DNA of 48,349 nt, taken from contig JAUNCG010000014.1 in NCBI GenBank assembly GCA_030526715.1, positions 1-48,349 of the forward strand, read 5' to 3'. The notes beneath the pieces are model-generated. The model searched no databases. It was not told where the DNA came from and saw only the letters and a list, made by a program, of their open reading frames with translations. The position numbers were made by a program, and so were the translations under genes. This document shows, one piece after another, positions 1 through 48,349 of the stretch (position 1 is the first letter of the stretch; the number at the start of each line of letters is the position of its first letter). The stretch comes from Eubacteriales bacterium (GTDB taxonomy: Bacteria; Bacillota; Clostridia; Lachnospirales; Lachnospiraceae).

Positions 1-54
1 TTGCGAGGTCTGCGAAGCAGGAAGCCCATTGGCTTTAGACAATGGGTAGTTCAC
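1..54 (+). mobile_element. Right end of an IS200/IS605-family (TnpB-type) element, partial
   Basis: The first 54 bases contain a short hairpin, CCCATTG (25-31) and CAATGGG (40-46) around the loop GCTTTAGA, followed by GTAGTTCAC. This hairpin plus a terminal TTCAC is typical of the right ends of IS200/IS605 elements, where it is recognised by the TnpA transposase and also forms the 3' scaffold of the TnpB guide RNA. The body of the element, with any tnpA or tnpB, would lie to the left of the window. The exact boundary at base 54 is inferred from the TTCAC end. The element interrupts the sugar-kinase frame that follows. Confidence 0.75.
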
Positions 55-594
55 AAATCAGTCAATCAGTATCTGGAAGAGGTGTATGAAAAGACGCATG
101 CAAAGGATATGCCAAGCGGTCTGCTGGTGCTTCCGCATTTTGCCGGTGCGGCAACTCCATATATGGACACAGGATCTAAGGGCGCAATCCTTGGACTGAC
201 AATTGCGACAACCGTGGATGAAATTTATCGTGGGTGTATGGAGGGAGTTGTCTATGAAATGGTGCTTAATGCCAAGAAGCTTGCTTCCTCAGGAGTGCAT
301 TATAAGAAAATTCATGCAACCGGCGGTGGTGCCCATTCTGCTGTCTGGATGCAGATGAAGGCAGACATGCTGAATGTACCGATGATTGCGCTGAAAACGA
401 TAGATGCAGGGACGGTTGGATCAGCTATGCTTACCGGTGTTGCGATCGGAGTGTTTCAGGACTTAAATGACGCAACCGCACACATGGTAGAGCAGGTACA
501 GATCTATGAGCCAAGACAGGAGATGCATGAGAAATACATGCAGATTTATCAGAGATATGAAGGAGTATATCAGGCGGTAAGACCATTGATGTAA
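55..594 (+). pseudogene. FGGY-family carbohydrate kinase, C-terminal fragment cut by the IS end
   Basis: The reading frame gives about 180 residues of an FGGY_C domain (xylulokinase/glycerol kinase superfamily, which phosphorylate sugars with ATP in the cytoplasm). Recognisable pieces are LPHFAGAATPYMD, the stretch EGVVYEMVLNAKKL, and the ATP-site motif ATGGGAHSAVWMQMKAD, followed by the conserved helix DAGTVGSAMLTGVAIG. FGGY kinases are normally about 500 residues; the whole FGGY_N domain and the first part of FGGY_C are missing because the sequence to the left is the end of an IS200/IS605 element. The frame happens to stay open through the IS end, giving a 197-residue ORF from a TTG at base 1, but no ribosome site is visible. 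The substrate cannot be named from the fragment. Probably non-functional. Confidence 0.8.
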
Positions 595-738
595 GTCATG
601 CTACGATAGGATAAGATTATTGGAATGTGATATTATCGGGTGCTGTATCGAGGAAAAGCAAAATACAATCGGATGATATCGGGCATTGTGTGGGAAGGAT
701 AAACATGATATGATGTGAAAAAGAAAAGGAGAACTGTC

Positions 739-1032
739 ATGAAGCACTATATTATTGCAAAATACAAAGAAGAAGTAACAAAACAGGAAAAAGAAAAGCT
801 GCTGCGACAGATCAAGGAGCTTTTTTCACATTTATTGGAGATCAATGGAATTACTCAGGTAAATGTGGAGCCGAACTGTGTGGACAGATCTAATCGGTAT
901 GATATTATGATCGAGATCGAGATGAGAGATGAAACCGTACTGTGCGTCTATGATGATTGCAGTTGGCATCATAAATGGAAAGATGAGTACGGCCATTTGC
1001 TGGAAAAGAAGACGATCTTTGACCGCCCGTGA
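739..1032 (+). CDS. Dabb (stress-responsive A/B barrel) family protein
   Basis: This is a 97-residue protein starting at ATG 739, six bases after the ribosome site AGGAG; an upstream in-frame GTG at 715 has no such site. It begins MKHYIIAKYKEEV and ends with WHHKWKDEYGHLLEKKTIFD, a layout typical of small Dabb-domain proteins, which fold as dimeric ferredoxin-like barrels. Their biochemical role is generally unknown, so no function is proposed. The stop codon lies exactly where homology to an unrelated DUF445 fragment begins, so the last one or two residues may come from a rearrangement junction. The preceding 140 bases show no clear promoter. Confidence 0.7.
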   Translation: MKHYIIAKYKEEVTKQEKEKLLRQIKELFSHLLEINGITQVNVEPNCVDRSNRYDIMIEIEMRDETVLCVYDDCSWHHKWKDEYGHLLEKKTIFDRP

Positions 1033-1267
1033 GACAATCGGAGATATGATACAGGAAATAGCAGGGCACTGGATCATCAATGCATTAGAAAGGATGCTGG
1101 ATGCATTGGACATCAAAGCTAATGTAACAGAAAAAATCGAGGCTATGCAGGTAGAAGAGCTGGAAGCTCTCGTGATGTATGTGATGGAGAAGGAGCTGAA
1201 GGCGGTAGTGAATCTCGGAGCTTTGATTGGGAACGTGAACATTTTTGGTGAACGAAAAACAATTTAA
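1025..1267 (+). pseudogene. C-terminal remnant of a DUF445 (YheB-like) membrane protein
   Basis: In the frame offset from the Dabb gene, about 80 residues read ETIGDMIQE, then helices ending in VEELEALVMYVMEKELKAV and VNLGALIG. This matches the C-terminal signature of DUF445 family proteins, in which a VEELE...KKEL...LGALIG segment precedes a final membrane helix. Full-length members are around 400 residues; here the N-terminal membrane segment and long helical region are absent, and the last transmembrane helix seems replaced by a short polar tail (NVNIFGERKTI). The open frame extends upstream to 929 only as an overlap with the Dabb gene. I read this as a deletion remnant. A short expressed protein cannot be excluded, but there is no ribosome site near the start of homology. 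Confidence 0.6.
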
Positions 1268-1297
1268 AAAGAAGTATCATAAGATTGGCGGGATAGA

Positions 1298-3028
1298 ATG
1301 AGACAGAATTTGAAAAAAATGATTGGTTATTATAAACCTTACAGAGGAATTTTCTGGGCAGATATGTTTTTCGCGGCGGTTTCTGCAGGAATCGCATTGA
1401 TTCTCCCTCTGATCGTAAGGTATGTGACAGGAACCCTGTGCTATCAGCCCAAGGAGGAGATACTCCGTAAAATGGGAATACTGACAGTGATTTTGGCAGT
1501 GCTGCTGATCGTGGATGGATTCAGTAAGTTTTTTATAGGTAATTACGGTCATGTTATGGGAGCAAAGATGGAATATGATATGAGAAAAGAAATTTTCTCT
1601 CATATGCAGGAGCTTCCGTTTTCTTTTTATGACGATGCCAAGGTTGGACAGCTGATGAGCAGGATCACATCAGATCTGTTTGATATCACGGAGCTGCTAC
1701 ATCACGGACCGGAGAATATGATTCTTTCTCTGCTGAAAATCTGCGGAGCTCTTATCATTTTGTTGAATATCAACGGCTATCTTGCGCTGGCGGCATTTGC
1801 GATTCTGCCGGTTATGTTTGTTTTTGCTTTTGTTTTAAATAAAAAGATGAGAAGTGCATTTAAGCGAAGCAGAGCGAGGATCGCCGGAATCAATGAACAG
1901 GTAGAGGACAGCCTTTCCGGAATCAGAGTGGTCAAATCCTTTGCGAATGAGGCTATTGAAAATGAGAAGTTCAAACAGGGAAACGATGGATTTTTAAACG
2001 CCAAGAGGATCAGCTATCGATATATGGGATCTTTTCAGGCGGGCATTCATTTTTTTAACACGTTGATTCAGGTAAGCGTTATTCTGACCGGTGTATTTTT
2101 GATTGCAATGGACAAGGTGAATGTTTCGGATCTGGTGACGTTTTTACTGTACATTAATGTATTTACGGAGCCTATCAAGACGTTGATCGATTTTACAGAA
2201 CAGTTTCAGAACGGCTATACTGGTTTTGAAAGATTTCAGGAGATCATGGATATTGTGCCGGAAATTCAAGATGAAAAGGATGCTGTTGAGATGCGGCATG
2301 TGAAGGGAGATATTAGGTTTGATGATGTTTCGTTTCAGTATAAAGACGGTTCGGAGAATGTATTAAACCATGTGGATCTTTCTGTGGCAGCCGGGACGTA
2401 TGTGGCTCTGGTAGGTACCTCCGGCGCGGGTAAGACGACGCTGTGCTCTTTGATACCGAGATTTTATGATGTGACTGCAGGCAGAATCACGATCGATGGT
2501 ATGGATATCAGACATGTTACGCAGGCAAGCCTGAGAAACAACATCGGTATGGTACAGCAGGATGTTTATCTGTTTGCCGGAACGATTTTTGAAAATATTG
2601 CTTACGGAAAACCGGGAGCGTCCAGAGAGGATGTGATCGCAGCTGCGAAATTTGCCAATGCGCATGAGTTTATCATGGCATTTCCGGACGGATATGATAC
2701 GGACATCGGCCAGCGTGGCATCAAGCTCTCCGGAGGTCAGAAACAACGTCTTTCCATTGCAAGAGTATTCCTTAAGAATCCTCCGATCCTCATCTTTGAT
2801 GAAGCAACCTCGGCTCTTGATAATGAAAGTGAAAAGGTGGTACAGGATTCTCTGGAGAAGCTGGCACAGAACAGGACGACCTTTGTCATTGCGCATAGAT
2901 TGACCACGATCCGTAAGGCGGAGAAGATTCTGGTATTGACGGAGGATGGTATCGCAGAATCCGGTACCCACGAGCAGCTTTTAGCACAGGGCGGCATTTA
3001 TGAAAAACTGTATCATATGCATGAGTAA
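1298..3028 (+). CDS. ABC exporter, fused permease and ATPase (MsbA/type IV family)
   Basis: A 576-residue half-transporter that should dimerise in the cytoplasmic membrane and export a substrate with ATP. The N-terminal ~300 residues hold six predicted membrane helices with the coupling region EQVEDSLSGIRVVKSF. The ATPase domain has Walker A GTSGAGKTT near residue 373, a Q-loop at GMVQQDVYLF, the signature [14 protein letters not shown] near 478, Walker B ILIFDEATSALD near 498 and the H-switch VIAHRLTTI. All catalytic elements are intact, consistent with a homodimer rather than one half of a degenerate pair. The substrate cannot be deduced; family members export lipids, drugs or peptides. It is followed after 83 bases by nrdG in the same direction, with no obvious functional link. 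Confidence 0.9.
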   Translation: MRQNLKKMIGYYKPYRGIFWADMFFAAVSAGIALILPLIVRYVTGTLCYQPKEEILRKMGILTVILAVLLIVDGFSKFFIGNYGHVMGAKMEYDMRKEIFSHMQELPFSFYDDAKVGQLMSRITSDLFDITELLHHGPENMILSLLKICGALIILLNINGYLALAAFAILPVMFVFAFVLNKKMRSAFKRSRARIAGINEQVEDSLSGIRVVKSFANEAIENEKFKQGNDGFLNAKRISYRYMGSFQAGIHFFNTLIQVSVILTGVFLIAMDKVNVSDLVTFLLYINVFTEPIKTLIDFTEQFQNGYTGFERFQEIMDIVPEIQDEKDAVEMRHVKGDIRFDDVSFQYKDGSENVLNHVDLSVAAGTYVALVGTSGAGKTTLCSLIPRFYDVTAGRITIDGMDIRHVTQASLRNNIGMVQQDVYLFAGTIFENIAYGKPGASREDVIAAAKFANAHEFIMAFPDGYDTDIGQRGIKLSGGQKQRLSIARVFLKNPPILIFDEATSALDNESEKVVQDSLEKLAQNRTTFVIAHRLTTIRKAEKILVLTEDGIAESGTHEQLLAQGGIYEKLYHMHE

Positions 3029-3111
3029 TTTCGGCAGACTTTATCGGAGGCTGGAATTAATTTCGCCAAAGATGCGGGGAAACAGGATTTATTCCATGGA
3101 GAAAGGGAATC

Positions 3112-3636
3112 ATGAATTACGGGAATATTAAATATACGGATATCGCGAACGGTTCCGGTATCCGACTGACCTTATTTGTGTCCGGATGTTCTAATCACTG
3201 TAAGGGGTGCTTTCAGCCGGAAACTTGGGATCCGGGATACGGAGCTCCTTTTACGGAGGAAGTGGAAGAAAAAATCATGAAGGAGCTTCGACAGCCATGG
3301 TATCAGGGTGTGACGATCCTCGGAGGAGAACCCATGGAGTTCTACAACCAGCATGGGCTGCTGCCTTTTTTACAGAGACTTCGCAGAGAACGGCCGGAGC
3401 TGAATATCTGGGTATACACAGGGAATGTCTATGAAGATATGATGCCCGGAGGCATCCGCCATTGTGAAGTGACGGATGCACTCCTGCGATGTATAGATGT
3501 ACTGGTGGACGGAAGGTTTGATGAGACACTGAAAAATATCCGGCTGCAGTTTCGTGGCTCTGAGAATCAGCGTATTATTGATATGAAAAAAAGCCTTGCG
3601 GAAGAAAAACCTGTACTGTGTAAACAATTTCGTTAA
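3112..3636 (+). CDS. nrdG: Anaerobic ribonucleoside-triphosphate reductase activating protein
   Basis: This 174-residue radical-SAM enzyme uses a [4Fe-4S] cluster and S-adenosylmethionine to create the glycyl radical on NrdD, which makes deoxynucleotides without oxygen. The cluster ligands are in CSNHCKGC (Cys26, Cys30, Cys33), preceded by the family hallmark DIANGSGIRLTLFVSGC. A GGEP motif (LGGEPME) for SAM binding follows, and the length is normal for NrdG. The start ATG has the ribosome site GAAAGGGA just upstream. The partner nrdD is usually the gene immediately before nrdG, but here an ABC exporter is there instead, so nrdD must be elsewhere. The protein fits a strict anaerobe. Confidence 0.93.
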   Translation: MNYGNIKYTDIANGSGIRLTLFVSGCSNHCKGCFQPETWDPGYGAPFTEEVEEKIMKELRQPWYQGVTILGGEPMEFYNQHGLLPFLQRLRRERPELNIWVYTGNVYEDMMPGGIRHCEVTDALLRCIDVLVDGRFDETLKNIRLQFRGSENQRIIDMKKSLAEEKPVLCKQFR

Positions 3637-3667
3637 ATATTGACGATGAAGTTGGAATCTGTTTTTC

Positions 3668-4162
3668 TTATTGCCGGACTGCAAAAATAGCCAGATCGGG
3701 ATGTTTATAGGTGAGAATAATAACGGCACAGATGGTAAGGAAAAGCCATTTGGAGCCGTTTTTTAATTGCCTGCCGGATTTGGCAAGGTGATAGGTGACC
3801 AGAAAAGTCAGAATCTCCGCAACATAAAAAGATAAGATATCTATGATCTCAATGCGGAATCCGAGGATACCGGAGTAGGTGTAATGAAAGATCGGCAGAA
3901 ATCCTGTTCCGCATAAAATGCCGTAACAAAATGCTTGTGAGATGGCAGGATAGTCTTTTTTTAGATAGTAGTTTATGACCGGAAGGTAGAGCAGAGTCGG
4001 GAACAGTGTCAGCTTAAAATGCTGGAAAACAGATTCATCAATTGGAGCAATGATACCGACAAGCTGGTTTTGTCCGGTCCAATTATATAGAAAATGCCAG
4101 ATAGTTCCCAATACAAATGAAAATAGTAAACCGATGAATAAAATATTTTTTAGCTTTTTCAT
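3668..4162 (-). CDS. DUF6512-like integral membrane protein
   Basis: A 164-residue hydrophobic protein with about five predicted membrane helices. The first is a start-proximal helix (KNILFIGLLFSFVLGTIWHF), followed by the conserved-looking segment IIAPIDESVFQHFKLTLFP, which resembles the N/D-ES-VW/F-EH-KL motif of the DUF6512 family. No enzymatic motif is visible and the family has no established function. The gene converges on nrdG (31 bases between stops) and diverges from the cotJ operon. A ribosome site GGAGGTG precedes the ATG on the minus strand. Confidence 0.65.
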   Translation of the reverse strand: MKKLKNILFIGLLFSFVLGTIWHFLYNWTGQNQLVGIIAPIDESVFQHFKLTLFPTLLYLPVINYYLKKDYPAISQAFCYGILCGTGFLPIFHYTYSGILGFRIEIIDILSFYVAEILTFLVTYHLAKSGRQLKNGSKWLFLTICAVIILTYKHPDLAIFAVRQ

Positions 4163-4276
4163 AATTCACCTCCGGTTAAAGTATAAGCGCGGATATAGGG
4201 AATTATGCATAGAAGCTGAACCATTCCTCTGTTTTTTCATAAAATGATAGTGACACTAAGAAAATGAGGAGTTCAC

Positions 4277-4468
4277 ATGAATTCATGTCAATATAATTCT
4301 GCCAACGGAGTGAATGGTACGGAAACATTAGGAAGCCTTCCGATTGCAATGGCTTATGTTCCGTGGCAGAGGTTTCATCAAACGCTTGAGCTTGGCAGGG
4401 CACTGAAGGTGGGGACGATCTTCCCTGAACTTCATCAGCCATTTTGCGGAAGGAGGGGATGTATGTGA
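4277..4468 (+). CDS. cotJA: Spore coat associated protein CotJA
   Basis: A 63-residue protein with the CotJA signature: LPIAMAYVPWQRF followed by TLELGRALKVGTIFPELHQPF. In Bacillus the three CotJ proteins are made in the mother cell under sigma-E and sit in inner coat layers; CotJA is needed for CotJC assembly. The ATG lies behind GAGGAG. The stop codon (4466-4468) overlaps the start of cotJB, so the two are translationally coupled. The C-terminus FCGRRGCM is cysteine-containing. A sigma-E-like minus-10 (CATAAAAT at 4238-4245) is present upstream, but the minus-35 match is weak and I do not annotate it. Confidence 0.9.
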   Translation: MNSCQYNSANGVNGTETLGSLPIAMAYVPWQRFHQTLELGRALKVGTIFPELHQPFCGRRGCM

Positions 4469-4884
4469 ATATCAGAACCTGTGCCTGCAATTCTCAGATG
4501 AATGTTCGCCCTGCCACAGAGAATAATCGGGTTATGCAATGTCCCCCTCAGATGAGCGCCCGACCGGGAATTGATAATAACGGAATGGTCAACAAATCTG
4601 CTGCATTTGAAAAAATGAGCCAGATACAGCTCCTAAATCATATCAATGAAGTGAGCTTTGCGGTAGACGATCTGCTGTTGTATCTTGACACACATCCGGG
4701 AGACATGCAAGCTTTGACTTATTGTCAGAAAATGATAAAAAGCAGAAAAGTGGCCATGGATGTCTATTCTGCACGTTTTGCGCCGTTGACGATTGATTGT
4801 ACAGTTGAGAGTTCTTCGAATCGGTGGGAATGGATTATGCAGCCATGGCCATGGGAGCCGAAGCAGAAAGGGGGATGCAGATAG
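4465..4884 (+). CDS. cotJB: Spore coat protein CotJB with an N-terminal extension
   Basis: The C-terminal ~85 residues match CotJB: LLNHINEVSFAVDDLLLYLD, THPGDMQALTYC, and the tail WIMQPWPWE. Typical CotJB proteins are around 90 residues, but this one has some 50 extra N-terminal residues rich in Cys, Met, Asn and Pro (ACNSQMNVRPATENN). Start choice: ATG 4459 is only two bases from AGGAGG (4451-4456), whereas GTG 4465 is eight bases away and overlaps the cotJA stop, so GTG 4465 is preferred. Together with CotJA and CotJC it forms a coat-associated complex. It abuts cotJC with no spacer. Confidence 0.85.
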   Translation: MNIRTCACNSQMNVRPATENNRVMQCPPQMSARPGIDNNGMVNKSAAFEKMSQIQLLNHINEVSFAVDDLLLYLDTHPGDMQALTYCQKMIKSRKVAMDVYSARFAPLTIDCTVESSSNRWEWIMQPWPWEPKQKGGCR

Positions 4885-5502
4885 ATGTGGAATTATGAAA
4901 AAAGACTGCAGTATCCGATTAATATTACGACTCCAAATGCAAAGCTTGCACAGTTTATCGCGAGTCAATATGGGGGACCGGATGGTGAGATCGGCGCTTC
5001 CATGAGATATCTGTCTCAAAGATTTTCTATGAATGATCGTCGGGTAGCGGGATTACTGACAGATATCGGAACGGAGGAACTCGCCCATCTGGAAATGGTA
5101 TCCACCATTATTCACCAGTTGACGAAAGGTCTCTCCATGGAAGAAATTGAAAGCTCAGGTCTTGGACCATACTATATCGATCATACCATTGGCGTATGGC
5201 CACAGGCAGCAGGCGGCGTGCCGTTTAATGCCTGTGAGTTTCAGGTGAAGGGCGATCCGATTACGGATCTGCATGAAGATCTGGCGGCGGAACAGAAGGC
5301 AAGGAGCACCTACGATAATATTCTGCGTGTCGCGCGCAATACACCGGAGGTGGCAGATCCGATCCGTTTCCTGCGAGCCAGAGAGGTAGTACACTATCAA
5401 CGCTTTGGAGAAGCACTTCGCATGGTTCAGGATACACTGGACAGCAAAAATTATTATGCGTATAACCCGGCCTTTGATATGCCGACGACATGCTGTGAAT
5501 AA
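4885..5502 (+). CDS. cotJC: Spore coat manganese catalase CotJC
   Basis: This 205-residue protein is a dimanganese catalase homologue that breaks down hydrogen peroxide and forms part of the spore coat. The predicted metal ligands of the four-helix bundle are all present: Glu35 (GPDGEIGASMRY), Glu65 and His68 (GTEELAHLE), Glu136 (LAAEQKAR) and His170 (REVVHYQRF). Length and motifs match CotJC, which lacks the longer C-terminal tail of some catalases. The ATG begins directly after the cotJB stop codon, with AAAGGGGG as ribosome site. The catalase probably protects the spore in oxygen, useful for an anaerobe passing between hosts. Confidence 0.93.
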   Translation: MWNYEKRLQYPINITTPNAKLAQFIASQYGGPDGEIGASMRYLSQRFSMNDRRVAGLLTDIGTEELAHLEMVSTIIHQLTKGLSMEEIESSGLGPYYIDHTIGVWPQAAGGVPFNACEFQVKGDPITDLHEDLAAEQKARSTYDNILRVARNTPEVADPIRFLRAREVVHYQRFGEALRMVQDTLDSKNYYAYNPAFDMPTTCCE

Positions 5503-5512
5503 AGAATTGTCA

Positions 5513-5544
5513 AATATCCCCGGTGCTTGAGCACCGGAGATATT
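5513..5544. terminator. Bidirectional terminator between cotJC and the convergent secreted protein gene
   Basis: A near-perfect inverted repeat with arms around CCGGTGC and GCACCGG, extended by AATATC/GATATT, and a TTGA loop. It lies between two convergent stop codons, ten bases after cotJC, and has short T-rich flanks on either side. Confidence 0.75.
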
Positions 5545-5545
5545 C

Positions 5546-6121
5546 TTAATTTTGAACCGTAATATTAAATACAGCCTTATGCTCAGCGTTATTTCCGTCA
5601 TATTTTTCCACATAAAGCTTAAAGTCGCCTTCGTTATCAACGCCTATGCAGGTCTGAGCTTCACATCTCGCGCCGACAGGAGTTTCCTGAGGATAGAGCG
5701 TCACATCGCCGGGGTAGGAGTATCCCATTTTCCCATCCGCATCAATGATTTTATCCTCCATACTAAAATATAAATCCATAAAATCGCTTTCATAACCAAG
5801 ATTTTCGTAGGTATATGTGACGCGATATACAGCAGCCGGGTTTTTATCTGTAAATTCATTTCTTTCTTTCACAGCTTCTACAGAATCAACCGTAAGCTTC
5901 CATTGACCTTCGACTACCCATGTTTCTCCGATAGAGTATTCGTCCTGTGTAGTAGACTTGTTTGCAGAAAGCTGCTCCTCAAGCTCAGCGATCGTTGACT
6001 GCAGCTCTTCGATCTGAGCTTCCAGCTCTGCTATGCGGTCATCTTTTTCATCTGCATACGCAGCCATCGGTGTTAGGGACAGACACCCAACCAAAAGAAG
6101 TGAAATGAGTGGTTTCTTCAT
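5546..6121 (-). CDS. Secreted protein with coiled coil and a DUF4352/DUF5067-like domain
   Basis: The preferred start at 6121 (MKKPLISLLLVGCLSL) follows GGAGG on the minus strand; an upstream in-frame ATG at 6166 lacks a site. The 191-residue product has a signal peptide with likely cleavage after AYA, a short charged coiled coil (IAELEAQIEELQSTIAELEEQL, split over residues ~27-50), then a beta-rich domain containing WKLTVDSVEAV and YRVTYTYENLG. This layout resembles the DUF4352/DUF5067 family of extracytoplasmic immunoglobulin-like domains. Although the signal peptide contains a cysteine (VGCLSL), the mature start lacks a convincing lipobox, so a freely secreted or wall-associated location is inferred. 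Function unknown. Confidence 0.65.
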   Translation of the reverse strand: MKKPLISLLLVGCLSLTPMAAYADEKDDRIAELEAQIEELQSTIAELEEQLSANKSTTQDEYSIGETWVVEGQWKLTVDSVEAVKERNEFTDKNPAAVYRVTYTYENLGYESDFMDLYFSMEDKIIDADGKMGYSYPGDVTLYPQETPVGARCEAQTCIGVDNEGDFKLYVEKYDGNNAEHKAVFNITVQN

Positions 6122-6334
6122 ATTCTTACCTCCGCTTATATAATATTTCTTTTGTAAATACATCATATTCTATAATACGAAATACTTCGTCAAATATCCA
6201 GTAAAATTCATAATTTATTTTGATAGCAGATTGCGGTATCAAGTATATAACACATGCAGGTGCACCCGGTCAGTATACGTGGCATATGAAAACAGCCGGT
6301 ATACGATCCCAGTGATGCAAATGATAAAAAAGTA

Positions 6335-6363
6335 TTCAAATGCTACAAAAGATGTGTTATGAT
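6335..6363 (+). promoter_or_regulatory. Candidate sigma-A promoter of ftsW
   Basis: TTCAAA and TATGAT are separated by 17 bases, about 40 bases before the ftsW start codon. The minus-35 matches only partly, so this is a moderate call. Confidence 0.5.
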
Positions 6364-6403
6364 ACAAAATACGAGAATTAATCAGGGAAGATAAGGAGCA
6401 TTC

Positions 6404-7573
6404 ATGGCAACTAAGAAAAAGAAGCTTCGGCAGGCAGTAGGCCAGATTTTTCATTATTATGATTATAATCTTTTGGCAAGCGTAATATTGTTGACGTGCT
6501 TTGGTCTGGTCATGTTATATAGCACCAGCGCATATTCCGCGCAGGTGAAGTTTGGAGACGATATGTTTTACTTCAAAAAGCAGGCCGGAGTCAGCGCGAT
6601 TTGTCTGATCGGTGTGCTGTTTGGATCGCAGATAGATTATCATTTTTATGTGAGGTTTGCAGGGCCATTGTATATCGTGTCCAATTTTTTGCTGTTCATC
6701 ACAAAGTTTGTGGGGACAGAGCTGAACGGTGCAAAGAGATGGATTTATATCGGACCGATTTCCTTCCAGCCGGCAGAGATGGCGAAGGTAGCAGTGATCC
6801 TGTTCTTGCCCGTTGTGATAGCGAAGATGGGTAAGCATATGAAGACATGGAGGGCATTTTTTACGGTACTTGGATTTGGCGGTCTGACATCATTTCTGAC
6901 GTTTGTATTTACCGACAATCTGAGCACGGCGATCATCATTGCCGGGATTACCGTAGGAATGCTGTTTGTAGTGCATCCCAAAAAGATGCCCTTTGCCATT
7001 GGTGCAGCGACGGTGGCAGTTGTTGCGCTCACGGTGATTTACTACGCAATGACGAGTGTGAGCGATGCCAGCAGCTTCCGTCTGAGACGAGTTCTGGTGT
7101 GGCTGAATCCGGAGGCGAACTCCAGTCTGGGCGGATATCAGGTAATGCAGGGACTTTATGCGATCGGCTCCGGCGGATTCTTCGGGAAGGGGCTGGGAAA
7201 CAGTCTTCAGAAGCTGGATTATGTACCGGAGGCGCAGAATGATATGATCTTTACGATCATCTGTGAGGAGCTTGGGGTGTTTGGCGCGGCAATGCTGACG
7301 CTTCTGTTTGTATTTATGCTGTATCGTCTGCTTTTTATTGCAAATAATGCGCCGGATCTCATAGGAGCATTGATCGCGACCGGTGTGTTTGTCCATATCG
7401 CACTGCAGGTGGTGCTGAATATTGCGGTAGTCACCAACACCATTCCGACTACAGGAATCACATTGCCCTTTGTCAGCTATGGAGGTACCTCCATACTGTT
7501 TTTGATGTCAGAGATGGCGTTGGCGCTGAGTGTATCAAAACAGATTAAATTCCGGGATGAGCTTGCGGATTAA
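6404..7573 (+). CDS. ftsW: FtsW/SpoVE-type peptidoglycan glycosyltransferase (SEDS family)
   Basis: A 389-residue polytopic membrane protein of the SEDS family, which polymerises lipid II into glycan strands together with a class B penicillin-binding protein. Typical segments are GLVMLYSTSAYSA in the first helix, NGAKRWIYIGPISFQPAEMAK, the GLGNSLQKLDYVPEAQNDMI loop with the essential acidic region, and the C-terminal PTTGITLPFVSYGGTS. The loop YQVMQGLYAIGSGGFFGKG fits FtsW/SpoVE better than RodA, but division and sporulation roles cannot be separated by eye. No penicillin-binding protein gene is adjacent. Its stop codon overlaps that of the convergent binding-protein gene by four bases. Confidence 0.85.
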   Translation: MATKKKKLRQAVGQIFHYYDYNLLASVILLTCFGLVMLYSTSAYSAQVKFGDDMFYFKKQAGVSAICLIGVLFGSQIDYHFYVRFAGPLYIVSNFLLFITKFVGTELNGAKRWIYIGPISFQPAEMAKVAVILFLPVVIAKMGKHMKTWRAFFTVLGFGGLTSFLTFVFTDNLSTAIIIAGITVGMLFVVHPKKMPFAIGAATVAVVALTVIYYAMTSVSDASSFRLRRVLVWLNPEANSSLGGYQVMQGLYAIGSGGFFGKGLGNSLQKLDYVPEAQNDMIFTIICEELGVFGAAMLTLLFVFMLYRLLFIANNAPDLIGALIATGVFVHIALQVVLNIAVVTNTIPTTGITLPFVSYGGTSILFLMSEMALALSVSKQIKFRDELAD

Positions 7574-8568
7574 CGAACCGCATTTTGGGCATAATCTGTG
7601 ATGACAAGCTCCTCGTAAGGAGCGCGGATGCTCAATTCTCCGGCGCTGTCCAGAATATCCTGAAGGAGCTCAAAACTGCTTTTTTCAAAAATGAGATTTT
7701 CCTTCCAAGTGTCCTGATCAGCATATCGTTTTACAATTTTTGTGATAGTTTCCAAATCATTTTCAGGGAACTGGGGAGCGATCACAGCTGCAATGTCCTC
7801 AGGGGTATGGGTATTTACATAATCCATACCCTTTTGTAATGCGTTGGTGAAGCCCTGAATGATCTCTGGATGATCTGCAAGGTAGCTGCTCTTGGCACTG
7901 TAGGAGGTATATGGCACGTAGCCGGAATCTACCCCGAGGGACGCCACGACATATCCGGCGCCTTCCTGTTCGAGAGCGGTGGCGGAGGGCTCAAATTCTA
8001 CGGTGAAATCTCCCTGCCCTCCGGAAAAAGCAGCAGCGGTGGAACCAAAATCAATGCTTTGATCGATGGTGAGGTCCAAGATAGGATCAATGTCATGCTG
8101 CTTTAAAATATATTCAAAAACCATTTCCGGCATTCCGCCCTTTCTTCCACCAATTACAGTAGCCCCCTTTAGATCCTTCCAATGAAAGTTGGGGATTTCT
8201 TCCCGCGCAACCAGAAAATTTCCGGCTCGTTGCGTGAGCTGGGCGAAGTTGATGACATAGTCGGTAGCCCCCTCATTGTAAGCGTAGATGGTAGCTTCAC
8301 TGCCCATAAATCCGATCTGCGCATCTCCCGAAAGAACCGCGGTCATGACCTTGTCAGCGCCAAAACCGGTGACGAGATCAAGGGAAATCCCTTCCTCTGT
8401 AAAATATCCGTTTTCAATAGCGACGTACTGAGGCGCATAAAAAATGGAATGTGCTACTTCATTGAGTGTGACCGTCTCAAGGCTTTGGGAATCTCCTGCG
8501 CATACGGTAACAGGAGCTGCGACGGCGAGTGAGATTGCCAGAAATGTGGCGACAGTTGATTTGTGCAT
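7570..8568 (-). CDS. NMT1/SsuA-type ABC substrate-binding protein (orphan)
   Basis: A 332-residue periplasmic-binding-fold protein of the NMT1/THI5-SsuA group, which delivers thiamine precursors, sulfonates, nitrate or similar ligands to an ABC transporter. Family features are LNEVAHSIFYAPQYVAIENG near the N-terminus, FTEEGISLDLVTGFGADK, and the DAQIGFMGSEATIYAYNEGA ligand loop. The signal peptide ends VTVCAGD. The cysteine there is not in a proper lipobox (minus-1 is valine), so cleavage after VCA and secretion without a lipid anchor is possible. No permease or ATPase gene is next to it, which is unusual. A ribosome site AAAGGAGG lies before the ATG. Confidence 0.85.
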   Translation of the reverse strand: MHKSTVATFLAISLAVAAPVTVCAGDSQSLETVTLNEVAHSIFYAPQYVAIENGYFTEEGISLDLVTGFGADKVMTAVLSGDAQIGFMGSEATIYAYNEGATDYVINFAQLTQRAGNFLVAREEIPNFHWKDLKGATVIGGRKGGMPEMVFEYILKQHDIDPILDLTIDQSIDFGSTAAAFSGGQGDFTVEFEPSATALEQEGAGYVVASLGVDSGYVPYTSYSAKSSYLADHPEIIQGFTNALQKGMDYVNTHTPEDIAAVIAPQFPENDLETITKIVKRYADQDTWKENLIFEKSSFELLQDILDSAGELSIRAPYEELVITDYAQNAVR

Positions 8569-8747
8569 ATGAAATCCTCCTTTATTAATAACAACAGAAC
8601 GCGCTTGAAACGATTCTGTCGTTTACTGATAAACAGTATATGAAAGAAAAACAATTTGGTGTGTTGCGTAAAGGGGATAGGATTTGAAGGGAAAGTACGG
8701 TATAATGAAGCATAGTAAAAAGATAACAGACAGGATGTGGTGATAGC

Positions 8748-9485
8748 ATGGCATTATATGCGCTTGGAGATATGCATCTTTCCTTTCAGACTGACAAATC
8801 TATGAATATGTTTGGCAGTGTATGGAAAAAGCATGAACAGAAGATTGAGAAGTATTGTCACAAGCTGATACAACCGGAGGATACGCTTGTGATCACGGGA
8901 GACCATTCATGGGGGAGAAGTCTGGAGGAATGCAGGCTGGATCTGGAATTTATAGAGCAGCTTCCGGGAAGGAAGATCCTGCTGCGCGGGAATCACGATA
9001 TGTTCTGGGATGTAAAGAAGACACAGCGTCTGAATGAAGAATTTCAGGGAAAGCTGCAGTTTCTTCAGAATAATTACTATACATACGAAGATTACGCGCT
9101 TGTGGGGACGAAGGGGTATACCTTTGAAGGCCCGTTCTATCTTAATCACCGGGGGCAGATCATAGGATGGGATGAAAGAAAAGAAGAACAGGCCAAAAAA
9201 CTGGTCTTGCGTGAGGAAGTCAGATTAAGAGAATCCTTTGAAATGGCAAAAAAGGATGGATTTCAGAGATTTATTATGTTTTTACATTATCCGCCGACCA
9301 ATGTCATGGAGCGGGAGAGTGTGTTTACCCGGATCGCGCAAGAGTATGGTGCGGAGCATGTGGTGTATTCACATTGCCACGGGGAAAGCAGATTTCACGA
9401 TAGCATACAGGGAAGCTTTCATGGGACAGAGTATCATCTGGTGTCCGGAGACTATCTTCGTTTCCGTCCGGAGAGAATCATTTAA
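8748..9485 (+). CDS. Calcineurin-like metallophosphoesterase
   Basis: A 245-residue protein with the full metallophosphoesterase motif set: DMH (GDMHLSF) near residue 8, GDHSWG, GNHD (LLRGNHDMFWD), and the late histidines in FLHYPPTN and SHCHGE. These coordinate two metals and hydrolyse phosphate esters; the substrate cannot be deduced. The family member with GDHSWGRS is often annotated simply as metallophosphoesterase or serine/threonine phosphatase-like. The TAA stop is contributed by the first three bases of a dispersed repeat. The gene is flanked by unrelated genes and appears monocistronic. Confidence 0.88.
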   Translation: MALYALGDMHLSFQTDKSMNMFGSVWKKHEQKIEKYCHKLIQPEDTLVITGDHSWGRSLEECRLDLEFIEQLPGRKILLRGNHDMFWDVKKTQRLNEEFQGKLQFLQNNYYTYEDYALVGTKGYTFEGPFYLNHRGQIIGWDERKEEQAKKLVLREEVRLRESFEMAKKDGFQRFIMFLHYPPTNVMERESVFTRIAQEYGAEHVVYSHCHGESRFHDSIQGSFHGTEYHLVSGDYLRFRPERII

Positions 9486-9514
9486 CCGAATCAAGTAAGT
9501 CCCCCGCTTCAAAT
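9483..9514 (+). repeat. Dispersed repeat, copy A
   Basis: A 32-base unit beginning TAACCGAATCAAG and ending CCCCCGCTTCAAAT. It is identical to 35997-36028 and similar to the left arm of the inverted repeat at 32813-32886. Its TAA is the stop codon of the metallophosphoesterase gene. It is followed by a hairpin with arms AAGCGGAT (9518-9525) and ATCCGCTT (9533-9540), which may act as a weak terminator although no T-run follows. Confidence 0.85.
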
Positions 9515-9545
9515 GCGAAGCGGATTGCGAATATCCGCTTGACTA

Positions 9546-9574
9546 TTGATAAACAAAAGTGGATTTAGTATAAT
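9546..9574 (+). promoter_or_regulatory. Sigma-A promoter of proB
   Basis: TTGATA and TATAAT are separated by 17 bases. The proB start codon is 45 bases downstream of the minus-10. Confidence 0.75.
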
Positions 9575-9618
9575 AAGACATTAAGCAAAAAAACGGGGAT
9601 AAGGAGTAGTCAGAGATC

Positions 9619-10416
9619 ATGGGGATTAAAAGAAATCGAATGGTAGTAAAGGTAGGCACATCCACATTGACGAATGAGCTGGGTAACAGCAATCTGAGAA
9701 AATTTGATGAGCTGGCATTGATTTTATCTGATCTTCAGAATATGGGGAACGAGGTCGTGCTGGTCTCTTCAGGCGCTATTGCTGTTGGCGCGCAGAAGAT
9801 GCATTTGAAAGAAAAGCCTACGGAGCTTCGTATGAAGCAGGCAGCAGCGGCTGTGGGACAGTGCGAGAATATGTTTCTGTATGATAAGTTTTTTGGCTAC
9901 TACAATAAGACCGTTGCGCAGATTTTGCTGAATGCGGACGATATGGTGGATGAGATAAAAAAAGAAAACCTTGCGAATACCTTTGAGGCGCTTTTAGAGC
10001 AGGAGATTATTCCTGTGGTAAATGAGAACGATTCCGTCAGCTGTAAGGAGATAGAGTCAGAGGAGAAGATTTTCGGTGATAATGATATGCTGTCAGCGGT
10101 GGTGGCCGTGCTCTGCAAAGCGGATAAGCTGGTCATTTTATCAGATATTGACGGGTTTTATGACAGAGATCCGAGGCTGACAAAGAATGCGACCCTCATC
10201 AGTCGAGTGGAAAAGATCGATGAGAGTACCTATGCGCTGGCAGGTGGTGCAGGCTCCAGACGCGGAACCGGAGGAATGAAGACGAAGCTTCAGGCGGCCG
10301 ATATTGCTACTGCGCAGGGCATTGATGTGATCGTGACCAACGGTAAGCATCCGCAGGTGCTCTATGATATCGTGAAGGGTGAGAAGGTAGGCACACTGTT
10401 TGTGGCACAGAGATAG
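9619..10416 (+). CDS. proB: Glutamate 5-kinase, short form without PUA domain
   Basis: Phosphorylates L-glutamate with ATP, the first step of proline synthesis. The 265-residue amino acid kinase domain shows VVKVGTSTLTN, the glycine-rich VVLVSSGAIAVGAQKM, VVNENDSVS, the segment FGDNDMLSAVVA and the ATP-site GGMKTKLQAA. Many ProB proteins, such as that of E. coli, carry a C-terminal PUA domain (about 370 residues in total); this one ends right after the kinase domain, as in several Firmicutes. proA is not adjacent, which is unusual. The gene has its own promoter and a strong terminator, so it is a single-gene unit. Confidence 0.93.
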   Translation: MGIKRNRMVVKVGTSTLTNELGNSNLRKFDELALILSDLQNMGNEVVLVSSGAIAVGAQKMHLKEKPTELRMKQAAAAVGQCENMFLYDKFFGYYNKTVAQILLNADDMVDEIKKENLANTFEALLEQEIIPVVNENDSVSCKEIESEEKIFGDNDMLSAVVAVLCKADKLVILSDIDGFYDRDPRLTKNATLISRVEKIDESTYALAGGAGSRRGTGGMKTKLQAADIATAQGIDVIVTNGKHPQVLYDIVKGEKVGTLFVAQR

Positions 10417-10448
10417 AGTTGCAGCTTCTATAAGAAAATTAAAATAAA

Positions 10449-10486
10449 ATGACTCCGCTTATGATGTATAAGCGGAGTCATTGTTG
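10449..10486 (+). terminator. Rho-independent terminator after proB
   Basis: A perfect 14-base-pair stem (arms 10449-10462 and 10468-10481, core ACTCCGCTT/AAGCGGAGT) with a five-base loop, followed by TTGTTGT. On the minus strand it could also end the RNase P RNA transcript, whose 3' end is about 40 bases away. Confidence 0.85.
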
Positions 10487-10522
10487 TCCTATGAAAAGAT
10501 GGGAGTCTCCATCTGTCATGAA

Positions 10523-10870
10523 AATATGAGCCGGGCGATAAGCCGGGTTATGTCGTGAATGATCATCTATCCAGACCTGACGTCGCCGTCAGGCTCAAGC
10601 GACCTACCGAAAGCAGACGGGCCGCCTTATGCTTTTCTTCGGTCTTGCTTCGAATGGGGTTTACATATGCCCCGACTGTTACCAGCCGGGCGGTAGTCTC
10701 TTACACTGCCCTTCCACCCTTACCTCCCATCGGAAGGCGGTTCATTTCTGTTGCACTATCCTTGGAGTCGCCTCCACCGGACGTTATCCGGCATCCTGCC
10801 CTGTGAAGCCCGGACTTTCCTCGTCTGGCACCTTTCGGACAGCCAGCCGCGATCATTTACCCGACTCATG
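10523..10870 (-). ncRNA. rnpB: RNase P RNA (bacterial type A-like)
   Basis: On the minus strand this stretch carries the universal RNase P RNA core: GAGGAAAGTCCGGGCTTC, CAGGGCAG and GATAACGTCCGG near the 5' end, and the second P4 strand region AACAGAAA further on. The two termini pair as helix P1: plus-strand 10859-10869 and 10526-10536 are complementary with a few G-U pairs. The RNA is the catalytic subunit that removes tRNA 5' leaders. The ends are set by P1 and by a promoter whose expected start falls near 10870; the 3' end may extend a few bases. The T-rich elements on its opposite strand form only spurious reading frames. Confidence 0.95.
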
Positions 10871-10876
10871 GACTTC

Positions 10877-10904
10877 ATTATAAAACAGAAAATAAAAATG
10901 TCAA
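10877..10904 (-). promoter_or_regulatory. Consensus sigma-A promoter of rnpB
   Basis: Read on the minus strand, TTGACA (10899-10904) and TATAAT (10877-10882) are both perfect, with a 16-base A/T-rich spacer. Expected transcription start is close to the P1 helix of the RNase P RNA. Confidence 0.9.
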
Positions 10905-11057
10905 GTGTCAAGTGTGATTTCTGTATTTAAGGTGTGGCATTCATGAAAGAAGTATGTTATACTCATCGGGAAATGGCAATATTGACAGATATTGCGCATA
11001 GATTTCAGAATGATGAAAGAAAGGACAGGACAGTAAGATCAGCTGTCGGGTGTAGGT

Positions 11058-11351
11058 ATGGGAGCGCTGGTAAAGAATGAAAATCAGTATGTGCATAAAA
11101 ATAAGGGCGTCTGTTCCTCTGCGATCGAGTTTGAGGTGGAGAACGGTACATTGAAGAATGTACAGTTTATCGGCGGATGTAACGGGAATACGCAGGGTAT
11201 CAGTAAGCTGGTAGAGGGGATGAAGGTGGAAGACGTGATCACACGTCTCGAAGGCGTCAAATGCGGTACACGTCCGACCTCATGTCCGGATCAGCTCGCA
11301 AAGGCTCTGAAGGCTTATCAGGAGGATGCTGCGAATACAGCGGCAATGTAA
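11058..11351 (+). CDS. TSCPD-domain (TIGR03905-like) small protein
   Basis: A 97-residue protein with NKGVCSSAIEFEVENG, a glycine/cysteine loop FIGGCNGNTQGIS, and GTRPTSCPDQLAKAL, the TSCPD motif that names the domain. This domain is also found at the C-terminus of some ribonucleotide reductases and as free small proteins of unknown function. Conserved cysteines (CSS, GGCNGN, KCG, SCPD) suggest metal binding, but this is inference. It lies 30 bases before fprA and is probably cotranscribed. The ATG at 11058 is the first in frame with homology; its ribosome site is weak (GTAGG). Confidence 0.8.
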   Translation: MGALVKNENQYVHKNKGVCSSAIEFEVENGTLKNVQFIGGCNGNTQGISKLVEGMKVEDVITRLEGVKCGTRPTSCPDQLAKALKAYQEDAANTAAM

Positions 11352-11381
11352 TGAAATATCTTTAGGAAAGAGGAGGTACAA

Positions 11382-12536
11382 ATGAAAATTACAAAGGATA
11401 TTCTCTATGTTGGAGTGAACGATCATCAGGTAGATCTGTTTGAAGGTCAGTATGATGTGCCGAATGGCATGGCATACAATTCTTATGTTATCATGGATGA
11501 GAAGATCGCCGTGATGGATACGGTGGATATCAACTTTAAACAGGAGTGGCTGGATAATATTGAGAAGGTATTAAATGGAAGAAAGCCGGATTATCTGGTG
11601 GTTCAGCATATGGAGCCGGATCATTCGGCAAATATTGCCAACTTCCTGAAGGTGTATCCGGATACCACGTTAGTGGCAAATGCAAAGACCTATACCATGA
11701 TGGATCAGTTCTTTACACTGGATGAAGGTGTAAAGCGTCTTACGGTAGGAAATGGTGAGAGTCTTGCGCTTGGGAAACATACTTTGACCTTCGTATTTGC
11801 ACCGATGGTGCATTGGCCGGAGGTTATGGTGACCTATGACAGCACGGATAAGGTACTGTTTTCCGCGGACGGTTTCGGTAAATTCGGTGCGAATGATGTG
11901 GAGGAAGCATGGGACTGCGAGGCACGCCGTTATTATATCGGTATTGTCGGCAAGTTTGGTGTACAGGTGCAGACGCTGTTGAAGAAGGCGGCAACGCTGG
12001 ATATCGAGATCATCTGCCCGCTTCATGGTCCGGTACTGACGGAGAATCTTGGTCATTATATTGAAAAATACGATATCTGGTCTTCCTATCGTCCGGAAAA
12101 TGAAGGCGTAGTGATTGCCTACACCTCTGTTTACGGAAACACAAAGCAGGCTGCAGAACTGCTGGCGAAGAAGCTGGAGGAAAAGGGTTGTCCGAAGGTA
12201 TCCCTGTTTGATCTTGCCAGAGATGATATGGCAGAGGCTGTAGAAGACGCATTCCGCTACGACCGTCTGGTGCTTGCAACGACGACCTATAACGGGGAGA
12301 TTTTCCCGTTCATGAGAGAGTATATCAATCATCTCACAGAGCGCAGCTATCAGAACCGCAGAGTGGCATTCATTGAGAATGGTACATGGGCGCCGACTGC
12401 AAACAGAGTGATGGGCAAGATGCTGGAGAACAGCAAGAATCTGACTTTTGCAGAGAACAATGTAACGATCCGTTCAGCAGTGAAGCCGGAGACAGAGGAA
12501 GCCCTTGAGAAGCTGGCAGAGGAGTTTTGCAAATAA
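11382..12536 (+). CDS. fprA: FprA family A-type flavodiiron protein
   Basis: This 384-residue cytoplasmic enzyme reduces oxygen to water or nitric oxide to nitrous oxide and protects anaerobes. The N-terminal metallo-beta-lactamase domain carries the di-iron ligands His76-x-Glu78-x-Asp80-His81 (QHMEPDHSAN), His144 (MVHWPEV), Asp163 (SADGFGKFG) and His215 (CPLHGPVL). The C-terminal flavodoxin domain from about residue 245 begins IAYTSVYGNTKQAAEL for FMN phosphate binding. All ligands are present, so an active oxygen or NO reductase is expected. No rubredoxin domain is fused; electrons must come from a separate partner. It follows the TSCPD gene and is preceded by AAGAGGAGG. Confidence 0.93.
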   Translation: MKITKDILYVGVNDHQVDLFEGQYDVPNGMAYNSYVIMDEKIAVMDTVDINFKQEWLDNIEKVLNGRKPDYLVVQHMEPDHSANIANFLKVYPDTTLVANAKTYTMMDQFFTLDEGVKRLTVGNGESLALGKHTLTFVFAPMVHWPEVMVTYDSTDKVLFSADGFGKFGANDVEEAWDCEARRYYIGIVGKFGVQVQTLLKKAATLDIEIICPLHGPVLTENLGHYIEKYDIWSSYRPENEGVVIAYTSVYGNTKQAAELLAKKLEEKGCPKVSLFDLARDDMAEAVEDAFRYDRLVLATTTYNGEIFPFMREYINHLTERSYQNRRVAFIENGTWAPTANRVMGKMLENSKNLTFAENNVTIRSAVKPETEEALEKLAEEFCK

Positions 12537-12570
12537 GCGTAACGCTTGATCGATCATAAGCATTATATAT

Positions 12571-12609
12571 AAAAGACAGGAGCCGCACGTTAACGGTTCC
12601 TGCCTTTTA
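12571..12609. terminator. Bidirectional terminator between fprA and pyrI
   Basis: Stem with arms AGACAGGAGCCG and CGGTTCCTGCCT around an eight-base loop, flanked by AAAA on the left and TTTT on the right. It can therefore serve both convergent genes. Confidence 0.85.
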
Positions 12610-12623
12610 TATGTGCAGTGATT

Positions 12624-13052
12624 TTATTTTCTGCTATAACGCTCTTCACAGTATCTGCAGCGATAGATACCTTTCTCAGAATCGGTAAGCACAAAGACGT
12701 GTTCCAGCTCCTGTTCGATGGATGTGATGCAGCGCGGGTTGCGGCATTTGATGACATTGATGATCTGCTTCGGCAGAGTCAGCGCCTTCTTTTCTACGAT
12801 TTTTCCATCCTTGATGATATTCACGGTGATATTGTGATCGATGAATCCAAGAATATCGAGATTCAGAGTATCAATAGGGCATTCCACCTTGATGATATCC
12901 TTGCGCCCCATTTTATTGCTGGTGGCATTCTTAATAATAGCCACAGTACAGTCGAGTTTATCCAGTTTTAGGTCATGATAGATGGTCATGCTGCGACCGG
13001 CCTCAATATGATCTAATACAAAGCCTTCCTGTAATTCGCCAACATTTAACAT
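12624..13052 (-). CDS. pyrI: Aspartate carbamoyltransferase regulatory subunit
   Basis: A 142-residue regulatory chain that binds nucleotides and, through a zinc site, the PyrB catalytic chain. The start MLNVGELQEGFVLDHI is chosen because AGGAGG precedes it; a longer in-frame start at 13082 would overlap pyrB. Recognisable parts are HIEAGRSMTIYHDL and the nucleotide-domain segment VAIIKNATSNKMGRKDIIKV. The zinc ligands are two cysteine pairs, CRNPRC and CRYC, with the usual spacing. It is separated from pyrB by 14 bases and cotranscribed. The presence of pyrI means the enzyme is probably allosterically regulated, unlike that of Bacillus. Confidence 0.93.
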   Translation of the reverse strand: MLNVGELQEGFVLDHIEAGRSMTIYHDLKLDKLDCTVAIIKNATSNKMGRKDIIKVECPIDTLNLDILGFIDHNITVNIIKDGKIVEKKALTLPKQIINVIKCRNPRCITSIEQELEHVFVLTDSEKGIYRCRYCEERYSRK

Positions 13053-13066
13053 GGACGGTTCCTCCT

Positions 13067-13987
13067 TTACATATCTTTCCATTTCAGAAGTGTGAGTATC
13101 AAAGCCATTCTTACATAGACACCATACCGCGCCTGCTGGAAGTATACGGCTCTCGGATCGTCGTCCACTTCAACAGAGATCTCATTGACACGCGGAAGCG
13201 GATGCAGTACCAGCATATCTTTCGGTGCAAGCTCCATTTTTTTCTTATCGAGAATATAGAAATCCTTCATGCGGACATAGTCTTCTTCGTTGAAGAAACG
13301 TTCCTTCTGAACTCTGGTCATATAGAGAATATCGAGCTTTGGCATAGCGTCCTCCAGACGGACCTCTTCACGATAGTCGATATGATTCCGATCCAGAACA
13401 TCCTCACGCATGTAGCTTGGGATACGCAGTTCTTCTGGGGAAATCAGTATAAAACGGACATTCGGATAGCGGATCATCGCATGGATCAGGGAGTGGACCG
13501 TGCGTCCGAACTTCAGATCTCCGCACAGACCGATGGTCAGATTGTCCAGACGACCCTTCAGGGAATGAATGGTCAGCAGATCGGTCAGAGTCTGGGTCGG
13601 ATGCTGATGACCGCCGTCTCCTGCGTTGATGATTGGAATACCTGATTTAGTGGATGCCACAAGTGGTGCGCCTTCCTTCGGATGGCGGATCGCACAGATA
13701 TCCGCATAGGAGGATACCACGCGGATGGTGTCGGAGATGCTTTCGCCCTTACTTGCGGAGCTGGAGTCGGCCGAAGAAAAACCAAGTACTTTACCGCCTA
13801 AATTTAACATTGCAGCTTCAAAGCTGAGTCGGGTACGGGTACTTGGTTCATAAAATAAGGTCGCTAATTTCAAACCGTCACACTTGTGTGCGTATTCCTG
13901 CGGATGCGCTTCGATATCATTCGCAAGCTTTAAAATATCGTCAAGCTCTTCTACGCTAAGATCCAGCGGATTCATTAAATGCCTCAT
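13067..13987 (-). CDS. pyrB: Aspartate carbamoyltransferase catalytic subunit
   Basis: Joins carbamoyl phosphate to aspartate in the first committed step of pyrimidine synthesis. The carbamoyl phosphate site STRTR is in [12 protein letters not shown], the second region is [15 protein letters not shown], and the [10 protein letters not shown] motif lies near the C-terminus. Start ATG 13987 ([11 protein letters not shown]) has AGAGGTG at suitable spacing; the upstream GTG at 13999 overlaps that site. The product is 306 residues, normal for PyrB. Together with pyrI it forms a two-gene operon divergent from folC. A TATACT box is seen about 35 bases upstream, but no convincing minus-35 and no attenuator. 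Confidence 0.95.
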
Positions 13988-14064
13988 GAAATTTTTCACC
14001 TCTTCATTAAATTTTTTTCAGTATACTACAGATTAAAAAAAAGAAAAAGAGGGAAATTCAGATT

Positions 14065-14093
14065 TTGACAAAATACTATAAATGGACTATAAT
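14065..14093 (+). promoter_or_regulatory. Consensus sigma-A promoter of the folate-phenylalanine-polyphosphate operon
   Basis: TTGACA and TATAAT are both perfect with a 17-base spacer, giving a leader of only about 28 bases before the folC start codon. There is no room for a THF riboswitch. Confidence 0.9.
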
Positions 14094-14128
14094 TAGAAAT
14101 CAATTGAGTTTAGAATGGAAGTAATAAA

Positions 14129-15430
14129 ATGGACTACAGAGAAGCAAGAGTATATTTAGACGAAGCTGCTAAATACGGAAGTGTACTTGGCTTGGATAAT
14201 ATGAGAGAATTGCTGGGGAGACTCGGCAATCCGCAGGATGAACTCAAGTTCATACATATCTCCGGGACGAATGGAAAGGGTTCCGTATTGGCATATCTTT
14301 CGACGATCCTGATGGAAGCGGGGTATCGTGTGGGCAGGTATATTTCTCCGACCCTGTTTTCTTATCGTGAGAGGATTCAGGTGAATGAAGAGTTTATCCG
14401 CAGGGAGTCTCTGGCCGTTCATGTTTCGCGGATTCGCGAGACGATCGAGCAGATGCAGAAGGAGGGATTGCCGCATCCTACTGTGTTTGAGATAGAGACG
14501 GCTTTGAGTTTTCTCTATTTTGCGGAAGAACGCTGTGATATCGTGGTTCTGGAGACTGGTATGGGAGGTCTGACGGATGCGACGAATATCATTCGGACGA
14601 CGGTAATGGAGGTGCTGGTGAAGATCAGCATGGATCATATGCAGTTCTTGGGGAACACCCTGTCAGAGATCGCGGCACAGAAGGCGGGAATCATCAAACC
14701 GCACACCGTAGCGGTCAGCACGAGGCAGGAGCCGGAGGCTATGCAGGTAATAGAAGCACAGGTGGAAAAGACAGGGTCGGTATTGTTTGTGGCAGATCCG
14801 GCAGATGCCGCGGATATTCATTACGGATTGGAGCGCCAGAGCTTTTCTTACGATGGACTGGAGCATCTGGAGATATCGCTGGCGGGAAGCTATCAGATCG
14901 CGAATGCGGTAACGGCTGTGACGGCAGTGAGAGCGCTACGGACGCTGGGCTATGAGATCTCGGAAGAGCAGCTGCGCAGAGGACTTCGCAGAACACAGTG
15001 GAGAGGCAGATTTACCGTGCTGTGCAGACATCCGTTGATCGTGATGGATGGAGCACATAATCCGGATGGGGCACTTCAGCTGAAAAACTCCATCGAGCAA
15101 TACTTTAAAGGAAGACGTATTTTTTATATCTGCGGTATGTTCCGGGATAAGGACTACGAGACAGTACTGCGGACGGTGTCGCCTTACAGTGATACGATAT
15201 TTACGATACAGACGCCGGGGAATCCAAGGGCGCTCCCGGCTGAGGAATTGGCAAAGGCGGCAAGACCGTATTTTGCACAGGTGAAAGCAGAACGGACGAT
15301 CGCTGAGGCGTTAGAGGATGCACTGCGGCAGGCACAACAGGAAGAAGATGTAATACTTGCATTTGGCTCACTGTCATTTTTGGGAGAGTTTTCCGGGGCA
15401 GTGGAGAAGATAAAGGAGATAGGGCAATGA
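14129..15430 (+). CDS. folC: Folylpolyglutamate/dihydrofolate synthase, divergent copy
   Basis: A 433-residue Mur-ligase-like enzyme that adds glutamate to dihydropteroate and/or folates with ATP. The P-loop is [14 protein letters not shown]; the second region is [14 protein letters not shown] and the later nucleotide motif [13 protein letters not shown]. The usual GGRLDATN signature is altered here to GGLTDATN, losing the conserved arginine, whereas the second folC at 29.7 kb keeps it. This copy leads the folate operon and overlaps folE by four bases (ATGA). Its position suggests the dihydrofolate synthase role, with the other copy for polyglutamylation; that is inference. Confidence 0.9.
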
Positions 15431-15984
15431 TGGATCAGGAGAAGATCAAAGAGGGAGTAAGACTGATACTGGAGGGTATCGGTGAGGATATCAACAGAGA
15501 GGGACTTGTGGAGACGCCGGATCGGATCGCCCGCATGTATGAGGAGATCGCAGGCGGAATGTACGAGGATGCCGCAAAGCATCTGGAGAAACGCTTCCAT
15601 GTGGACAGCGGCGAGATGGTACTGGAGAAGGATATCACTTTTTACTCTATGTGTGAGCATCATATGCTGCCCTTCTACGGCAAGGCACATGTAGCATATG
15701 TCCCGAATGATTCTGTTGTAGGATTGAGTAAGATCGCTCGTACCGTGAATGTATTTGCGCGCAGACTGCAGCTTCAGGAACAGCTCACGGCGCAGATTGC
15801 GGATGCCTTTATGGATAATCTGGCACCGCAGGGGGTGATGGTGATGATCGAGGCGGAGCACCTTTGTATGACTATGCGCGGAGTCAAGAAGCCGGGCAGC
15901 AAGACGGTGACGGTAGTGACCAGAGGTGTGTTTGATGATAACGAGCAGCTGCAGAATCGTTTTTACCGTATGCTGGAGAGATAA
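15427..15984 (+). CDS. folE: GTP cyclohydrolase I
   Basis: Converts GTP to 7,8-dihydroneopterin triphosphate, the first step of folate synthesis. The 185-residue protein shows [14 protein letters not shown], the zinc site Cys76 and His79 in [19 protein letters not shown], and the third zinc ligand Cys147 in [17 protein letters not shown]. The catalytic histidine is in the same EHLCM segment. All expected residues are present and length is normal. Start and stop are coupled to neighbours: it overlaps folC by four bases and is two bases from the HD gene. Confidence 0.96.
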
Positions 15985-15986
15985 GA

Positions 15987-16469
15987 ATGGAGCGGGTGAA
16001 TCGGATATTGAAGCACCGGATCTATCAGAAGTGTCTGGAAGAGATTCGGATTTGTGAAAAAGAGAGGATGTTCTGTCATCATGATATGGCACATTTTATG
16101 GATGTGGCTAGGATTGCACAGATCATCAATCTGGAAGAAAAGATGGGAATCGAGAAAGAGCGGATCTATGCGGCCGCTCTTTTACACGATATTGGGAGAC
16201 ATTTACAGTACCGGGAAGGCGTTCGGCACGAGCTGGCAAGTGCCGATATTGCGCCTGAGATTCTCGAGGAGTGTGGCTTTTCGGAAGAAGAGAGCGCGCT
16301 GATCACTGAGGCGATCGCCGGTCACCGGGACATATCCGTGATGGAAAGACGAGATCTGACCGGGGTGATCTACAGAGCAGATAAGCTTTCCAGAGCATGC
16401 TTCGGCTGTGTGGCTGAGAAAGCGTGCGACTGGAAGACAGAGAAGAAAAATCTACAGATCAAAATATAA
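15987..16469 (+). CDS. HD-domain phosphohydrolase within the folate operon
   Basis: A 160-residue HD-superfamily protein. Metal-binding residues are visible in order: His36 in HDMAHFMDV, His67-Asp68 in LLHDIGRH, histidines in VRHELAS and AGHRD, and Asp132 in YRADKLSRA. HD enzymes hydrolyse phosphate esters or nucleotides using one or two metals. Its place between folE and folP, where a dihydroneopterin triphosphate dephosphorylating enzyme (FolQ/NudB in other bacteria) is needed but no Nudix gene is present, makes it a candidate for that step. This role is inferred from context only. The C-terminus includes a cluster of three cysteines (ACFGCVAEKAC). Confidence 0.85.
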   Translation: MERVNRILKHRIYQKCLEEIRICEKERMFCHHDMAHFMDVARIAQIINLEEKMGIEKERIYAAALLHDIGRHLQYREGVRHELASADIAPEILEECGFSEEESALITEAIAGHRDISVMERRDLTGVIYRADKLSRACFGCVAEKACDWKTEKKNLQIKI

Positions 16470-16485
16470 CGGGAGGACATCTAAA

Positions 16486-17292
16486 ATGAAGATTGGTAAC
16501 AGAGAATTTGCTACAAGCGGACATACGTATGTGATGGGTATTCTGAACGTAACTCCGGATTCCTTTTCGGACGGAGGAAAATGGAATGATCGGGATGCGG
16601 CGAGAGCGCATACCGCGCAGATGCTGGAGGAAGGAGCAGATATCATCGATATCGGAGGAGAATCCACCAGACCGGGATATACCCTGCTGTCGGATGAAGA
16701 GGAGATCGCAAGGGTAGTTCCCATGATCGAGATGGTGAAGAAAGAATTCGATGTACCGATCTCCATTGATACCTACAAAAGCAGGGTAGCCAAAGCAGCT
16801 CTAGAGGCCGGTGCGGATCTGGTCAACGATATCTGGGGGCTGAAGTATGATCCAAAGCTGGCAGGGGTGATCGCAGCGGCAGAGGCGCCGTGCTGTCTGA
16901 TGCATAACCGCAGAGAACCGGATTATCAGGATTTTATACCGGATATGCTGAATGATCTGCGAGAGACGATCCGTCTGGCAAAGGCGGCCGGTATCGCGGA
17001 TGATAAGATCATTCTGGATCCCGGCGTAGGCTTCGGAAAGACCTACGAGCATAACCTGACCGCGATCAATCATCTGGAGGAGCTTCATAAGCTGGGATAT
17101 CCGATTCTGTTGGGTACATCGAGAAAATCGGTAATTGCGAAAACACTGGATCTTCCGGTGGATGAGCGTGTGGAGGGAACACTGGTGACGACGGTATTCG
17201 GTGTTTTGAAGCAGTCTATGTTTGTACGTGTGCATGATGTGAAGGAGAATGTGCGCGCGATCAAAATGACGGAGGGTCTGTTGCGTGGATAA
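16486..17292 (+). CDS. folP: Dihydropteroate synthase
   Basis: Condenses para-aminobenzoate with dihydropterin pyrophosphate; it is the sulfonamide target. The 268-residue TIM barrel begins MKIGNREFATSGHTYVMG, with the family motifs MGILNVTPDSFSDGG, DIGGESTRPG, LDPGVGFGKT and LGTSRKS. The start ATG 16486 follows GGGAGGA and lies 16 bases after the HD gene; a longer ORF begins at 16408 inside that gene but has no ribosome site. The C-terminus overlaps the GTG start of folBK by eight bases. Confidence 0.96.
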   Translation: MKIGNREFATSGHTYVMGILNVTPDSFSDGGKWNDRDAARAHTAQMLEEGADIIDIGGESTRPGYTLLSDEEEIARVVPMIEMVKKEFDVPISIDTYKSRVAKAALEAGADLVNDIWGLKYDPKLAGVIAAAEAPCCLMHNRREPDYQDFIPDMLNDLRETIRLAKAAGIADDKIILDPGVGFGKTYEHNLTAINHLEELHKLGYPILLGTSRKSVIAKTLDLPVDERVEGTLVTTVFGVLKQSMFVRVHDVKENVRAIKMTEGLLRG

Positions 17293-18109
17293 GATTAAGA
17301 TTAAAAATCTTGAGGTTTTTGCGAATCATGGCGTGTTCCCGGAGGAGACGGTACTTGGACAGAAGTTTGTGGTTTCGCTGATATTGCATACGAATACGCG
17401 GGAGGCGGGACGTACGGATAATCTGACAAAGTCGATCCATTACGGAGAGGTCAGTCAGTTTGTAACGGAATTTATGCAAAAGCATACCTACCTGTTGATC
17501 GAACGTGCCGCGGAGTGTCTGGCGGAGGCTTTGCTTCTGGAATATGAGCTTCTGAATGCGGTGACGATCGAATTGAAGAAGCCTTGGGCGCCGGTGCATT
17601 TGCCACTGGAGACCGTGAGTGTAGAGATCACCCGCGGATGGCATAAGGCATATATCGCGCTTGGCTCCAATATTGGGGCAGTAAGAGATTATCTGGACGG
17701 TGCGGTAAAGGCGCTGGATGAGACCAGAGAATGTCGTGTCCGTCAGGTATCGGATTATATAGTGACAAAGCCCTATGGCGGCGTGGAGCAGGATGACTTC
17801 CTAAACGGCGTATTAGAACTGGATACGCTGCTGACTCCCAAGGAGCTTCTGAAGCGCCTGCATGAGATTGAGGCAGATGCCGGGAGAGAGCGCAAGATCC
17901 ATTGGGGACCGCGTACTCTGGATCTGGATATTATCCTGTATGATGATCTGGTTTTGAATGAGAGGGATCTGATCATTCCTCATAAAGAGATGCATCTGCG
18001 GGATTTTGTGCTGGACCCTTTGGCGCAGATTGCACCATGGGTGAGACATCCGTTGCTTGGAAAAACTGTGGAGGAATTAAGAGGAGAACTGCATGAGCGA
18101 CTTGAATGA
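17285..18109 (+). CDS. folBK: Bifunctional dihydroneopterin aldolase / HPPK
   Basis: A 274-residue fusion that makes 6-hydroxymethyl-dihydropterin and then pyrophosphorylates it. The aldolase half (residues 1 to ~118) has NLEVFANHGVFPEE with the catalytic glutamate, GQKFVVSLIL, and HYGEVSQFV. The pyrophosphokinase half (from ~120) has AYIALGSNIG, VEQDDFLNGVLELDT and the ATP/magnesium motif GPRTLDLDIILYDD. A similar folB-folK fusion (SulD) is known in Streptococcus. It begins at a GTG overlapping the folP stop, and its end overlaps pheA by 17 bases, indicating strong translational coupling. Confidence 0.95.
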   Translation: MDKIKIKNLEVFANHGVFPEETVLGQKFVVSLILHTNTREAGRTDNLTKSIHYGEVSQFVTEFMQKHTYLLIERAAECLAEALLLEYELLNAVTIELKKPWAPVHLPLETVSVEITRGWHKAYIALGSNIGAVRDYLDGAVKALDETRECRVRQVSDYIVTKPYGGVEQDDFLNGVLELDTLLTPKELLKRLHEIEADAGRERKIHWGPRTLDLDIILYDDLVLNERDLIIPHKEMHLRDFVLDPLAQIAPWVRHPLLGKTVEELRGELHERLE

Positions 18110-19223
18110 ACTGAGAACAGAGATTGACCGCATAGACAGCGAGATGGTGCAGCTGTACGAGGAGCGTATGAAGATCAGCGCGCAGGTGGCAGAATATAAG
18201 ATCAAGACCGGTAAAAAGGTATATGATAAGGAGCGCGAGGAGGTTAAGCTTGCGGCATTAAAGGCCTTGACGCATAATGATTTTAACAGTCACGGCGTGG
18301 AGGAGTTGTTTTTACAGATCATGTCCATGAGCCGTAAGCTGCAGTATCATCTTCTGACAAAAGAAGGCGTTGTAGGCCGGCTGCCCTTCGCGGAGGTGGA
18401 GGAGCTGGATAAGAAAAAAGCGCGGGTAGTATTTCAGGGCGTAGAGGGAGCCTATTCTCAGGTAGCCATGAAGGCATACTTTGGCGATCAGGTGAGATCC
18501 TTCCACGTAAAAAAGTGGAGTGACGCTCTGGAGGCGATCATGGAGGGACTTGCGGATTTTGCAGTGCTTCCTATTGAGAACTCTACGGCGGGATTTGTCA
18601 GCGAGATCTATGATCTTTTGATGAAATATGATGACTATATCGTAGGCGAACAGATCATCCGCATCGAGCATAAACTTTTGGGAGTACCGGGAGCTGACAT
18701 TTCGGATATTCGTCAGGTATTTTCTCATGAGCAGGGCTTGATGCAATGTGAAGATTATCTGAATAACCATCGCAGCTGGGAGCAGACTGCGGTGGAGAAC
18801 ACTGCCGTGGCGGCATCCCATGTGGCAAAGGAGCAGGACAAGAGTCAGGCTGCTATTGCCAGCGCGCTGGCGGGAGAAGCCTTTGGACTGGAGATTCTGG
18901 ATGAGAATATCTGCTCTAATGAGGTAAATTCTACACGATTTATTATCGTGTCAAACCAGAGGGTGTTTCGAAAAAACGCGAAGAAGATCAGTATCTGCTT
19001 TGAGACGCCGCATCGGAGCGGTTCTCTGTATACGATTCTGTCACATTTTATCTATAACAATCTGAATATGACCAAGATTGAATCTCGTCCGGTTCCGGGG
19101 AGAAACTGGGAGTACCGTTTCTTTGTGGATTTTGAGGGGAATCTGAATGACAGTGCGGTGAAGAATGCCCTGCGCGGCATCACAGATGAAGCGATGAACC
19201 TGAAAATACTGGGTAATTACTAA
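18093..19223 (+). CDS. pheA: Bifunctional chorismate mutase / prephenate dehydratase
   Basis: Converts chorismate to prephenate and on to phenylpyruvate for phenylalanine synthesis. The 376 residues contain an AroQ chorismate mutase helical domain (1 to ~90: LRTEIDRIDSEMVQLYEERM, then KIKTGKKVYDKEREE), a prephenate dehydratase domain from ~108 (VVFQGVEGAYSQVAMKAYFG, LPIENSTAGFV, the catalytic NSTRFIIV), and a C-terminal ACT regulatory domain with ESRPVPGRNWEYRFFVD that binds phenylalanine. Its start lies inside folBK. Chorismate is also the source of para-aminobenzoate, so folate and phenylalanine share a precursor, which may explain cotranscription. Confidence 0.95.
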   Translation: MSDLNELRTEIDRIDSEMVQLYEERMKISAQVAEYKIKTGKKVYDKEREEVKLAALKALTHNDFNSHGVEELFLQIMSMSRKLQYHLLTKEGVVGRLPFAEVEELDKKKARVVFQGVEGAYSQVAMKAYFGDQVRSFHVKKWSDALEAIMEGLADFAVLPIENSTAGFVSEIYDLLMKYDDYIVGEQIIRIEHKLLGVPGADISDIRQVFSHEQGLMQCEDYLNNHRSWEQTAVENTAVAASHVAKEQDKSQAAIASALAGEAFGLEILDENICSNEVNSTRFIIVSNQRVFRKNAKKISICFETPHRSGSLYTILSHFIYNNLNMTKIESRPVPGRNWEYRFFVDFEGNLNDSAVKNALRGITDEAMNLKILGNY

Positions 19224-19235
19224 CAGGAGAAGATT

Positions 19236-20531
19236 ATGACAAGAATACAGGAATTGATGATATACCGGAACTTTTCAAAGGAAAAGATCTTAAATGATCT
19301 TGCCTATGTGATGGATCACTATGCAGACATGAAAGAAGAGGACGCGCAGGGACTTCGATCGAGATATTATGACTGCATTCATTCGCTGGTGGAGATGGCG
19401 GGAGCCTACGGGTTTGCAGGGAATCTGTGGCACAACTATCTGACATGGCTGCTGGTCAATGACGAGAATGTATTCAGCACCTCCTGTGAAATTGTCGGTG
19501 CGGTGGAGGGCAGCATCAATACTCTCGCCATGCATGATTTTGAGATCTTCCGGGAGCTGTTTATGTTCGATTTCTCCGGCGTTAATCAGGCGCTTGGCGC
19601 GAAGGAGATGGAAGTGATCGCTGCCTACGAAAATATCAATAGTCAGAGTAAACTGTACAATAAACGCATCCGCGACCGTATCTGTCAGCTGACGGTTCGT
19701 CTGGAGCAGTCCACAGATGTGAAGACCTTCATGGACGATATGGTGGAGTTCTATCGGGAATTCGGCGTAGGCAAGCTCGGGCTGCATAAGGCCTTCCGTA
19801 TCAGACATGAGGAGAATCGCGTATCGATTGATCCGATCACGAATATCGCTCATGTACATCTGGATGATCTGGTGGGATATGAGACAGCAAAGAAAAAGCT
19901 GATCGATAATACGGAAGCGTTTGTAAACGGTAAGAGAGCCAACAACTGTCTGCTGTTCGGCGATGCGGGAACCGGAAAGTCTTCCAGCATCAAGGGTATT
20001 TTAAATCAGTATTATGACCGTGGACTTCGTATTATTGAGGTATATAAGCATCAATTTCAGGATCTGAATGATGTGATCGCTCAGATCAAGAACCGTAATT
20101 ATAAGTTTATCATTTATATGGATGATCTGTCCTTTGAGGACTTCGAGATCGAATATAAGTATCTGAAGGCTGTGATCGAGGGCGGACTGGAGAGAAAACC
20201 GGAAAATGTGCTGATCTATGCGACATCAAACCGCCGTCATCTTGTCAGAGAGAGCTTTTATGATAAGCAGGGGCGTAGAGATGACCTGCATTCCTCCGAC
20301 ACGGTACAGGAGAAGCTGTCACTGGTCAATCGTTTCGGCGTGCAGATATTCTTTTGTGCTCCGGATAAGAAGGAGTTCCAGAACATTGTAAAGGTACTGG
20401 CAGAGAAGCATGGCATTACCATGCCGGAGGACGAGCTGCTTTTGGAGGCAAACAAGTGGGAGCTTTCCCATGGAGGACTTTCCGGGCGCACGGCTCAGCA
20501 ATTTGTAGATTATTTATTGGGGAAAATGTAA
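19236..20531 (+). CDS. DUF815 AAA-type ATPase
   Basis: A 431-residue protein of the DUF815 family. The N-terminal ~200 residues are helical and uncharacterised. The ATPase module starts around VGYETAKKKLIDNTEAFV, has Walker A GDAGTGKSS at residues 242-250, Walker B KFIIYMDDLSFED at 290-302, and a sensor-like segment VLIYATSNRRHLVRESF, followed by a C-terminal SHGGLSGRTAQQFVDYLL lid. DUF815 ATPases are widespread in anaerobes but their target is unknown. Twelve bases separate it from pheA and fifteen from ppx, so it is cotranscribed with polyphosphate genes. A remodelling role linked to polyphosphate is possible but unproven. Confidence 0.88.
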   Translation: MTRIQELMIYRNFSKEKILNDLAYVMDHYADMKEEDAQGLRSRYYDCIHSLVEMAGAYGFAGNLWHNYLTWLLVNDENVFSTSCEIVGAVEGSINTLAMHDFEIFRELFMFDFSGVNQALGAKEMEVIAAYENINSQSKLYNKRIRDRICQLTVRLEQSTDVKTFMDDMVEFYREFGVGKLGLHKAFRIRHEENRVSIDPITNIAHVHLDDLVGYETAKKKLIDNTEAFVNGKRANNCLLFGDAGTGKSSSIKGILNQYYDRGLRIIEVYKHQFQDLNDVIAQIKNRNYKFIIYMDDLSFEDFEIEYKYLKAVIEGGLERKPENVLIYATSNRRHLVRESFYDKQGRRDDLHSSDTVQEKLSLVNRFGVQIFFCAPDKKEFQNIVKVLAEKHGITMPEDELLLEANKWELSHGGLSGRTAQQFVDYLLGKM

Positions 20532-20546
20532 AGGGAGAAGAAAGCT

Positions 20547-22064
20547 ATGGCAGTAACGTTATTTGCTGCAATTGATGTTGGTTCTTATGAGGTGGAGATG
20601 AAGATCTATGAGCTGGCTTCCAGAGTGGGGATCCGGCAGATCGATTATGTGAGTCATCGAATTGAAATGGGTACGGACACCTACACTCGCGGAAAGATCA
20701 GTGTGGAGAAGATCGAGGAGCTCTGCCGTGTTCTTCAGGATTTTGTCAGGATCATGGAGGGCTATAAGGTGTCCGGATACCGTGCCTGCGCTACCAGTGC
20801 GATCCGTGAGGCTCAGAACAGTCGGCTTTTACTGGAATACGTGAAGCGTACAACGGGTATCACGGTGGAGAATCTGGACAACTCAGAACAGAGGTTTCTG
20901 GATTATAAATCCATTGCCTTTGGCTTAAAGGATTTTTATAAGATCATTCAGAAGGGGACGGCCATCGTGGATGTGGGCAGCGGAAGCGTGCAGGTCAGCC
21001 TGTTTGATAATGATAAGCTGGTGACTACGCAGAATATCCGTATCGGCAATCTGCGTATCCGCGAGAAGGTGGCAGATCTGGCCCGGCAGACGGTTCATGT
21101 AGAGGCGATGGTAGAGGAGCTGATCAATAATGAGATCGTCAGCTTTAAAAAGATGTATCTGAAGGATCGGGAGATCAAGAATTTGATTCTGGGCGGAGAC
21201 TATATCTATGATCTGATGAAAAAGGAATCCGTCAGCAGAGCAGAGTTTGAGCTGATGTTTGAGAAGGTGGTGGAGAGCCGGCCGGAGGATATTGCCAGAG
21301 AGTATGGGATCCCTTCGGAGAGCGCCTCTCTGATCCTGCCCTCAGTGACGCTGTATAAGCGTTTGATTGAAGAGCTTGGCGCTGAGATGATCTGGCTGTC
21401 GGATATGGCGTTGTCGGACGGAATTGCCTATGATTACGCACAAAAGAAAAAATTCATCCGAACAGAGCATGAGTTTAAGGATGATATTGTTGCTGCCGCC
21501 AGAGTGATTGCAAAGAGGTACCAGTGCAACAAGGGACATATCCGAAATCTGGAAAATCTTGCGCTGCCTCTGTTTGACCGGATTCGAAAAAGCTCCGGAA
21601 TGGCGGATCGCCACAGACTTCTGCTGCAGATCGCAGTGATCCTGCACGGATGCGGAAAGTATATTAACTTTTCCAATGCGGCAGACTGCTCCTATAGTAT
21701 CATCATGTCCACAGAGATCATCGGGCTGTCACTGAGGGAACGCCAGATCATTGCCAATGTGGTGAAATTCAATACCAAGGAAATGCACTATGAGGATACC
21801 GTGAATTGTCTCGGAATGAATCCGGAGGAATATCTGCTGATCATGAAGCTGACAGCGATCCTGCGGGTGGCGAATGCGCTGGATCGAAGTCATAAGCAGA
21901 AATTTGATGCGGTTCGTTTGAGTATCAAGGAGCGGGAGCTGATCATTCAGGTGGATACCAGAGAGGATATTACGCTGGAGCGTGGGCTGTTCCCGCCCAA
22001 GGCGGAATTCTTTGAAGAGGTATTTCATATCCGTCCGGTGATCCGGCAGAAAAAGCATCTATAA
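20547..22064 (+). CDS. ppx: Ppx/GppA family exopolyphosphatase with HD-like C-terminus
   Basis: A 505-residue member of the actin-like Ppx/GppA family, which hydrolyses polyphosphate or the 5'-phosphate of pppGpp. The N-terminal ATPase fold has AAIDVGSYEVEMKI, ACATSAIREAQN, and the phosphate loop IVDVGSGSVQVSLF; the canonical DxGS(G/S) pattern is present. The C-terminal part contains LLLQIAVILHGCGKYINF, which resembles the HD-like domain of longer Ppx proteins (HDIG replaced by HGCGK). It is twelve bases upstream of ppk1, so synthesis and breakdown of polyphosphate are coexpressed. Whether the substrate is polyphosphate or pppGpp cannot be decided from sequence. Confidence 0.88.
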   Translation: MAVTLFAAIDVGSYEVEMKIYELASRVGIRQIDYVSHRIEMGTDTYTRGKISVEKIEELCRVLQDFVRIMEGYKVSGYRACATSAIREAQNSRLLLEYVKRTTGITVENLDNSEQRFLDYKSIAFGLKDFYKIIQKGTAIVDVGSGSVQVSLFDNDKLVTTQNIRIGNLRIREKVADLARQTVHVEAMVEELINNEIVSFKKMYLKDREIKNLILGGDYIYDLMKKESVSRAEFELMFEKVVESRPEDIAREYGIPSESASLILPSVTLYKRLIEELGAEMIWLSDMALSDGIAYDYAQKKKFIRTEHEFKDDIVAAARVIAKRYQCNKGHIRNLENLALPLFDRIRKSSGMADRHRLLLQIAVILHGCGKYINFSNAADCSYSIIMSTEIIGLSLRERQIIANVVKFNTKEMHYEDTVNCLGMNPEEYLLIMKLTAILRVANALDRSHKQKFDAVRLSIKERELIIQVDTREDITLERGLFPPKAEFFEEVFHIRPVIRQKKHL

Positions 22065-22076
22065 GGGGGAAGGGTT

Positions 22077-24197
22077 ATGGACAGCATTTTTTTGAAACCG
22101 GAATATTATCGAAATCGTGAAGATAGCTGGGTAAGCTTTGATGAGCGTGTATTGAGCGAAGCAAGGGATAAGAACATCCCGCTGTTTGAACGTCTGAAAT
22201 TCCTGAGTATTACGGCTTCCAATCTGGATGAGTTTTTTATGATACGTGTAGCATCGCTGAAGGATATGGTGCATGCGGGATATAACAAAGCAGATATTGC
22301 GGGCTTCACGCCGCAGGAGCAGATCAATATGATTCTCCAGAGAGTACATGAGGTGGTAAATCTGCAGTATTCCACATACAATCGCTCACTGCTGCCGGCG
22401 CTGAATAAAAAAGGGCTGCATGTACTGACAGAGCATGAGCAGCTGACCGATGAGCAGCAGCGATATGTAGACGAATACTTTGAAGAGAATGTATATCCGG
22501 TATTGACACCCATGGCGATGGATTCCTCGAGACCGTTTCCGCTGATCCGCAATAAGACGCTAAATATCGGCGCTCTGATTTCAAAAAAAGAGAAGAAATC
22601 TGAGCCGGAGTTTGCGACTGTTCAGGTTCCGTCGGTACTGCCGAGGATCATAGAGCTGCCAACGGACGAGAAGGGAAAGCGAAGTGTGATCCTTCTGGAA
22701 GAAGTGATCGAACGCAATATCGGCAAGCTTTTTTTGAACTATGATGTGGTGTGCGCGCATCCTTACCGTATCATGCGAAATGCTGATCTGACTATCGAGG
22801 AGGATGAGGCGGCAGATCTGCTGAAGGAGATCCAAAAGCAGCTGAAAAAACGCCAGTGGGGCGAGGTGATCCGTCTGGAAGTGGAGGACGGTATGGATAA
22901 GCAGCTCTTGAAGATTCTAAAAAAGGAGTTTGCGATCAAGGGGGACGATATCTTCCTGATCAACGGTCCTCTGGATCTGACGTTTTTGATGAAGCTCTAT
23001 GGCATGGAGGGTTTTGAGGCTCTGAAGGTGAAGAGCTACCGTCCACAGCCGATTCCGGCGCTGGCCGACAGTGAGGATATTTTTGCGGCGATCCGGAAGC
23101 AGGATATTCTTTTGCACCATCCGTATATGACGTTTGATCCTGTAGTGGATTTTGTCCGTCAGGCGGCGAGAGATCCGGAGGTGCTTGCCATCAAGCAGAC
23201 ACTTTACCGGGTCAGCGGCAATTCGCCCATCATCGCCGCATTGGCGCAGGCTGCGGAGAATGGAAAGCAGGTCTCTGTATTGGTAGAGCTCAAGGCACGT
23301 TTTGATGAGGAAAACAACATTGTCTGGGCGAAGATGCTGGAGAAGGCAGGCTGTCATGTAATCTATGGTCTTGTGGGATTGAAGACACACAGCAAGATCA
23401 CGCTGGTGGTACGGCGTGAGGAGGATGGTATCCGGCGCTATGTACATCTTGGCACAGGCAATTACAATGACTCTACGGCGAAGCTCTACACAGATTGTGG
23501 ACTGCTGACCTGCTCGGAGGCAATCGGAGAAGACGCTACGGCGGTGTTTAATATGCTGTCGGGGTATTCTGAGCCAAAGCACTGGAATAAGCTCTCGCTG
23601 GCGCCGCTGTGGCTGCGTGAGCGCTTCGGACAGCTGATCGAACGGGAAACGGAGCATGCAAGAATGGGTGAGCCTGCGCATATCATTGCAAAGATGAATT
23701 CGCTGTGCGATAGGGAGATCATCGCAAAGCTCTATGAGGCGTCTGCCGCCGGAGTGAAAATCGAGCTGATCGTTCGGGGAATCTGCTGTTTGAAGGTAGG
23801 AATACCGGGAATCAGTGAAAATATTTCGGTTCGATCTATAGTAGGTAATTTTCTGGAGCATGCGCGGATTTTTTATTTCTACAATAACGGGAAACCGGAG
23901 TTCTATATGGGAAGTGCAGACTGGATGCCACGTAATCTGGATAAGCGTGTGGAAATCATGTTCCCGGTGGAGAAAAAGGAGCTGATGGATGAACTGTACC
24001 ATATCCTCACCATACAGTTGGAGGATAATGTGAAGGCACATATCCTGCAGCCGGACGGTACTTATGAGAAAATCGATAAGCGGGGGAAGACGCTGCTTTG
24101 CTCTCAGGACTATTTCTGTCAGGAGGCCATGGAGCGTGTAACACGCCCTAAGGATCCGGTACATGATAGGGTATTTATTCCGGAGGAAGCCATGTAG
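22077..24197 (+). CDS. ppk1: Polyphosphate kinase 1
   Basis: A 706-residue enzyme that reversibly makes polyphosphate from ATP. It has the N domain (SITASNLDEFFMIRV), the head domain, and two phospholipase-D-like catalytic domains. The autophosphorylated histidine is His438 in LVGLKTHSKITLVVRRE, and the second catalytic histidine is in FLEHARIFYFYNNG; HLGTGNYNDSTAKLYTD and MGSADWMPRNLDKRVE are further family motifs. All are intact. It is the last gene of the long operon beginning at folC; a strong terminator lies about 70 bases downstream. Confidence 0.96.
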   Translation: MDSIFLKPEYYRNREDSWVSFDERVLSEARDKNIPLFERLKFLSITASNLDEFFMIRVASLKDMVHAGYNKADIAGFTPQEQINMILQRVHEVVNLQYSTYNRSLLPALNKKGLHVLTEHEQLTDEQQRYVDEYFEENVYPVLTPMAMDSSRPFPLIRNKTLNIGALISKKEKKSEPEFATVQVPSVLPRIIELPTDEKGKRSVILLEEVIERNIGKLFLNYDVVCAHPYRIMRNADLTIEEDEAADLLKEIQKQLKKRQWGEVIRLEVEDGMDKQLLKILKKEFAIKGDDIFLINGPLDLTFLMKLYGMEGFEALKVKSYRPQPIPALADSEDIFAAIRKQDILLHHPYMTFDPVVDFVRQAARDPEVLAIKQTLYRVSGNSPIIAALAQAAENGKQVSVLVELKARFDEENNIVWAKMLEKAGCHVIYGLVGLKTHSKITLVVRREEDGIRRYVHLGTGNYNDSTAKLYTDCGLLTCSEAIGEDATAVFNMLSGYSEPKHWNKLSLAPLWLRERFGQLIERETEHARMGEPAHIIAKMNSLCDREIIAKLYEASAAGVKIELIVRGICCLKVGIPGISENISVRSIVGNFLEHARIFYFYNNGKPEFYMGSADWMPRNLDKRVEIMFPVEKKELMDELYHILTIQLEDNVKAHILQPDGTYEKIDKRGKTLLCSQDYFCQEAMERVTRPKDPVHDRVFIPEEAM

Positions 24198-24267
24198 TGA
24201 AGGATGCTTGCGAATCATGACTTAGTATTGTTTGTAAATTCAGGAAATTCGAAAAATTATATATTCA

Positions 24268-24310
24268 AAAATGCGGAGGAATTTCATTATCTGAGATTCC
24301 TCCGCATTTT
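24268..24310. terminator. Bidirectional terminator after ppk1 and the flippase gene
   Basis: A strong stem with arms AAATGCGGAGGAAT and ATTCCTCCGCATTT, a loop of about a dozen bases, and T-rich sequence on both outer sides. It marks the end of the folC-ppk1 operon. Confidence 0.9.
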
Positions 24311-25767
24311 TATTTTTTCTTCATAGTTTTTATGATTTTCAGAAACTGAGGAAGTATAAATTTCACCGCCATCAGCACGCCGATGAGCAATACGCTGTAG
24401 CGAAGCAGAATGTGACATTCATAGAGCAGCATACTCACGCAGCATAGTAGAAAATAACCCAGCGAAATCAGTGCAGTTTTCTTCAAAGGCACCAGTAAGG
24501 TACCGGTGATGTGGTACTCGGCCCAGCACTGCAGTAAAAGTAATATAAAATAGGATGCAGCAGTAGTGTAGGCCGCCGCCATATAACCAAATTGTCTGAT
24601 ACAGATATAATTCAAAATGACATTGATGATCATGGTGACCACTGTGGTAGCTGCGACATACCCTGTTTTTTTGTAGTAATTCTCTACCGCGGAATAGATA
24701 TAGCTGAAAAAGCGGAAGAGGGTTCCCACGATCATCGGTGCGGACAGATAAATAGCCGAGCGATATTTTGCAGGTCCCAGAATCGTTACGACCTCAGGAG
24801 CAAGTAATACCAGAAACCATGAAATCATTCCGAAACCATGCATGATAAAGGTCCATGGCTTTTCTACATCAGCTTCTTCTCCACGGGAAATCTTTTCAAA
24901 CAGCCAAGGGAGCCATGCATTCCATACAGAATCCTCCAAGATCCAGATGATAAAGGAAACGGTGGTTCCAAGAGCAATGATGGAGGCGGCGGATTTGGAT
25001 ACGAGATGCCGCACCATGATTTTATCAGCCTGATTCATGATCTGGATGGAGATGGCTTCGGGGATCAGAGGCAGGCTGTAGAGCAGACCGTATTTCCAGA
25101 ACTTCAGGTTCACCGGCTTTTTTCCCTGTGTCCAGAGAAGCACCGCGATCACGGCACCGCCGATGACATGAGGCACATAAAAACCGATGACACGCAGATC
25201 CACCAGTGCATCGGCATGACCGGTACGCTTCCCGATCCAGATCAGCAGAACGGACAGGAACGTGGCGGGGATCACGGTGACGGCAGTGACAAAGGTACTG
25301 ACCTTATAACGCATGAGCTGCTTTTCCCGGCGCTGCAGATAGAGAATGCTGGTGTAAGCAAAAATATAGAGGAACGCCATGTAGAACATCAGATCATCCA
25401 GCTCCAGCCATGCCTTCACCTGTTCCCTGAAGATCATACACAGCAGAAAAACACCGCCGATAGACAGATAGGAAAGCGTCTGAGAGCTTCCGACATATTC
25501 ATTATAACGATCCCCGGTATCGTACTTGGCACGATCGACACTCTTCCACAGGCAGAGGGACAGGGTCGGTACAGCAATCAGAAGCCATGATTCATACAGA
25601 CGGATGTCCGCATACTGTTCCTGAGAGAGCAGTCTGGTATAGATAGGCGTAGTCAGAAAGGTAATACCACGCACCAGAAGCTGTGCAAAAATATAAAAAA
25701 TACCGGCTTTGACTGCCAGACGGTTTAAAGAATGGCGGTCGTTATGTTTGTGTTGAGAATTTTCCAT
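24310..25767 (-). CDS. Wzx-like oligosaccharide flippase (MVF/MATE superfamily)
   Basis: A 485-residue protein with about fourteen predicted membrane helices. The N-terminal AVKAGIFYIFAQLLVRGITF followed by TTPIYTRLLSQEQYADIRLY is typical of polysaccharide-exporting flippases that move undecaprenyl-linked sugar chains across the membrane. No glycosyltransferase genes are directly next to it, so the cargo is unknown; the envelope-polymer genes at 36-48 kb are the nearest candidates. It ends at the terminator shared with ppk1 and starts divergently from the M15 peptidase gene. Gene lies alone on the minus strand. Confidence 0.85.
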   Translation of the reverse strand: MENSQHKHNDRHSLNRLAVKAGIFYIFAQLLVRGITFLTTPIYTRLLSQEQYADIRLYESWLLIAVPTLSLCLWKSVDRAKYDTGDRYNEYVGSSQTLSYLSIGGVFLLCMIFREQVKAWLELDDLMFYMAFLYIFAYTSILYLQRREKQLMRYKVSTFVTAVTVIPATFLSVLLIWIGKRTGHADALVDLRVIGFYVPHVIGGAVIAVLLWTQGKKPVNLKFWKYGLLYSLPLIPEAISIQIMNQADKIMVRHLVSKSAASIIALGTTVSFIIWILEDSVWNAWLPWLFEKISRGEEADVEKPWTFIMHGFGMISWFLVLLAPEVVTILGPAKYRSAIYLSAPMIVGTLFRFFSYIYSAVENYYKKTGYVAATTVVTMIINVILNYICIRQFGYMAAAYTTAASYFILLLLQCWAEYHITGTLLVPLKKTALISLGYFLLCCVSMLLYECHILLRYSVLLIGVLMAVKFILPQFLKIIKTMKKK

Positions 25768-25928
25768 ATATCATCACCTGCTAAAATCTTAAATTCTTTG
25801 TAAAAAATAGAAATAGAAAGACCCTGCTCAGTATAGCAGATATAAAACCATGGCGCAATCAAAAGTGAATAGAACACAAAGCGATGAAATAAAAACGTAA
25901 TAATTTTAATAAAAAAGAAATGAATGAG

Positions 25929-25956
25929 TTGATTTTTGTAAAAAATATGTTAAACT
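25929..25956 (+). promoter_or_regulatory. Candidate sigma-A promoter of the M15 peptidase gene
   Basis: TTGATT and TAAACT with a 16-base spacer in a very A/T-rich stretch, 31 bases before the start codon. Moderate match. Confidence 0.45.
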
Positions 25957-25987
25957 ATAAAGAGAGTAATTTTAGGAGGCAATACGA

Positions 25988-26968
25988 ATGAATTTCGGAA
26001 AGAACAGAAGAAAGAATATACTGTTTCTTACGCTAATGCTGATCTCTATGGTATGGCTTGGGATGTCCTCCATGGCGACGGCAGCATCACGACCGGCACA
26101 GGTGAAAAAGGTCAGGGTCACGGCTTACGGTTCCACTTCTCATTTGATCAAATGGAAGAAGGTATCCGGAGCTACGGGATATCAGATCTACTGTAAGGAT
26201 TATACTTCGAGTGAAAAGGTGTTCCGCAAGGTGAAGACGATCCGCGGCGCTTCTAATAAAAAAGCGATCATAGAGAACCGACAGCAGGGGAAGGCATATG
26301 CCTACATTGTCCGTGCATACCGCAAGACTTCCGCAGGGGTATCCTACGGGAAGCTTTCCGCACCGGCCTATGGTTTTATTAAAAAAGAGGCTCAGGCGGA
26401 GATATCTACACAGCCGGTTACGACAGCGACGGATATCCTCATCTCTCCGTCTAAGGCACAGAAGTATGACAAGATATTTGGAAATGCATCTCTGAGTTTG
26501 CGCTATCCGGGTGGATATTATAAAAATTCTACGGCTGCGGCTGCAAATATGCAGGAGATCACCGTGCGAACATGGGATTTTAAGTCCGGAAGGAGCGGGG
26601 AGAAGATCACAAGAACATGGACGATCAAGGTACATAAGAACCTTGCGTCCACGGTACAGCAGATCTTTGAGGAGATCTATAGCGGCAGCGAACAGTTCCC
26701 TATCCATGAGCTTGGCGGTTATGCATGGCGAGGAGGACACTCAGAGCATAACACAGGTACGGCTGTCGATATCAACTGGACAGAAAACTATATGGTCAAT
26801 GTAAAGACCGTAGCCATTACCGCCGGAAAATATTGGAAACCCGGCGAGGATCCCTATTCGATTCCGAAGGACGGAGAGGTTGCGCGGATTTTTGCGAAAT
26901 ACGGTTTTAGTCAGGGAGACTGGGGCAACAGCAAGGATTATATGCATTTTTCCTATTTCGGAACGTGA
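25988..26968 (+). CDS. Secreted M15-family D-Ala-D-Ala carboxypeptidase-like protein with FnIII domain
   Basis: A 326-residue exported protein likely to trim peptidoglycan peptides. It has a signal peptide (ILFLTLMLISMVWLG, cleavage after TAA or SMA), a fibronectin type III-like domain at ~35-130 (LIKWKKVSGATGYQIYCK, then YIVRAYRK), and a C-terminal zinc peptidase domain. Metal ligands are suggested by HSEHNTGTAVDINW (His and Asp) and DYMHFSYFGT (His), as in the M15/VanY family. The FnIII module resembles those in the two L,D-transpeptidases at 41-43 kb, suggesting a shared way of attaching wall enzymes. Upstream promoter moderate; ribosome site TAGGAGG. Confidence 0.82.
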   Translation: MNFGKNRRKNILFLTLMLISMVWLGMSSMATAASRPAQVKKVRVTAYGSTSHLIKWKKVSGATGYQIYCKDYTSSEKVFRKVKTIRGASNKKAIIENRQQGKAYAYIVRAYRKTSAGVSYGKLSAPAYGFIKKEAQAEISTQPVTTATDILISPSKAQKYDKIFGNASLSLRYPGGYYKNSTAAAANMQEITVRTWDFKSGRSGEKITRTWTIKVHKNLASTVQQIFEEIYSGSEQFPIHELGGYAWRGGHSEHNTGTAVDINWTENYMVNVKTVAITAGKYWKPGEDPYSIPKDGEVARIFAKYGFSQGDWGNSKDYMHFSYFGT

Positions 26969-27003
26969 TGCCGGAAGGAAAGATGCGGTAGATACATACA
27001 TTA

Positions 27004-27064
27004 TATGCATAATAATATACAGTCTTATGCCAATATCATGGGTAAGACTGTATATTTATGCATA
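27004..27064 (+). terminator. Long hairpin terminator after the M15 peptidase gene
   Basis: A 61-base inverted repeat. Inner arms are ATATACAGTCTTA (27015-27027) and TAAGACTGTATAT (27043-27055). Outer arms TATGCATA (27004-27011 and 27057-27064) extend the stem. It separates the peptidase gene from the transporter promoter 27 bases further on. Confidence 0.75.
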
Positions 27065-27090
27065 AAAAGATAATTTTTATGAATAAAAGA

Positions 27091-27120
27091 TTGACAAAGC
27101 AAATGCTTTGTGCCTATAAT
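27091..27120 (+). promoter_or_regulatory. Promoter of the amino acid transporter with embedded palindromic operator
   Basis: Perfect TTGACA (27091-27096) and TATAAT (27115-27120) with an 18-base spacer. A perfect palindrome, ACAAAGCA and TGCTTTGT around a central AA (27094-27111), overlaps the minus-35 and fills most of the spacer. A repressor bound there would block RNA polymerase. The regulator is unknown. Confidence 0.8.
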
Positions 27121-27186
27121 TATGAAAAATGATCAGAGGGCAATCGAAATACGATGATCGTGATTTATGAATAGGAGGAAATGAAG

Positions 27187-27948
27187 ATGAAGAAGATGAT
27201 AGCAGCAGCGCTGACAGGTATTATGGTTGTCTCCCTTGCGGCAGCAGTTTCCGCTGAGGATGGCACACTGGTGATGGCAACCAACGCGGAGTTCCCGCCG
27301 TATGAATATCATGAGGGAGACGAGATCGTAGGCATTGACGCTGAGGTGGCAGCGCTTGTGGCAGAGGAGCTTGGTCTGGAGCTGAAGATCGAGGATATGA
27401 GCTTTGATTCCGTACTCGCTGCAGTGCAGAGCGGCAAGGCAGATATCGCTATGGCAGGTATCACCGTAACAGAGGATCGTAAACAGGTGGTGAATTTTTC
27501 GGATACCTATATGAAAGCAACTCAGATGATCATTGTTGCAGAGGATTCCGAGATCGCAGGTCCGGATGATCTGGTAGGTAAGACCATCGGCGTGCAGCTG
27601 GGAACGACCGGAGATATCTATGTAGAGGATGTAGAGGATGCCACCGTTGAGCGTTTCAGCAAGGGCTTTGAGGCTGTGCAGGCGCTGATTCAGGGTAAGG
27701 TAGATGCAGTGGTGATCGATGGAGAGCCGGCGAAGGTATTTGTACAGGAGAATGAGGGTATCAAGCTTCTGGATGATCCGTTCACGGAGGAAGAATATGC
27801 GATCGCTATCGCTAAGGATAACGAAGAGCTGCTTACACAGGTGAATGACGCACTGGCTGATCTGAAGGAGAGCGGAAAGTTCGATGAGATTGTTGATAAG
27901 TATATCGGCGATAATGCAGATGAGGCAGAGTCTGAGACGGAGGCTTAA
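27187..27948 (+). CDS. Polar amino acid ABC transporter substrate-binding protein
   Basis: A 253-residue extracytoplasmic binding protein (family 3 solute-binding fold). Motifs are LVMATNAEFPPYEYHEG, IVGIDAEVAALVAEELG, GKADIAMAGITVTEDRK and VNFSDTYM. ATG 27187 is preferred because it is eight bases after AGGAGG, while ATG 27181 is only two. The signal peptide ends AAAVSAED, an A-x-A signal peptidase I site with no lipobox cysteine, so this protein would not be lipid-anchored, unusual for a Gram-positive ABC binding protein. The C-terminus is a short acidic tail (DNADEAESETEA). It leads an operon with permease and ATPase genes. Confidence 0.92.
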   Translation: MKKMIAAALTGIMVVSLAAAVSAEDGTLVMATNAEFPPYEYHEGDEIVGIDAEVAALVAEELGLELKIEDMSFDSVLAAVQSGKADIAMAGITVTEDRKQVVNFSDTYMKATQMIIVAEDSEIAGPDDLVGKTIGVQLGTTGDIYVEDVEDATVERFSKGFEAVQALIQGKVDAVVIDGEPAKVFVQENEGIKLLDDPFTEEEYAIAIAKDNEELLTQVNDALADLKESGKFDEIVDKYIGDNADEAESETEA

Positions 27949-27968
27949 GTCACGATACTTGACATCGA

Positions 27969-27998
27969 AGAGGCAGACACCGCTGTGTGTTTGCCTCT
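27969..27998 (+). terminator. Intra-operon hairpin between binding protein and permease
   Basis: Arms AGAGGCA (27969-27975) and TGCCTCT (27992-27998) with a partly paired interior. No long T-run follows. Placement behind the binding-protein gene fits a partial terminator or mRNA-stabilising hairpin that gives more binding protein than membrane subunits. Confidence 0.55.
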
Positions 27999-28038
27999 CT
28001 TACGTATATCATAATTTTGGAGGAGAGAGAGGTATCCT

Positions 28039-28728
28039 ATGCAGGTGATCATGGAGCGATTATACCTGAATTTTGTAAAAGATAATCGATGGCAATATTT
28101 GGCCAACGGCCTGAAGACGACTCTGATCGTCACTTTAGGCGCGGTGATGATCGGTATACTGATCGGATTTGTGGTAGCTGTGGTGCGTTCTACATACGAG
28201 AAGACAAAGAAACTGAAAATCCTGAATCTTGTCTGTAGGCTTTATCTGACCGTACTTCGGGGCACGCCGGTAGTTGTTCAGCTGCTGATTATTTATTTTG
28301 TAATTTTTGGTTCGGTTTCCATCAATAAGACATTTGTAGCGATTGTGGCCTTTGGCTTGAATTCCGGAGCATATGTGGCGGAGATCATCCGAAGCGGTAT
28401 CATGTCCATCGATGAGGGACAGTTTGAAGCGGGGCGCAGTCTGGGATTTAACTATCCGCAGACCATGATCTTTATTATCTTGCCGCAGGCACTCAAAAAT
28501 GTTCTGCCGGCGCTGGCTAACGAGTTTATTGTACTTTTGAAAGAGACCTCGGTAGCGGGTTATATCGCTCTGGAGGATCTGACAAAGGGCGGCGATATTA
28601 TCCGAAGCCGCACATATGACGCATTCATGCCGCTGATTGCGGTTGCACTCATCTATCTTGTGATGGTTGTGACCTTCAGCAAGCTGGTAAATATACTGGA
28701 GAGGAGGCTGCGCAATAGTGAACGCTAA
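28039..28728 (+). CDS. Polar amino acid ABC transporter permease
   Basis: A 229-residue membrane subunit of the HisM/GlnP type with about five helices. The EAA coupling loop is seen in [20 protein letters not shown] followed by [14 protein letters not shown], which contacts the ATPase. N-terminal [20 protein letters not shown] and [17 protein letters not shown] are also typical. Its start at ATG 28039 has GAGAGAGG upstream; a second ATG twelve bases on is less likely. The end overlaps the ATPase gene by eleven bases, so the two are coupled. Substrate amino acid not determined. Confidence 0.92.
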
Positions 28729-29458
28729 CGAATCCTTGATCCGGGTAGTGGATCTGAAAAAATCATTTACCGGAGTTCATGCGCTCAAAGGTGTGAGCAC
28801 GGAGATCTATCGTGGTGAGGTGGTCTTTGTCGTCGGACCTTCCGGCTCCGGAAAAAGTACGTTTTTACGATGCCTGAACCGTCTGGAGGATCCCACCGGA
28901 GGTCATATTTATTTCAACGGGGTGGATCTGATGGATCCGAAAGTTAATATCAATACCCACCGACAGAAGATGGGAATGGTATTTCAGCATTTTAATCTGT
29001 TTCCGCATATGACGATTCTGCGCAATATGACGATTGCGCCAATGAAGCTGCAGGGTGTAAGTAAGGAACAGGCGGAAGCGGAGGCTATGAAGCTTCTTGA
29101 GCGTGTCGGACTGGGAGATCGTGCCAACGCATATCCGAGTCAGCTGTCCGGCGGTCAGAAGCAGAGAGTGGCTATTGTGCGCGCACTCTGTATGAAGCCG
29201 GAGGTATTGCTGTTTGATGAGCCTACCTCTGCACTGGATCCGGAGATGGTAGGAGAGGTACTTGCAGTTATGCGTGAACTGGCACAGGAGCATATGACGA
29301 TGGTGGTGGTCACACATGAGATGGGATTTGCCAGAGAGGTGGCAGATCGTGTGCTGTTTATGGCAGACGGCCAGATTCTTGAGGAGGGCGCTCCGGCAGA
29401 GTTCTTCGAGCATCCTTCCAATGAACGTTTGAAGACATTTTTGAGTAAAGTGATATAA
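28718..29458 (+). CDS. Polar amino acid ABC transporter ATP-binding protein
   Basis: A 246-residue GlnQ/HisP-type ATPase powering import. Walker A is [13 protein letters not shown], the Q-loop is [12 protein letters not shown], the signature is [15 protein letters not shown], Walker B is [13 protein letters not shown] and the H-loop is [13 protein letters not shown]. Every catalytic element is intact. Translation starts at a GTG inside the permease gene. The operon ends at a terminator just downstream. Confidence 0.94.
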
Positions 29459-29468
29459 GAGTCAGAAG

Positions 29469-29500
29469 AAGAGTCGGTTCTATGATGGCCGGCTCTTTTT
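29469..29500 (+). terminator. Rho-independent terminator of the amino acid transporter operon
   Basis: Arms AAGAGTCGG and CCGGCTCTT (one G-U pair) around a short loop, followed by TTTTT. Confidence 0.85.
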
Positions 29501-29594
29501 ATGATATAGAATCATGAAATGTTCAGGACGCCTGCGATCCGGTGTACCTGTCATGGAAACGGGAGTTCCTGTCGTACTTTGCGAAAAAATATAC

Positions 29595-29623
29595 TTGAAA
29601 TAGAGTCGTGAACTGGATATGAT
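29595..29623 (+). promoter_or_regulatory. Sigma-A promoter of the second folC operon
   Basis: TTGAAA and TATGAT separated by 17 bases, about 48 bases before the folC start codon. Confidence 0.65.
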
Positions 29624-29671
29624 AAGTGGTAGGCAGATTTGCCAATCAGACGAAAGAAGGTTATCAGTAAA

Positions 29672-30967
29672 ATGACTTATGAAGAAGCAGTAGATTATAT
29701 ATACAGTGTCCCTAAATTTACGACAAAGAATAAGCCGGAGAATACAGTGGAGCTTCTCAAGAGGCTTGGCAGGCCGGAGAGAACCATGAAGGTCATCCAT
29801 GTGGCTGGAACGAACGGGAAAGGTTCTGTCTGCGCATTCCTTTCTACGATGCTCACCGAGGCGGGAAAGCGTACAGGACTGTTTATTTCACCGCATCTGA
29901 TCAAGATCAACGAGAGATTTCAGGTCAACAACGTACCCATCTCGGATGATGAATTTTTACATGCCTATGAGGAAGTCAGAGAAGTGATGACGAGGATGCA
30001 GGCGGACGGCTTCTGTCATCCGACGTATTTTGAAATACTGTTTGCCGTGGCTATGGTAGCGTTTCGTGATGCAAAGGTGGAATATCTGGTGATGGAGACG
30101 GGGCTTGGAGGACGACTGGACGCGACGAACGTGGTGGAGCATCCGGTTGCGACCGTGTTGACTTCGATCAGCCTTGACCATACGGAGATTCTGGGAGATA
30201 CGATTGAGAAAATTGCATGGGAGAAGGCCGGAATCATCAAAGAGGGGGTTCCGGTAATCTATGATGGGCATGATCCTGCGGCAGAGAAGGTGATCCTCGC
30301 CCGTGCGAAAGAGCTTCATGCCCCGGTAACGGGATTCCATGAAGAGATGAGCCATATACTTTCCTCCACGGAGAAAAGCATTGATTTTACACTGGATGCC
30401 ATGTATTATAAGGGAAGCGTGATCAAGGTTCCGTATCTGGCGCAGTATCAGGTGACGAACAGCGCGCTGGCTCTTCTTGCGATGGAAGCGGTGGATCCTG
30501 AACATACGATCAGCGCTGCGCAGCGTATTGCGGCGATTGCTCATACCGCATGGGAGGGACGTATGGAGACGGTTCTTCCGGGAGTGGTGGTAGACGGCGC
30601 GCACAATGAGGACGGTATTCGGGAATTTGTCCGCACATTGAAGAGTCTTCCGGAGGGAAAACAGGTGGTGATGCTGTTTTCTGCTGTGGTAGAGAAAAAT
30701 TATGAAAAAATGGTGGAGACGATTTGCCGCACAGGCAGACTGCGCGAGGTCGTCGTGACGGAGATCCACGGAGACCGTATCGTACCGGCCGGGACTCTGG
30801 CTGAAGTTTTCCGGCGTTATACGCAGATACCGGTAACCGCAGTGGGAGATGTGGGAGATGCTTTTACACTGGCATATGAGAAGCGGGGAGACGATATGCT
30901 TTTTTGTGCCGGATCCCTGTATCTTGTGGGGGAAGTTAAAGAAGTGATAGAGGAGAGATACAAATGA
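29672..30967 (+). CDS. folC: Folylpolyglutamate synthase, canonical second copy
   Basis: A 431-residue Mur-ligase-like enzyme. It shows the P-loop [14 protein letters not shown], the standard signature METGLGGRLDATNVV, SISLDHTEILGDT, WEKAGIIKEGVP and VDGAHNEDGI. ATG 29672 is chosen; an in-frame TTG at 29639 has no ribosome site. Unlike the copy in the folate operon, GGRLDATN is fully conserved. This copy is not beside other folate genes but forms an operon with a 48-residue protein (four-base overlap) and a TPR protein. A split of dihydrofolate synthase and polyglutamylation between the two copies is plausible but cannot be assigned by eye. Confidence 0.93.
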   Translation: MTYEEAVDYIYSVPKFTTKNKPENTVELLKRLGRPERTMKVIHVAGTNGKGSVCAFLSTMLTEAGKRTGLFISPHLIKINERFQVNNVPISDDEFLHAYEEVREVMTRMQADGFCHPTYFEILFAVAMVAFRDAKVEYLVMETGLGGRLDATNVVEHPVATVLTSISLDHTEILGDTIEKIAWEKAGIIKEGVPVIYDGHDPAAEKVILARAKELHAPVTGFHEEMSHILSSTEKSIDFTLDAMYYKGSVIKVPYLAQYQVTNSALALLAMEAVDPEHTISAAQRIAAIAHTAWEGRMETVLPGVVVDGAHNEDGIREFVRTLKSLPEGKQVVMLFSAVVEKNYEKMVETICRTGRLREVVVTEIHGDRIVPAGTLAEVFRRYTQIPVTAVGDVGDAFTLAYEKRGDDMLFCAGSLYLVGEVKEVIEERYK

Positions 30968-31110
30968 TCAATTATGAAGAGGAGCTGAAGAAGTTTCATC
31001 CGAGCCTTGATGTAAATGAGGCGGAGGATGCAATCTACAAGCGTGATTTTACCGATGTGACGGATATCCTGAAGGAGATGCTTCAGGAAGAGAAGAATAA
31101 GAGACGATAG
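30964..31110 (+). CDS. Small conserved-looking acidic protein, 48 residues
   Basis: A short ORF starting at ATG 30964, overlapping the folC stop by four bases (ATGA). The product begins MINYEEELKKFHPSLDVNEA and continues with AEDAIYKRDFTDVTDILKEM before a charged tail. It is predicted to be mostly helical and soluble, with no motif I can name. Translational coupling to folC, coding-like codon use and a spacing of ten bases to the next gene argue that it is real. Function unknown. Confidence 0.65.
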   Translation: MINYEEELKKFHPSLDVNEAEDAIYKRDFTDVTDILKEMLQEEKNKRR

Positions 31111-31120
31111 GAGGCTGCTC

Positions 31121-32758
31121 ATGAATTGTATATATTGCGGCACGCCCCTGTCATCGATTGACTACTGCACGGGATGTGGGGCGGATGTTACCATACAGAA
31201 ACGCACGGTTAGGATCTCCAATCTTCTGTACAATGAAGGACTGGAGAAAGCGACGGTGCGTGATCTGTCGGGTGCGATTTCCTGTCTTAAGCGTAGTCTG
31301 AAGTTCAATAAGGAAAATGTGGACGCCCGTAATCTGCTCGGACTGGTGTATTACGAGACCGGAGAGGTGGTTTCGGCTCTGAGTGAGTGGGTGATCAGTA
31401 AAAATACCGTGTCAGAGAATAATGCGGCGGATGTCTATATTTCGAAGCTACAGGCGAACAAAAACAAGCTGGAGACGATCAATCAGACCATCCGCAAGTA
31501 TAATCAGGCGCTTACCTATTGCAAGCAGGATAATGAGGATATGGCGATCATACAGCTAAAAAAGGTGCTCTCTCAGAATCCGAATCTGATCAAGGGCTAT
31601 CATCTCCTTGCGCTGATCTATATCAGGCAGCAGGAGTATGAGAAAGCCAGAAGGCTGCTGAAGAAGGCGGCGAAGATCGACACTACGAATACGACGACAC
31701 TGCGCTATCTTCATGAGGTCGAGGAGGCCACCGGCGTCAGTACGAATCTGAACACGAAGAAGTTCCGCCGTCATTCCAATGCGGAGGAGAAGGAACACAG
31801 GATTCTGGGACCTATCACCTACATGAGCGGGAATGATACGGTGATCCAGCCGGCTACCTTTCGTGAGAGCTCCACGACGGCGACATTTATCAATATCCTG
31901 CTGGGCTTTCTGCTCGGCGCTGCCATGATATGGTTTCTGGCGATTCCGGCGAATACCAGAAAAATCAATCAGCAGGCCAGTCAGCAGGTGACGGATGCCA
32001 ACACGAAGCTGGCGTCCTCCACAGCACAGGTTAGCGCGCTGGAGTCTCAGATCGAGGATTATCAGAAGCAGATCGATGAGGCGAATAATTCGGCCACCGC
32101 GTCAAAGGAGCAGGCTGACGGCTATGATTTGCTGCTCAAGGCGGCGGCAGAATTTATCAGCGGCAATCAGGCGGCGACGGGAACAACGCTTGCTGACGTC
32201 AAAGCAGATCGCATGGAAGGCAATGCAAAAACACTGTATGAGCTATTAAATAACAGTGTGAAATCGACGATCTATTCCACGCAGTACAGTGAGGGTGCGA
32301 CAGCCTACGCTTCCGGAGACTATAAGACGGCGGCTGAGAAGCTGAAGCAGGCAACACAGACGGATCCGTCCCAGTATCAGGCATGGTATTATCTGGCTTT
32401 TGCATACTATAATCTTTCCGATACGGAGAACGCGGACAAGACCTTTGCGCAGATCGTGAAGAATTTCCCTGCGGAGTCTACGCGGGACAGTTTGTCTCAG
32501 TATATATCGGATTCCTCCGTTCTGAATAGCGTTACGGCGAATAATACGACTGCAGGAGGAGCGGTGGATGGCAATACGGCAGAGGGTATGGGGCAGTCCA
32601 CGGAAGGTGCAGATCAGACGCTGACGGATGGAAGCGCCCAGACAACGTATGGTGATAATACCGTAGATCAAAATATGTATGGAGGGTATCTCGATACAAC
32701 ACAGCAGGTGGATGCCTATGGCAACATCATAACAGATAACGGAATTACAACGTGGTAG
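31121..32758 (+). CDS. Zinc-ribbon TPR membrane protein
   Basis: A 545-residue protein with three parts. The N-terminus is a zinc ribbon with cysteines 3, 6, 16 and 19 (CIYC...CTGC). A cytoplasmic tetratricopeptide array follows (LSGAISCLKRSLKFNKEN, DARNLLGLVYYETGEVVSAL, GYHLLALIYIRQQEYEKARR). One membrane helix (FINILLGFLLGAAMIWFLAI, ~residue 250) leads to an extracytoplasmic coiled coil (ASSTAQVSALESQIEDYQKQ) and further TPR repeats (ASGDYKTAAEKLKQATQTDP), ending in a low-complexity Thr/Asn/Gln/Gly tail. It probably acts as a scaffold on both sides of the membrane. The ribosome site is TAGGAGG. A terminator follows. Confidence 0.82.
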   Translation: MNCIYCGTPLSSIDYCTGCGADVTIQKRTVRISNLLYNEGLEKATVRDLSGAISCLKRSLKFNKENVDARNLLGLVYYETGEVVSALSEWVISKNTVSENNAADVYISKLQANKNKLETINQTIRKYNQALTYCKQDNEDMAIIQLKKVLSQNPNLIKGYHLLALIYIRQQEYEKARRLLKKAAKIDTTNTTTLRYLHEVEEATGVSTNLNTKKFRRHSNAEEKEHRILGPITYMSGNDTVIQPATFRESSTTATFINILLGFLLGAAMIWFLAIPANTRKINQQASQQVTDANTKLASSTAQVSALESQIEDYQKQIDEANNSATASKEQADGYDLLLKAAAEFISGNQAATGTTLADVKADRMEGNAKTLYELLNNSVKSTIYSTQYSEGATAYASGDYKTAAEKLKQATQTDPSQYQAWYYLAFAYYNLSDTENADKTFAQIVKNFPAESTRDSLSQYISDSSVLNSVTANNTTAGGAVDGNTAEGMGQSTEGADQTLTDGSAQTTYGDNTVDQNMYGGYLDTTQQVDAYGNIITDNGITTW

Positions 32759-32774
32759 AGAAACCTCGGAGCAG

Positions 32775-32812
32775 AGGACTGTGATATTTTTGAATATCAT
32801 GGTCCTTTTTTT
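32775..32812 (+). terminator. Rho-independent terminator after the TPR protein gene
   Basis: Stem AGGACTGTGATAT / ATATCATGGTCCT, followed by a run of seven T. It directly adjoins the dispersed repeat copy C. Confidence 0.88.
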
Positions 32813-32886
32813 ACCGAATCATGTAACCCCCAGCTTCAAATACGGAGATCATTAAGCGGTAGGGTGGGGACTTACTTGTATCAGTG
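32813..32886. repeat. Dispersed repeat, copy C: imperfect inverted repeat of about 74 bases
   Basis: The left arm, ACCGAATCATGTAACCCCC and AGCTTCAAAT, matches the unit at 9483 and 35997 with small changes. The right arm (32854-32886: AAGCGG, then GGGGACTTACTTG and TATCAG) is its reverse complement with small insertions. Together they could form a hairpin. It lies between the TPR gene terminator and spoIIAA. No ORF is inside. Small inverted-repeat elements of this kind may be non-autonomous mobile sequences. Confidence 0.7.
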
Positions 32887-32920
32887 GGAGTCATTGTTTT
32901 GGAAAAGATAAGGGGAAGCT

Positions 32921-33256
32921 ATGGATAATTATTTTAAAATTGAGGGGACAGATCTGCGGATCTGTGTTCCGGCAGAGCTGGATCATCATCATGCAGAACA
33001 GATCCGGCGCGGTACGGATCGCCTGATCCGCAGCCGGAATATTCGAAGAATCATATTTGATTTTCAAAAGACAGGATTTATGGACAGCTCAGGAATCGGA
33101 ATGCTTATGGGGAGATACAAGGATATGTATTTTATGGGAGGAAGCGTGAAGGCGGTACATGTGAATGATAGAGTGCGTAAGATCCTGCGGCTGTCCGGAG
33201 TCAGTAAAATTTTGAAAATCGATGAGGGGTCACCGACCGGCTCCGGTGATATTTGA
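32921..33256 (+). CDS. spoIIAA: Anti-sigma F factor antagonist SpoIIAA
   Basis: A 111-residue STAS-domain protein. In the forespore, unphosphorylated SpoIIAA binds SpoIIAB and frees sigma-F. The phosphorylation site is the first serine of DSSGIG (Ser56) in FMDSSGIGMLMGRYKDM. N-terminal IEGTDLRICVPAELDHHHAE fits the family. The ribosome site is AAGGGGAAG. It is the first gene of the spoIIA operon; a sigma-H promoter would be expected upstream but the dispersed repeat occupies that region and no clear match is seen. A short gap separates it from spoIIAB. Confidence 0.95.
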   Translation: MDNYFKIEGTDLRICVPAELDHHHAEQIRRGTDRLIRSRNIRRIIFDFQKTGFMDSSGIGMLMGRYKDMYFMGGSVKAVHVNDRVRKILRLSGVSKILKIDEGSPTGSGDI

Positions 33257-33267
33257 GGGGGATAGAT

Positions 33268-33705
33268 ATGAGACAGACAAATGAAATGAAGATAGAATTT
33301 GACAGCCGCTCCTGTAATGAAAGCTTTGCCAGAGTTGCGGTAGCCGCTTTTATGACACAGCTGAATCCGACGCTGGAGGAGGTGGCGGATGTAAAAACAG
33401 CGCTGTCTGAAGCAGTCACAAATGCCATCGTACACGGATATGAAAATCAGGTGAAGAAGATCCGGGTAGAATGTGAGATTGAGGGACAGATGCTCAGTGT
33501 ACAGGTGATCGATCACGGGATCGGTATCGAGGATATCAAAAAAGCAATGGAACCGCTTTTTACCACCAAGCCGGATTCAGAGCGCTCCGGAATGGGATTT
33601 GCATTTATGGAAGCATTTATGGATGAGGTGAACGTCGAGTCCGAGCCGGGCAGGGGGACAAGAGTAAGCATGACAAAACGTATCGGGCGTATAAAGGAGT
33701 CTTAG
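33268..33705 (+). CDS. spoIIAB: Anti-sigma F factor and serine kinase SpoIIAB
   Basis: A 145-residue GHKL-type ATPase that binds and inhibits sigma-F and phosphorylates SpoIIAA. The N-box is LSEAVTNAIVHGYEN, the G1 box is VIDHGIGIEDI, and the G2 box is SERSGMGFAFMEAFMD. ATG 33268 follows GAGGGGGA; an in-frame TTG at 33253 overlaps the spoIIAA stop and is less likely. The next gene follows immediately after its stop codon. Confidence 0.96.
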   Translation: MRQTNEMKIEFDSRSCNESFARVAVAAFMTQLNPTLEEVADVKTALSEAVTNAIVHGYENQVKKIRVECEIEGQMLSVQVIDHGIGIEDIKKAMEPLFTTKPDSERSGMGFAFMEAFMDEVNVESEPGRGTRVSMTKRIGRIKES

Positions 33706-34425
33706 ATGGATCAAACCGCGCAGCTTATCAGGAAAGCACACGATGGGGATAAAAGCGCGAGAGAACAGCTGGTAGAGAAAAATCTGGGACTGGTGATCAC
33801 AGTGGCGAGAAGATTCGCCGGAAGGGGGACGGAGACGGAAGATCTGATACAGATCGGCTGTATTGGACTCTTAAAAGCGATCGATCGTTTTGATCTTGGA
33901 TTTGAAGTGAAATTTTCGACGTATGCGGTGCCAATGATTGCGGGAGAAATCCGACGGTTTTTGAGGGATGACGGAATGCTGAAGGTGAGCCGTTCCATGA
34001 AGGAGACCGCAGGGAAAGCGGCCAGAGCGAGAGAGGAGTTGGAGCATGCGCTGGGAAGAGAGCCGACACTGGAGGAGATTTCTGCCAAAACCGGAGATTC
34101 CAAAGAGGAGATCATATTTGCCATGGAATCGGCGGCAGAGGTGGAATCGCTGCAAAAGCCGGTGCTGGAGGGAGACGGCAATTCCATTTTTCTGGCAGAT
34201 CGTCTGGTCGGAGAGAGTAATGAGCAGGAGGAGCTGGTGACACATGTGATGGTGCAGGAGGCTCTGAACGCCTTGAATGAGGAGGAACGCTTTTTGATCA
34301 TCATGAGATATTACAGAGATCAGACGCAGACAGAGGTGGCGCAGCTGATGCATCGGACGCAGGTGCAGATTTCACGGATGGAGAAAAGAATATTGCAGAA
34401 AATGAAGACGATCTGTAAACGCTAA
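33706..34425 (+). CDS. sigF: RNA polymerase sigma-F factor
   Basis: A 239-residue sporulation sigma factor (SpoIIAC) that directs the first forespore-specific genes. Region 2 shows LVEKNLGLVITVARRFAGRG, TEDLIQIGCIGLLKAIDRFD and KFSTYAVPMIAGEIRRFLRD. Region 3 has REPTLEEISAKTG, and region 4 has LIIMRYYRDQTQTEVAQLM followed by TQVQISRMEKRIL for minus-35 binding. The protein lies directly behind spoIIAB, completing a standard spoIIA operon. spoVAA follows after 112 bases. Confidence 0.96.
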   Translation: MDQTAQLIRKAHDGDKSAREQLVEKNLGLVITVARRFAGRGTETEDLIQIGCIGLLKAIDRFDLGFEVKFSTYAVPMIAGEIRRFLRDDGMLKVSRSMKETAGKAARAREELEHALGREPTLEEISAKTGDSKEEIIFAMESAAEVESLQKPVLEGDGNSIFLADRLVGESNEQEELVTHVMVQEALNALNEEERFLIIMRYYRDQTQTEVAQLMHRTQVQISRMEKRILQKMKTICKR

Positions 34426-34537
34426 TACATATAGGCATGAAAATGTGCGGAAAATAATTTTGGATATCTGAAAAAATGTATAATATCTTGAAAATAACGC
34501 ATGATATCTGCATAGGAAACAGAAATGAGGGAGATGC

Positions 34538-35152
34538 ATGTCAGATGAAACGATATATCTGAAGCTGGAGCAGAGCATTCAGGTGAAAACAGAGCAGGTA
34601 AAGCTGTCGGAGCTCGGAGAGATCCTGTGCAGAGATAAAAAAACAGAAAAACAGGTGGCTGGACTGACGTTTCCGAAGGCCGTAGGGAATCAGCATGGAA
34701 AATACGTTCATTCTGTTCTTGAGGTGATCGACTGTATTCAACGGGAGTTTCCGGAAAAAGAAATACAGACCTTCGGCGCTGAGGGCTTTGTGATTGAGTG
34801 GAGGGAAAAGAAGGCATTTGAGAAGATGACCGGCATCCTGAAGACTGCATTGGTCAGTCTGCTCAGCTTCTTCGGCGCAGCCTTTTCCATCATGACCTTC
34901 AACCATGATGTAGACGTTACGGGGCTGTTTCGAAGTCTCTATGAGTTATTTATGGGACAGAGCTCGGACGGCTTTACATTGTTGGAAATCTCGTATTCAC
35001 TAGGCTTGGGAGTGGGAATCCTGCTGTTTTTTAATCACTTTGCGGGGCAGAAGCTGACGGATGATCCTACGCCTCTGGAGGTACAGATGCGAACTTACGA
35101 GGACAACGTGGATCAGACGCTGATCGAGCAGGTGAGGAGGAGTACCTCATGA
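34538..35152 (+). CDS. spoVAA: Stage V sporulation protein AA
   Basis: A 204-residue protein with a soluble N-terminal domain (IYLKLEQSIQVKTEQVKLSE...VLEVIDCIQREFPEK) and two C-terminal membrane helices (TGILKTALVSLLSFFGAAFS and ISYSLGLGVGILLFFNHFAG). This is the SpoVAA layout. SpoVA proteins form the inner-membrane channel for dipicolinic acid in spores. The gene is four bases into spoVAB at its end (ATGA overlap). In Bacillus it is under sigma-G; here the 112-base spacer after sigF has no convincing sigma-G match. Confidence 0.9.
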   Translation: MSDETIYLKLEQSIQVKTEQVKLSELGEILCRDKKTEKQVAGLTFPKAVGNQHGKYVHSVLEVIDCIQREFPEKEIQTFGAEGFVIEWREKKAFEKMTGILKTALVSLLSFFGAAFSIMTFNHDVDVTGLFRSLYELFMGQSSDGFTLLEISYSLGLGVGILLFFNHFAGQKLTDDPTPLEVQMRTYEDNVDQTLIEQVRRSTS

Positions 35153-35556
35153 AGATCGTCGGTATGCTCTTGGGGCTGGGCGGCGGTATGCTGGTAGCCG
35201 GCGGTGTCGTGGCATTGATCGTAGGGCTCGGCATCATCACCCGGTTTGCAGGCATCAGCAGAACGGCGCAGCATAACAAACTCTATGAATCCATGATTTT
35301 GCTTGGAGCCGTCTTCGGAAATCTAATCACGGTCTATGAGATGCCCGTAGCGCTGTACAGACCGGGACTTATCCTTATGGGATTATTTGCGGGAATCTAT
35401 GTAGGTGGATGGATCATGGCGCTTGCGGAGGTAGTGCAGATGTTTCCGATTTTTTCAAGAAGGATCGGATTGCCGAAAAATATCGGAGGCATCGTGATCG
35501 CGATTGCGGCCGGAAAAGTCTTGGGCAGTCTGGTTCAGTTTTTCTACATGCTATAG
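35149..35556 (+). CDS. spoVAB: Stage V sporulation protein AB
   Basis: A 135-residue membrane protein with about four helices, including GLGGGMLVAGGVVALIVGLG, a conserved loop RFAGISRTAQHNKLYES, and YVGGWIMALAEVVQMFP. This matches SpoVAB. It is part of the dipicolinic acid transport set, probably a membrane partner of SpoVAA. Start overlaps the spoVAA stop; 14 bases separate it from spoVAC. Confidence 0.92.
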   Translation: MKIVGMLLGLGGGMLVAGGVVALIVGLGIITRFAGISRTAQHNKLYESMILLGAVFGNLITVYEMPVALYRPGLILMGLFAGIYVGGWIMALAEVVQMFPIFSRRIGLPKNIGGIVIAIAAGKVLGSLVQFFYML

Positions 35557-35570
35557 TTAGGAGAAGAAGG

Positions 35571-35999
35571 ATGAACAAAGAAACGTATAACGAATATGTG
35601 AAACAGATAACGCCAAAGCACAGTGTATTTGGAAATTGCTGGAAGGCTTTTCTGGTGGGCGGAGCGATCTGTGTGCTTGGACAGGCCGTCACCGCAGCTC
35701 TGCAAAGAGTGGGGATGCCGCAGGAGGATGCGGCGTCATGGTGTTCCCTGCTTCTGGTGCTTTTGGGAGTGCTCCTGACGGGACCCGGATGGTATGCGCG
35801 TCTGGCAAAGCTCGGTGGGGCGGGAACGTTGGTGCCGATCACGGGATTTGCCAATTCTGTGGCAGCCTCGGCGATAGAATTCCAAAAAGAAGGACAGGTC
35901 TTTGGCATCGGGTGTAAAATCTTCACCATTGCCGGACCTGTCATTCTATACGGTATTTTCGCAAGCTGGGTGCTTGGAATCATTTATATGATTTTTTAA
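35571..35999 (+). CDS. spoVAC: Stage V sporulation protein AC, last gene of a shortened spoVA operon
   Basis: A 142-residue membrane protein starting MNKETYNEYVKQITPKHSV after AGGAGAAGAAGG; a longer ORF from 35409 has no ribosome site. SpoVAC is a mechanosensitive-type channel component for dipicolinic acid. Typical segments are KAFLVGGAICVLGQAVTAAL, PGWYARLAKLGGAGTLVPIT and GFANSVAASAIEFQKEG. In most spore formers spoVAD and spoVAE follow; here the TAA stop is the first codon of a dispersed repeat and convergent envelope genes begin 52 bases later. The channel set must therefore be completed elsewhere, or it has been rearranged. Confidence 0.93.
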   Translation: MNKETYNEYVKQITPKHSVFGNCWKAFLVGGAICVLGQAVTAALQRVGMPQEDAASWCSLLLVLLGVLLTGPGWYARLAKLGGAGTLVPITGFANSVAASAIEFQKEGQVFGIGCKIFTIAGPVILYGIFASWVLGIIYMIF

Positions 36000-36028
36000 C
36001 CGAATCAAGTAAGTCCCCCGCTTCAAAT
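35997..36028 (+). repeat. Dispersed repeat, copy B
   Basis: Identical over 32 bases to 9483-9514. The TAA at its start is the stop codon of spoVAC. It lies between spoVAC and the convergent SGNH gene; no hairpin terminator is evident in this interval. Confidence 0.85.
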
Positions 36029-36051
36029 ATGGAGAGCATTACTCACAGGGA

Positions 36052-37563
36052 TCATTCGCCGCCGTCATCCTCCAGCAGAGTATATTCCGTGTGTACAGAA
36101 GGAATTCCCTCCATATTGGTTGCAAAGCAGACACTGTCGACTACACGTTGGAGCGTTTTGTCAAAGACTACAATATTGAAGCCGGGCTGATCAATCGCAT
36201 ATTCCCCTTCATTGATCACGATAGACGCAGCGGCATCCGCTGACGCATCCGCGCTGGATACTGTGAAGACAGCTCCGTGACTCGTGTAAGGACCGGAAAC
36301 GATACGTCCCGAGGCTGAAGCCTGCGTTACAACCGCACCGCCATCCAGAATCGCATAATATGCAGTCTCACTGCCGGGGGCAGGGATCGTAAGACCGAGT
36401 TCTGCAAAGCTTTGAAGCTGTGCTTCCGTCAGATAGGCTCCGGTGTTGCCGTTTACCGCGATTGCAGCGATATAATTCTCATTTGAGAGCATCTGCAAAT
36501 AGGAAGAAAGCTCCTGTTGAATCGGCAGAAGGAAAGAGTCTGCCAGCAGATGATATCTCGCTGCGGAGGCATCCCAGAATTCCCGGGTCTGTACACTCAG
36601 GCTTGTGTCAAAGCTATAGCGCGATGTAAGATAGGAGCCGAGATAGTCTGAGATCTTAAGGCATCCCCGCAGGTTTACGTGCGTTCCCTTATCATGGCTG
36701 TCTGTAGTCCAGTCAATGTTCAGTTCCTCCTGATGCAGATTCATATCAAGATAGTCGATTCCGTTCGCATCGGCAAAATCCTGTACTGAGGAAGAGAGCT
36801 CGGGAGACCACTCCATGCTGGGGACGCGGAGCATCAAAAATGCAATTCCCTTTTCATCACAGAGCTGCTTCATTTTCAGAACATATTCTTTACAGAGCTC
36901 CCCCATGGAGGATTCCTTTCCACGTGGAGTCCAAGCTTGATATTTACGGATGGCTTTGGACTTGGCAGGCTGGGTCGTCAGCTTCAGGGCAGTTCCCATC
37001 AGATAGTAATCCTTATCATAGAAGACATTGAAATCGCCTTTTTGCAGATCGTCCCATCTGGTATGATAACGCAGGAAGGGGAACAGATAATCCTTTAGAT
37101 TCTCGTCCGGGCAGTTATCCAGAATAAAGCGGACAGCCTCCCATTTGACAGGAGACCAGCGCATATAATCCAGATTCTTGCGATGATAGCCTTCGTTGGC
37201 AAAGTCATCGTCATCTACTGTACCCACCTCATAGACCACTACCTTCGGAGACTGATATTTCAAAGCTTCCCTGAGATAGTAATAGCTCATGTAGGTCTTC
37301 TGGGAGGGATTTGAAAAAACATAACCCGTGATCCCGTATTTTTCATAGATAGAGAGCGGAGAAATTCCGCAATAGGCAAAGCTCGAGCCGGTATAGAGCA
37401 CATCATCGCTGTTCTTTTCCTGTCGATAAAACGCCTGTAAACGTGTCTGTGCCTGATTACCATAGTAATTCCATTTCGGATTGAAAACCTTGGTCAATCC
37501 GGCGAGAATGATGAGGAACAGAACAGCGGCGGTAGCCATTTTCATAAATATTTTTTTTGTCAT
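36052..37563 (-). CDS. DltD-like SGNH/acyltransferase partner protein, extended
   Basis: A 503-residue membrane-anchored protein, start ATG 37563 after AAGGGTG. After one N-terminal helix (TAAVLFLIILAGLT) it has an SGNH-like fold with LYTGSSFAYCGISP (serine motif), PKVVVYEVGT, and the late DSHDKGTHVNLRGCLKISDY block that supplies Asp and His. This resembles DltD and other proteins that pair with MBOAT acyltransferases to finish acyl transfer outside the cell. At ~500 residues it is longer than typical DltD; the extra C-terminal ~130 residues (LTEAQLQSFAELGLTIPAPG, then SSADASADAAASIVI) look like a separate beta-rich domain. It is the last gene of a dlt-like operon. Confidence 0.75.
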   Translation of the reverse strand: MTKKIFMKMATAAVLFLIILAGLTKVFNPKWNYYGNQAQTRLQAFYRQEKNSDDVLYTGSSFAYCGISPLSIYEKYGITGYVFSNPSQKTYMSYYYLREALKYQSPKVVVYEVGTVDDDDFANEGYHRKNLDYMRWSPVKWEAVRFILDNCPDENLKDYLFPFLRYHTRWDDLQKGDFNVFYDKDYYLMGTALKLTTQPAKSKAIRKYQAWTPRGKESSMGELCKEYVLKMKQLCDEKGIAFLMLRVPSMEWSPELSSSVQDFADANGIDYLDMNLHQEELNIDWTTDSHDKGTHVNLRGCLKISDYLGSYLTSRYSFDTSLSVQTREFWDASAARYHLLADSFLLPIQQELSSYLQMLSNENYIAAIAVNGNTGAYLTEAQLQSFAELGLTIPAPGSETAYYAILDGGAVVTQASASGRIVSGPYTSHGAVFTVSSADASADAAASIVINEGEYAIDQPGFNIVVFDKTLQRVVDSVCFATNMEGIPSVHTEYTLLEDDGGE

Positions 37564-37574
37564 ATAGGTCACCC

Positions 37575-39176
37575 TTAATATTGCATATAGATAAATCCTG
37601 CGGCGTCATAGCCATGACCGTAGATTCCGAAGGTCAGGATCACAAATACGAGACCGAAGGCCAGTGTCCAGCGAAGCCAGAGATTCTGCGTCTTTAACCA
37701 GTCACGGATATGCATGCCATGGTTGCACTCCTGAATCACCTCGATCATCAGCAGGAGCAGGCAGGCAAACACCAGAACGAAAAAGTCCGGAGCAGCCAGT
37801 CCCAGCCGGAAGATGGAGCCATCAAATAATTTCCACAGATTCGGCACTGTGAACATGGATTTCAGCATAATGAGAGAGGCATGAAAATCCGGAGTCACGA
37901 AAATGACACGACCGATCTCCACCAGAAAGAATGTCCGGAGAATCTGAAACCAGCGCCAAGAGGTACAGTTCTGATTGATATGAAGCCGGTCGCCCAGAGC
38001 AATCAGACGATCCTGATATTCCATAGAGAGGATCGTGAGGATTCCGTGATAGACGCCGAACAGAAGAAACTGCGTACCGGCGCCATGCCATGCGCCGTTG
38101 GCGAGCCACAGTATCATACAAGAGACGTAGGAGGGGAGTACCTTCCCTAAATGCACCTTCCCTTTCTTCCTCAGAGACTTTGTCACAGACTGAGAGAGTG
38201 AGGATAGCGCGATGGGATACATCAGGTAATCCTTGAACCATGTGCCAAGCGTAATGTGCCAGCGACGCCAGAATTCCGGAATATCTTTTGAAAAATACGG
38301 GCGTTCGAAGTTATCCACCATATGGACGCCGAACATTTTCGCAGCGCCGCGGACGATGTCGATACCTCCGGAGAAATCTCCGTACATCTGTGCGGCATAT
38401 GCGAGAAGAGCTACCCAGAATTCCACACCGGCATAGTTCAGATAATTTTGGAATACCAGATCACACATGATACCTGCGCGATCCGCAATGACCATCTTCT
38501 TGAACAATCCCCAGAGCATCAGATAAAAGCCGTCCGTCAGATTTTCAAAATCAAAGCTGTGTCCCGGAAAAAGCTCTTCGGAGAGCTGATGATATCGGGA
38601 AATCGGGCCCTGAAGAATCTGCGGAAAAAAGGAGATGAAAAGAGCCGTCTTAAAAAAGTTGTGCTCGGCCTTTGACTTTCCGCGATAGACATCCACGAGA
38701 TATCCGATGGCCTGAAAGGTATAAAAGGAAATTCCCAGAGGCAGCCCGACATGGAGCAGCGGGAAAAATCCTTCGGCGCCGCCGAAGAAGGAGGTATTGA
38801 TCTCTGTAAAGATCAGATCATAGAACTTCAATACCACAAGCATGCCTACATTGATCAGCGCGCTGGCTGCGATACAGAGGCGCTTGCGATGGATGTTCTG
38901 TTTTTTTATAACCTTCTTATCGCCGTCGAGTTCACCGGCTTTGATCCTTCGAAGCTCTTCCTTATAGCGCAGATCGGATTTCTCAATCAGCAGACTGAGC
39001 AGATAGACACTGATACAGGTCACAGCGATGAAAACAGACATGGTGCGGCTTGCCCGAACATAAAAGTACACACTGAGTATGAGAAGCCATACCCACTGTG
39101 CCTTTTTCGGGAGCAGATAGTACACCAGAATTCCGATCGCAAGAAATAAAAAGAAATTCAGTGTTGTAATACCCAT
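37575..39176 (-). CDS. MBOAT-family O-acyltransferase, DltB/AlgI-like
   Basis: A 533-residue membrane protein with about a dozen helices. Start ATG 39176 (MGITTLNFFLFLAIG) follows GAAGAGG; longer ORF residues upstream are in the carrier gene. MBOAT motifs are GLPLGISFYTFQAIGYLVD, QILQGPISRYHQL, PEFWRRWHITLGTWFKDYL and the catalytic histidine in ANGAWHGAGTQF. The family moves an acyl group from a cytoplasmic carrier across the membrane; DltB uses D-alanyl-carrier protein. It is longer than DltB and closer in length to AlgI-type acylases. Two bases separate it from the carrier-protein gene. Confidence 0.88.
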   Translation of the reverse strand: MGITTLNFFLFLAIGILVYYLLPKKAQWVWLLILSVYFYVRASRTMSVFIAVTCISVYLLSLLIEKSDLRYKEELRRIKAGELDGDKKVIKKQNIHRKRLCIAASALINVGMLVVLKFYDLIFTEINTSFFGGAEGFFPLLHVGLPLGISFYTFQAIGYLVDVYRGKSKAEHNFFKTALFISFFPQILQGPISRYHQLSEELFPGHSFDFENLTDGFYLMLWGLFKKMVIADRAGIMCDLVFQNYLNYAGVEFWVALLAYAAQMYGDFSGGIDIVRGAAKMFGVHMVDNFERPYFSKDIPEFWRRWHITLGTWFKDYLMYPIALSSLSQSVTKSLRKKGKVHLGKVLPSYVSCMILWLANGAWHGAGTQFLLFGVYHGILTILSMEYQDRLIALGDRLHINQNCTSWRWFQILRTFFLVEIGRVIFVTPDFHASLIMLKSMFTVPNLWKLFDGSIFRLGLAAPDFFVLVFACLLLLMIEVIQECNHGMHIRDWLKTQNLWLRWTLAFGLVFVILTFGIYGHGYDAAGFIYMQY

Positions 39177-39177
39177 A

Positions 39178-39408
39178 TCAATCCTCTTCCTGAAGCTGTT
39201 GGACCAGTTCCCAGATGGCCTGAACCGTATTGAAATGTTTCGGCTCCAGCTCATGGATCGGAATGCTGATATCGAATTCCTCATCCAGCTCGGATACGAT
39301 AGAGATGATGTCGAAGGAATCAATGATTCCGTCATCAATGATAGCAGTCTGACTCATGAAGTCGACATCCGGTCTCACATCGTTTAAGATTTCCAGTACT
39401 TTTTCCAT
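39178..39408 (-). CDS. Acyl/aminoacyl carrier protein, DltC-like
   Basis: A 76-residue carrier protein, start ATG 39408 after AAGGAG. The phosphopantetheine attachment serine is in IIDDGIIDSFDIISIV (DSF in place of the usual DSL), with the acidic helix ELDEEFDISIPIHELEP following. It would carry the substrate activated by the adjacent adenylation enzyme to the MBOAT protein. Length and helix pattern match DltC and other discrete carrier proteins. The operon order is adenylation enzyme, carrier, MBOAT, SGNH protein. Confidence 0.88.
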   Translation of the reverse strand: MEKVLEILNDVRPDVDFMSQTAIIDDGIIDSFDIISIVSELDEEFDISIPIHELEPKHFNTVQAIWELVQQLQEED

Positions 39409-39470
39409 AATTTTATTCTCCTTTTCCTTCATTTAAGCTCATGAAACGTTAAAAGCATGAGTTCACATAA

Positions 39471-40997
39471 TTAATCCAGCGCTTCGGCCTGCGTGAGCAG
39501 AAGCTGCCGATCGATCTTCATATTCTTATTCAGAGGGATCTCCTCAAGTATCACCGTCTTCTCGGGAAGCATATATTTCGGAAGCGCTCTGCGAAGTCCG
39601 CCCAACAGATATCTCACGGAGAGCTCCTCACCCTCGGCAAACAGGACAATACGCTGATGCTCCTTATCATAGATAGCCGCAGATGCACGCACAGCCTCCA
39701 GCGCGTTGGCCGCAGTCTCAATTTCCCCCAGTTCTATGCGATGTCCGTGATGCTTGATCTGAAAGTCCTGACGGGACAGGAAGCGATATCCGCCCTCAGG
39801 CAGACATTGTGCAAGATCGCCGGTGTCATAGACGATATCCGGATAGGCATCCTGTGTAGGATTCTGTATAAATGCAGCACAGGTCTTCTCCGGGTTCGCA
39901 TAGTATCCCATAGAGAGAAAGGCGCCGCGGATATAGATCCGACCGGTCTCTCCGGGAAGGACGGGAGAGTGATCCTCCTTTAGAACCAGCATCTCAATAT
40001 TAGGGAAGCAACGTCCGAGAGGAAGGGTCTCCTGTTCGGAAAACTCACGGTCTACGATATAGTAGGTACAGTTCCCGGTAACCTCTGTGGGAGCATACAG
40101 GTTCACATACATCACATCAGGAAGATAGCGTCTCCAATAATTCAGATGAGGAATCGGAAGGATCTCACCGGAAAAGAGAACTCTCTTCAGATAATGAAGA
40201 TTGTCATGCTCCAGAGCGTTCATCTTCACTACGACGCTGAGAGCGGAGACTGCCCAGATAATGGTAGTCACCCGGTACTCATTCATGGCATCGACAAGCT
40301 TTTTGGTAAAAGAAAAATAAGTCTTCGGGAAGATCACAAGGGTAGCGCCAACAGAAAGCATAGTGTAGATATCCTTGGCGGATACGTCAAAATCAAAGGG
40401 AGCCTGTCCGCCGAGCACATCCTCTGAGGTAATGCCGAACGTGGAGGTAAATTCCCGAATAAAGCTTATAATAGAGCGGTGATTCTTGATGACGCCCTTC
40501 GGGACGCCGGTGGAGCCGGACGTGAAGATCATATACAGAGGATCTACATCCAGAGTGGAGGCACAGATAGAGGCCATGAGGTCATCCTGAGCCTGTGTCT
40601 CCATGATATCTTCAAGATACCAGACAGATACCTGCTCCGAGTCAAGCTGTGATGCGATGCGTTCCTGCTTCTTTTGAGCGAGGACAGCGATCCCGGTACC
40701 TCGGAAGGTATGGAGGATCGTCTCCATACGGGACATAGGCATCTGCACATCCACAGGGACATAGAAGCATCCGCTGCATGCAATACCGAGAAAACTGACA
40801 ACACTGGCAGCATCCCGATCTACCAAAACGATGACGGGCCGACGATAAAAATGCTGCCCGGCGATATAAGAACCGATCACTTTTGCACGGCGGTATAATT
40901 CTGAAAAGGTAATCTCCTCCGTCTGATCGATCAGTGCGGGCTTATCCGGATAAGCGGACGCAGCCGCAGAAAGTAATTCAATCACATTATGTGACAT
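39471..40997 (-). CDS. Amino acid adenylation enzyme, DltA-like
   Basis: A 508-residue adenylate-forming enzyme that should activate an amino acid with ATP and load it on the downstream carrier protein. Core motifs are IFTSGSTGVPKGVIKNH (A3), FDFDVSAKDIYTML, LYAPTEVTGNCTYYI (A5, normally YGPTE), YDTGDLAQ (A7), RQDFQIKHHGHRIELGEIE (A8) and NMKIDRQLL with the A10 lysine. It lacks fused carrier or condensation domains. DltA from Bacillus uses D-alanine; here the substrate pocket around the A5 motif (YAPTEVTGNCTYY) is unlike that enzyme, so a different amino acid is possible. It heads the dlt-like operon, with a consensus promoter about 40 bases upstream. Confidence 0.88.
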   Translation of the reverse strand: MSHNVIELLSAAASAYPDKPALIDQTEEITFSELYRRAKVIGSYIAGQHFYRRPVIVLVDRDAASVVSFLGIACSGCFYVPVDVQMPMSRMETILHTFRGTGIAVLAQKKQERIASQLDSEQVSVWYLEDIMETQAQDDLMASICASTLDVDPLYMIFTSGSTGVPKGVIKNHRSIISFIREFTSTFGITSEDVLGGQAPFDFDVSAKDIYTMLSVGATLVIFPKTYFSFTKKLVDAMNEYRVTTIIWAVSALSVVVKMNALEHDNLHYLKRVLFSGEILPIPHLNYWRRYLPDVMYVNLYAPTEVTGNCTYYIVDREFSEQETLPLGRCFPNIEMLVLKEDHSPVLPGETGRIYIRGAFLSMGYYANPEKTCAAFIQNPTQDAYPDIVYDTGDLAQCLPEGGYRFLSRQDFQIKHHGHRIELGEIETAANALEAVRASAAIYDKEHQRIVLFAEGEELSVRYLLGGLRRALPKYMLPEKTVILEEIPLNKNMKIDRQLLLTQAEALD

Positions 40998-41040
40998 AGA
41001 TTCGTCTCCTTATGAAAGATCTGGGTAAAAACCCTTTGAA

Positions 41041-41069
41041 AGTATAGCATAGAAGAAATAAAGATTCAA
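41041..41069 (-). promoter_or_regulatory. Sigma-A promoter of the dlt-like operon
   Basis: On the minus strand TTGAAT (41064-41069) and TATACT (41041-41046) are separated by 17 bases. The adenylation gene starts 43 bases downstream. Confidence 0.78.
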
Positions 41070-41094
41070 TAGGCGTATAGAGGTGAGAAATAAG

Positions 41095-41120
41095 AAAACA
41101 CCGCAATTTAGCGGTGTTTT
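41095..41120 (-). terminator. Terminator of the L,D-transpeptidase pair
   Basis: A perfect ten-base-pair stem, AAAACACCGC (41095-41104) and GCGGTGTTTT (41111-41120), with a six-base loop. On the minus strand it is followed by CTTATTTC. It lies 14 bases after the stop codon. Confidence 0.88.
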
Positions 41121-41133
41121 GCTGTGAAATCTG

Positions 41134-42189
41134 TTAGTAATTCAAAACGGTGGTATCCACCGGACAGCTGTCATAGACAACCTTCAGAGATTCGGGATTC
41201 ATACGAATACAGCCGTGAGAGGCAGGATATCCCATCGGAGAACCGAGACGTCTGTGGATCCAGTTACCCTTCTGGTATTTCGTACTATAGTGGAAACGAA
41301 GACCATAGCCGCCGTAGGTAGCATAGCTGGTCGTCTTGAGCTGCACGCGATACAGACCCTTTACAGAAGGCGTCTCAAATCTGCCGACGACGCACGGCCA
41401 AGTATTCACGAGCTTCCAGTTGCGGGCAGAGCCTTTGAAGAGGGAAACCTTACAGGTATAAAAATTCACCCAGATCAGATAATTTGTCTTGCTGGAGTAG
41501 CCCTTGCGGTTCACATAGCTCTCTTTTGCAGCTGTGGTATAATCGATCTTGTTGTTATAATAGAAATCCGTATAGGTCAGCGCAGAGCCCTGTACCTTGA
41601 TCTTCTGATTTTTCTTATAGGCACCGAGCGTAGGCTGGTTGGTTCTGCTGAAGGCAACGATCTGTGTGCCTTTTTTCAGAGTGATCGTCTTACCGGTAGT
41701 AAGATTCTGCGCCTTGATATCACGCTTCACCGTAGCCTTATAGTAAGTACCGTGTACATCTTTGGTAGAATTGAGATTTACCGTCTTCTTGTTGGAAGAA
41801 GAGCCGGTCACGGCATCCTTGGAATACGGTACTCCGCTGACTGCATCGGAAAACTTGCTGTAAACGACCTGTCCTCCGGATTTGACGAAGCTCTTCACAC
41901 GGAAGGTAGCCGTGAGATCCGGCTCCAGTCCGGTGACCGTGTAGCTGGTCTGCTTCGTGGTGGCGATCTGCTTGTAGGTAGCGTTTGCAGCGTTATATTG
42001 GAAGATCGCGTAACCGGAGGCGCCTCTTACGGACGACCATTTGAAGGAAACGGATTTGATGCCTGCCTCGCGAAATTCAATGGACGCCGGCTTTGCGGGA
42101 GTCTTTGCTTTTGCGGATACAACGCCGGAGCAAAGAAATGCAAGCAGAAGCATCAGCAGAATAGGTGCAATACGTTTGATTCGTTTCAT
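41134..42189 (-). CDS. L,D-transpeptidase with FnIII domain (downstream copy)
   Basis: A 351-residue exported YkuD-family enzyme that can form 3-3 peptidoglycan crosslinks. Start ATG 42189 follows GAAAGGA. After a signal peptide (APILLMLLLAFLCSG, cleavage after VSA) comes an FnIII-like domain (SVSFKWSSVRGASGYAIFQY...FRVKSFVKSG). A middle beta domain (YYKATVKRDIKAQNLTTGKT) precedes the YkuD domain with the catalytic motif SHGCIRMNP and the upstream histidine in WIHRRLGSPMGYPA. It is a paralogue of the neighbouring gene, sharing domain order and the middle domain. The two are 36 bases apart and probably cotranscribed. Confidence 0.9.
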   Translation of the reverse strand: MKRIKRIAPILLMLLLAFLCSGVVSAKAKTPAKPASIEFREAGIKSVSFKWSSVRGASGYAIFQYNAANATYKQIATTKQTSYTVTGLEPDLTATFRVKSFVKSGGQVVYSKFSDAVSGVPYSKDAVTGSSSNKKTVNLNSTKDVHGTYYKATVKRDIKAQNLTTGKTITLKKGTQIVAFSRTNQPTLGAYKKNQKIKVQGSALTYTDFYYNNKIDYTTAAKESYVNRKGYSSKTNYLIWVNFYTCKVSLFKGSARNWKLVNTWPCVVGRFETPSVKGLYRVQLKTTSYATYGGYGLRFHYSTKYQKGNWIHRRLGSPMGYPASHGCIRMNPESLKVVYDSCPVDTTVLNY

Positions 42190-42225
42190 GGGAAATAAAT
42201 CCTTTCTCATTGTAGTCAGTTCATA

Positions 42226-43245
42226 TTAAAAAGTTACAACTCTGGTACCGAGCTTACAGTTATTATAGATCCACATCAGGTTATCGGGAGCCATTCGGAT
42301 ACAGCCATGAGAGACTGCAGCCTGTCCTCTGTTGCTGTCCACATAATTGTGGAATGCGTTTGCGGAGTTATATTTTTCACTGTAATTTGTAAAATAGATA
42401 AGAGGATAACCGCCATAGCCCTCTCTCTTGTACCCCTTAATATCATAAATGCCGACCGGTGTTCGGGTGTTGAGCGCGCCGATGATACAGGGAATGGTAC
42501 GGACGAGCTTCCATTTGCCGCGACTGCCCTTAAATACATTCACTCTCAGGGTATACTGGCTGACCCAGATCAAATAATCAGTCTCACTATAGTAGGCACG
42601 GCCATTGACGTAGGACTCTTTTACCTTTGTGGAATAATCCTGTGTGGTAGTCTTCAGACTGGTATAATTCAGGCTGTTATGTGAGATCTTAACAGAAGCC
42701 TTCAGCTTGCCGTTCACATAGTAGTAGCAGACCGGCGTACCGTCGTATGCAGTAGCGACAACCTGCGTCCCCTTTTTCAGTGAGATCTTTTGATTATTCT
42801 GACGATTGGTCAGCGTCATATCTTTTTTCAGGGTCGCATTATAATAAGCGGTATGTACGCTCTCAGCAGCTTTGTTCATCTTGGTCGCCTTGATGGTGAC
42901 GGTATTGGAAAATCCGCTGTAGAGCTTGCCGTCCTTGCTGTTCTTATAAGCGCGTACCCTAAAGGTATATTTCTGACCGACCTTCAGATTGCCCTTCATA
43001 TAGGAATCGCGTTTGGTAATGGCGATCTTCTTGAAGTCCTCAGAGTCTTTGCTCATATAGACCTCGTACCCATCCGCTCTTCCGGAAGTATTCCACTTCA
43101 CGGTGATGATTTTTGTCTTAGAACTGGAGTGGCGCAGATTTGTCGGCGTCGCGGGATGTTCCGCAGCGGAGGCGGAAACACCTGTCAGCATCAGACAAAT
43201 CAGAAGCGTACTCAGAAGTAAGAAAAATCGATAGTTTGTCTTCAT
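42226..43245 (-). CDS. L,D-transpeptidase with FnIII domain (upstream copy)
   Basis: A 339-residue exported YkuD-family enzyme. Start ATG 43245 (MKTNYRFFLLLSTLLICLML) follows AAAGGAG; the longer frame upstream to 43461 overlaps promoters and is not coding. It has a signal peptide ending SASAAE, an FnIII-like domain (IITVKWNTSGRADGYEVYMS, FRVRAYKNS), the shared middle beta domain (YYNATLKKDMTLTNRQNNQK), and a YkuD domain with SHGCIRMAPDNL and the histidine in NAFHNYVD. Paralogy to the adjacent gene points to tandem duplication. Such enzymes make beta-lactam-insensitive crosslinks. Confidence 0.9.
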   Translation of the reverse strand: MKTNYRFFLLLSTLLICLMLTGVSASAAEHPATPTNLRHSSSKTKIITVKWNTSGRADGYEVYMSKDSEDFKKIAITKRDSYMKGNLKVGQKYTFRVRAYKNSKDGKLYSGFSNTVTIKATKMNKAAESVHTAYYNATLKKDMTLTNRQNNQKISLKKGTQVVATAYDGTPVCYYYVNGKLKASVKISHNSLNYTSLKTTTQDYSTKVKESYVNGRAYYSETDYLIWVSQYTLRVNVFKGSRGKWKLVRTIPCIIGALNTRTPVGIYDIKGYKREGYGGYPLIYFTNYSEKYNSANAFHNYVDSNRGQAAVSHGCIRMAPDNLMWIYNNCKLGTRVVTF

Positions 43246-43323
43246 AGTAACTCCTTTCTCTGTAAAAAAATATTCATAAAATTCCCCCCGAATATGTCTG
43301 AAATTATGAATTTTATATGAATT

Positions 43324-43352
43324 ATCATAATAAAATCGCAGTCGTATGTCAA
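43324..43352 (-). promoter_or_regulatory. Promoter of the L,D-transpeptidase pair
   Basis: On the minus strand TTGACA (43347-43352, perfect) and TATGAT (43324-43329) are 17 bases apart. Confidence 0.82.
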
Positions 43353-43367
43353 TAGAATTTCCCTTTA

Positions 43368-43396
43368 TTGAATAATTTTGCCGGATAGTGTATAAT
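43368..43396 (+). promoter_or_regulatory. Promoter of the yfhO-GT2-ATP-grasp operon
   Basis: TTGAAT and a perfect TATAAT are separated by 17 bases. It is back to back with the divergent L,D-transpeptidase promoter, with only 15 bases between the two minus-35 boxes, so one regulator could influence both. Confidence 0.8.
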
Positions 43397-43439
43397 AAAA
43401 AAATATTTCTTTTTAAAAGTATTCCTGAGGAGAATTTAC

Positions 43440-46151
43440 ATGAATCATAAAGAAAATACACATGAGAAGAGCGAGATGTCCGTAAAAAGATATGTTATGG
43501 TCTATACGATCGGCTTCTGTGTGTTGTTTTTGGCGGCGTTTGCTCTGGTATTTATCACTGGAAAAGGGTTGCTGTGGACAACGGACGCCAAGCCTCAGTA
43601 TCTGACCTATCTGCAGTATATGGGACAGTATATGAGAGACATGATAAGAAGAGCGCTGCAGGGAGATGTTACGCTGCGTATGTTCGACTTTTCCATTGGA
43701 ATGGGGGAGGATGTGCGGTCGGTTTTTCGTATGCATCTGACAGATTTTCTGAGTGTGCTGATCCCGTCTCGTTATACGGAAATATTTTACAATATTATGA
43801 TGGTGGTACGCTATTATCTGGCAGGGCTTGCCTTTTCCGCCTTCTGCTTTTACAGATCCCTTTCGAGATTTCGTACGCTGGCAGGGGCTATGGTCTACGT
43901 ATTTTGCGGGTATGTTTTTCACTTTGGAGTGAAGCATCCGGTGTTTACGGCTCCGCTGATTTTTCTGCCTCTGCTGCTGATCGCGCTTGACAGGCTGATT
44001 CGGAAAAAACGGGGATGGGTATTGCTTTACAGCTTTATGGTGGGGCTGTCCCTGATGACGAATTATTACTTTTTATATATGAACACTTTTGCCATGGGAG
44101 TGTATGCGCTTCTGGTATTTGGCGAGATCTATCCAAAGGGACAGGGACGCGCGGCGGAGTTTGGTAGGATGATGTGGCGCATCGTCAGCGGCTATGTGTT
44201 GGGATGTGGTATGGCGATGGTCTTCTTTCTTCCGACCATGGCGCGTCTGATGAATTCTGTGCGGGTTGGCAGCGGTAAGGAGCTGGAGATGAGCCTGTGG
44301 CATTATCCTTCATTGCGAAGCCTTTCGGTACTGATGAATCTGATCACTCCGGCCAGAGACGCCGGATCAGCCACGTATTTGAATTTTGCAGTGATCGTGA
44401 TCCCGGCGGTTACGATACTTTTTGTGAGAAAATGGAGAGAGCATTGGCGATTAAAGGTCGTATGGCTCGTAGAGCTCATGCTGCTGGTTCTGCCGGCAGG
44501 AGGATATATGATGTCCGGCTTCAGCGCTTTTAATAACCGTTGGACGTATCTGGTTTCTTTCACGGCAGCGCTGACCGTTACGGTAATGCTTGAAGAGCTC
44601 CAAAAAATGACCTTGCGACAGATGCAGGCGCTCGCAGGTATTACGGCGGTATACGGAGTGCTGACGATTATTTTCCGCAGAGATGATATACGTACATGGG
44701 CGGCCTTTGTACAGCTTTTGCTCTGTACGGGGATACTTCTGAGGATGAATCGAAAAAAGCTCTGGTCCGGGCAGGCTGGTCGCAGGATTCTTGCGGGTAT
44801 TGTGTGCGTATCGATAACCGTGAACGGGATGTGTACCTTTGTGCCGTTTATCACTACGTTTCTCTATGAGCTGTACGGCTGGAATGAAGCGGCACAGAGC
44901 ATGAGAGATTCTGAGTATCAGTATCTGGCGGCGCTTCCCGATGATGAGTTTTACAGGACAGACTCTCACCTAGTGGTGGATAATTATGAAAATATGCCGA
45001 TTTTTCTTGGATATCACGGCATCTCGCTTTACAACAGCGTGGTCAACGGCGAAGAGGTTCGCTATCATAAGGAACTGGAGAACGCCGGAATCAGTGCGAT
45101 CCACCGCATCTACTCCATGGATGGAAGAGCGCCGATGGAGGCACTGGCGAATGTAAAATATTACATGACGAAGGTCGGAGAAGAAAAAGCGGTACCTTAT
45201 GGATTTTCCGCCGACGAGGAGCATTCCGGACAGGATTATCTGATATATCAGAATGATTATCCGCTGGCCTTTGGATATACCTATGATACATGGATATCGG
45301 AGGAAGACTACGAAGCTATGGACGGTCTTACCAGACAGGAGGCTATGCTGGATGGCGTGGTGATCTCCCCAAATGCGGATGTTACCGGTATGCAGCAGTA
45401 TGCTTTGAAGAGCTATGCGACGACAGAGAAGCCGGTTCTGTTGTCCTCGGACGAGACTCTGAAGATCAAGCAAAACGGAACGGTTTACCGTGTGAAGGAA
45501 GCAAATGCGTCTATGAAGCTATCCTATCAAAAGAAAGCAGGATATGAGGCATATCTTCATTTTAAGAATCTGCAGAATGATACGGAATACAGCAGGATCT
45601 ATGTGAACACCTCCGATCTGCAGAAAAAGATCGTGGTGCGCGGTCTGACGAGAGACTATTCTCTTGGGAGAACGGAATATCTGGTATACCTCGGCTACAG
45701 TGAGACGGAGGGCGAGGATACTATGGATGTCATCTTCGGATCCAGAGGAAAGTACACCATGGATGATTATGAGATCTGCTATATACCACGCGATGAGTAT
45801 GCGCAAAAGATTGCCGCAAGAAATGAAGGCGCCATGCAGGAGGTGACGTTTTCCATGAATCGGATAGATGGAACGGCTGTCTTGAAGGAGGATAGGCTCA
45901 TGGTGCTGTCCGTGCCCTACAGCAGTGGCTGGAAGGTCTATGTGGACGGAGAGAAGATAACGAGCTTCCGGGCCAATTCCATGTATACGGGCATACGTCT
46001 GTCCGCAGGCGAACACAAAATAGAGTTGCGTTATACGACTCCCGGACTTATACTGGGAGGAGAGATCAGCGCGGTGAGCGTGTTGATCTATCTTGGATTA
46101 TGGATGATGATAAGAAAGAGAAAGAAGGTACAGGAATGCGGTATTCAGTAG
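43440..46151 (+). CDS. yfhO: YfhO-family membrane glycosyltransferase-like protein
   Basis: A 903-residue membrane protein with about twelve N-terminal helices, a large extracytoplasmic C-terminal region, and one final helix (EISAVSVLIYLGLWMMI). N-terminal residues KGLLWTTDAKPQYLTYLQYM include the conserved aspartate in the first outside loop typical of GT-C fold enzymes, and FSIGMGEDV follows. In Bacillus, YfhO transfers GlcNAc from a lipid carrier to lipoteichoic acid. The next gene is a GT2 enzyme like its partner CsbB, supporting the same role here. The end overlaps that gene by 16 bases. Ribosome site GAGGAG. Confidence 0.88.
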   Translation: MNHKENTHEKSEMSVKRYVMVYTIGFCVLFLAAFALVFITGKGLLWTTDAKPQYLTYLQYMGQYMRDMIRRALQGDVTLRMFDFSIGMGEDVRSVFRMHLTDFLSVLIPSRYTEIFYNIMMVVRYYLAGLAFSAFCFYRSLSRFRTLAGAMVYVFCGYVFHFGVKHPVFTAPLIFLPLLLIALDRLIRKKRGWVLLYSFMVGLSLMTNYYFLYMNTFAMGVYALLVFGEIYPKGQGRAAEFGRMMWRIVSGYVLGCGMAMVFFLPTMARLMNSVRVGSGKELEMSLWHYPSLRSLSVLMNLITPARDAGSATYLNFAVIVIPAVTILFVRKWREHWRLKVVWLVELMLLVLPAGGYMMSGFSAFNNRWTYLVSFTAALTVTVMLEELQKMTLRQMQALAGITAVYGVLTIIFRRDDIRTWAAFVQLLLCTGILLRMNRKKLWSGQAGRRILAGIVCVSITVNGMCTFVPFITTFLYELYGWNEAAQSMRDSEYQYLAALPDDEFYRTDSHLVVDNYENMPIFLGYHGISLYNSVVNGEEVRYHKELENAGISAIHRIYSMDGRAPMEALANVKYYMTKVGEEKAVPYGFSADEEHSGQDYLIYQNDYPLAFGYTYDTWISEEDYEAMDGLTRQEAMLDGVVISPNADVTGMQQYALKSYATTEKPVLLSSDETLKIKQNGTVYRVKEANASMKLSYQKKAGYEAYLHFKNLQNDTEYSRIYVNTSDLQKKIVVRGLTRDYSLGRTEYLVYLGYSETEGEDTMDVIFGSRGKYTMDDYEICYIPRDEYAQKIAARNEGAMQEVTFSMNRIDGTAVLKEDRLMVLSVPYSSGWKVYVDGEKITSFRANSMYTGIRLSAGEHKIELRYTTPGLILGGEISAVSVLIYLGLWMMIRKRKKVQECGIQ

Positions 46152-47146
46152 TGATACCCTGTTATAAATCGGATCAGACGATCCGCAAGGTTGTGGAACT
46201 GACTATGGAAGAGCTTCGGACGCTCGGAATTCATGATTTTGAGTTTGTGCTGGTAGATGACTGTTCGCCGGATGGCGGAAAGACAGTGGAGGCTCTGCGG
46301 GGTCTGGTGCGGGATTACCGGGAGGTGAAGGCGGTGGAGCTTGCGAAGAATGCGGGACAGCATAATGCGATTCTGGCAGCGTTGAATTACGCCACAGGGG
46401 ATGCGATCATAGCCATGGATGACGACATGCAGACGCACCCATCCCAGCTGCCTGTTTTGCTGGAGGAATTTGCGAAGGGGTATGATATCGTCTACGGTTA
46501 TTATCCGGAGAAAAAACACAGTAAATTCCGCAATTTCGGAAGCTATGTGAACTATATGTCGGTTCGCATTCTGTTGAAGAAACCAAAGGAACTGAAGACC
46601 TCCAGCTTCTGGATCATCCGGAAGTTTGTGCGGGATTACGCGGTGGAATACAAGAGCGCGTATACACATCTGCAGGGTCTGTTCCTGAGGACGACCCGGC
46701 ATATCAGCTCGGTGCCGATCCGTCATTTTGAGCGTGAAGTGGGGACCTCGAATTATACGCTCTCCAAGCTGCTGCATCTGTGGTCGAATATCATCGGATT
46801 TTCTATTGTTCCGCTGCGCTTGGCGATGTATGTGGGGTATGCTTTTTCGGGAGTCGGGCTCATAGGAACGGTATGGCTTCTGATTAATAAATGGTTGCAT
46901 CCGAACACACAGCTTGGATGGACCTCTATGCTGATGGCGATCTGCTTTTTCTCCGGAATCAATCTGCTGTTTCTCGGACTGATCGGAGAGTATATCGGAA
47001 GGATCTTTCTTGGCATGAGCAGGAATCCGCAGTATGTGGTACGTCAGGTGGATGTATACGATAATGGAAAGGAGAAAGGGTATGAAGAAACTGATGATCA
47101 TGGGGGCGGGCATCTATCAGGTACCACTGTATCTGAAGGCTCGTGA
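46136..47146 (+). CDS. GT2 polyprenyl-phosphate glycosyltransferase, CsbB/GtrB-like
   Basis: A 336-residue enzyme, start ATG 46136 (MRYSVVIPCYKSDQTIRKVV) after GAAGG. The GT-A domain has FVLVDDCSPDGG and the DxD metal motif AMDDDMQTHPSQL. Two C-terminal helices (LAMYVGYAFSGVGLIGTVWL and the one after GWTSMLMAICFFSG) anchor it, and FLGLIGEYIGRIF is typical. Such enzymes load a sugar on undecaprenyl phosphate for use by a GT-C transferase such as the upstream YfhO protein. Its last ~22 residues overlap the start of the next gene by 65 bases in another frame, and this polar tail (ETDDHGGGHLSGTTVSEGS) is likely not conserved. Confidence 0.9.
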   Translation: MRYSVVIPCYKSDQTIRKVVELTMEELRTLGIHDFEFVLVDDCSPDGGKTVEALRGLVRDYREVKAVELAKNAGQHNAILAALNYATGDAIIAMDDDMQTHPSQLPVLLEEFAKGYDIVYGYYPEKKHSKFRNFGSYVNYMSVRILLKKPKELKTSSFWIIRKFVRDYAVEYKSAYTHLQGLFLRTTRHISSVPIRHFEREVGTSNYTLSKLLHLWSNIIGFSIVPLRLAMYVGYAFSGVGLIGTVWLLINKWLHPNTQLGWTSMLMAICFFSGINLLFLGLIGEYIGRIFLGMSRNPQYVVRQVDVYDNGKEKGYEETDDHGGGHLSGTTVSEGS

Positions 47147-48260
47147 ATTGGGGATCTATACGATTGCTGTCAGCATTCCGGGAAATTATCCGGGATTTCA
47201 GTATGCAGATGAGGTCTGCTATATCAATACGGTAGACTATGACGCCGTGCTCGCGGCTGCAAGGGAGAAAAAGATCGACGGTATCGTGACGGCGGGTACC
47301 GACGTGGCGGTCATCACCATCGGTAAGGTGTGTGATGAGCTCGGACTTCCGGGACTGAGCTTCGATGCGGCACGTGTGGCATCCGACAAGCTGCTTATGA
47401 AGGAAAAATACGAGGAGTTCGGAGTGCGTACAGCGCGCTATCGCAAGATTTACTTCGAAAAGAACGATCTTCAGGAGCAGACGGCGGCGCTGCAGTTTCC
47501 GCTGATCTTTAAGGCAGTGGATTCCTCCGGAAGCCGTGGAATCGTCCGGGTAAATACGCAGGAGGAGTTCGAGGAAGCGCAGAAGGTGGTCAAGAGCGTC
47601 ACCCACAAGGATTACTATATCGTGGAGGAGTTCATCGAAGGAGAAGAATTTGGCGCGCAGGCCTTTGTGCTGAACGGAAAGGTGCAGTTTATACTTCCGC
47701 ATGGAGATTATGTGTTCCATGGGGATACCGGAGTTCCGGCCGGACATTTTGCACCGTATGAGCTTCCGGCAGGGGTGACGGAGGATGTGCGGGAGCAGAC
47801 AGAGCGTGCCATCGAGGCTATGGGTCTGAATAATTGCGCGATCAATGCGGATTTCATTATGCGCGATCAGAAGACCTATGTACTGGAGATCGGAGGAAGA
47901 GCGGGAGCTACCTGTCTGGCAGAGCTGGTGTCGATCTATTATGGGTATAACTATTACGAGAAGATTATTCAGACAGCACTGGGAGAGGAGCCCAAGTTTC
48001 CGACTGCGCAGGCGGTTCCCAATGCCAGCAAGCTTCTGATGAGCGACCGCGACGGCGTGATCAAAGAACAGCGAAACGATAACGAGCCTCAGGAGAATAT
48101 CTTTGAGATTCAGTTCGACTATCAGGTAGGAGATCATGTGCGCAGGTTCCATGTAGGACCGGATCGTATCGGTCATGTGGTGACGAAGGGAAAAACACTG
48201 GATGAGGCGGTGCGCACATTGGATGAGGCGCTGCAGAGGATTCATATCACAGTAGAATAA
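47082..48260 (+). CDS. ATP-grasp enzyme of unknown substrate
   Basis: A 392-residue ATP-grasp protein, start ATG 47082 (MKKLMIMGAGIYQVPLYLKA) after AAAGGAG inside the GT2 gene. The N-terminal pre-ATP-grasp fold is followed by LIFKAVDSSGSRGIVRV (glycine-rich loop), YIVEEFIEGEEFGAQAF, and the metal site in YVLEIGGRAGATCLAEL. These enzymes join a carboxylate to an amine through an acyl phosphate. The protein resembles carbamoyl-phosphate-synthase-like ATP-grasp ligases often seen in glycan and peptide loci. Its place behind yfhO and a CsbB-like gene suggests it adds an amino acid or similar group to an envelope sugar or its precursor, which is inference. Confidence 0.85.
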   Translation: MKKLMIMGAGIYQVPLYLKARELGIYTIAVSIPGNYPGFQYADEVCYINTVDYDAVLAAAREKKIDGIVTAGTDVAVITIGKVCDELGLPGLSFDAARVASDKLLMKEKYEEFGVRTARYRKIYFEKNDLQEQTAALQFPLIFKAVDSSGSRGIVRVNTQEEFEEAQKVVKSVTHKDYYIVEEFIEGEEFGAQAFVLNGKVQFILPHGDYVFHGDTGVPAGHFAPYELPAGVTEDVREQTERAIEAMGLNNCAINADFIMRDQKTYVLEIGGRAGATCLAELVSIYYGYNYYEKIIQTALGEEPKFPTAQAVPNASKLLMSDRDGVIKEQRNDNEPQENIFEIQFDYQVGDHVRRFHVGPDRIGHVVTKGKTLDEAVRTLDEALQRIHITVE

Positions 48261-48270
48261 AAGAAGAAGG

Positions 48271-48299
48271 AAAGGGCTTCGCTTTGCGGAGCTCTTTTT
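48271..48299 (+). terminator. Terminator of the yfhO operon
   Basis: A 12-base-pair stem (AAAGGGCTTCGC and GCGGAGCTCTTT, two G-U pairs) with a three-base loop, ending in TTTTT. It is also the likely recognition hairpin for the group IIC intron that follows. Confidence 0.85.
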
Positions 48300-48302
48300 G
48301 TA

Positions 48303-48349
48303 GTTTGCGCGCCATGGGCGCGCTCTAACAGGTGTAAGTCCTGAACACG
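48303..48349 (+). mobile_element. 5' end of a group IIC intron, cut by the window edge
   Basis: Starting at G48303, GTTTGCGCGCCATGGGCGCG, then CTCTAACAGGTGTAAGTCC and TGAACACG, aligns by eye with the first bases of the Oceanobacillus iheyensis group IIC intron (GTGTGCCCGGCATGGGTGC, then AGTCTATAGGGTGAGAGTCC and CGAAC). A hairpin of GCGCGCC and GGCGCGC corresponds to the first stem of domain I. The intron lies three bases after a Rho-independent terminator, the standard insertion site of group IIC introns. Any reverse transcriptase gene would be beyond the window. Confidence 0.8.

Follow-up and report, generated by a model that had tools for sequence, protein, structure and literature searches.

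The window analysed here (48,349 nucleotides) makes up an entire contig (G000:C101) of a 2.4-Mb genome that is 98% complete. Three plus-strand genes lie at its right end and overlap head to tail. The first (43440..46151) encodes a 903-aa YfhO-family membrane protein that is predicted to transfer sugar outside the cell (PF09586, 338.6 bits, E 1.2e-100, cut-off 28.5). The second (46100..47146) encodes an ArnC/PgfS-like GT2 enzyme (PF00535) that is predicted to load undecaprenyl phosphate; the Met at 46136 is its likely start, matching L004, the nearest relative of the locus. The third (47082..48260) encodes a 392-aa ATP-grasp ligase with a LAL_C2 domain, which its profile matches (PF18603, ATP-grasp_3 and ATP-grasp_4) and a structure model mark as a putative amino-sugar aminoacylase. 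The ATG at 47082 is preceded by AAAGGAGAAAGG, a good ribosome-binding site, and with this start the 65-base overlap between the GT2 and ATP-grasp genes described in an earlier sequence-only reading of this DNA is exact. The parts named in that reading, namely YfhO, GT2, ATP-grasp and neighbouring wall genes, were all recovered by profile matches.

The contig ends 89 bases past the ATP-grasp stop codon. The intervening DNA holds a predicted intrinsic terminator (48269..48299, plus strand) made of a hairpin and a T-run (-18 kcal/mol, z -3.3; 2 of 200 shuffles folded equally well), which was absent from the list of a separate consensus scan for terminator and promoter sites. The hairpin probably closes the operon and, since it follows the ATP-grasp stop, the operon probably consists of three genes. 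L004 has an arrangement like that of the window, with a DltA-like gene at the operon head that overlaps YfhO by 4 bases and a convergent gene next after the operon. Truncation of the operon by the contig end was also considered and is unlikely given the hairpin and the convergent gene of L004. The contig-end motif was found in no locus of our set other than L001, which is the window itself, and a search of 36000-48349 for RNA elements gave no Rfam match at E 0.1.

The operon stands back to back with two L,D-transpeptidase genes and a dlt-like operon, all on the minus strand. The nearer transpeptidase (42226..43245) has fn3 and YkuD domains (PF00041; PF03734, 57.6 bits), its start being taken at the signal-peptide Met, and the second (41134..42210) has an fn3-like domain (PF03734, 49.5 bits). 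These are followed by genes for a DltA-like adenylating enzyme (39471..40997; TIGR01734, 271.7 bits, below the cut-off of 559.85), a DltC-like carrier protein (39178..39432; PF00550; PRK05087, 48.5 bits, below the cut-off of 68), a DltB-like membrane acyltransferase (37575..39176; TIGR04091, 140.9 bits, below the cut-off of 375; start inferred at the Met of MGITTLNFF) and a 506-aa protein in the place of DltD (36052..37572) that matched no family among the Pfam and NCBIfam profiles. With DltA, DltB and DltC all under their NCBIfam equivalog cut-offs, 36052-40997 is dlt-like only. The sequence-only reading had called this region an envelope-modification island. In the window, dlt-like genes and L,D-transpeptidases do adjoin the operon; in relatives, DltA or DltB clusters lay near the gene in only 4 of the 74 loci surveyed below. 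An L,D-transpeptidase was present somewhere around the locus in 29/74 and as a divergent neighbour in 9/59.

Between the transpeptidase and YfhO two promoter-like sites stand back to back, with better matches than any other site in the stretch that was scanned: TTGAAT-17-TATAAT before YfhO (43368..43396, plus strand, 10/12 to consensus) and TTGACA-17-TATGAT for the divergent L,D-transpeptidase (43324..43352, minus strand, 11/12). A divergent transpeptidase promoter had been proposed, and the 11/12 site is placed there; however, the scanned stretch held 7 promoter-like sites compared with 7.1 expected from shuffles, and neither site is evidence of function.

Linkage of the ATP-grasp gene to GT2 and YfhO

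One scan of genome contigs yielded 74 loci with ATP-grasp relatives of 49-82% identity, mostly from Lachnospiraceae or other Clostridia, together with one Cohnella and one Splendidivirga. Neighbouring genes were found with a codon-usage gene caller that split or missed some genes (L010; L116 gave none), and their strands and names came from one or two representatives per protein cluster. In 66 of the 70 evaluable loci the gene immediately preceding the ATP-grasp gene encoded a GT2 enzyme, the exceptions being L015, L016, L025 and L072; four loci fell outside this count, L037 with 208 bases upstream and L059, L068 and L071 without the gene start. A codirectional YfhO gene at most three genes upstream was identified in 25 of 59 evaluable loci and was missing in 34, a count that leaves out L010, where the ATP-grasp gene was not called whole. 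YfhO was found anywhere in the DNA surveyed around the locus in 36/74. A survey of this kind had been proposed in the sequence-only reading, according to which an ATP-grasp gene unlinked to yfhO in relatives would speak against its model; the linkage proved firm for GT2 but partial for YfhO.

The distances between ATP-grasp proteins correlated with those between the GT2 proteins (r 0.74, 65 loci), and the partial correlation after correction for UppS was 0.64 (26 loci) compared with 0.39 for the control CdsA. The association of the ATP-grasp enzyme with GT2 is conserved, and it often takes in YfhO. The nesting of one reading frame in the other had been offered as a hint of a third step. Among 66 relatives, however, the two genes overlap by 4 bp in 37, by 1 bp in 2 and by more than 4 bp in 5 (53, 53, 53, 131 and 131 bp), and are separated by a gap in the remaining 22. 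Conservation does not extend to the long overlap, and nesting is therefore no argument.

The ATP-grasp protein matched LAL_C2 (PF18603) with 56 bits (cut-off 29.4) and PF02655 with 48.6 bits (cut-off 23.2). Its structure model (pLDDT 93.5) gave fold matches that included the L-amino acid ligase 3vot, and a match to PurT was as good. Residues E269 and R273 were invariant in the relatives and both align with 3vot, and in two relatives the protein was fused to a PLP amino-acid enzyme. The L-amino acid ligases BL00235 (3vot) and BacD thus share with it the ATP-grasp and LAL_C2 domains and the fold, but identity is about 20% and the score against the BacD equivalog model was 46.9 bits of 850; we know of no sugar partner described for either ligase. 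This likeness in fold and domains would fit an enzyme whose product is a free dipeptide or some other small metabolite, as with BacD, and whose place beside GT2 is incidental. Such a function is highly improbable given how constantly GT2 adjoins the gene, the 4-bp overlap in more than half of the junctions, a partial correlation with GT2 above that of the CdsA control, and the low BacD score.

Predicted sugar supply and a second ligase

Genes that recurred around the GT2/ATP-grasp pair encoded WecE (dTDP-Fuc4N aminotransferase), RmlA, RmlB, Wzx-like proteins, two small transporter-like proteins (a weak EamA match only, under cut-off) and a PaaK-like ligase. In Coprococcus catus (L070) a single strand carries YfhO-RmlB-RmlA-two small transporter-like genes-PaaK-like-WecE-GT2-ATP-grasp (RmlB 487 bits, over 365; WecE 636 bits, over 435; RmlA assigned by cluster); this locus was met a second time as L119 (G025). 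L115 has the order YfhO-WecE-GT2-ATP-grasp, with Wzx-like and PaaK-like genes adjoining. WecE of at least 50% identity was present around 20/74 loci, in one case through a match of only 209 residues; there was none around the other 54, many of them short stretches.

We also examined 150 genomes of the Lachnospiraceae family from 149 genera, a set that overlaps with the locus set (L005 and L070 seem to come from its genomes G142 and G025, respectively). WecE was present in all 13 genomes with an ATP-grasp protein of at least 40% identity compared with 37 of the 137 others (P = 1.9e-7), and at a threshold of at least 66% identity in 6/6 compared with 44/144 (P = 0.0011), both statistics ignoring phylogeny. 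A weak association was observed for ATP-grasp relatives at 27-33% identity (15/28 compared with 35/122, P = 0.012). Of the 50 WecE matches, that in G001 is a fragment under the cut-off. In G143, G122 and G070, WecE lies directly before a distant ATP-grasp relative, 21-27 bases apart. All 13 genomes have YfhO, as do 96/137 others. In a class-wide draw of 391 genomes WecE was found in 32 and the ATP-grasp protein in 2, one being the window's own genome; both have WecE, and with only two such genomes the draw adds little to the association.

In the window's genome, WecE lies on another contig (G000:C67:8382-9497; TIGR02379, 624.7 bits, cut-off 434.85) and RmlB, over its cut-off, on C10. Genes for an RmlC-type epimerase, a Wzt-like ABC protein, glycosyltransferases, a priming sugar transferase and a LytR-CpsA-Psr protein accompany this WecE gene; together they form a separate cluster for a wall polysaccharide, which may be the only user of WecE. 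A second reading builds on such a placement: the ATP-grasp substrate would be another amino sugar, WecE would serve another wall polysaccharide, here one with ABC export, and the co-occurrence would reflect a shared wall-sugar lifestyle. The Cohnella locus (L072), in which a PseC/ArnB-like aminotransferase and not WecE directly precedes the ATP-grasp gene, is consistent with it. The WecE-GT2-ATP-grasp runs in L070 and L115, the WecE genes before distant relatives in three genomes and the 13/13 co-occurrence all argue for Fuc4N, and we consider another sugar distinctly unlikely. The attachment of an amino acid to a sugar had been suggested as the third step of the locus; the family, fold and partners of the enzyme fit the joining of an amino acid to an amino sugar, but the sugar pointed to is Fuc4N, through WecE, and not GlcNAc.

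The PaaK-like protein was encoded at 51/74 loci, most often right behind the ATP-grasp gene, and was present in 6/6 genomes with a close ATP-grasp protein compared with 1/144 others (P = 4.9e-10). It retains a glycine-rich loop and a C-terminal lysine, which we take to be adenylation motifs. In the window's genome the PaaK-like gene is on C8, beside a PanE-like gene, and its product is 43% identical to P0001 (PaaK-like). The seven genomes with an ATP-grasp protein of 40-50% identity gave no PaaK-like match at E 1e-60 and all have WecE; we therefore propose that the ATP-grasp enzyme acts on the sugar itself and the PaaK-like enzyme on the group so attached. The PaaK-like gene has LDH-type neighbours in 4 loci and PanE-type neighbours in 2 genomes; few as these loci are, they suggest that the PaaK-like substrate is a 2-hydroxy acid. 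The same genes bear on a further reading, in which the ATP-grasp enzyme itself acylates the 4-amine of Fuc4N with a non-amino carboxylic acid, such as a 2-hydroxy acid, or acts only after lipid loading. The fold does not fix the acid; however, the LAL_C2 domain and the two fusions to an amino-acid PLP enzyme favour an amino acid, and a hydroxy acid has a more natural partner in the PaaK-like enzyme, so that we regard this reading as unlikely.

Proposed pathway and comparison with known systems

The best solved relatives of the GT2 enzyme were ArnC proteins (9hwj, E 4.4e-35), with sll0501 also among the best. Its score against the ArnC equivalog model was 134.4 bits of 529, and PgfS scored higher among the NCBIfam models. 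PgfS, PgfM1 and PgfM2 form a glycosylation system of Streptococcus; the present GT2 and YfhO have their best NCBIfam matches in this system but lie far under its equivalog cut-offs (160 of 500 bits and 93.9 of 1400 bits, respectively), and to our knowledge it includes no ATP-grasp gene. By their profiles the two proteins belong, respectively, to the GT2 enzymes predicted to be of the undecaprenyl-phosphate type and to the YfhO family of putative GT-C-like transferases.

From the observed identity, order, linkage and co-occurrence of these genes we infer a substrate, an amino acid, an order of steps and an acceptor. We think it probable that the ATP-grasp enzyme joins an amino acid to the 4-amine of dTDP-Fuc4N, that GT2 loads the product onto undecaprenyl phosphate, and that YfhO transfers it to a wall polymer outside the cell. 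RmlB and WecE would first yield dTDP-4-amino-4,6-dideoxygalactose, and the ATP-grasp enzyme would spend ATP on an amide between the amino acid and the 4-amino group of dTDP-Fuc4N. The acylated sugar would then be the form taken by the ArnC-like GT2 and loaded onto the lipid, an order that we propose because ArnC accepts an N-formylated sugar only, as stated in excerpts of PMC12748117. Flipping could be carried out by a Wzx-like protein in the window's genome or by a small transporter pair in some relatives, and YfhO would likely set the sugar on a wall polymer outside the cell. The PaaK-like adenylating ligase, in a subgroup to which the window's genome belongs, may extend the first acyl group by another, possibly from a 2-hydroxy acid. 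We counted for this proposal the LAL_C2 domain, the amino-acid ligase fold, the PLP-enzyme fusions, the ArnC-like GT2, the WecE linkage and the Wzx-like gene of G121; we counted against it that WecE and the PaaK-like gene of the window's genome are on other contigs than the operon, that the PurT fold match is as good as that to an amino-acid ligase, and that WecE is common without the enzyme (37/137).

The proposal can be compared with the Arn (L-Ara4N) pathway, which comprises ArnB, ArnA, ArnC, ArnEF and ArnT according to excerpts of PMC12748117 and PMC12650200. The likenesses are a DegT aminotransferase, a predicted N-acylated 4-amino nucleotide sugar, an ArnC-like GT2, a small transporter pair in some relatives and a membrane transferase outside the cell. 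In contrast to Arn, the present system would use an ATP-grasp ligase for the formyltransferase, a dTDP sugar, and YfhO for ArnT. As GT2 falls under the ArnC cut-off and PgfS scores higher, we propose that the system works like Arn, not that it is Arn.

A three-component CsbB/GtcA/YfhO glycosylation of teichoic acid is described for B. subtilis, S. aureus and L. monocytogenes in excerpts of PMC5836110, PMC8035078 and PMC7389260; the role of YfhO as the outside transferase is itself a hypothesis there (PMC5836110), and the sugar of two B. subtilis GT2/YfhO pairs is listed as unknown (PMC8035078). Like this system, the present operon joins GT2 and YfhO and has an undecaprenyl-phosphate sugar as its proposed intermediate. 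It differs in the ATP-grasp ligase, which the excerpts of PMC5836110 and PMC8035078 do not mention, in WecE and Rml links that point to Fuc4N instead of GlcNAc, and in its transporters, Wzx-like or small ones being nearby; the two GtrA matches of the window's genome lie outside the operon, one of them sharing its reading frame with another YfhO. Such a ligase had been noted before from its gene neighbourhood: CA_C2189 of Clostridium acetobutylicum, termed an 'ATP-grasp amino acyl ligase', lies with glycosyltransferase and sugar-nucleotide genes in a cluster for sugar modification (excerpts of PMC4000134). It is likened by description only; its cluster is of the sialic-acid type (spsE, spsF), and no YfhO or WecE is named in the excerpts. 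In searches of a CC-licensed library, which lacks most subscription papers, no paper was recognised that links an ATP-grasp enzyme to Fuc4N or YfhO.

The operon extends a known kind of system by a genuine and conserved component, and the substrate proposal is now testable. YfhO is widespread (109/150 family genomes) and its sugar is known for few systems, and the operon suggests both a sugar and its modification. It also predicts a rule, namely that a 4-amino sugar is acylated before lipid loading, and in Coprococcus catus, a named isolate, a single gene run holds the entire predicted pathway. If the proposal is true, common gut commensals bear an aminoacylated surface sugar that hosts, phages and antimicrobial peptides would encounter; the searches of the CC-licensed library gave no description of such a sugar. 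A wider reading, which we put forward tentatively and think somewhat doubtful, is a Gram-positive counterpart of Arn in gut Lachnospiraceae: ATP-grasp and PaaK-like enzymes would build a 2-hydroxyacyl-aminoacyl chain on dTDP-Fuc4N, the acyl group would serve as a pass for GT2, and YfhO would deliver the sugar to teichoic acid, giving a tunable wall charge beside dlt-type acylation.

TagF-type or LytR-CpsA-Psr-type genes were found near 9/74 loci, a count that excludes the TagH cluster, which is mixed and takes in the window's ABC protein (28718-29458). Teichoic acid or a similar wall polymer is a reasonable candidate acceptor on these grounds; lipoteichoic acid, the acceptor put forward originally, was not supported.

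The small transporter (SMR) pair was rejected as the flippase of the window's genome, where it gave no match at E 0.01 in a search that had no positive control. The window itself encodes a Wzx-like flippase candidate (24310..25767, minus strand; PF01943, 47.5 bits) that is 60% identical to the Wzx-like protein beside the pair in L007 and 69% identical to that of L117. L117 belongs to G121, a genome of the same genus, in which YfhO-GT2-ATP-grasp lies between counterparts of 22077-24197 (85% identical) and 24310-25767 and is faced by the Wzx-like gene. In the window these two genes are adjacent and the operon block lies about 18 kb further on, by the transpeptidases; the YfhO proteins of the window and G121 are only 30% identical over 383 residues.

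Operon position in the window and in a same-genus genome

Comparison with a same-genus genome (G121:C1:4510000-4528000, locus L117) revealed that the genes corresponding to 22077-24197 and 24310-25767 of the window flank YfhO-GT2-ATP-grasp there. In the window, the operon (43440-48260, + strand) lies about 18 kb from 22077-25767, having been moved or replaced relative to L117. Placement of DltA also differed: it lies inside the dlt-like operon in the window, whereas at the locus of the nearest relative (L004) the operon of YfhO, GT2 and ATP-grasp opens with a DltA-like gene (4391-6271) that encodes 626 aa, including a C-terminal extension, and overlaps the YfhO gene by 4 bases. Among Rfam models, only RNase P RNA (class A) reached its gathering threshold in the window, at 10523-10868 on the - strand.

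Neighbors and variants of the pair

The GT2-ATP-grasp pair often adjoins lipid-carrier synthesis genes; UMP kinase-like, UppS, CdsA and Dxr genes lie in a row downstream of it in L005, L007, L074 and other loci, and UppS was present in the DNA examined around the pair at 26 of 74 loci. A PanE-type or LDH-type gene adjoins the PaaK-like ligase gene in L114 (8145-10432), L115 (153-2682), L045, L057, L062 and L064, hinting at a 2-hydroxy acid as the substrate of this ligase. A PALP domain (PLP-dependent enzyme) is the fusion partner of the ATP-grasp relatives in L086 (532-2679) and L088 (1-2073); in the L086 fusion this domain is similar to D-cysteine desulfhydrase/ACC deaminase. An additional, divergent GT2-ATP-grasp pair (ATP-grasp identity 38-41%) was identified in L035 (516-3340), L040 and L041 (both approximately 6500-8710), followed by two small transporter-like genes that recall ArnE/ArnF.

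Other loci in the window's own genome

Consecutive GtrA and YfhO matches in a reported 984-aa open frame (G000:C69:11226-14051, L161) represent a system separate from the window's operon. Long open frames of 1066 and 2471 aa at G000:C93:1715-9239 contain three adenylation-domain matches and probably encode a nonribosomal peptide synthetase.
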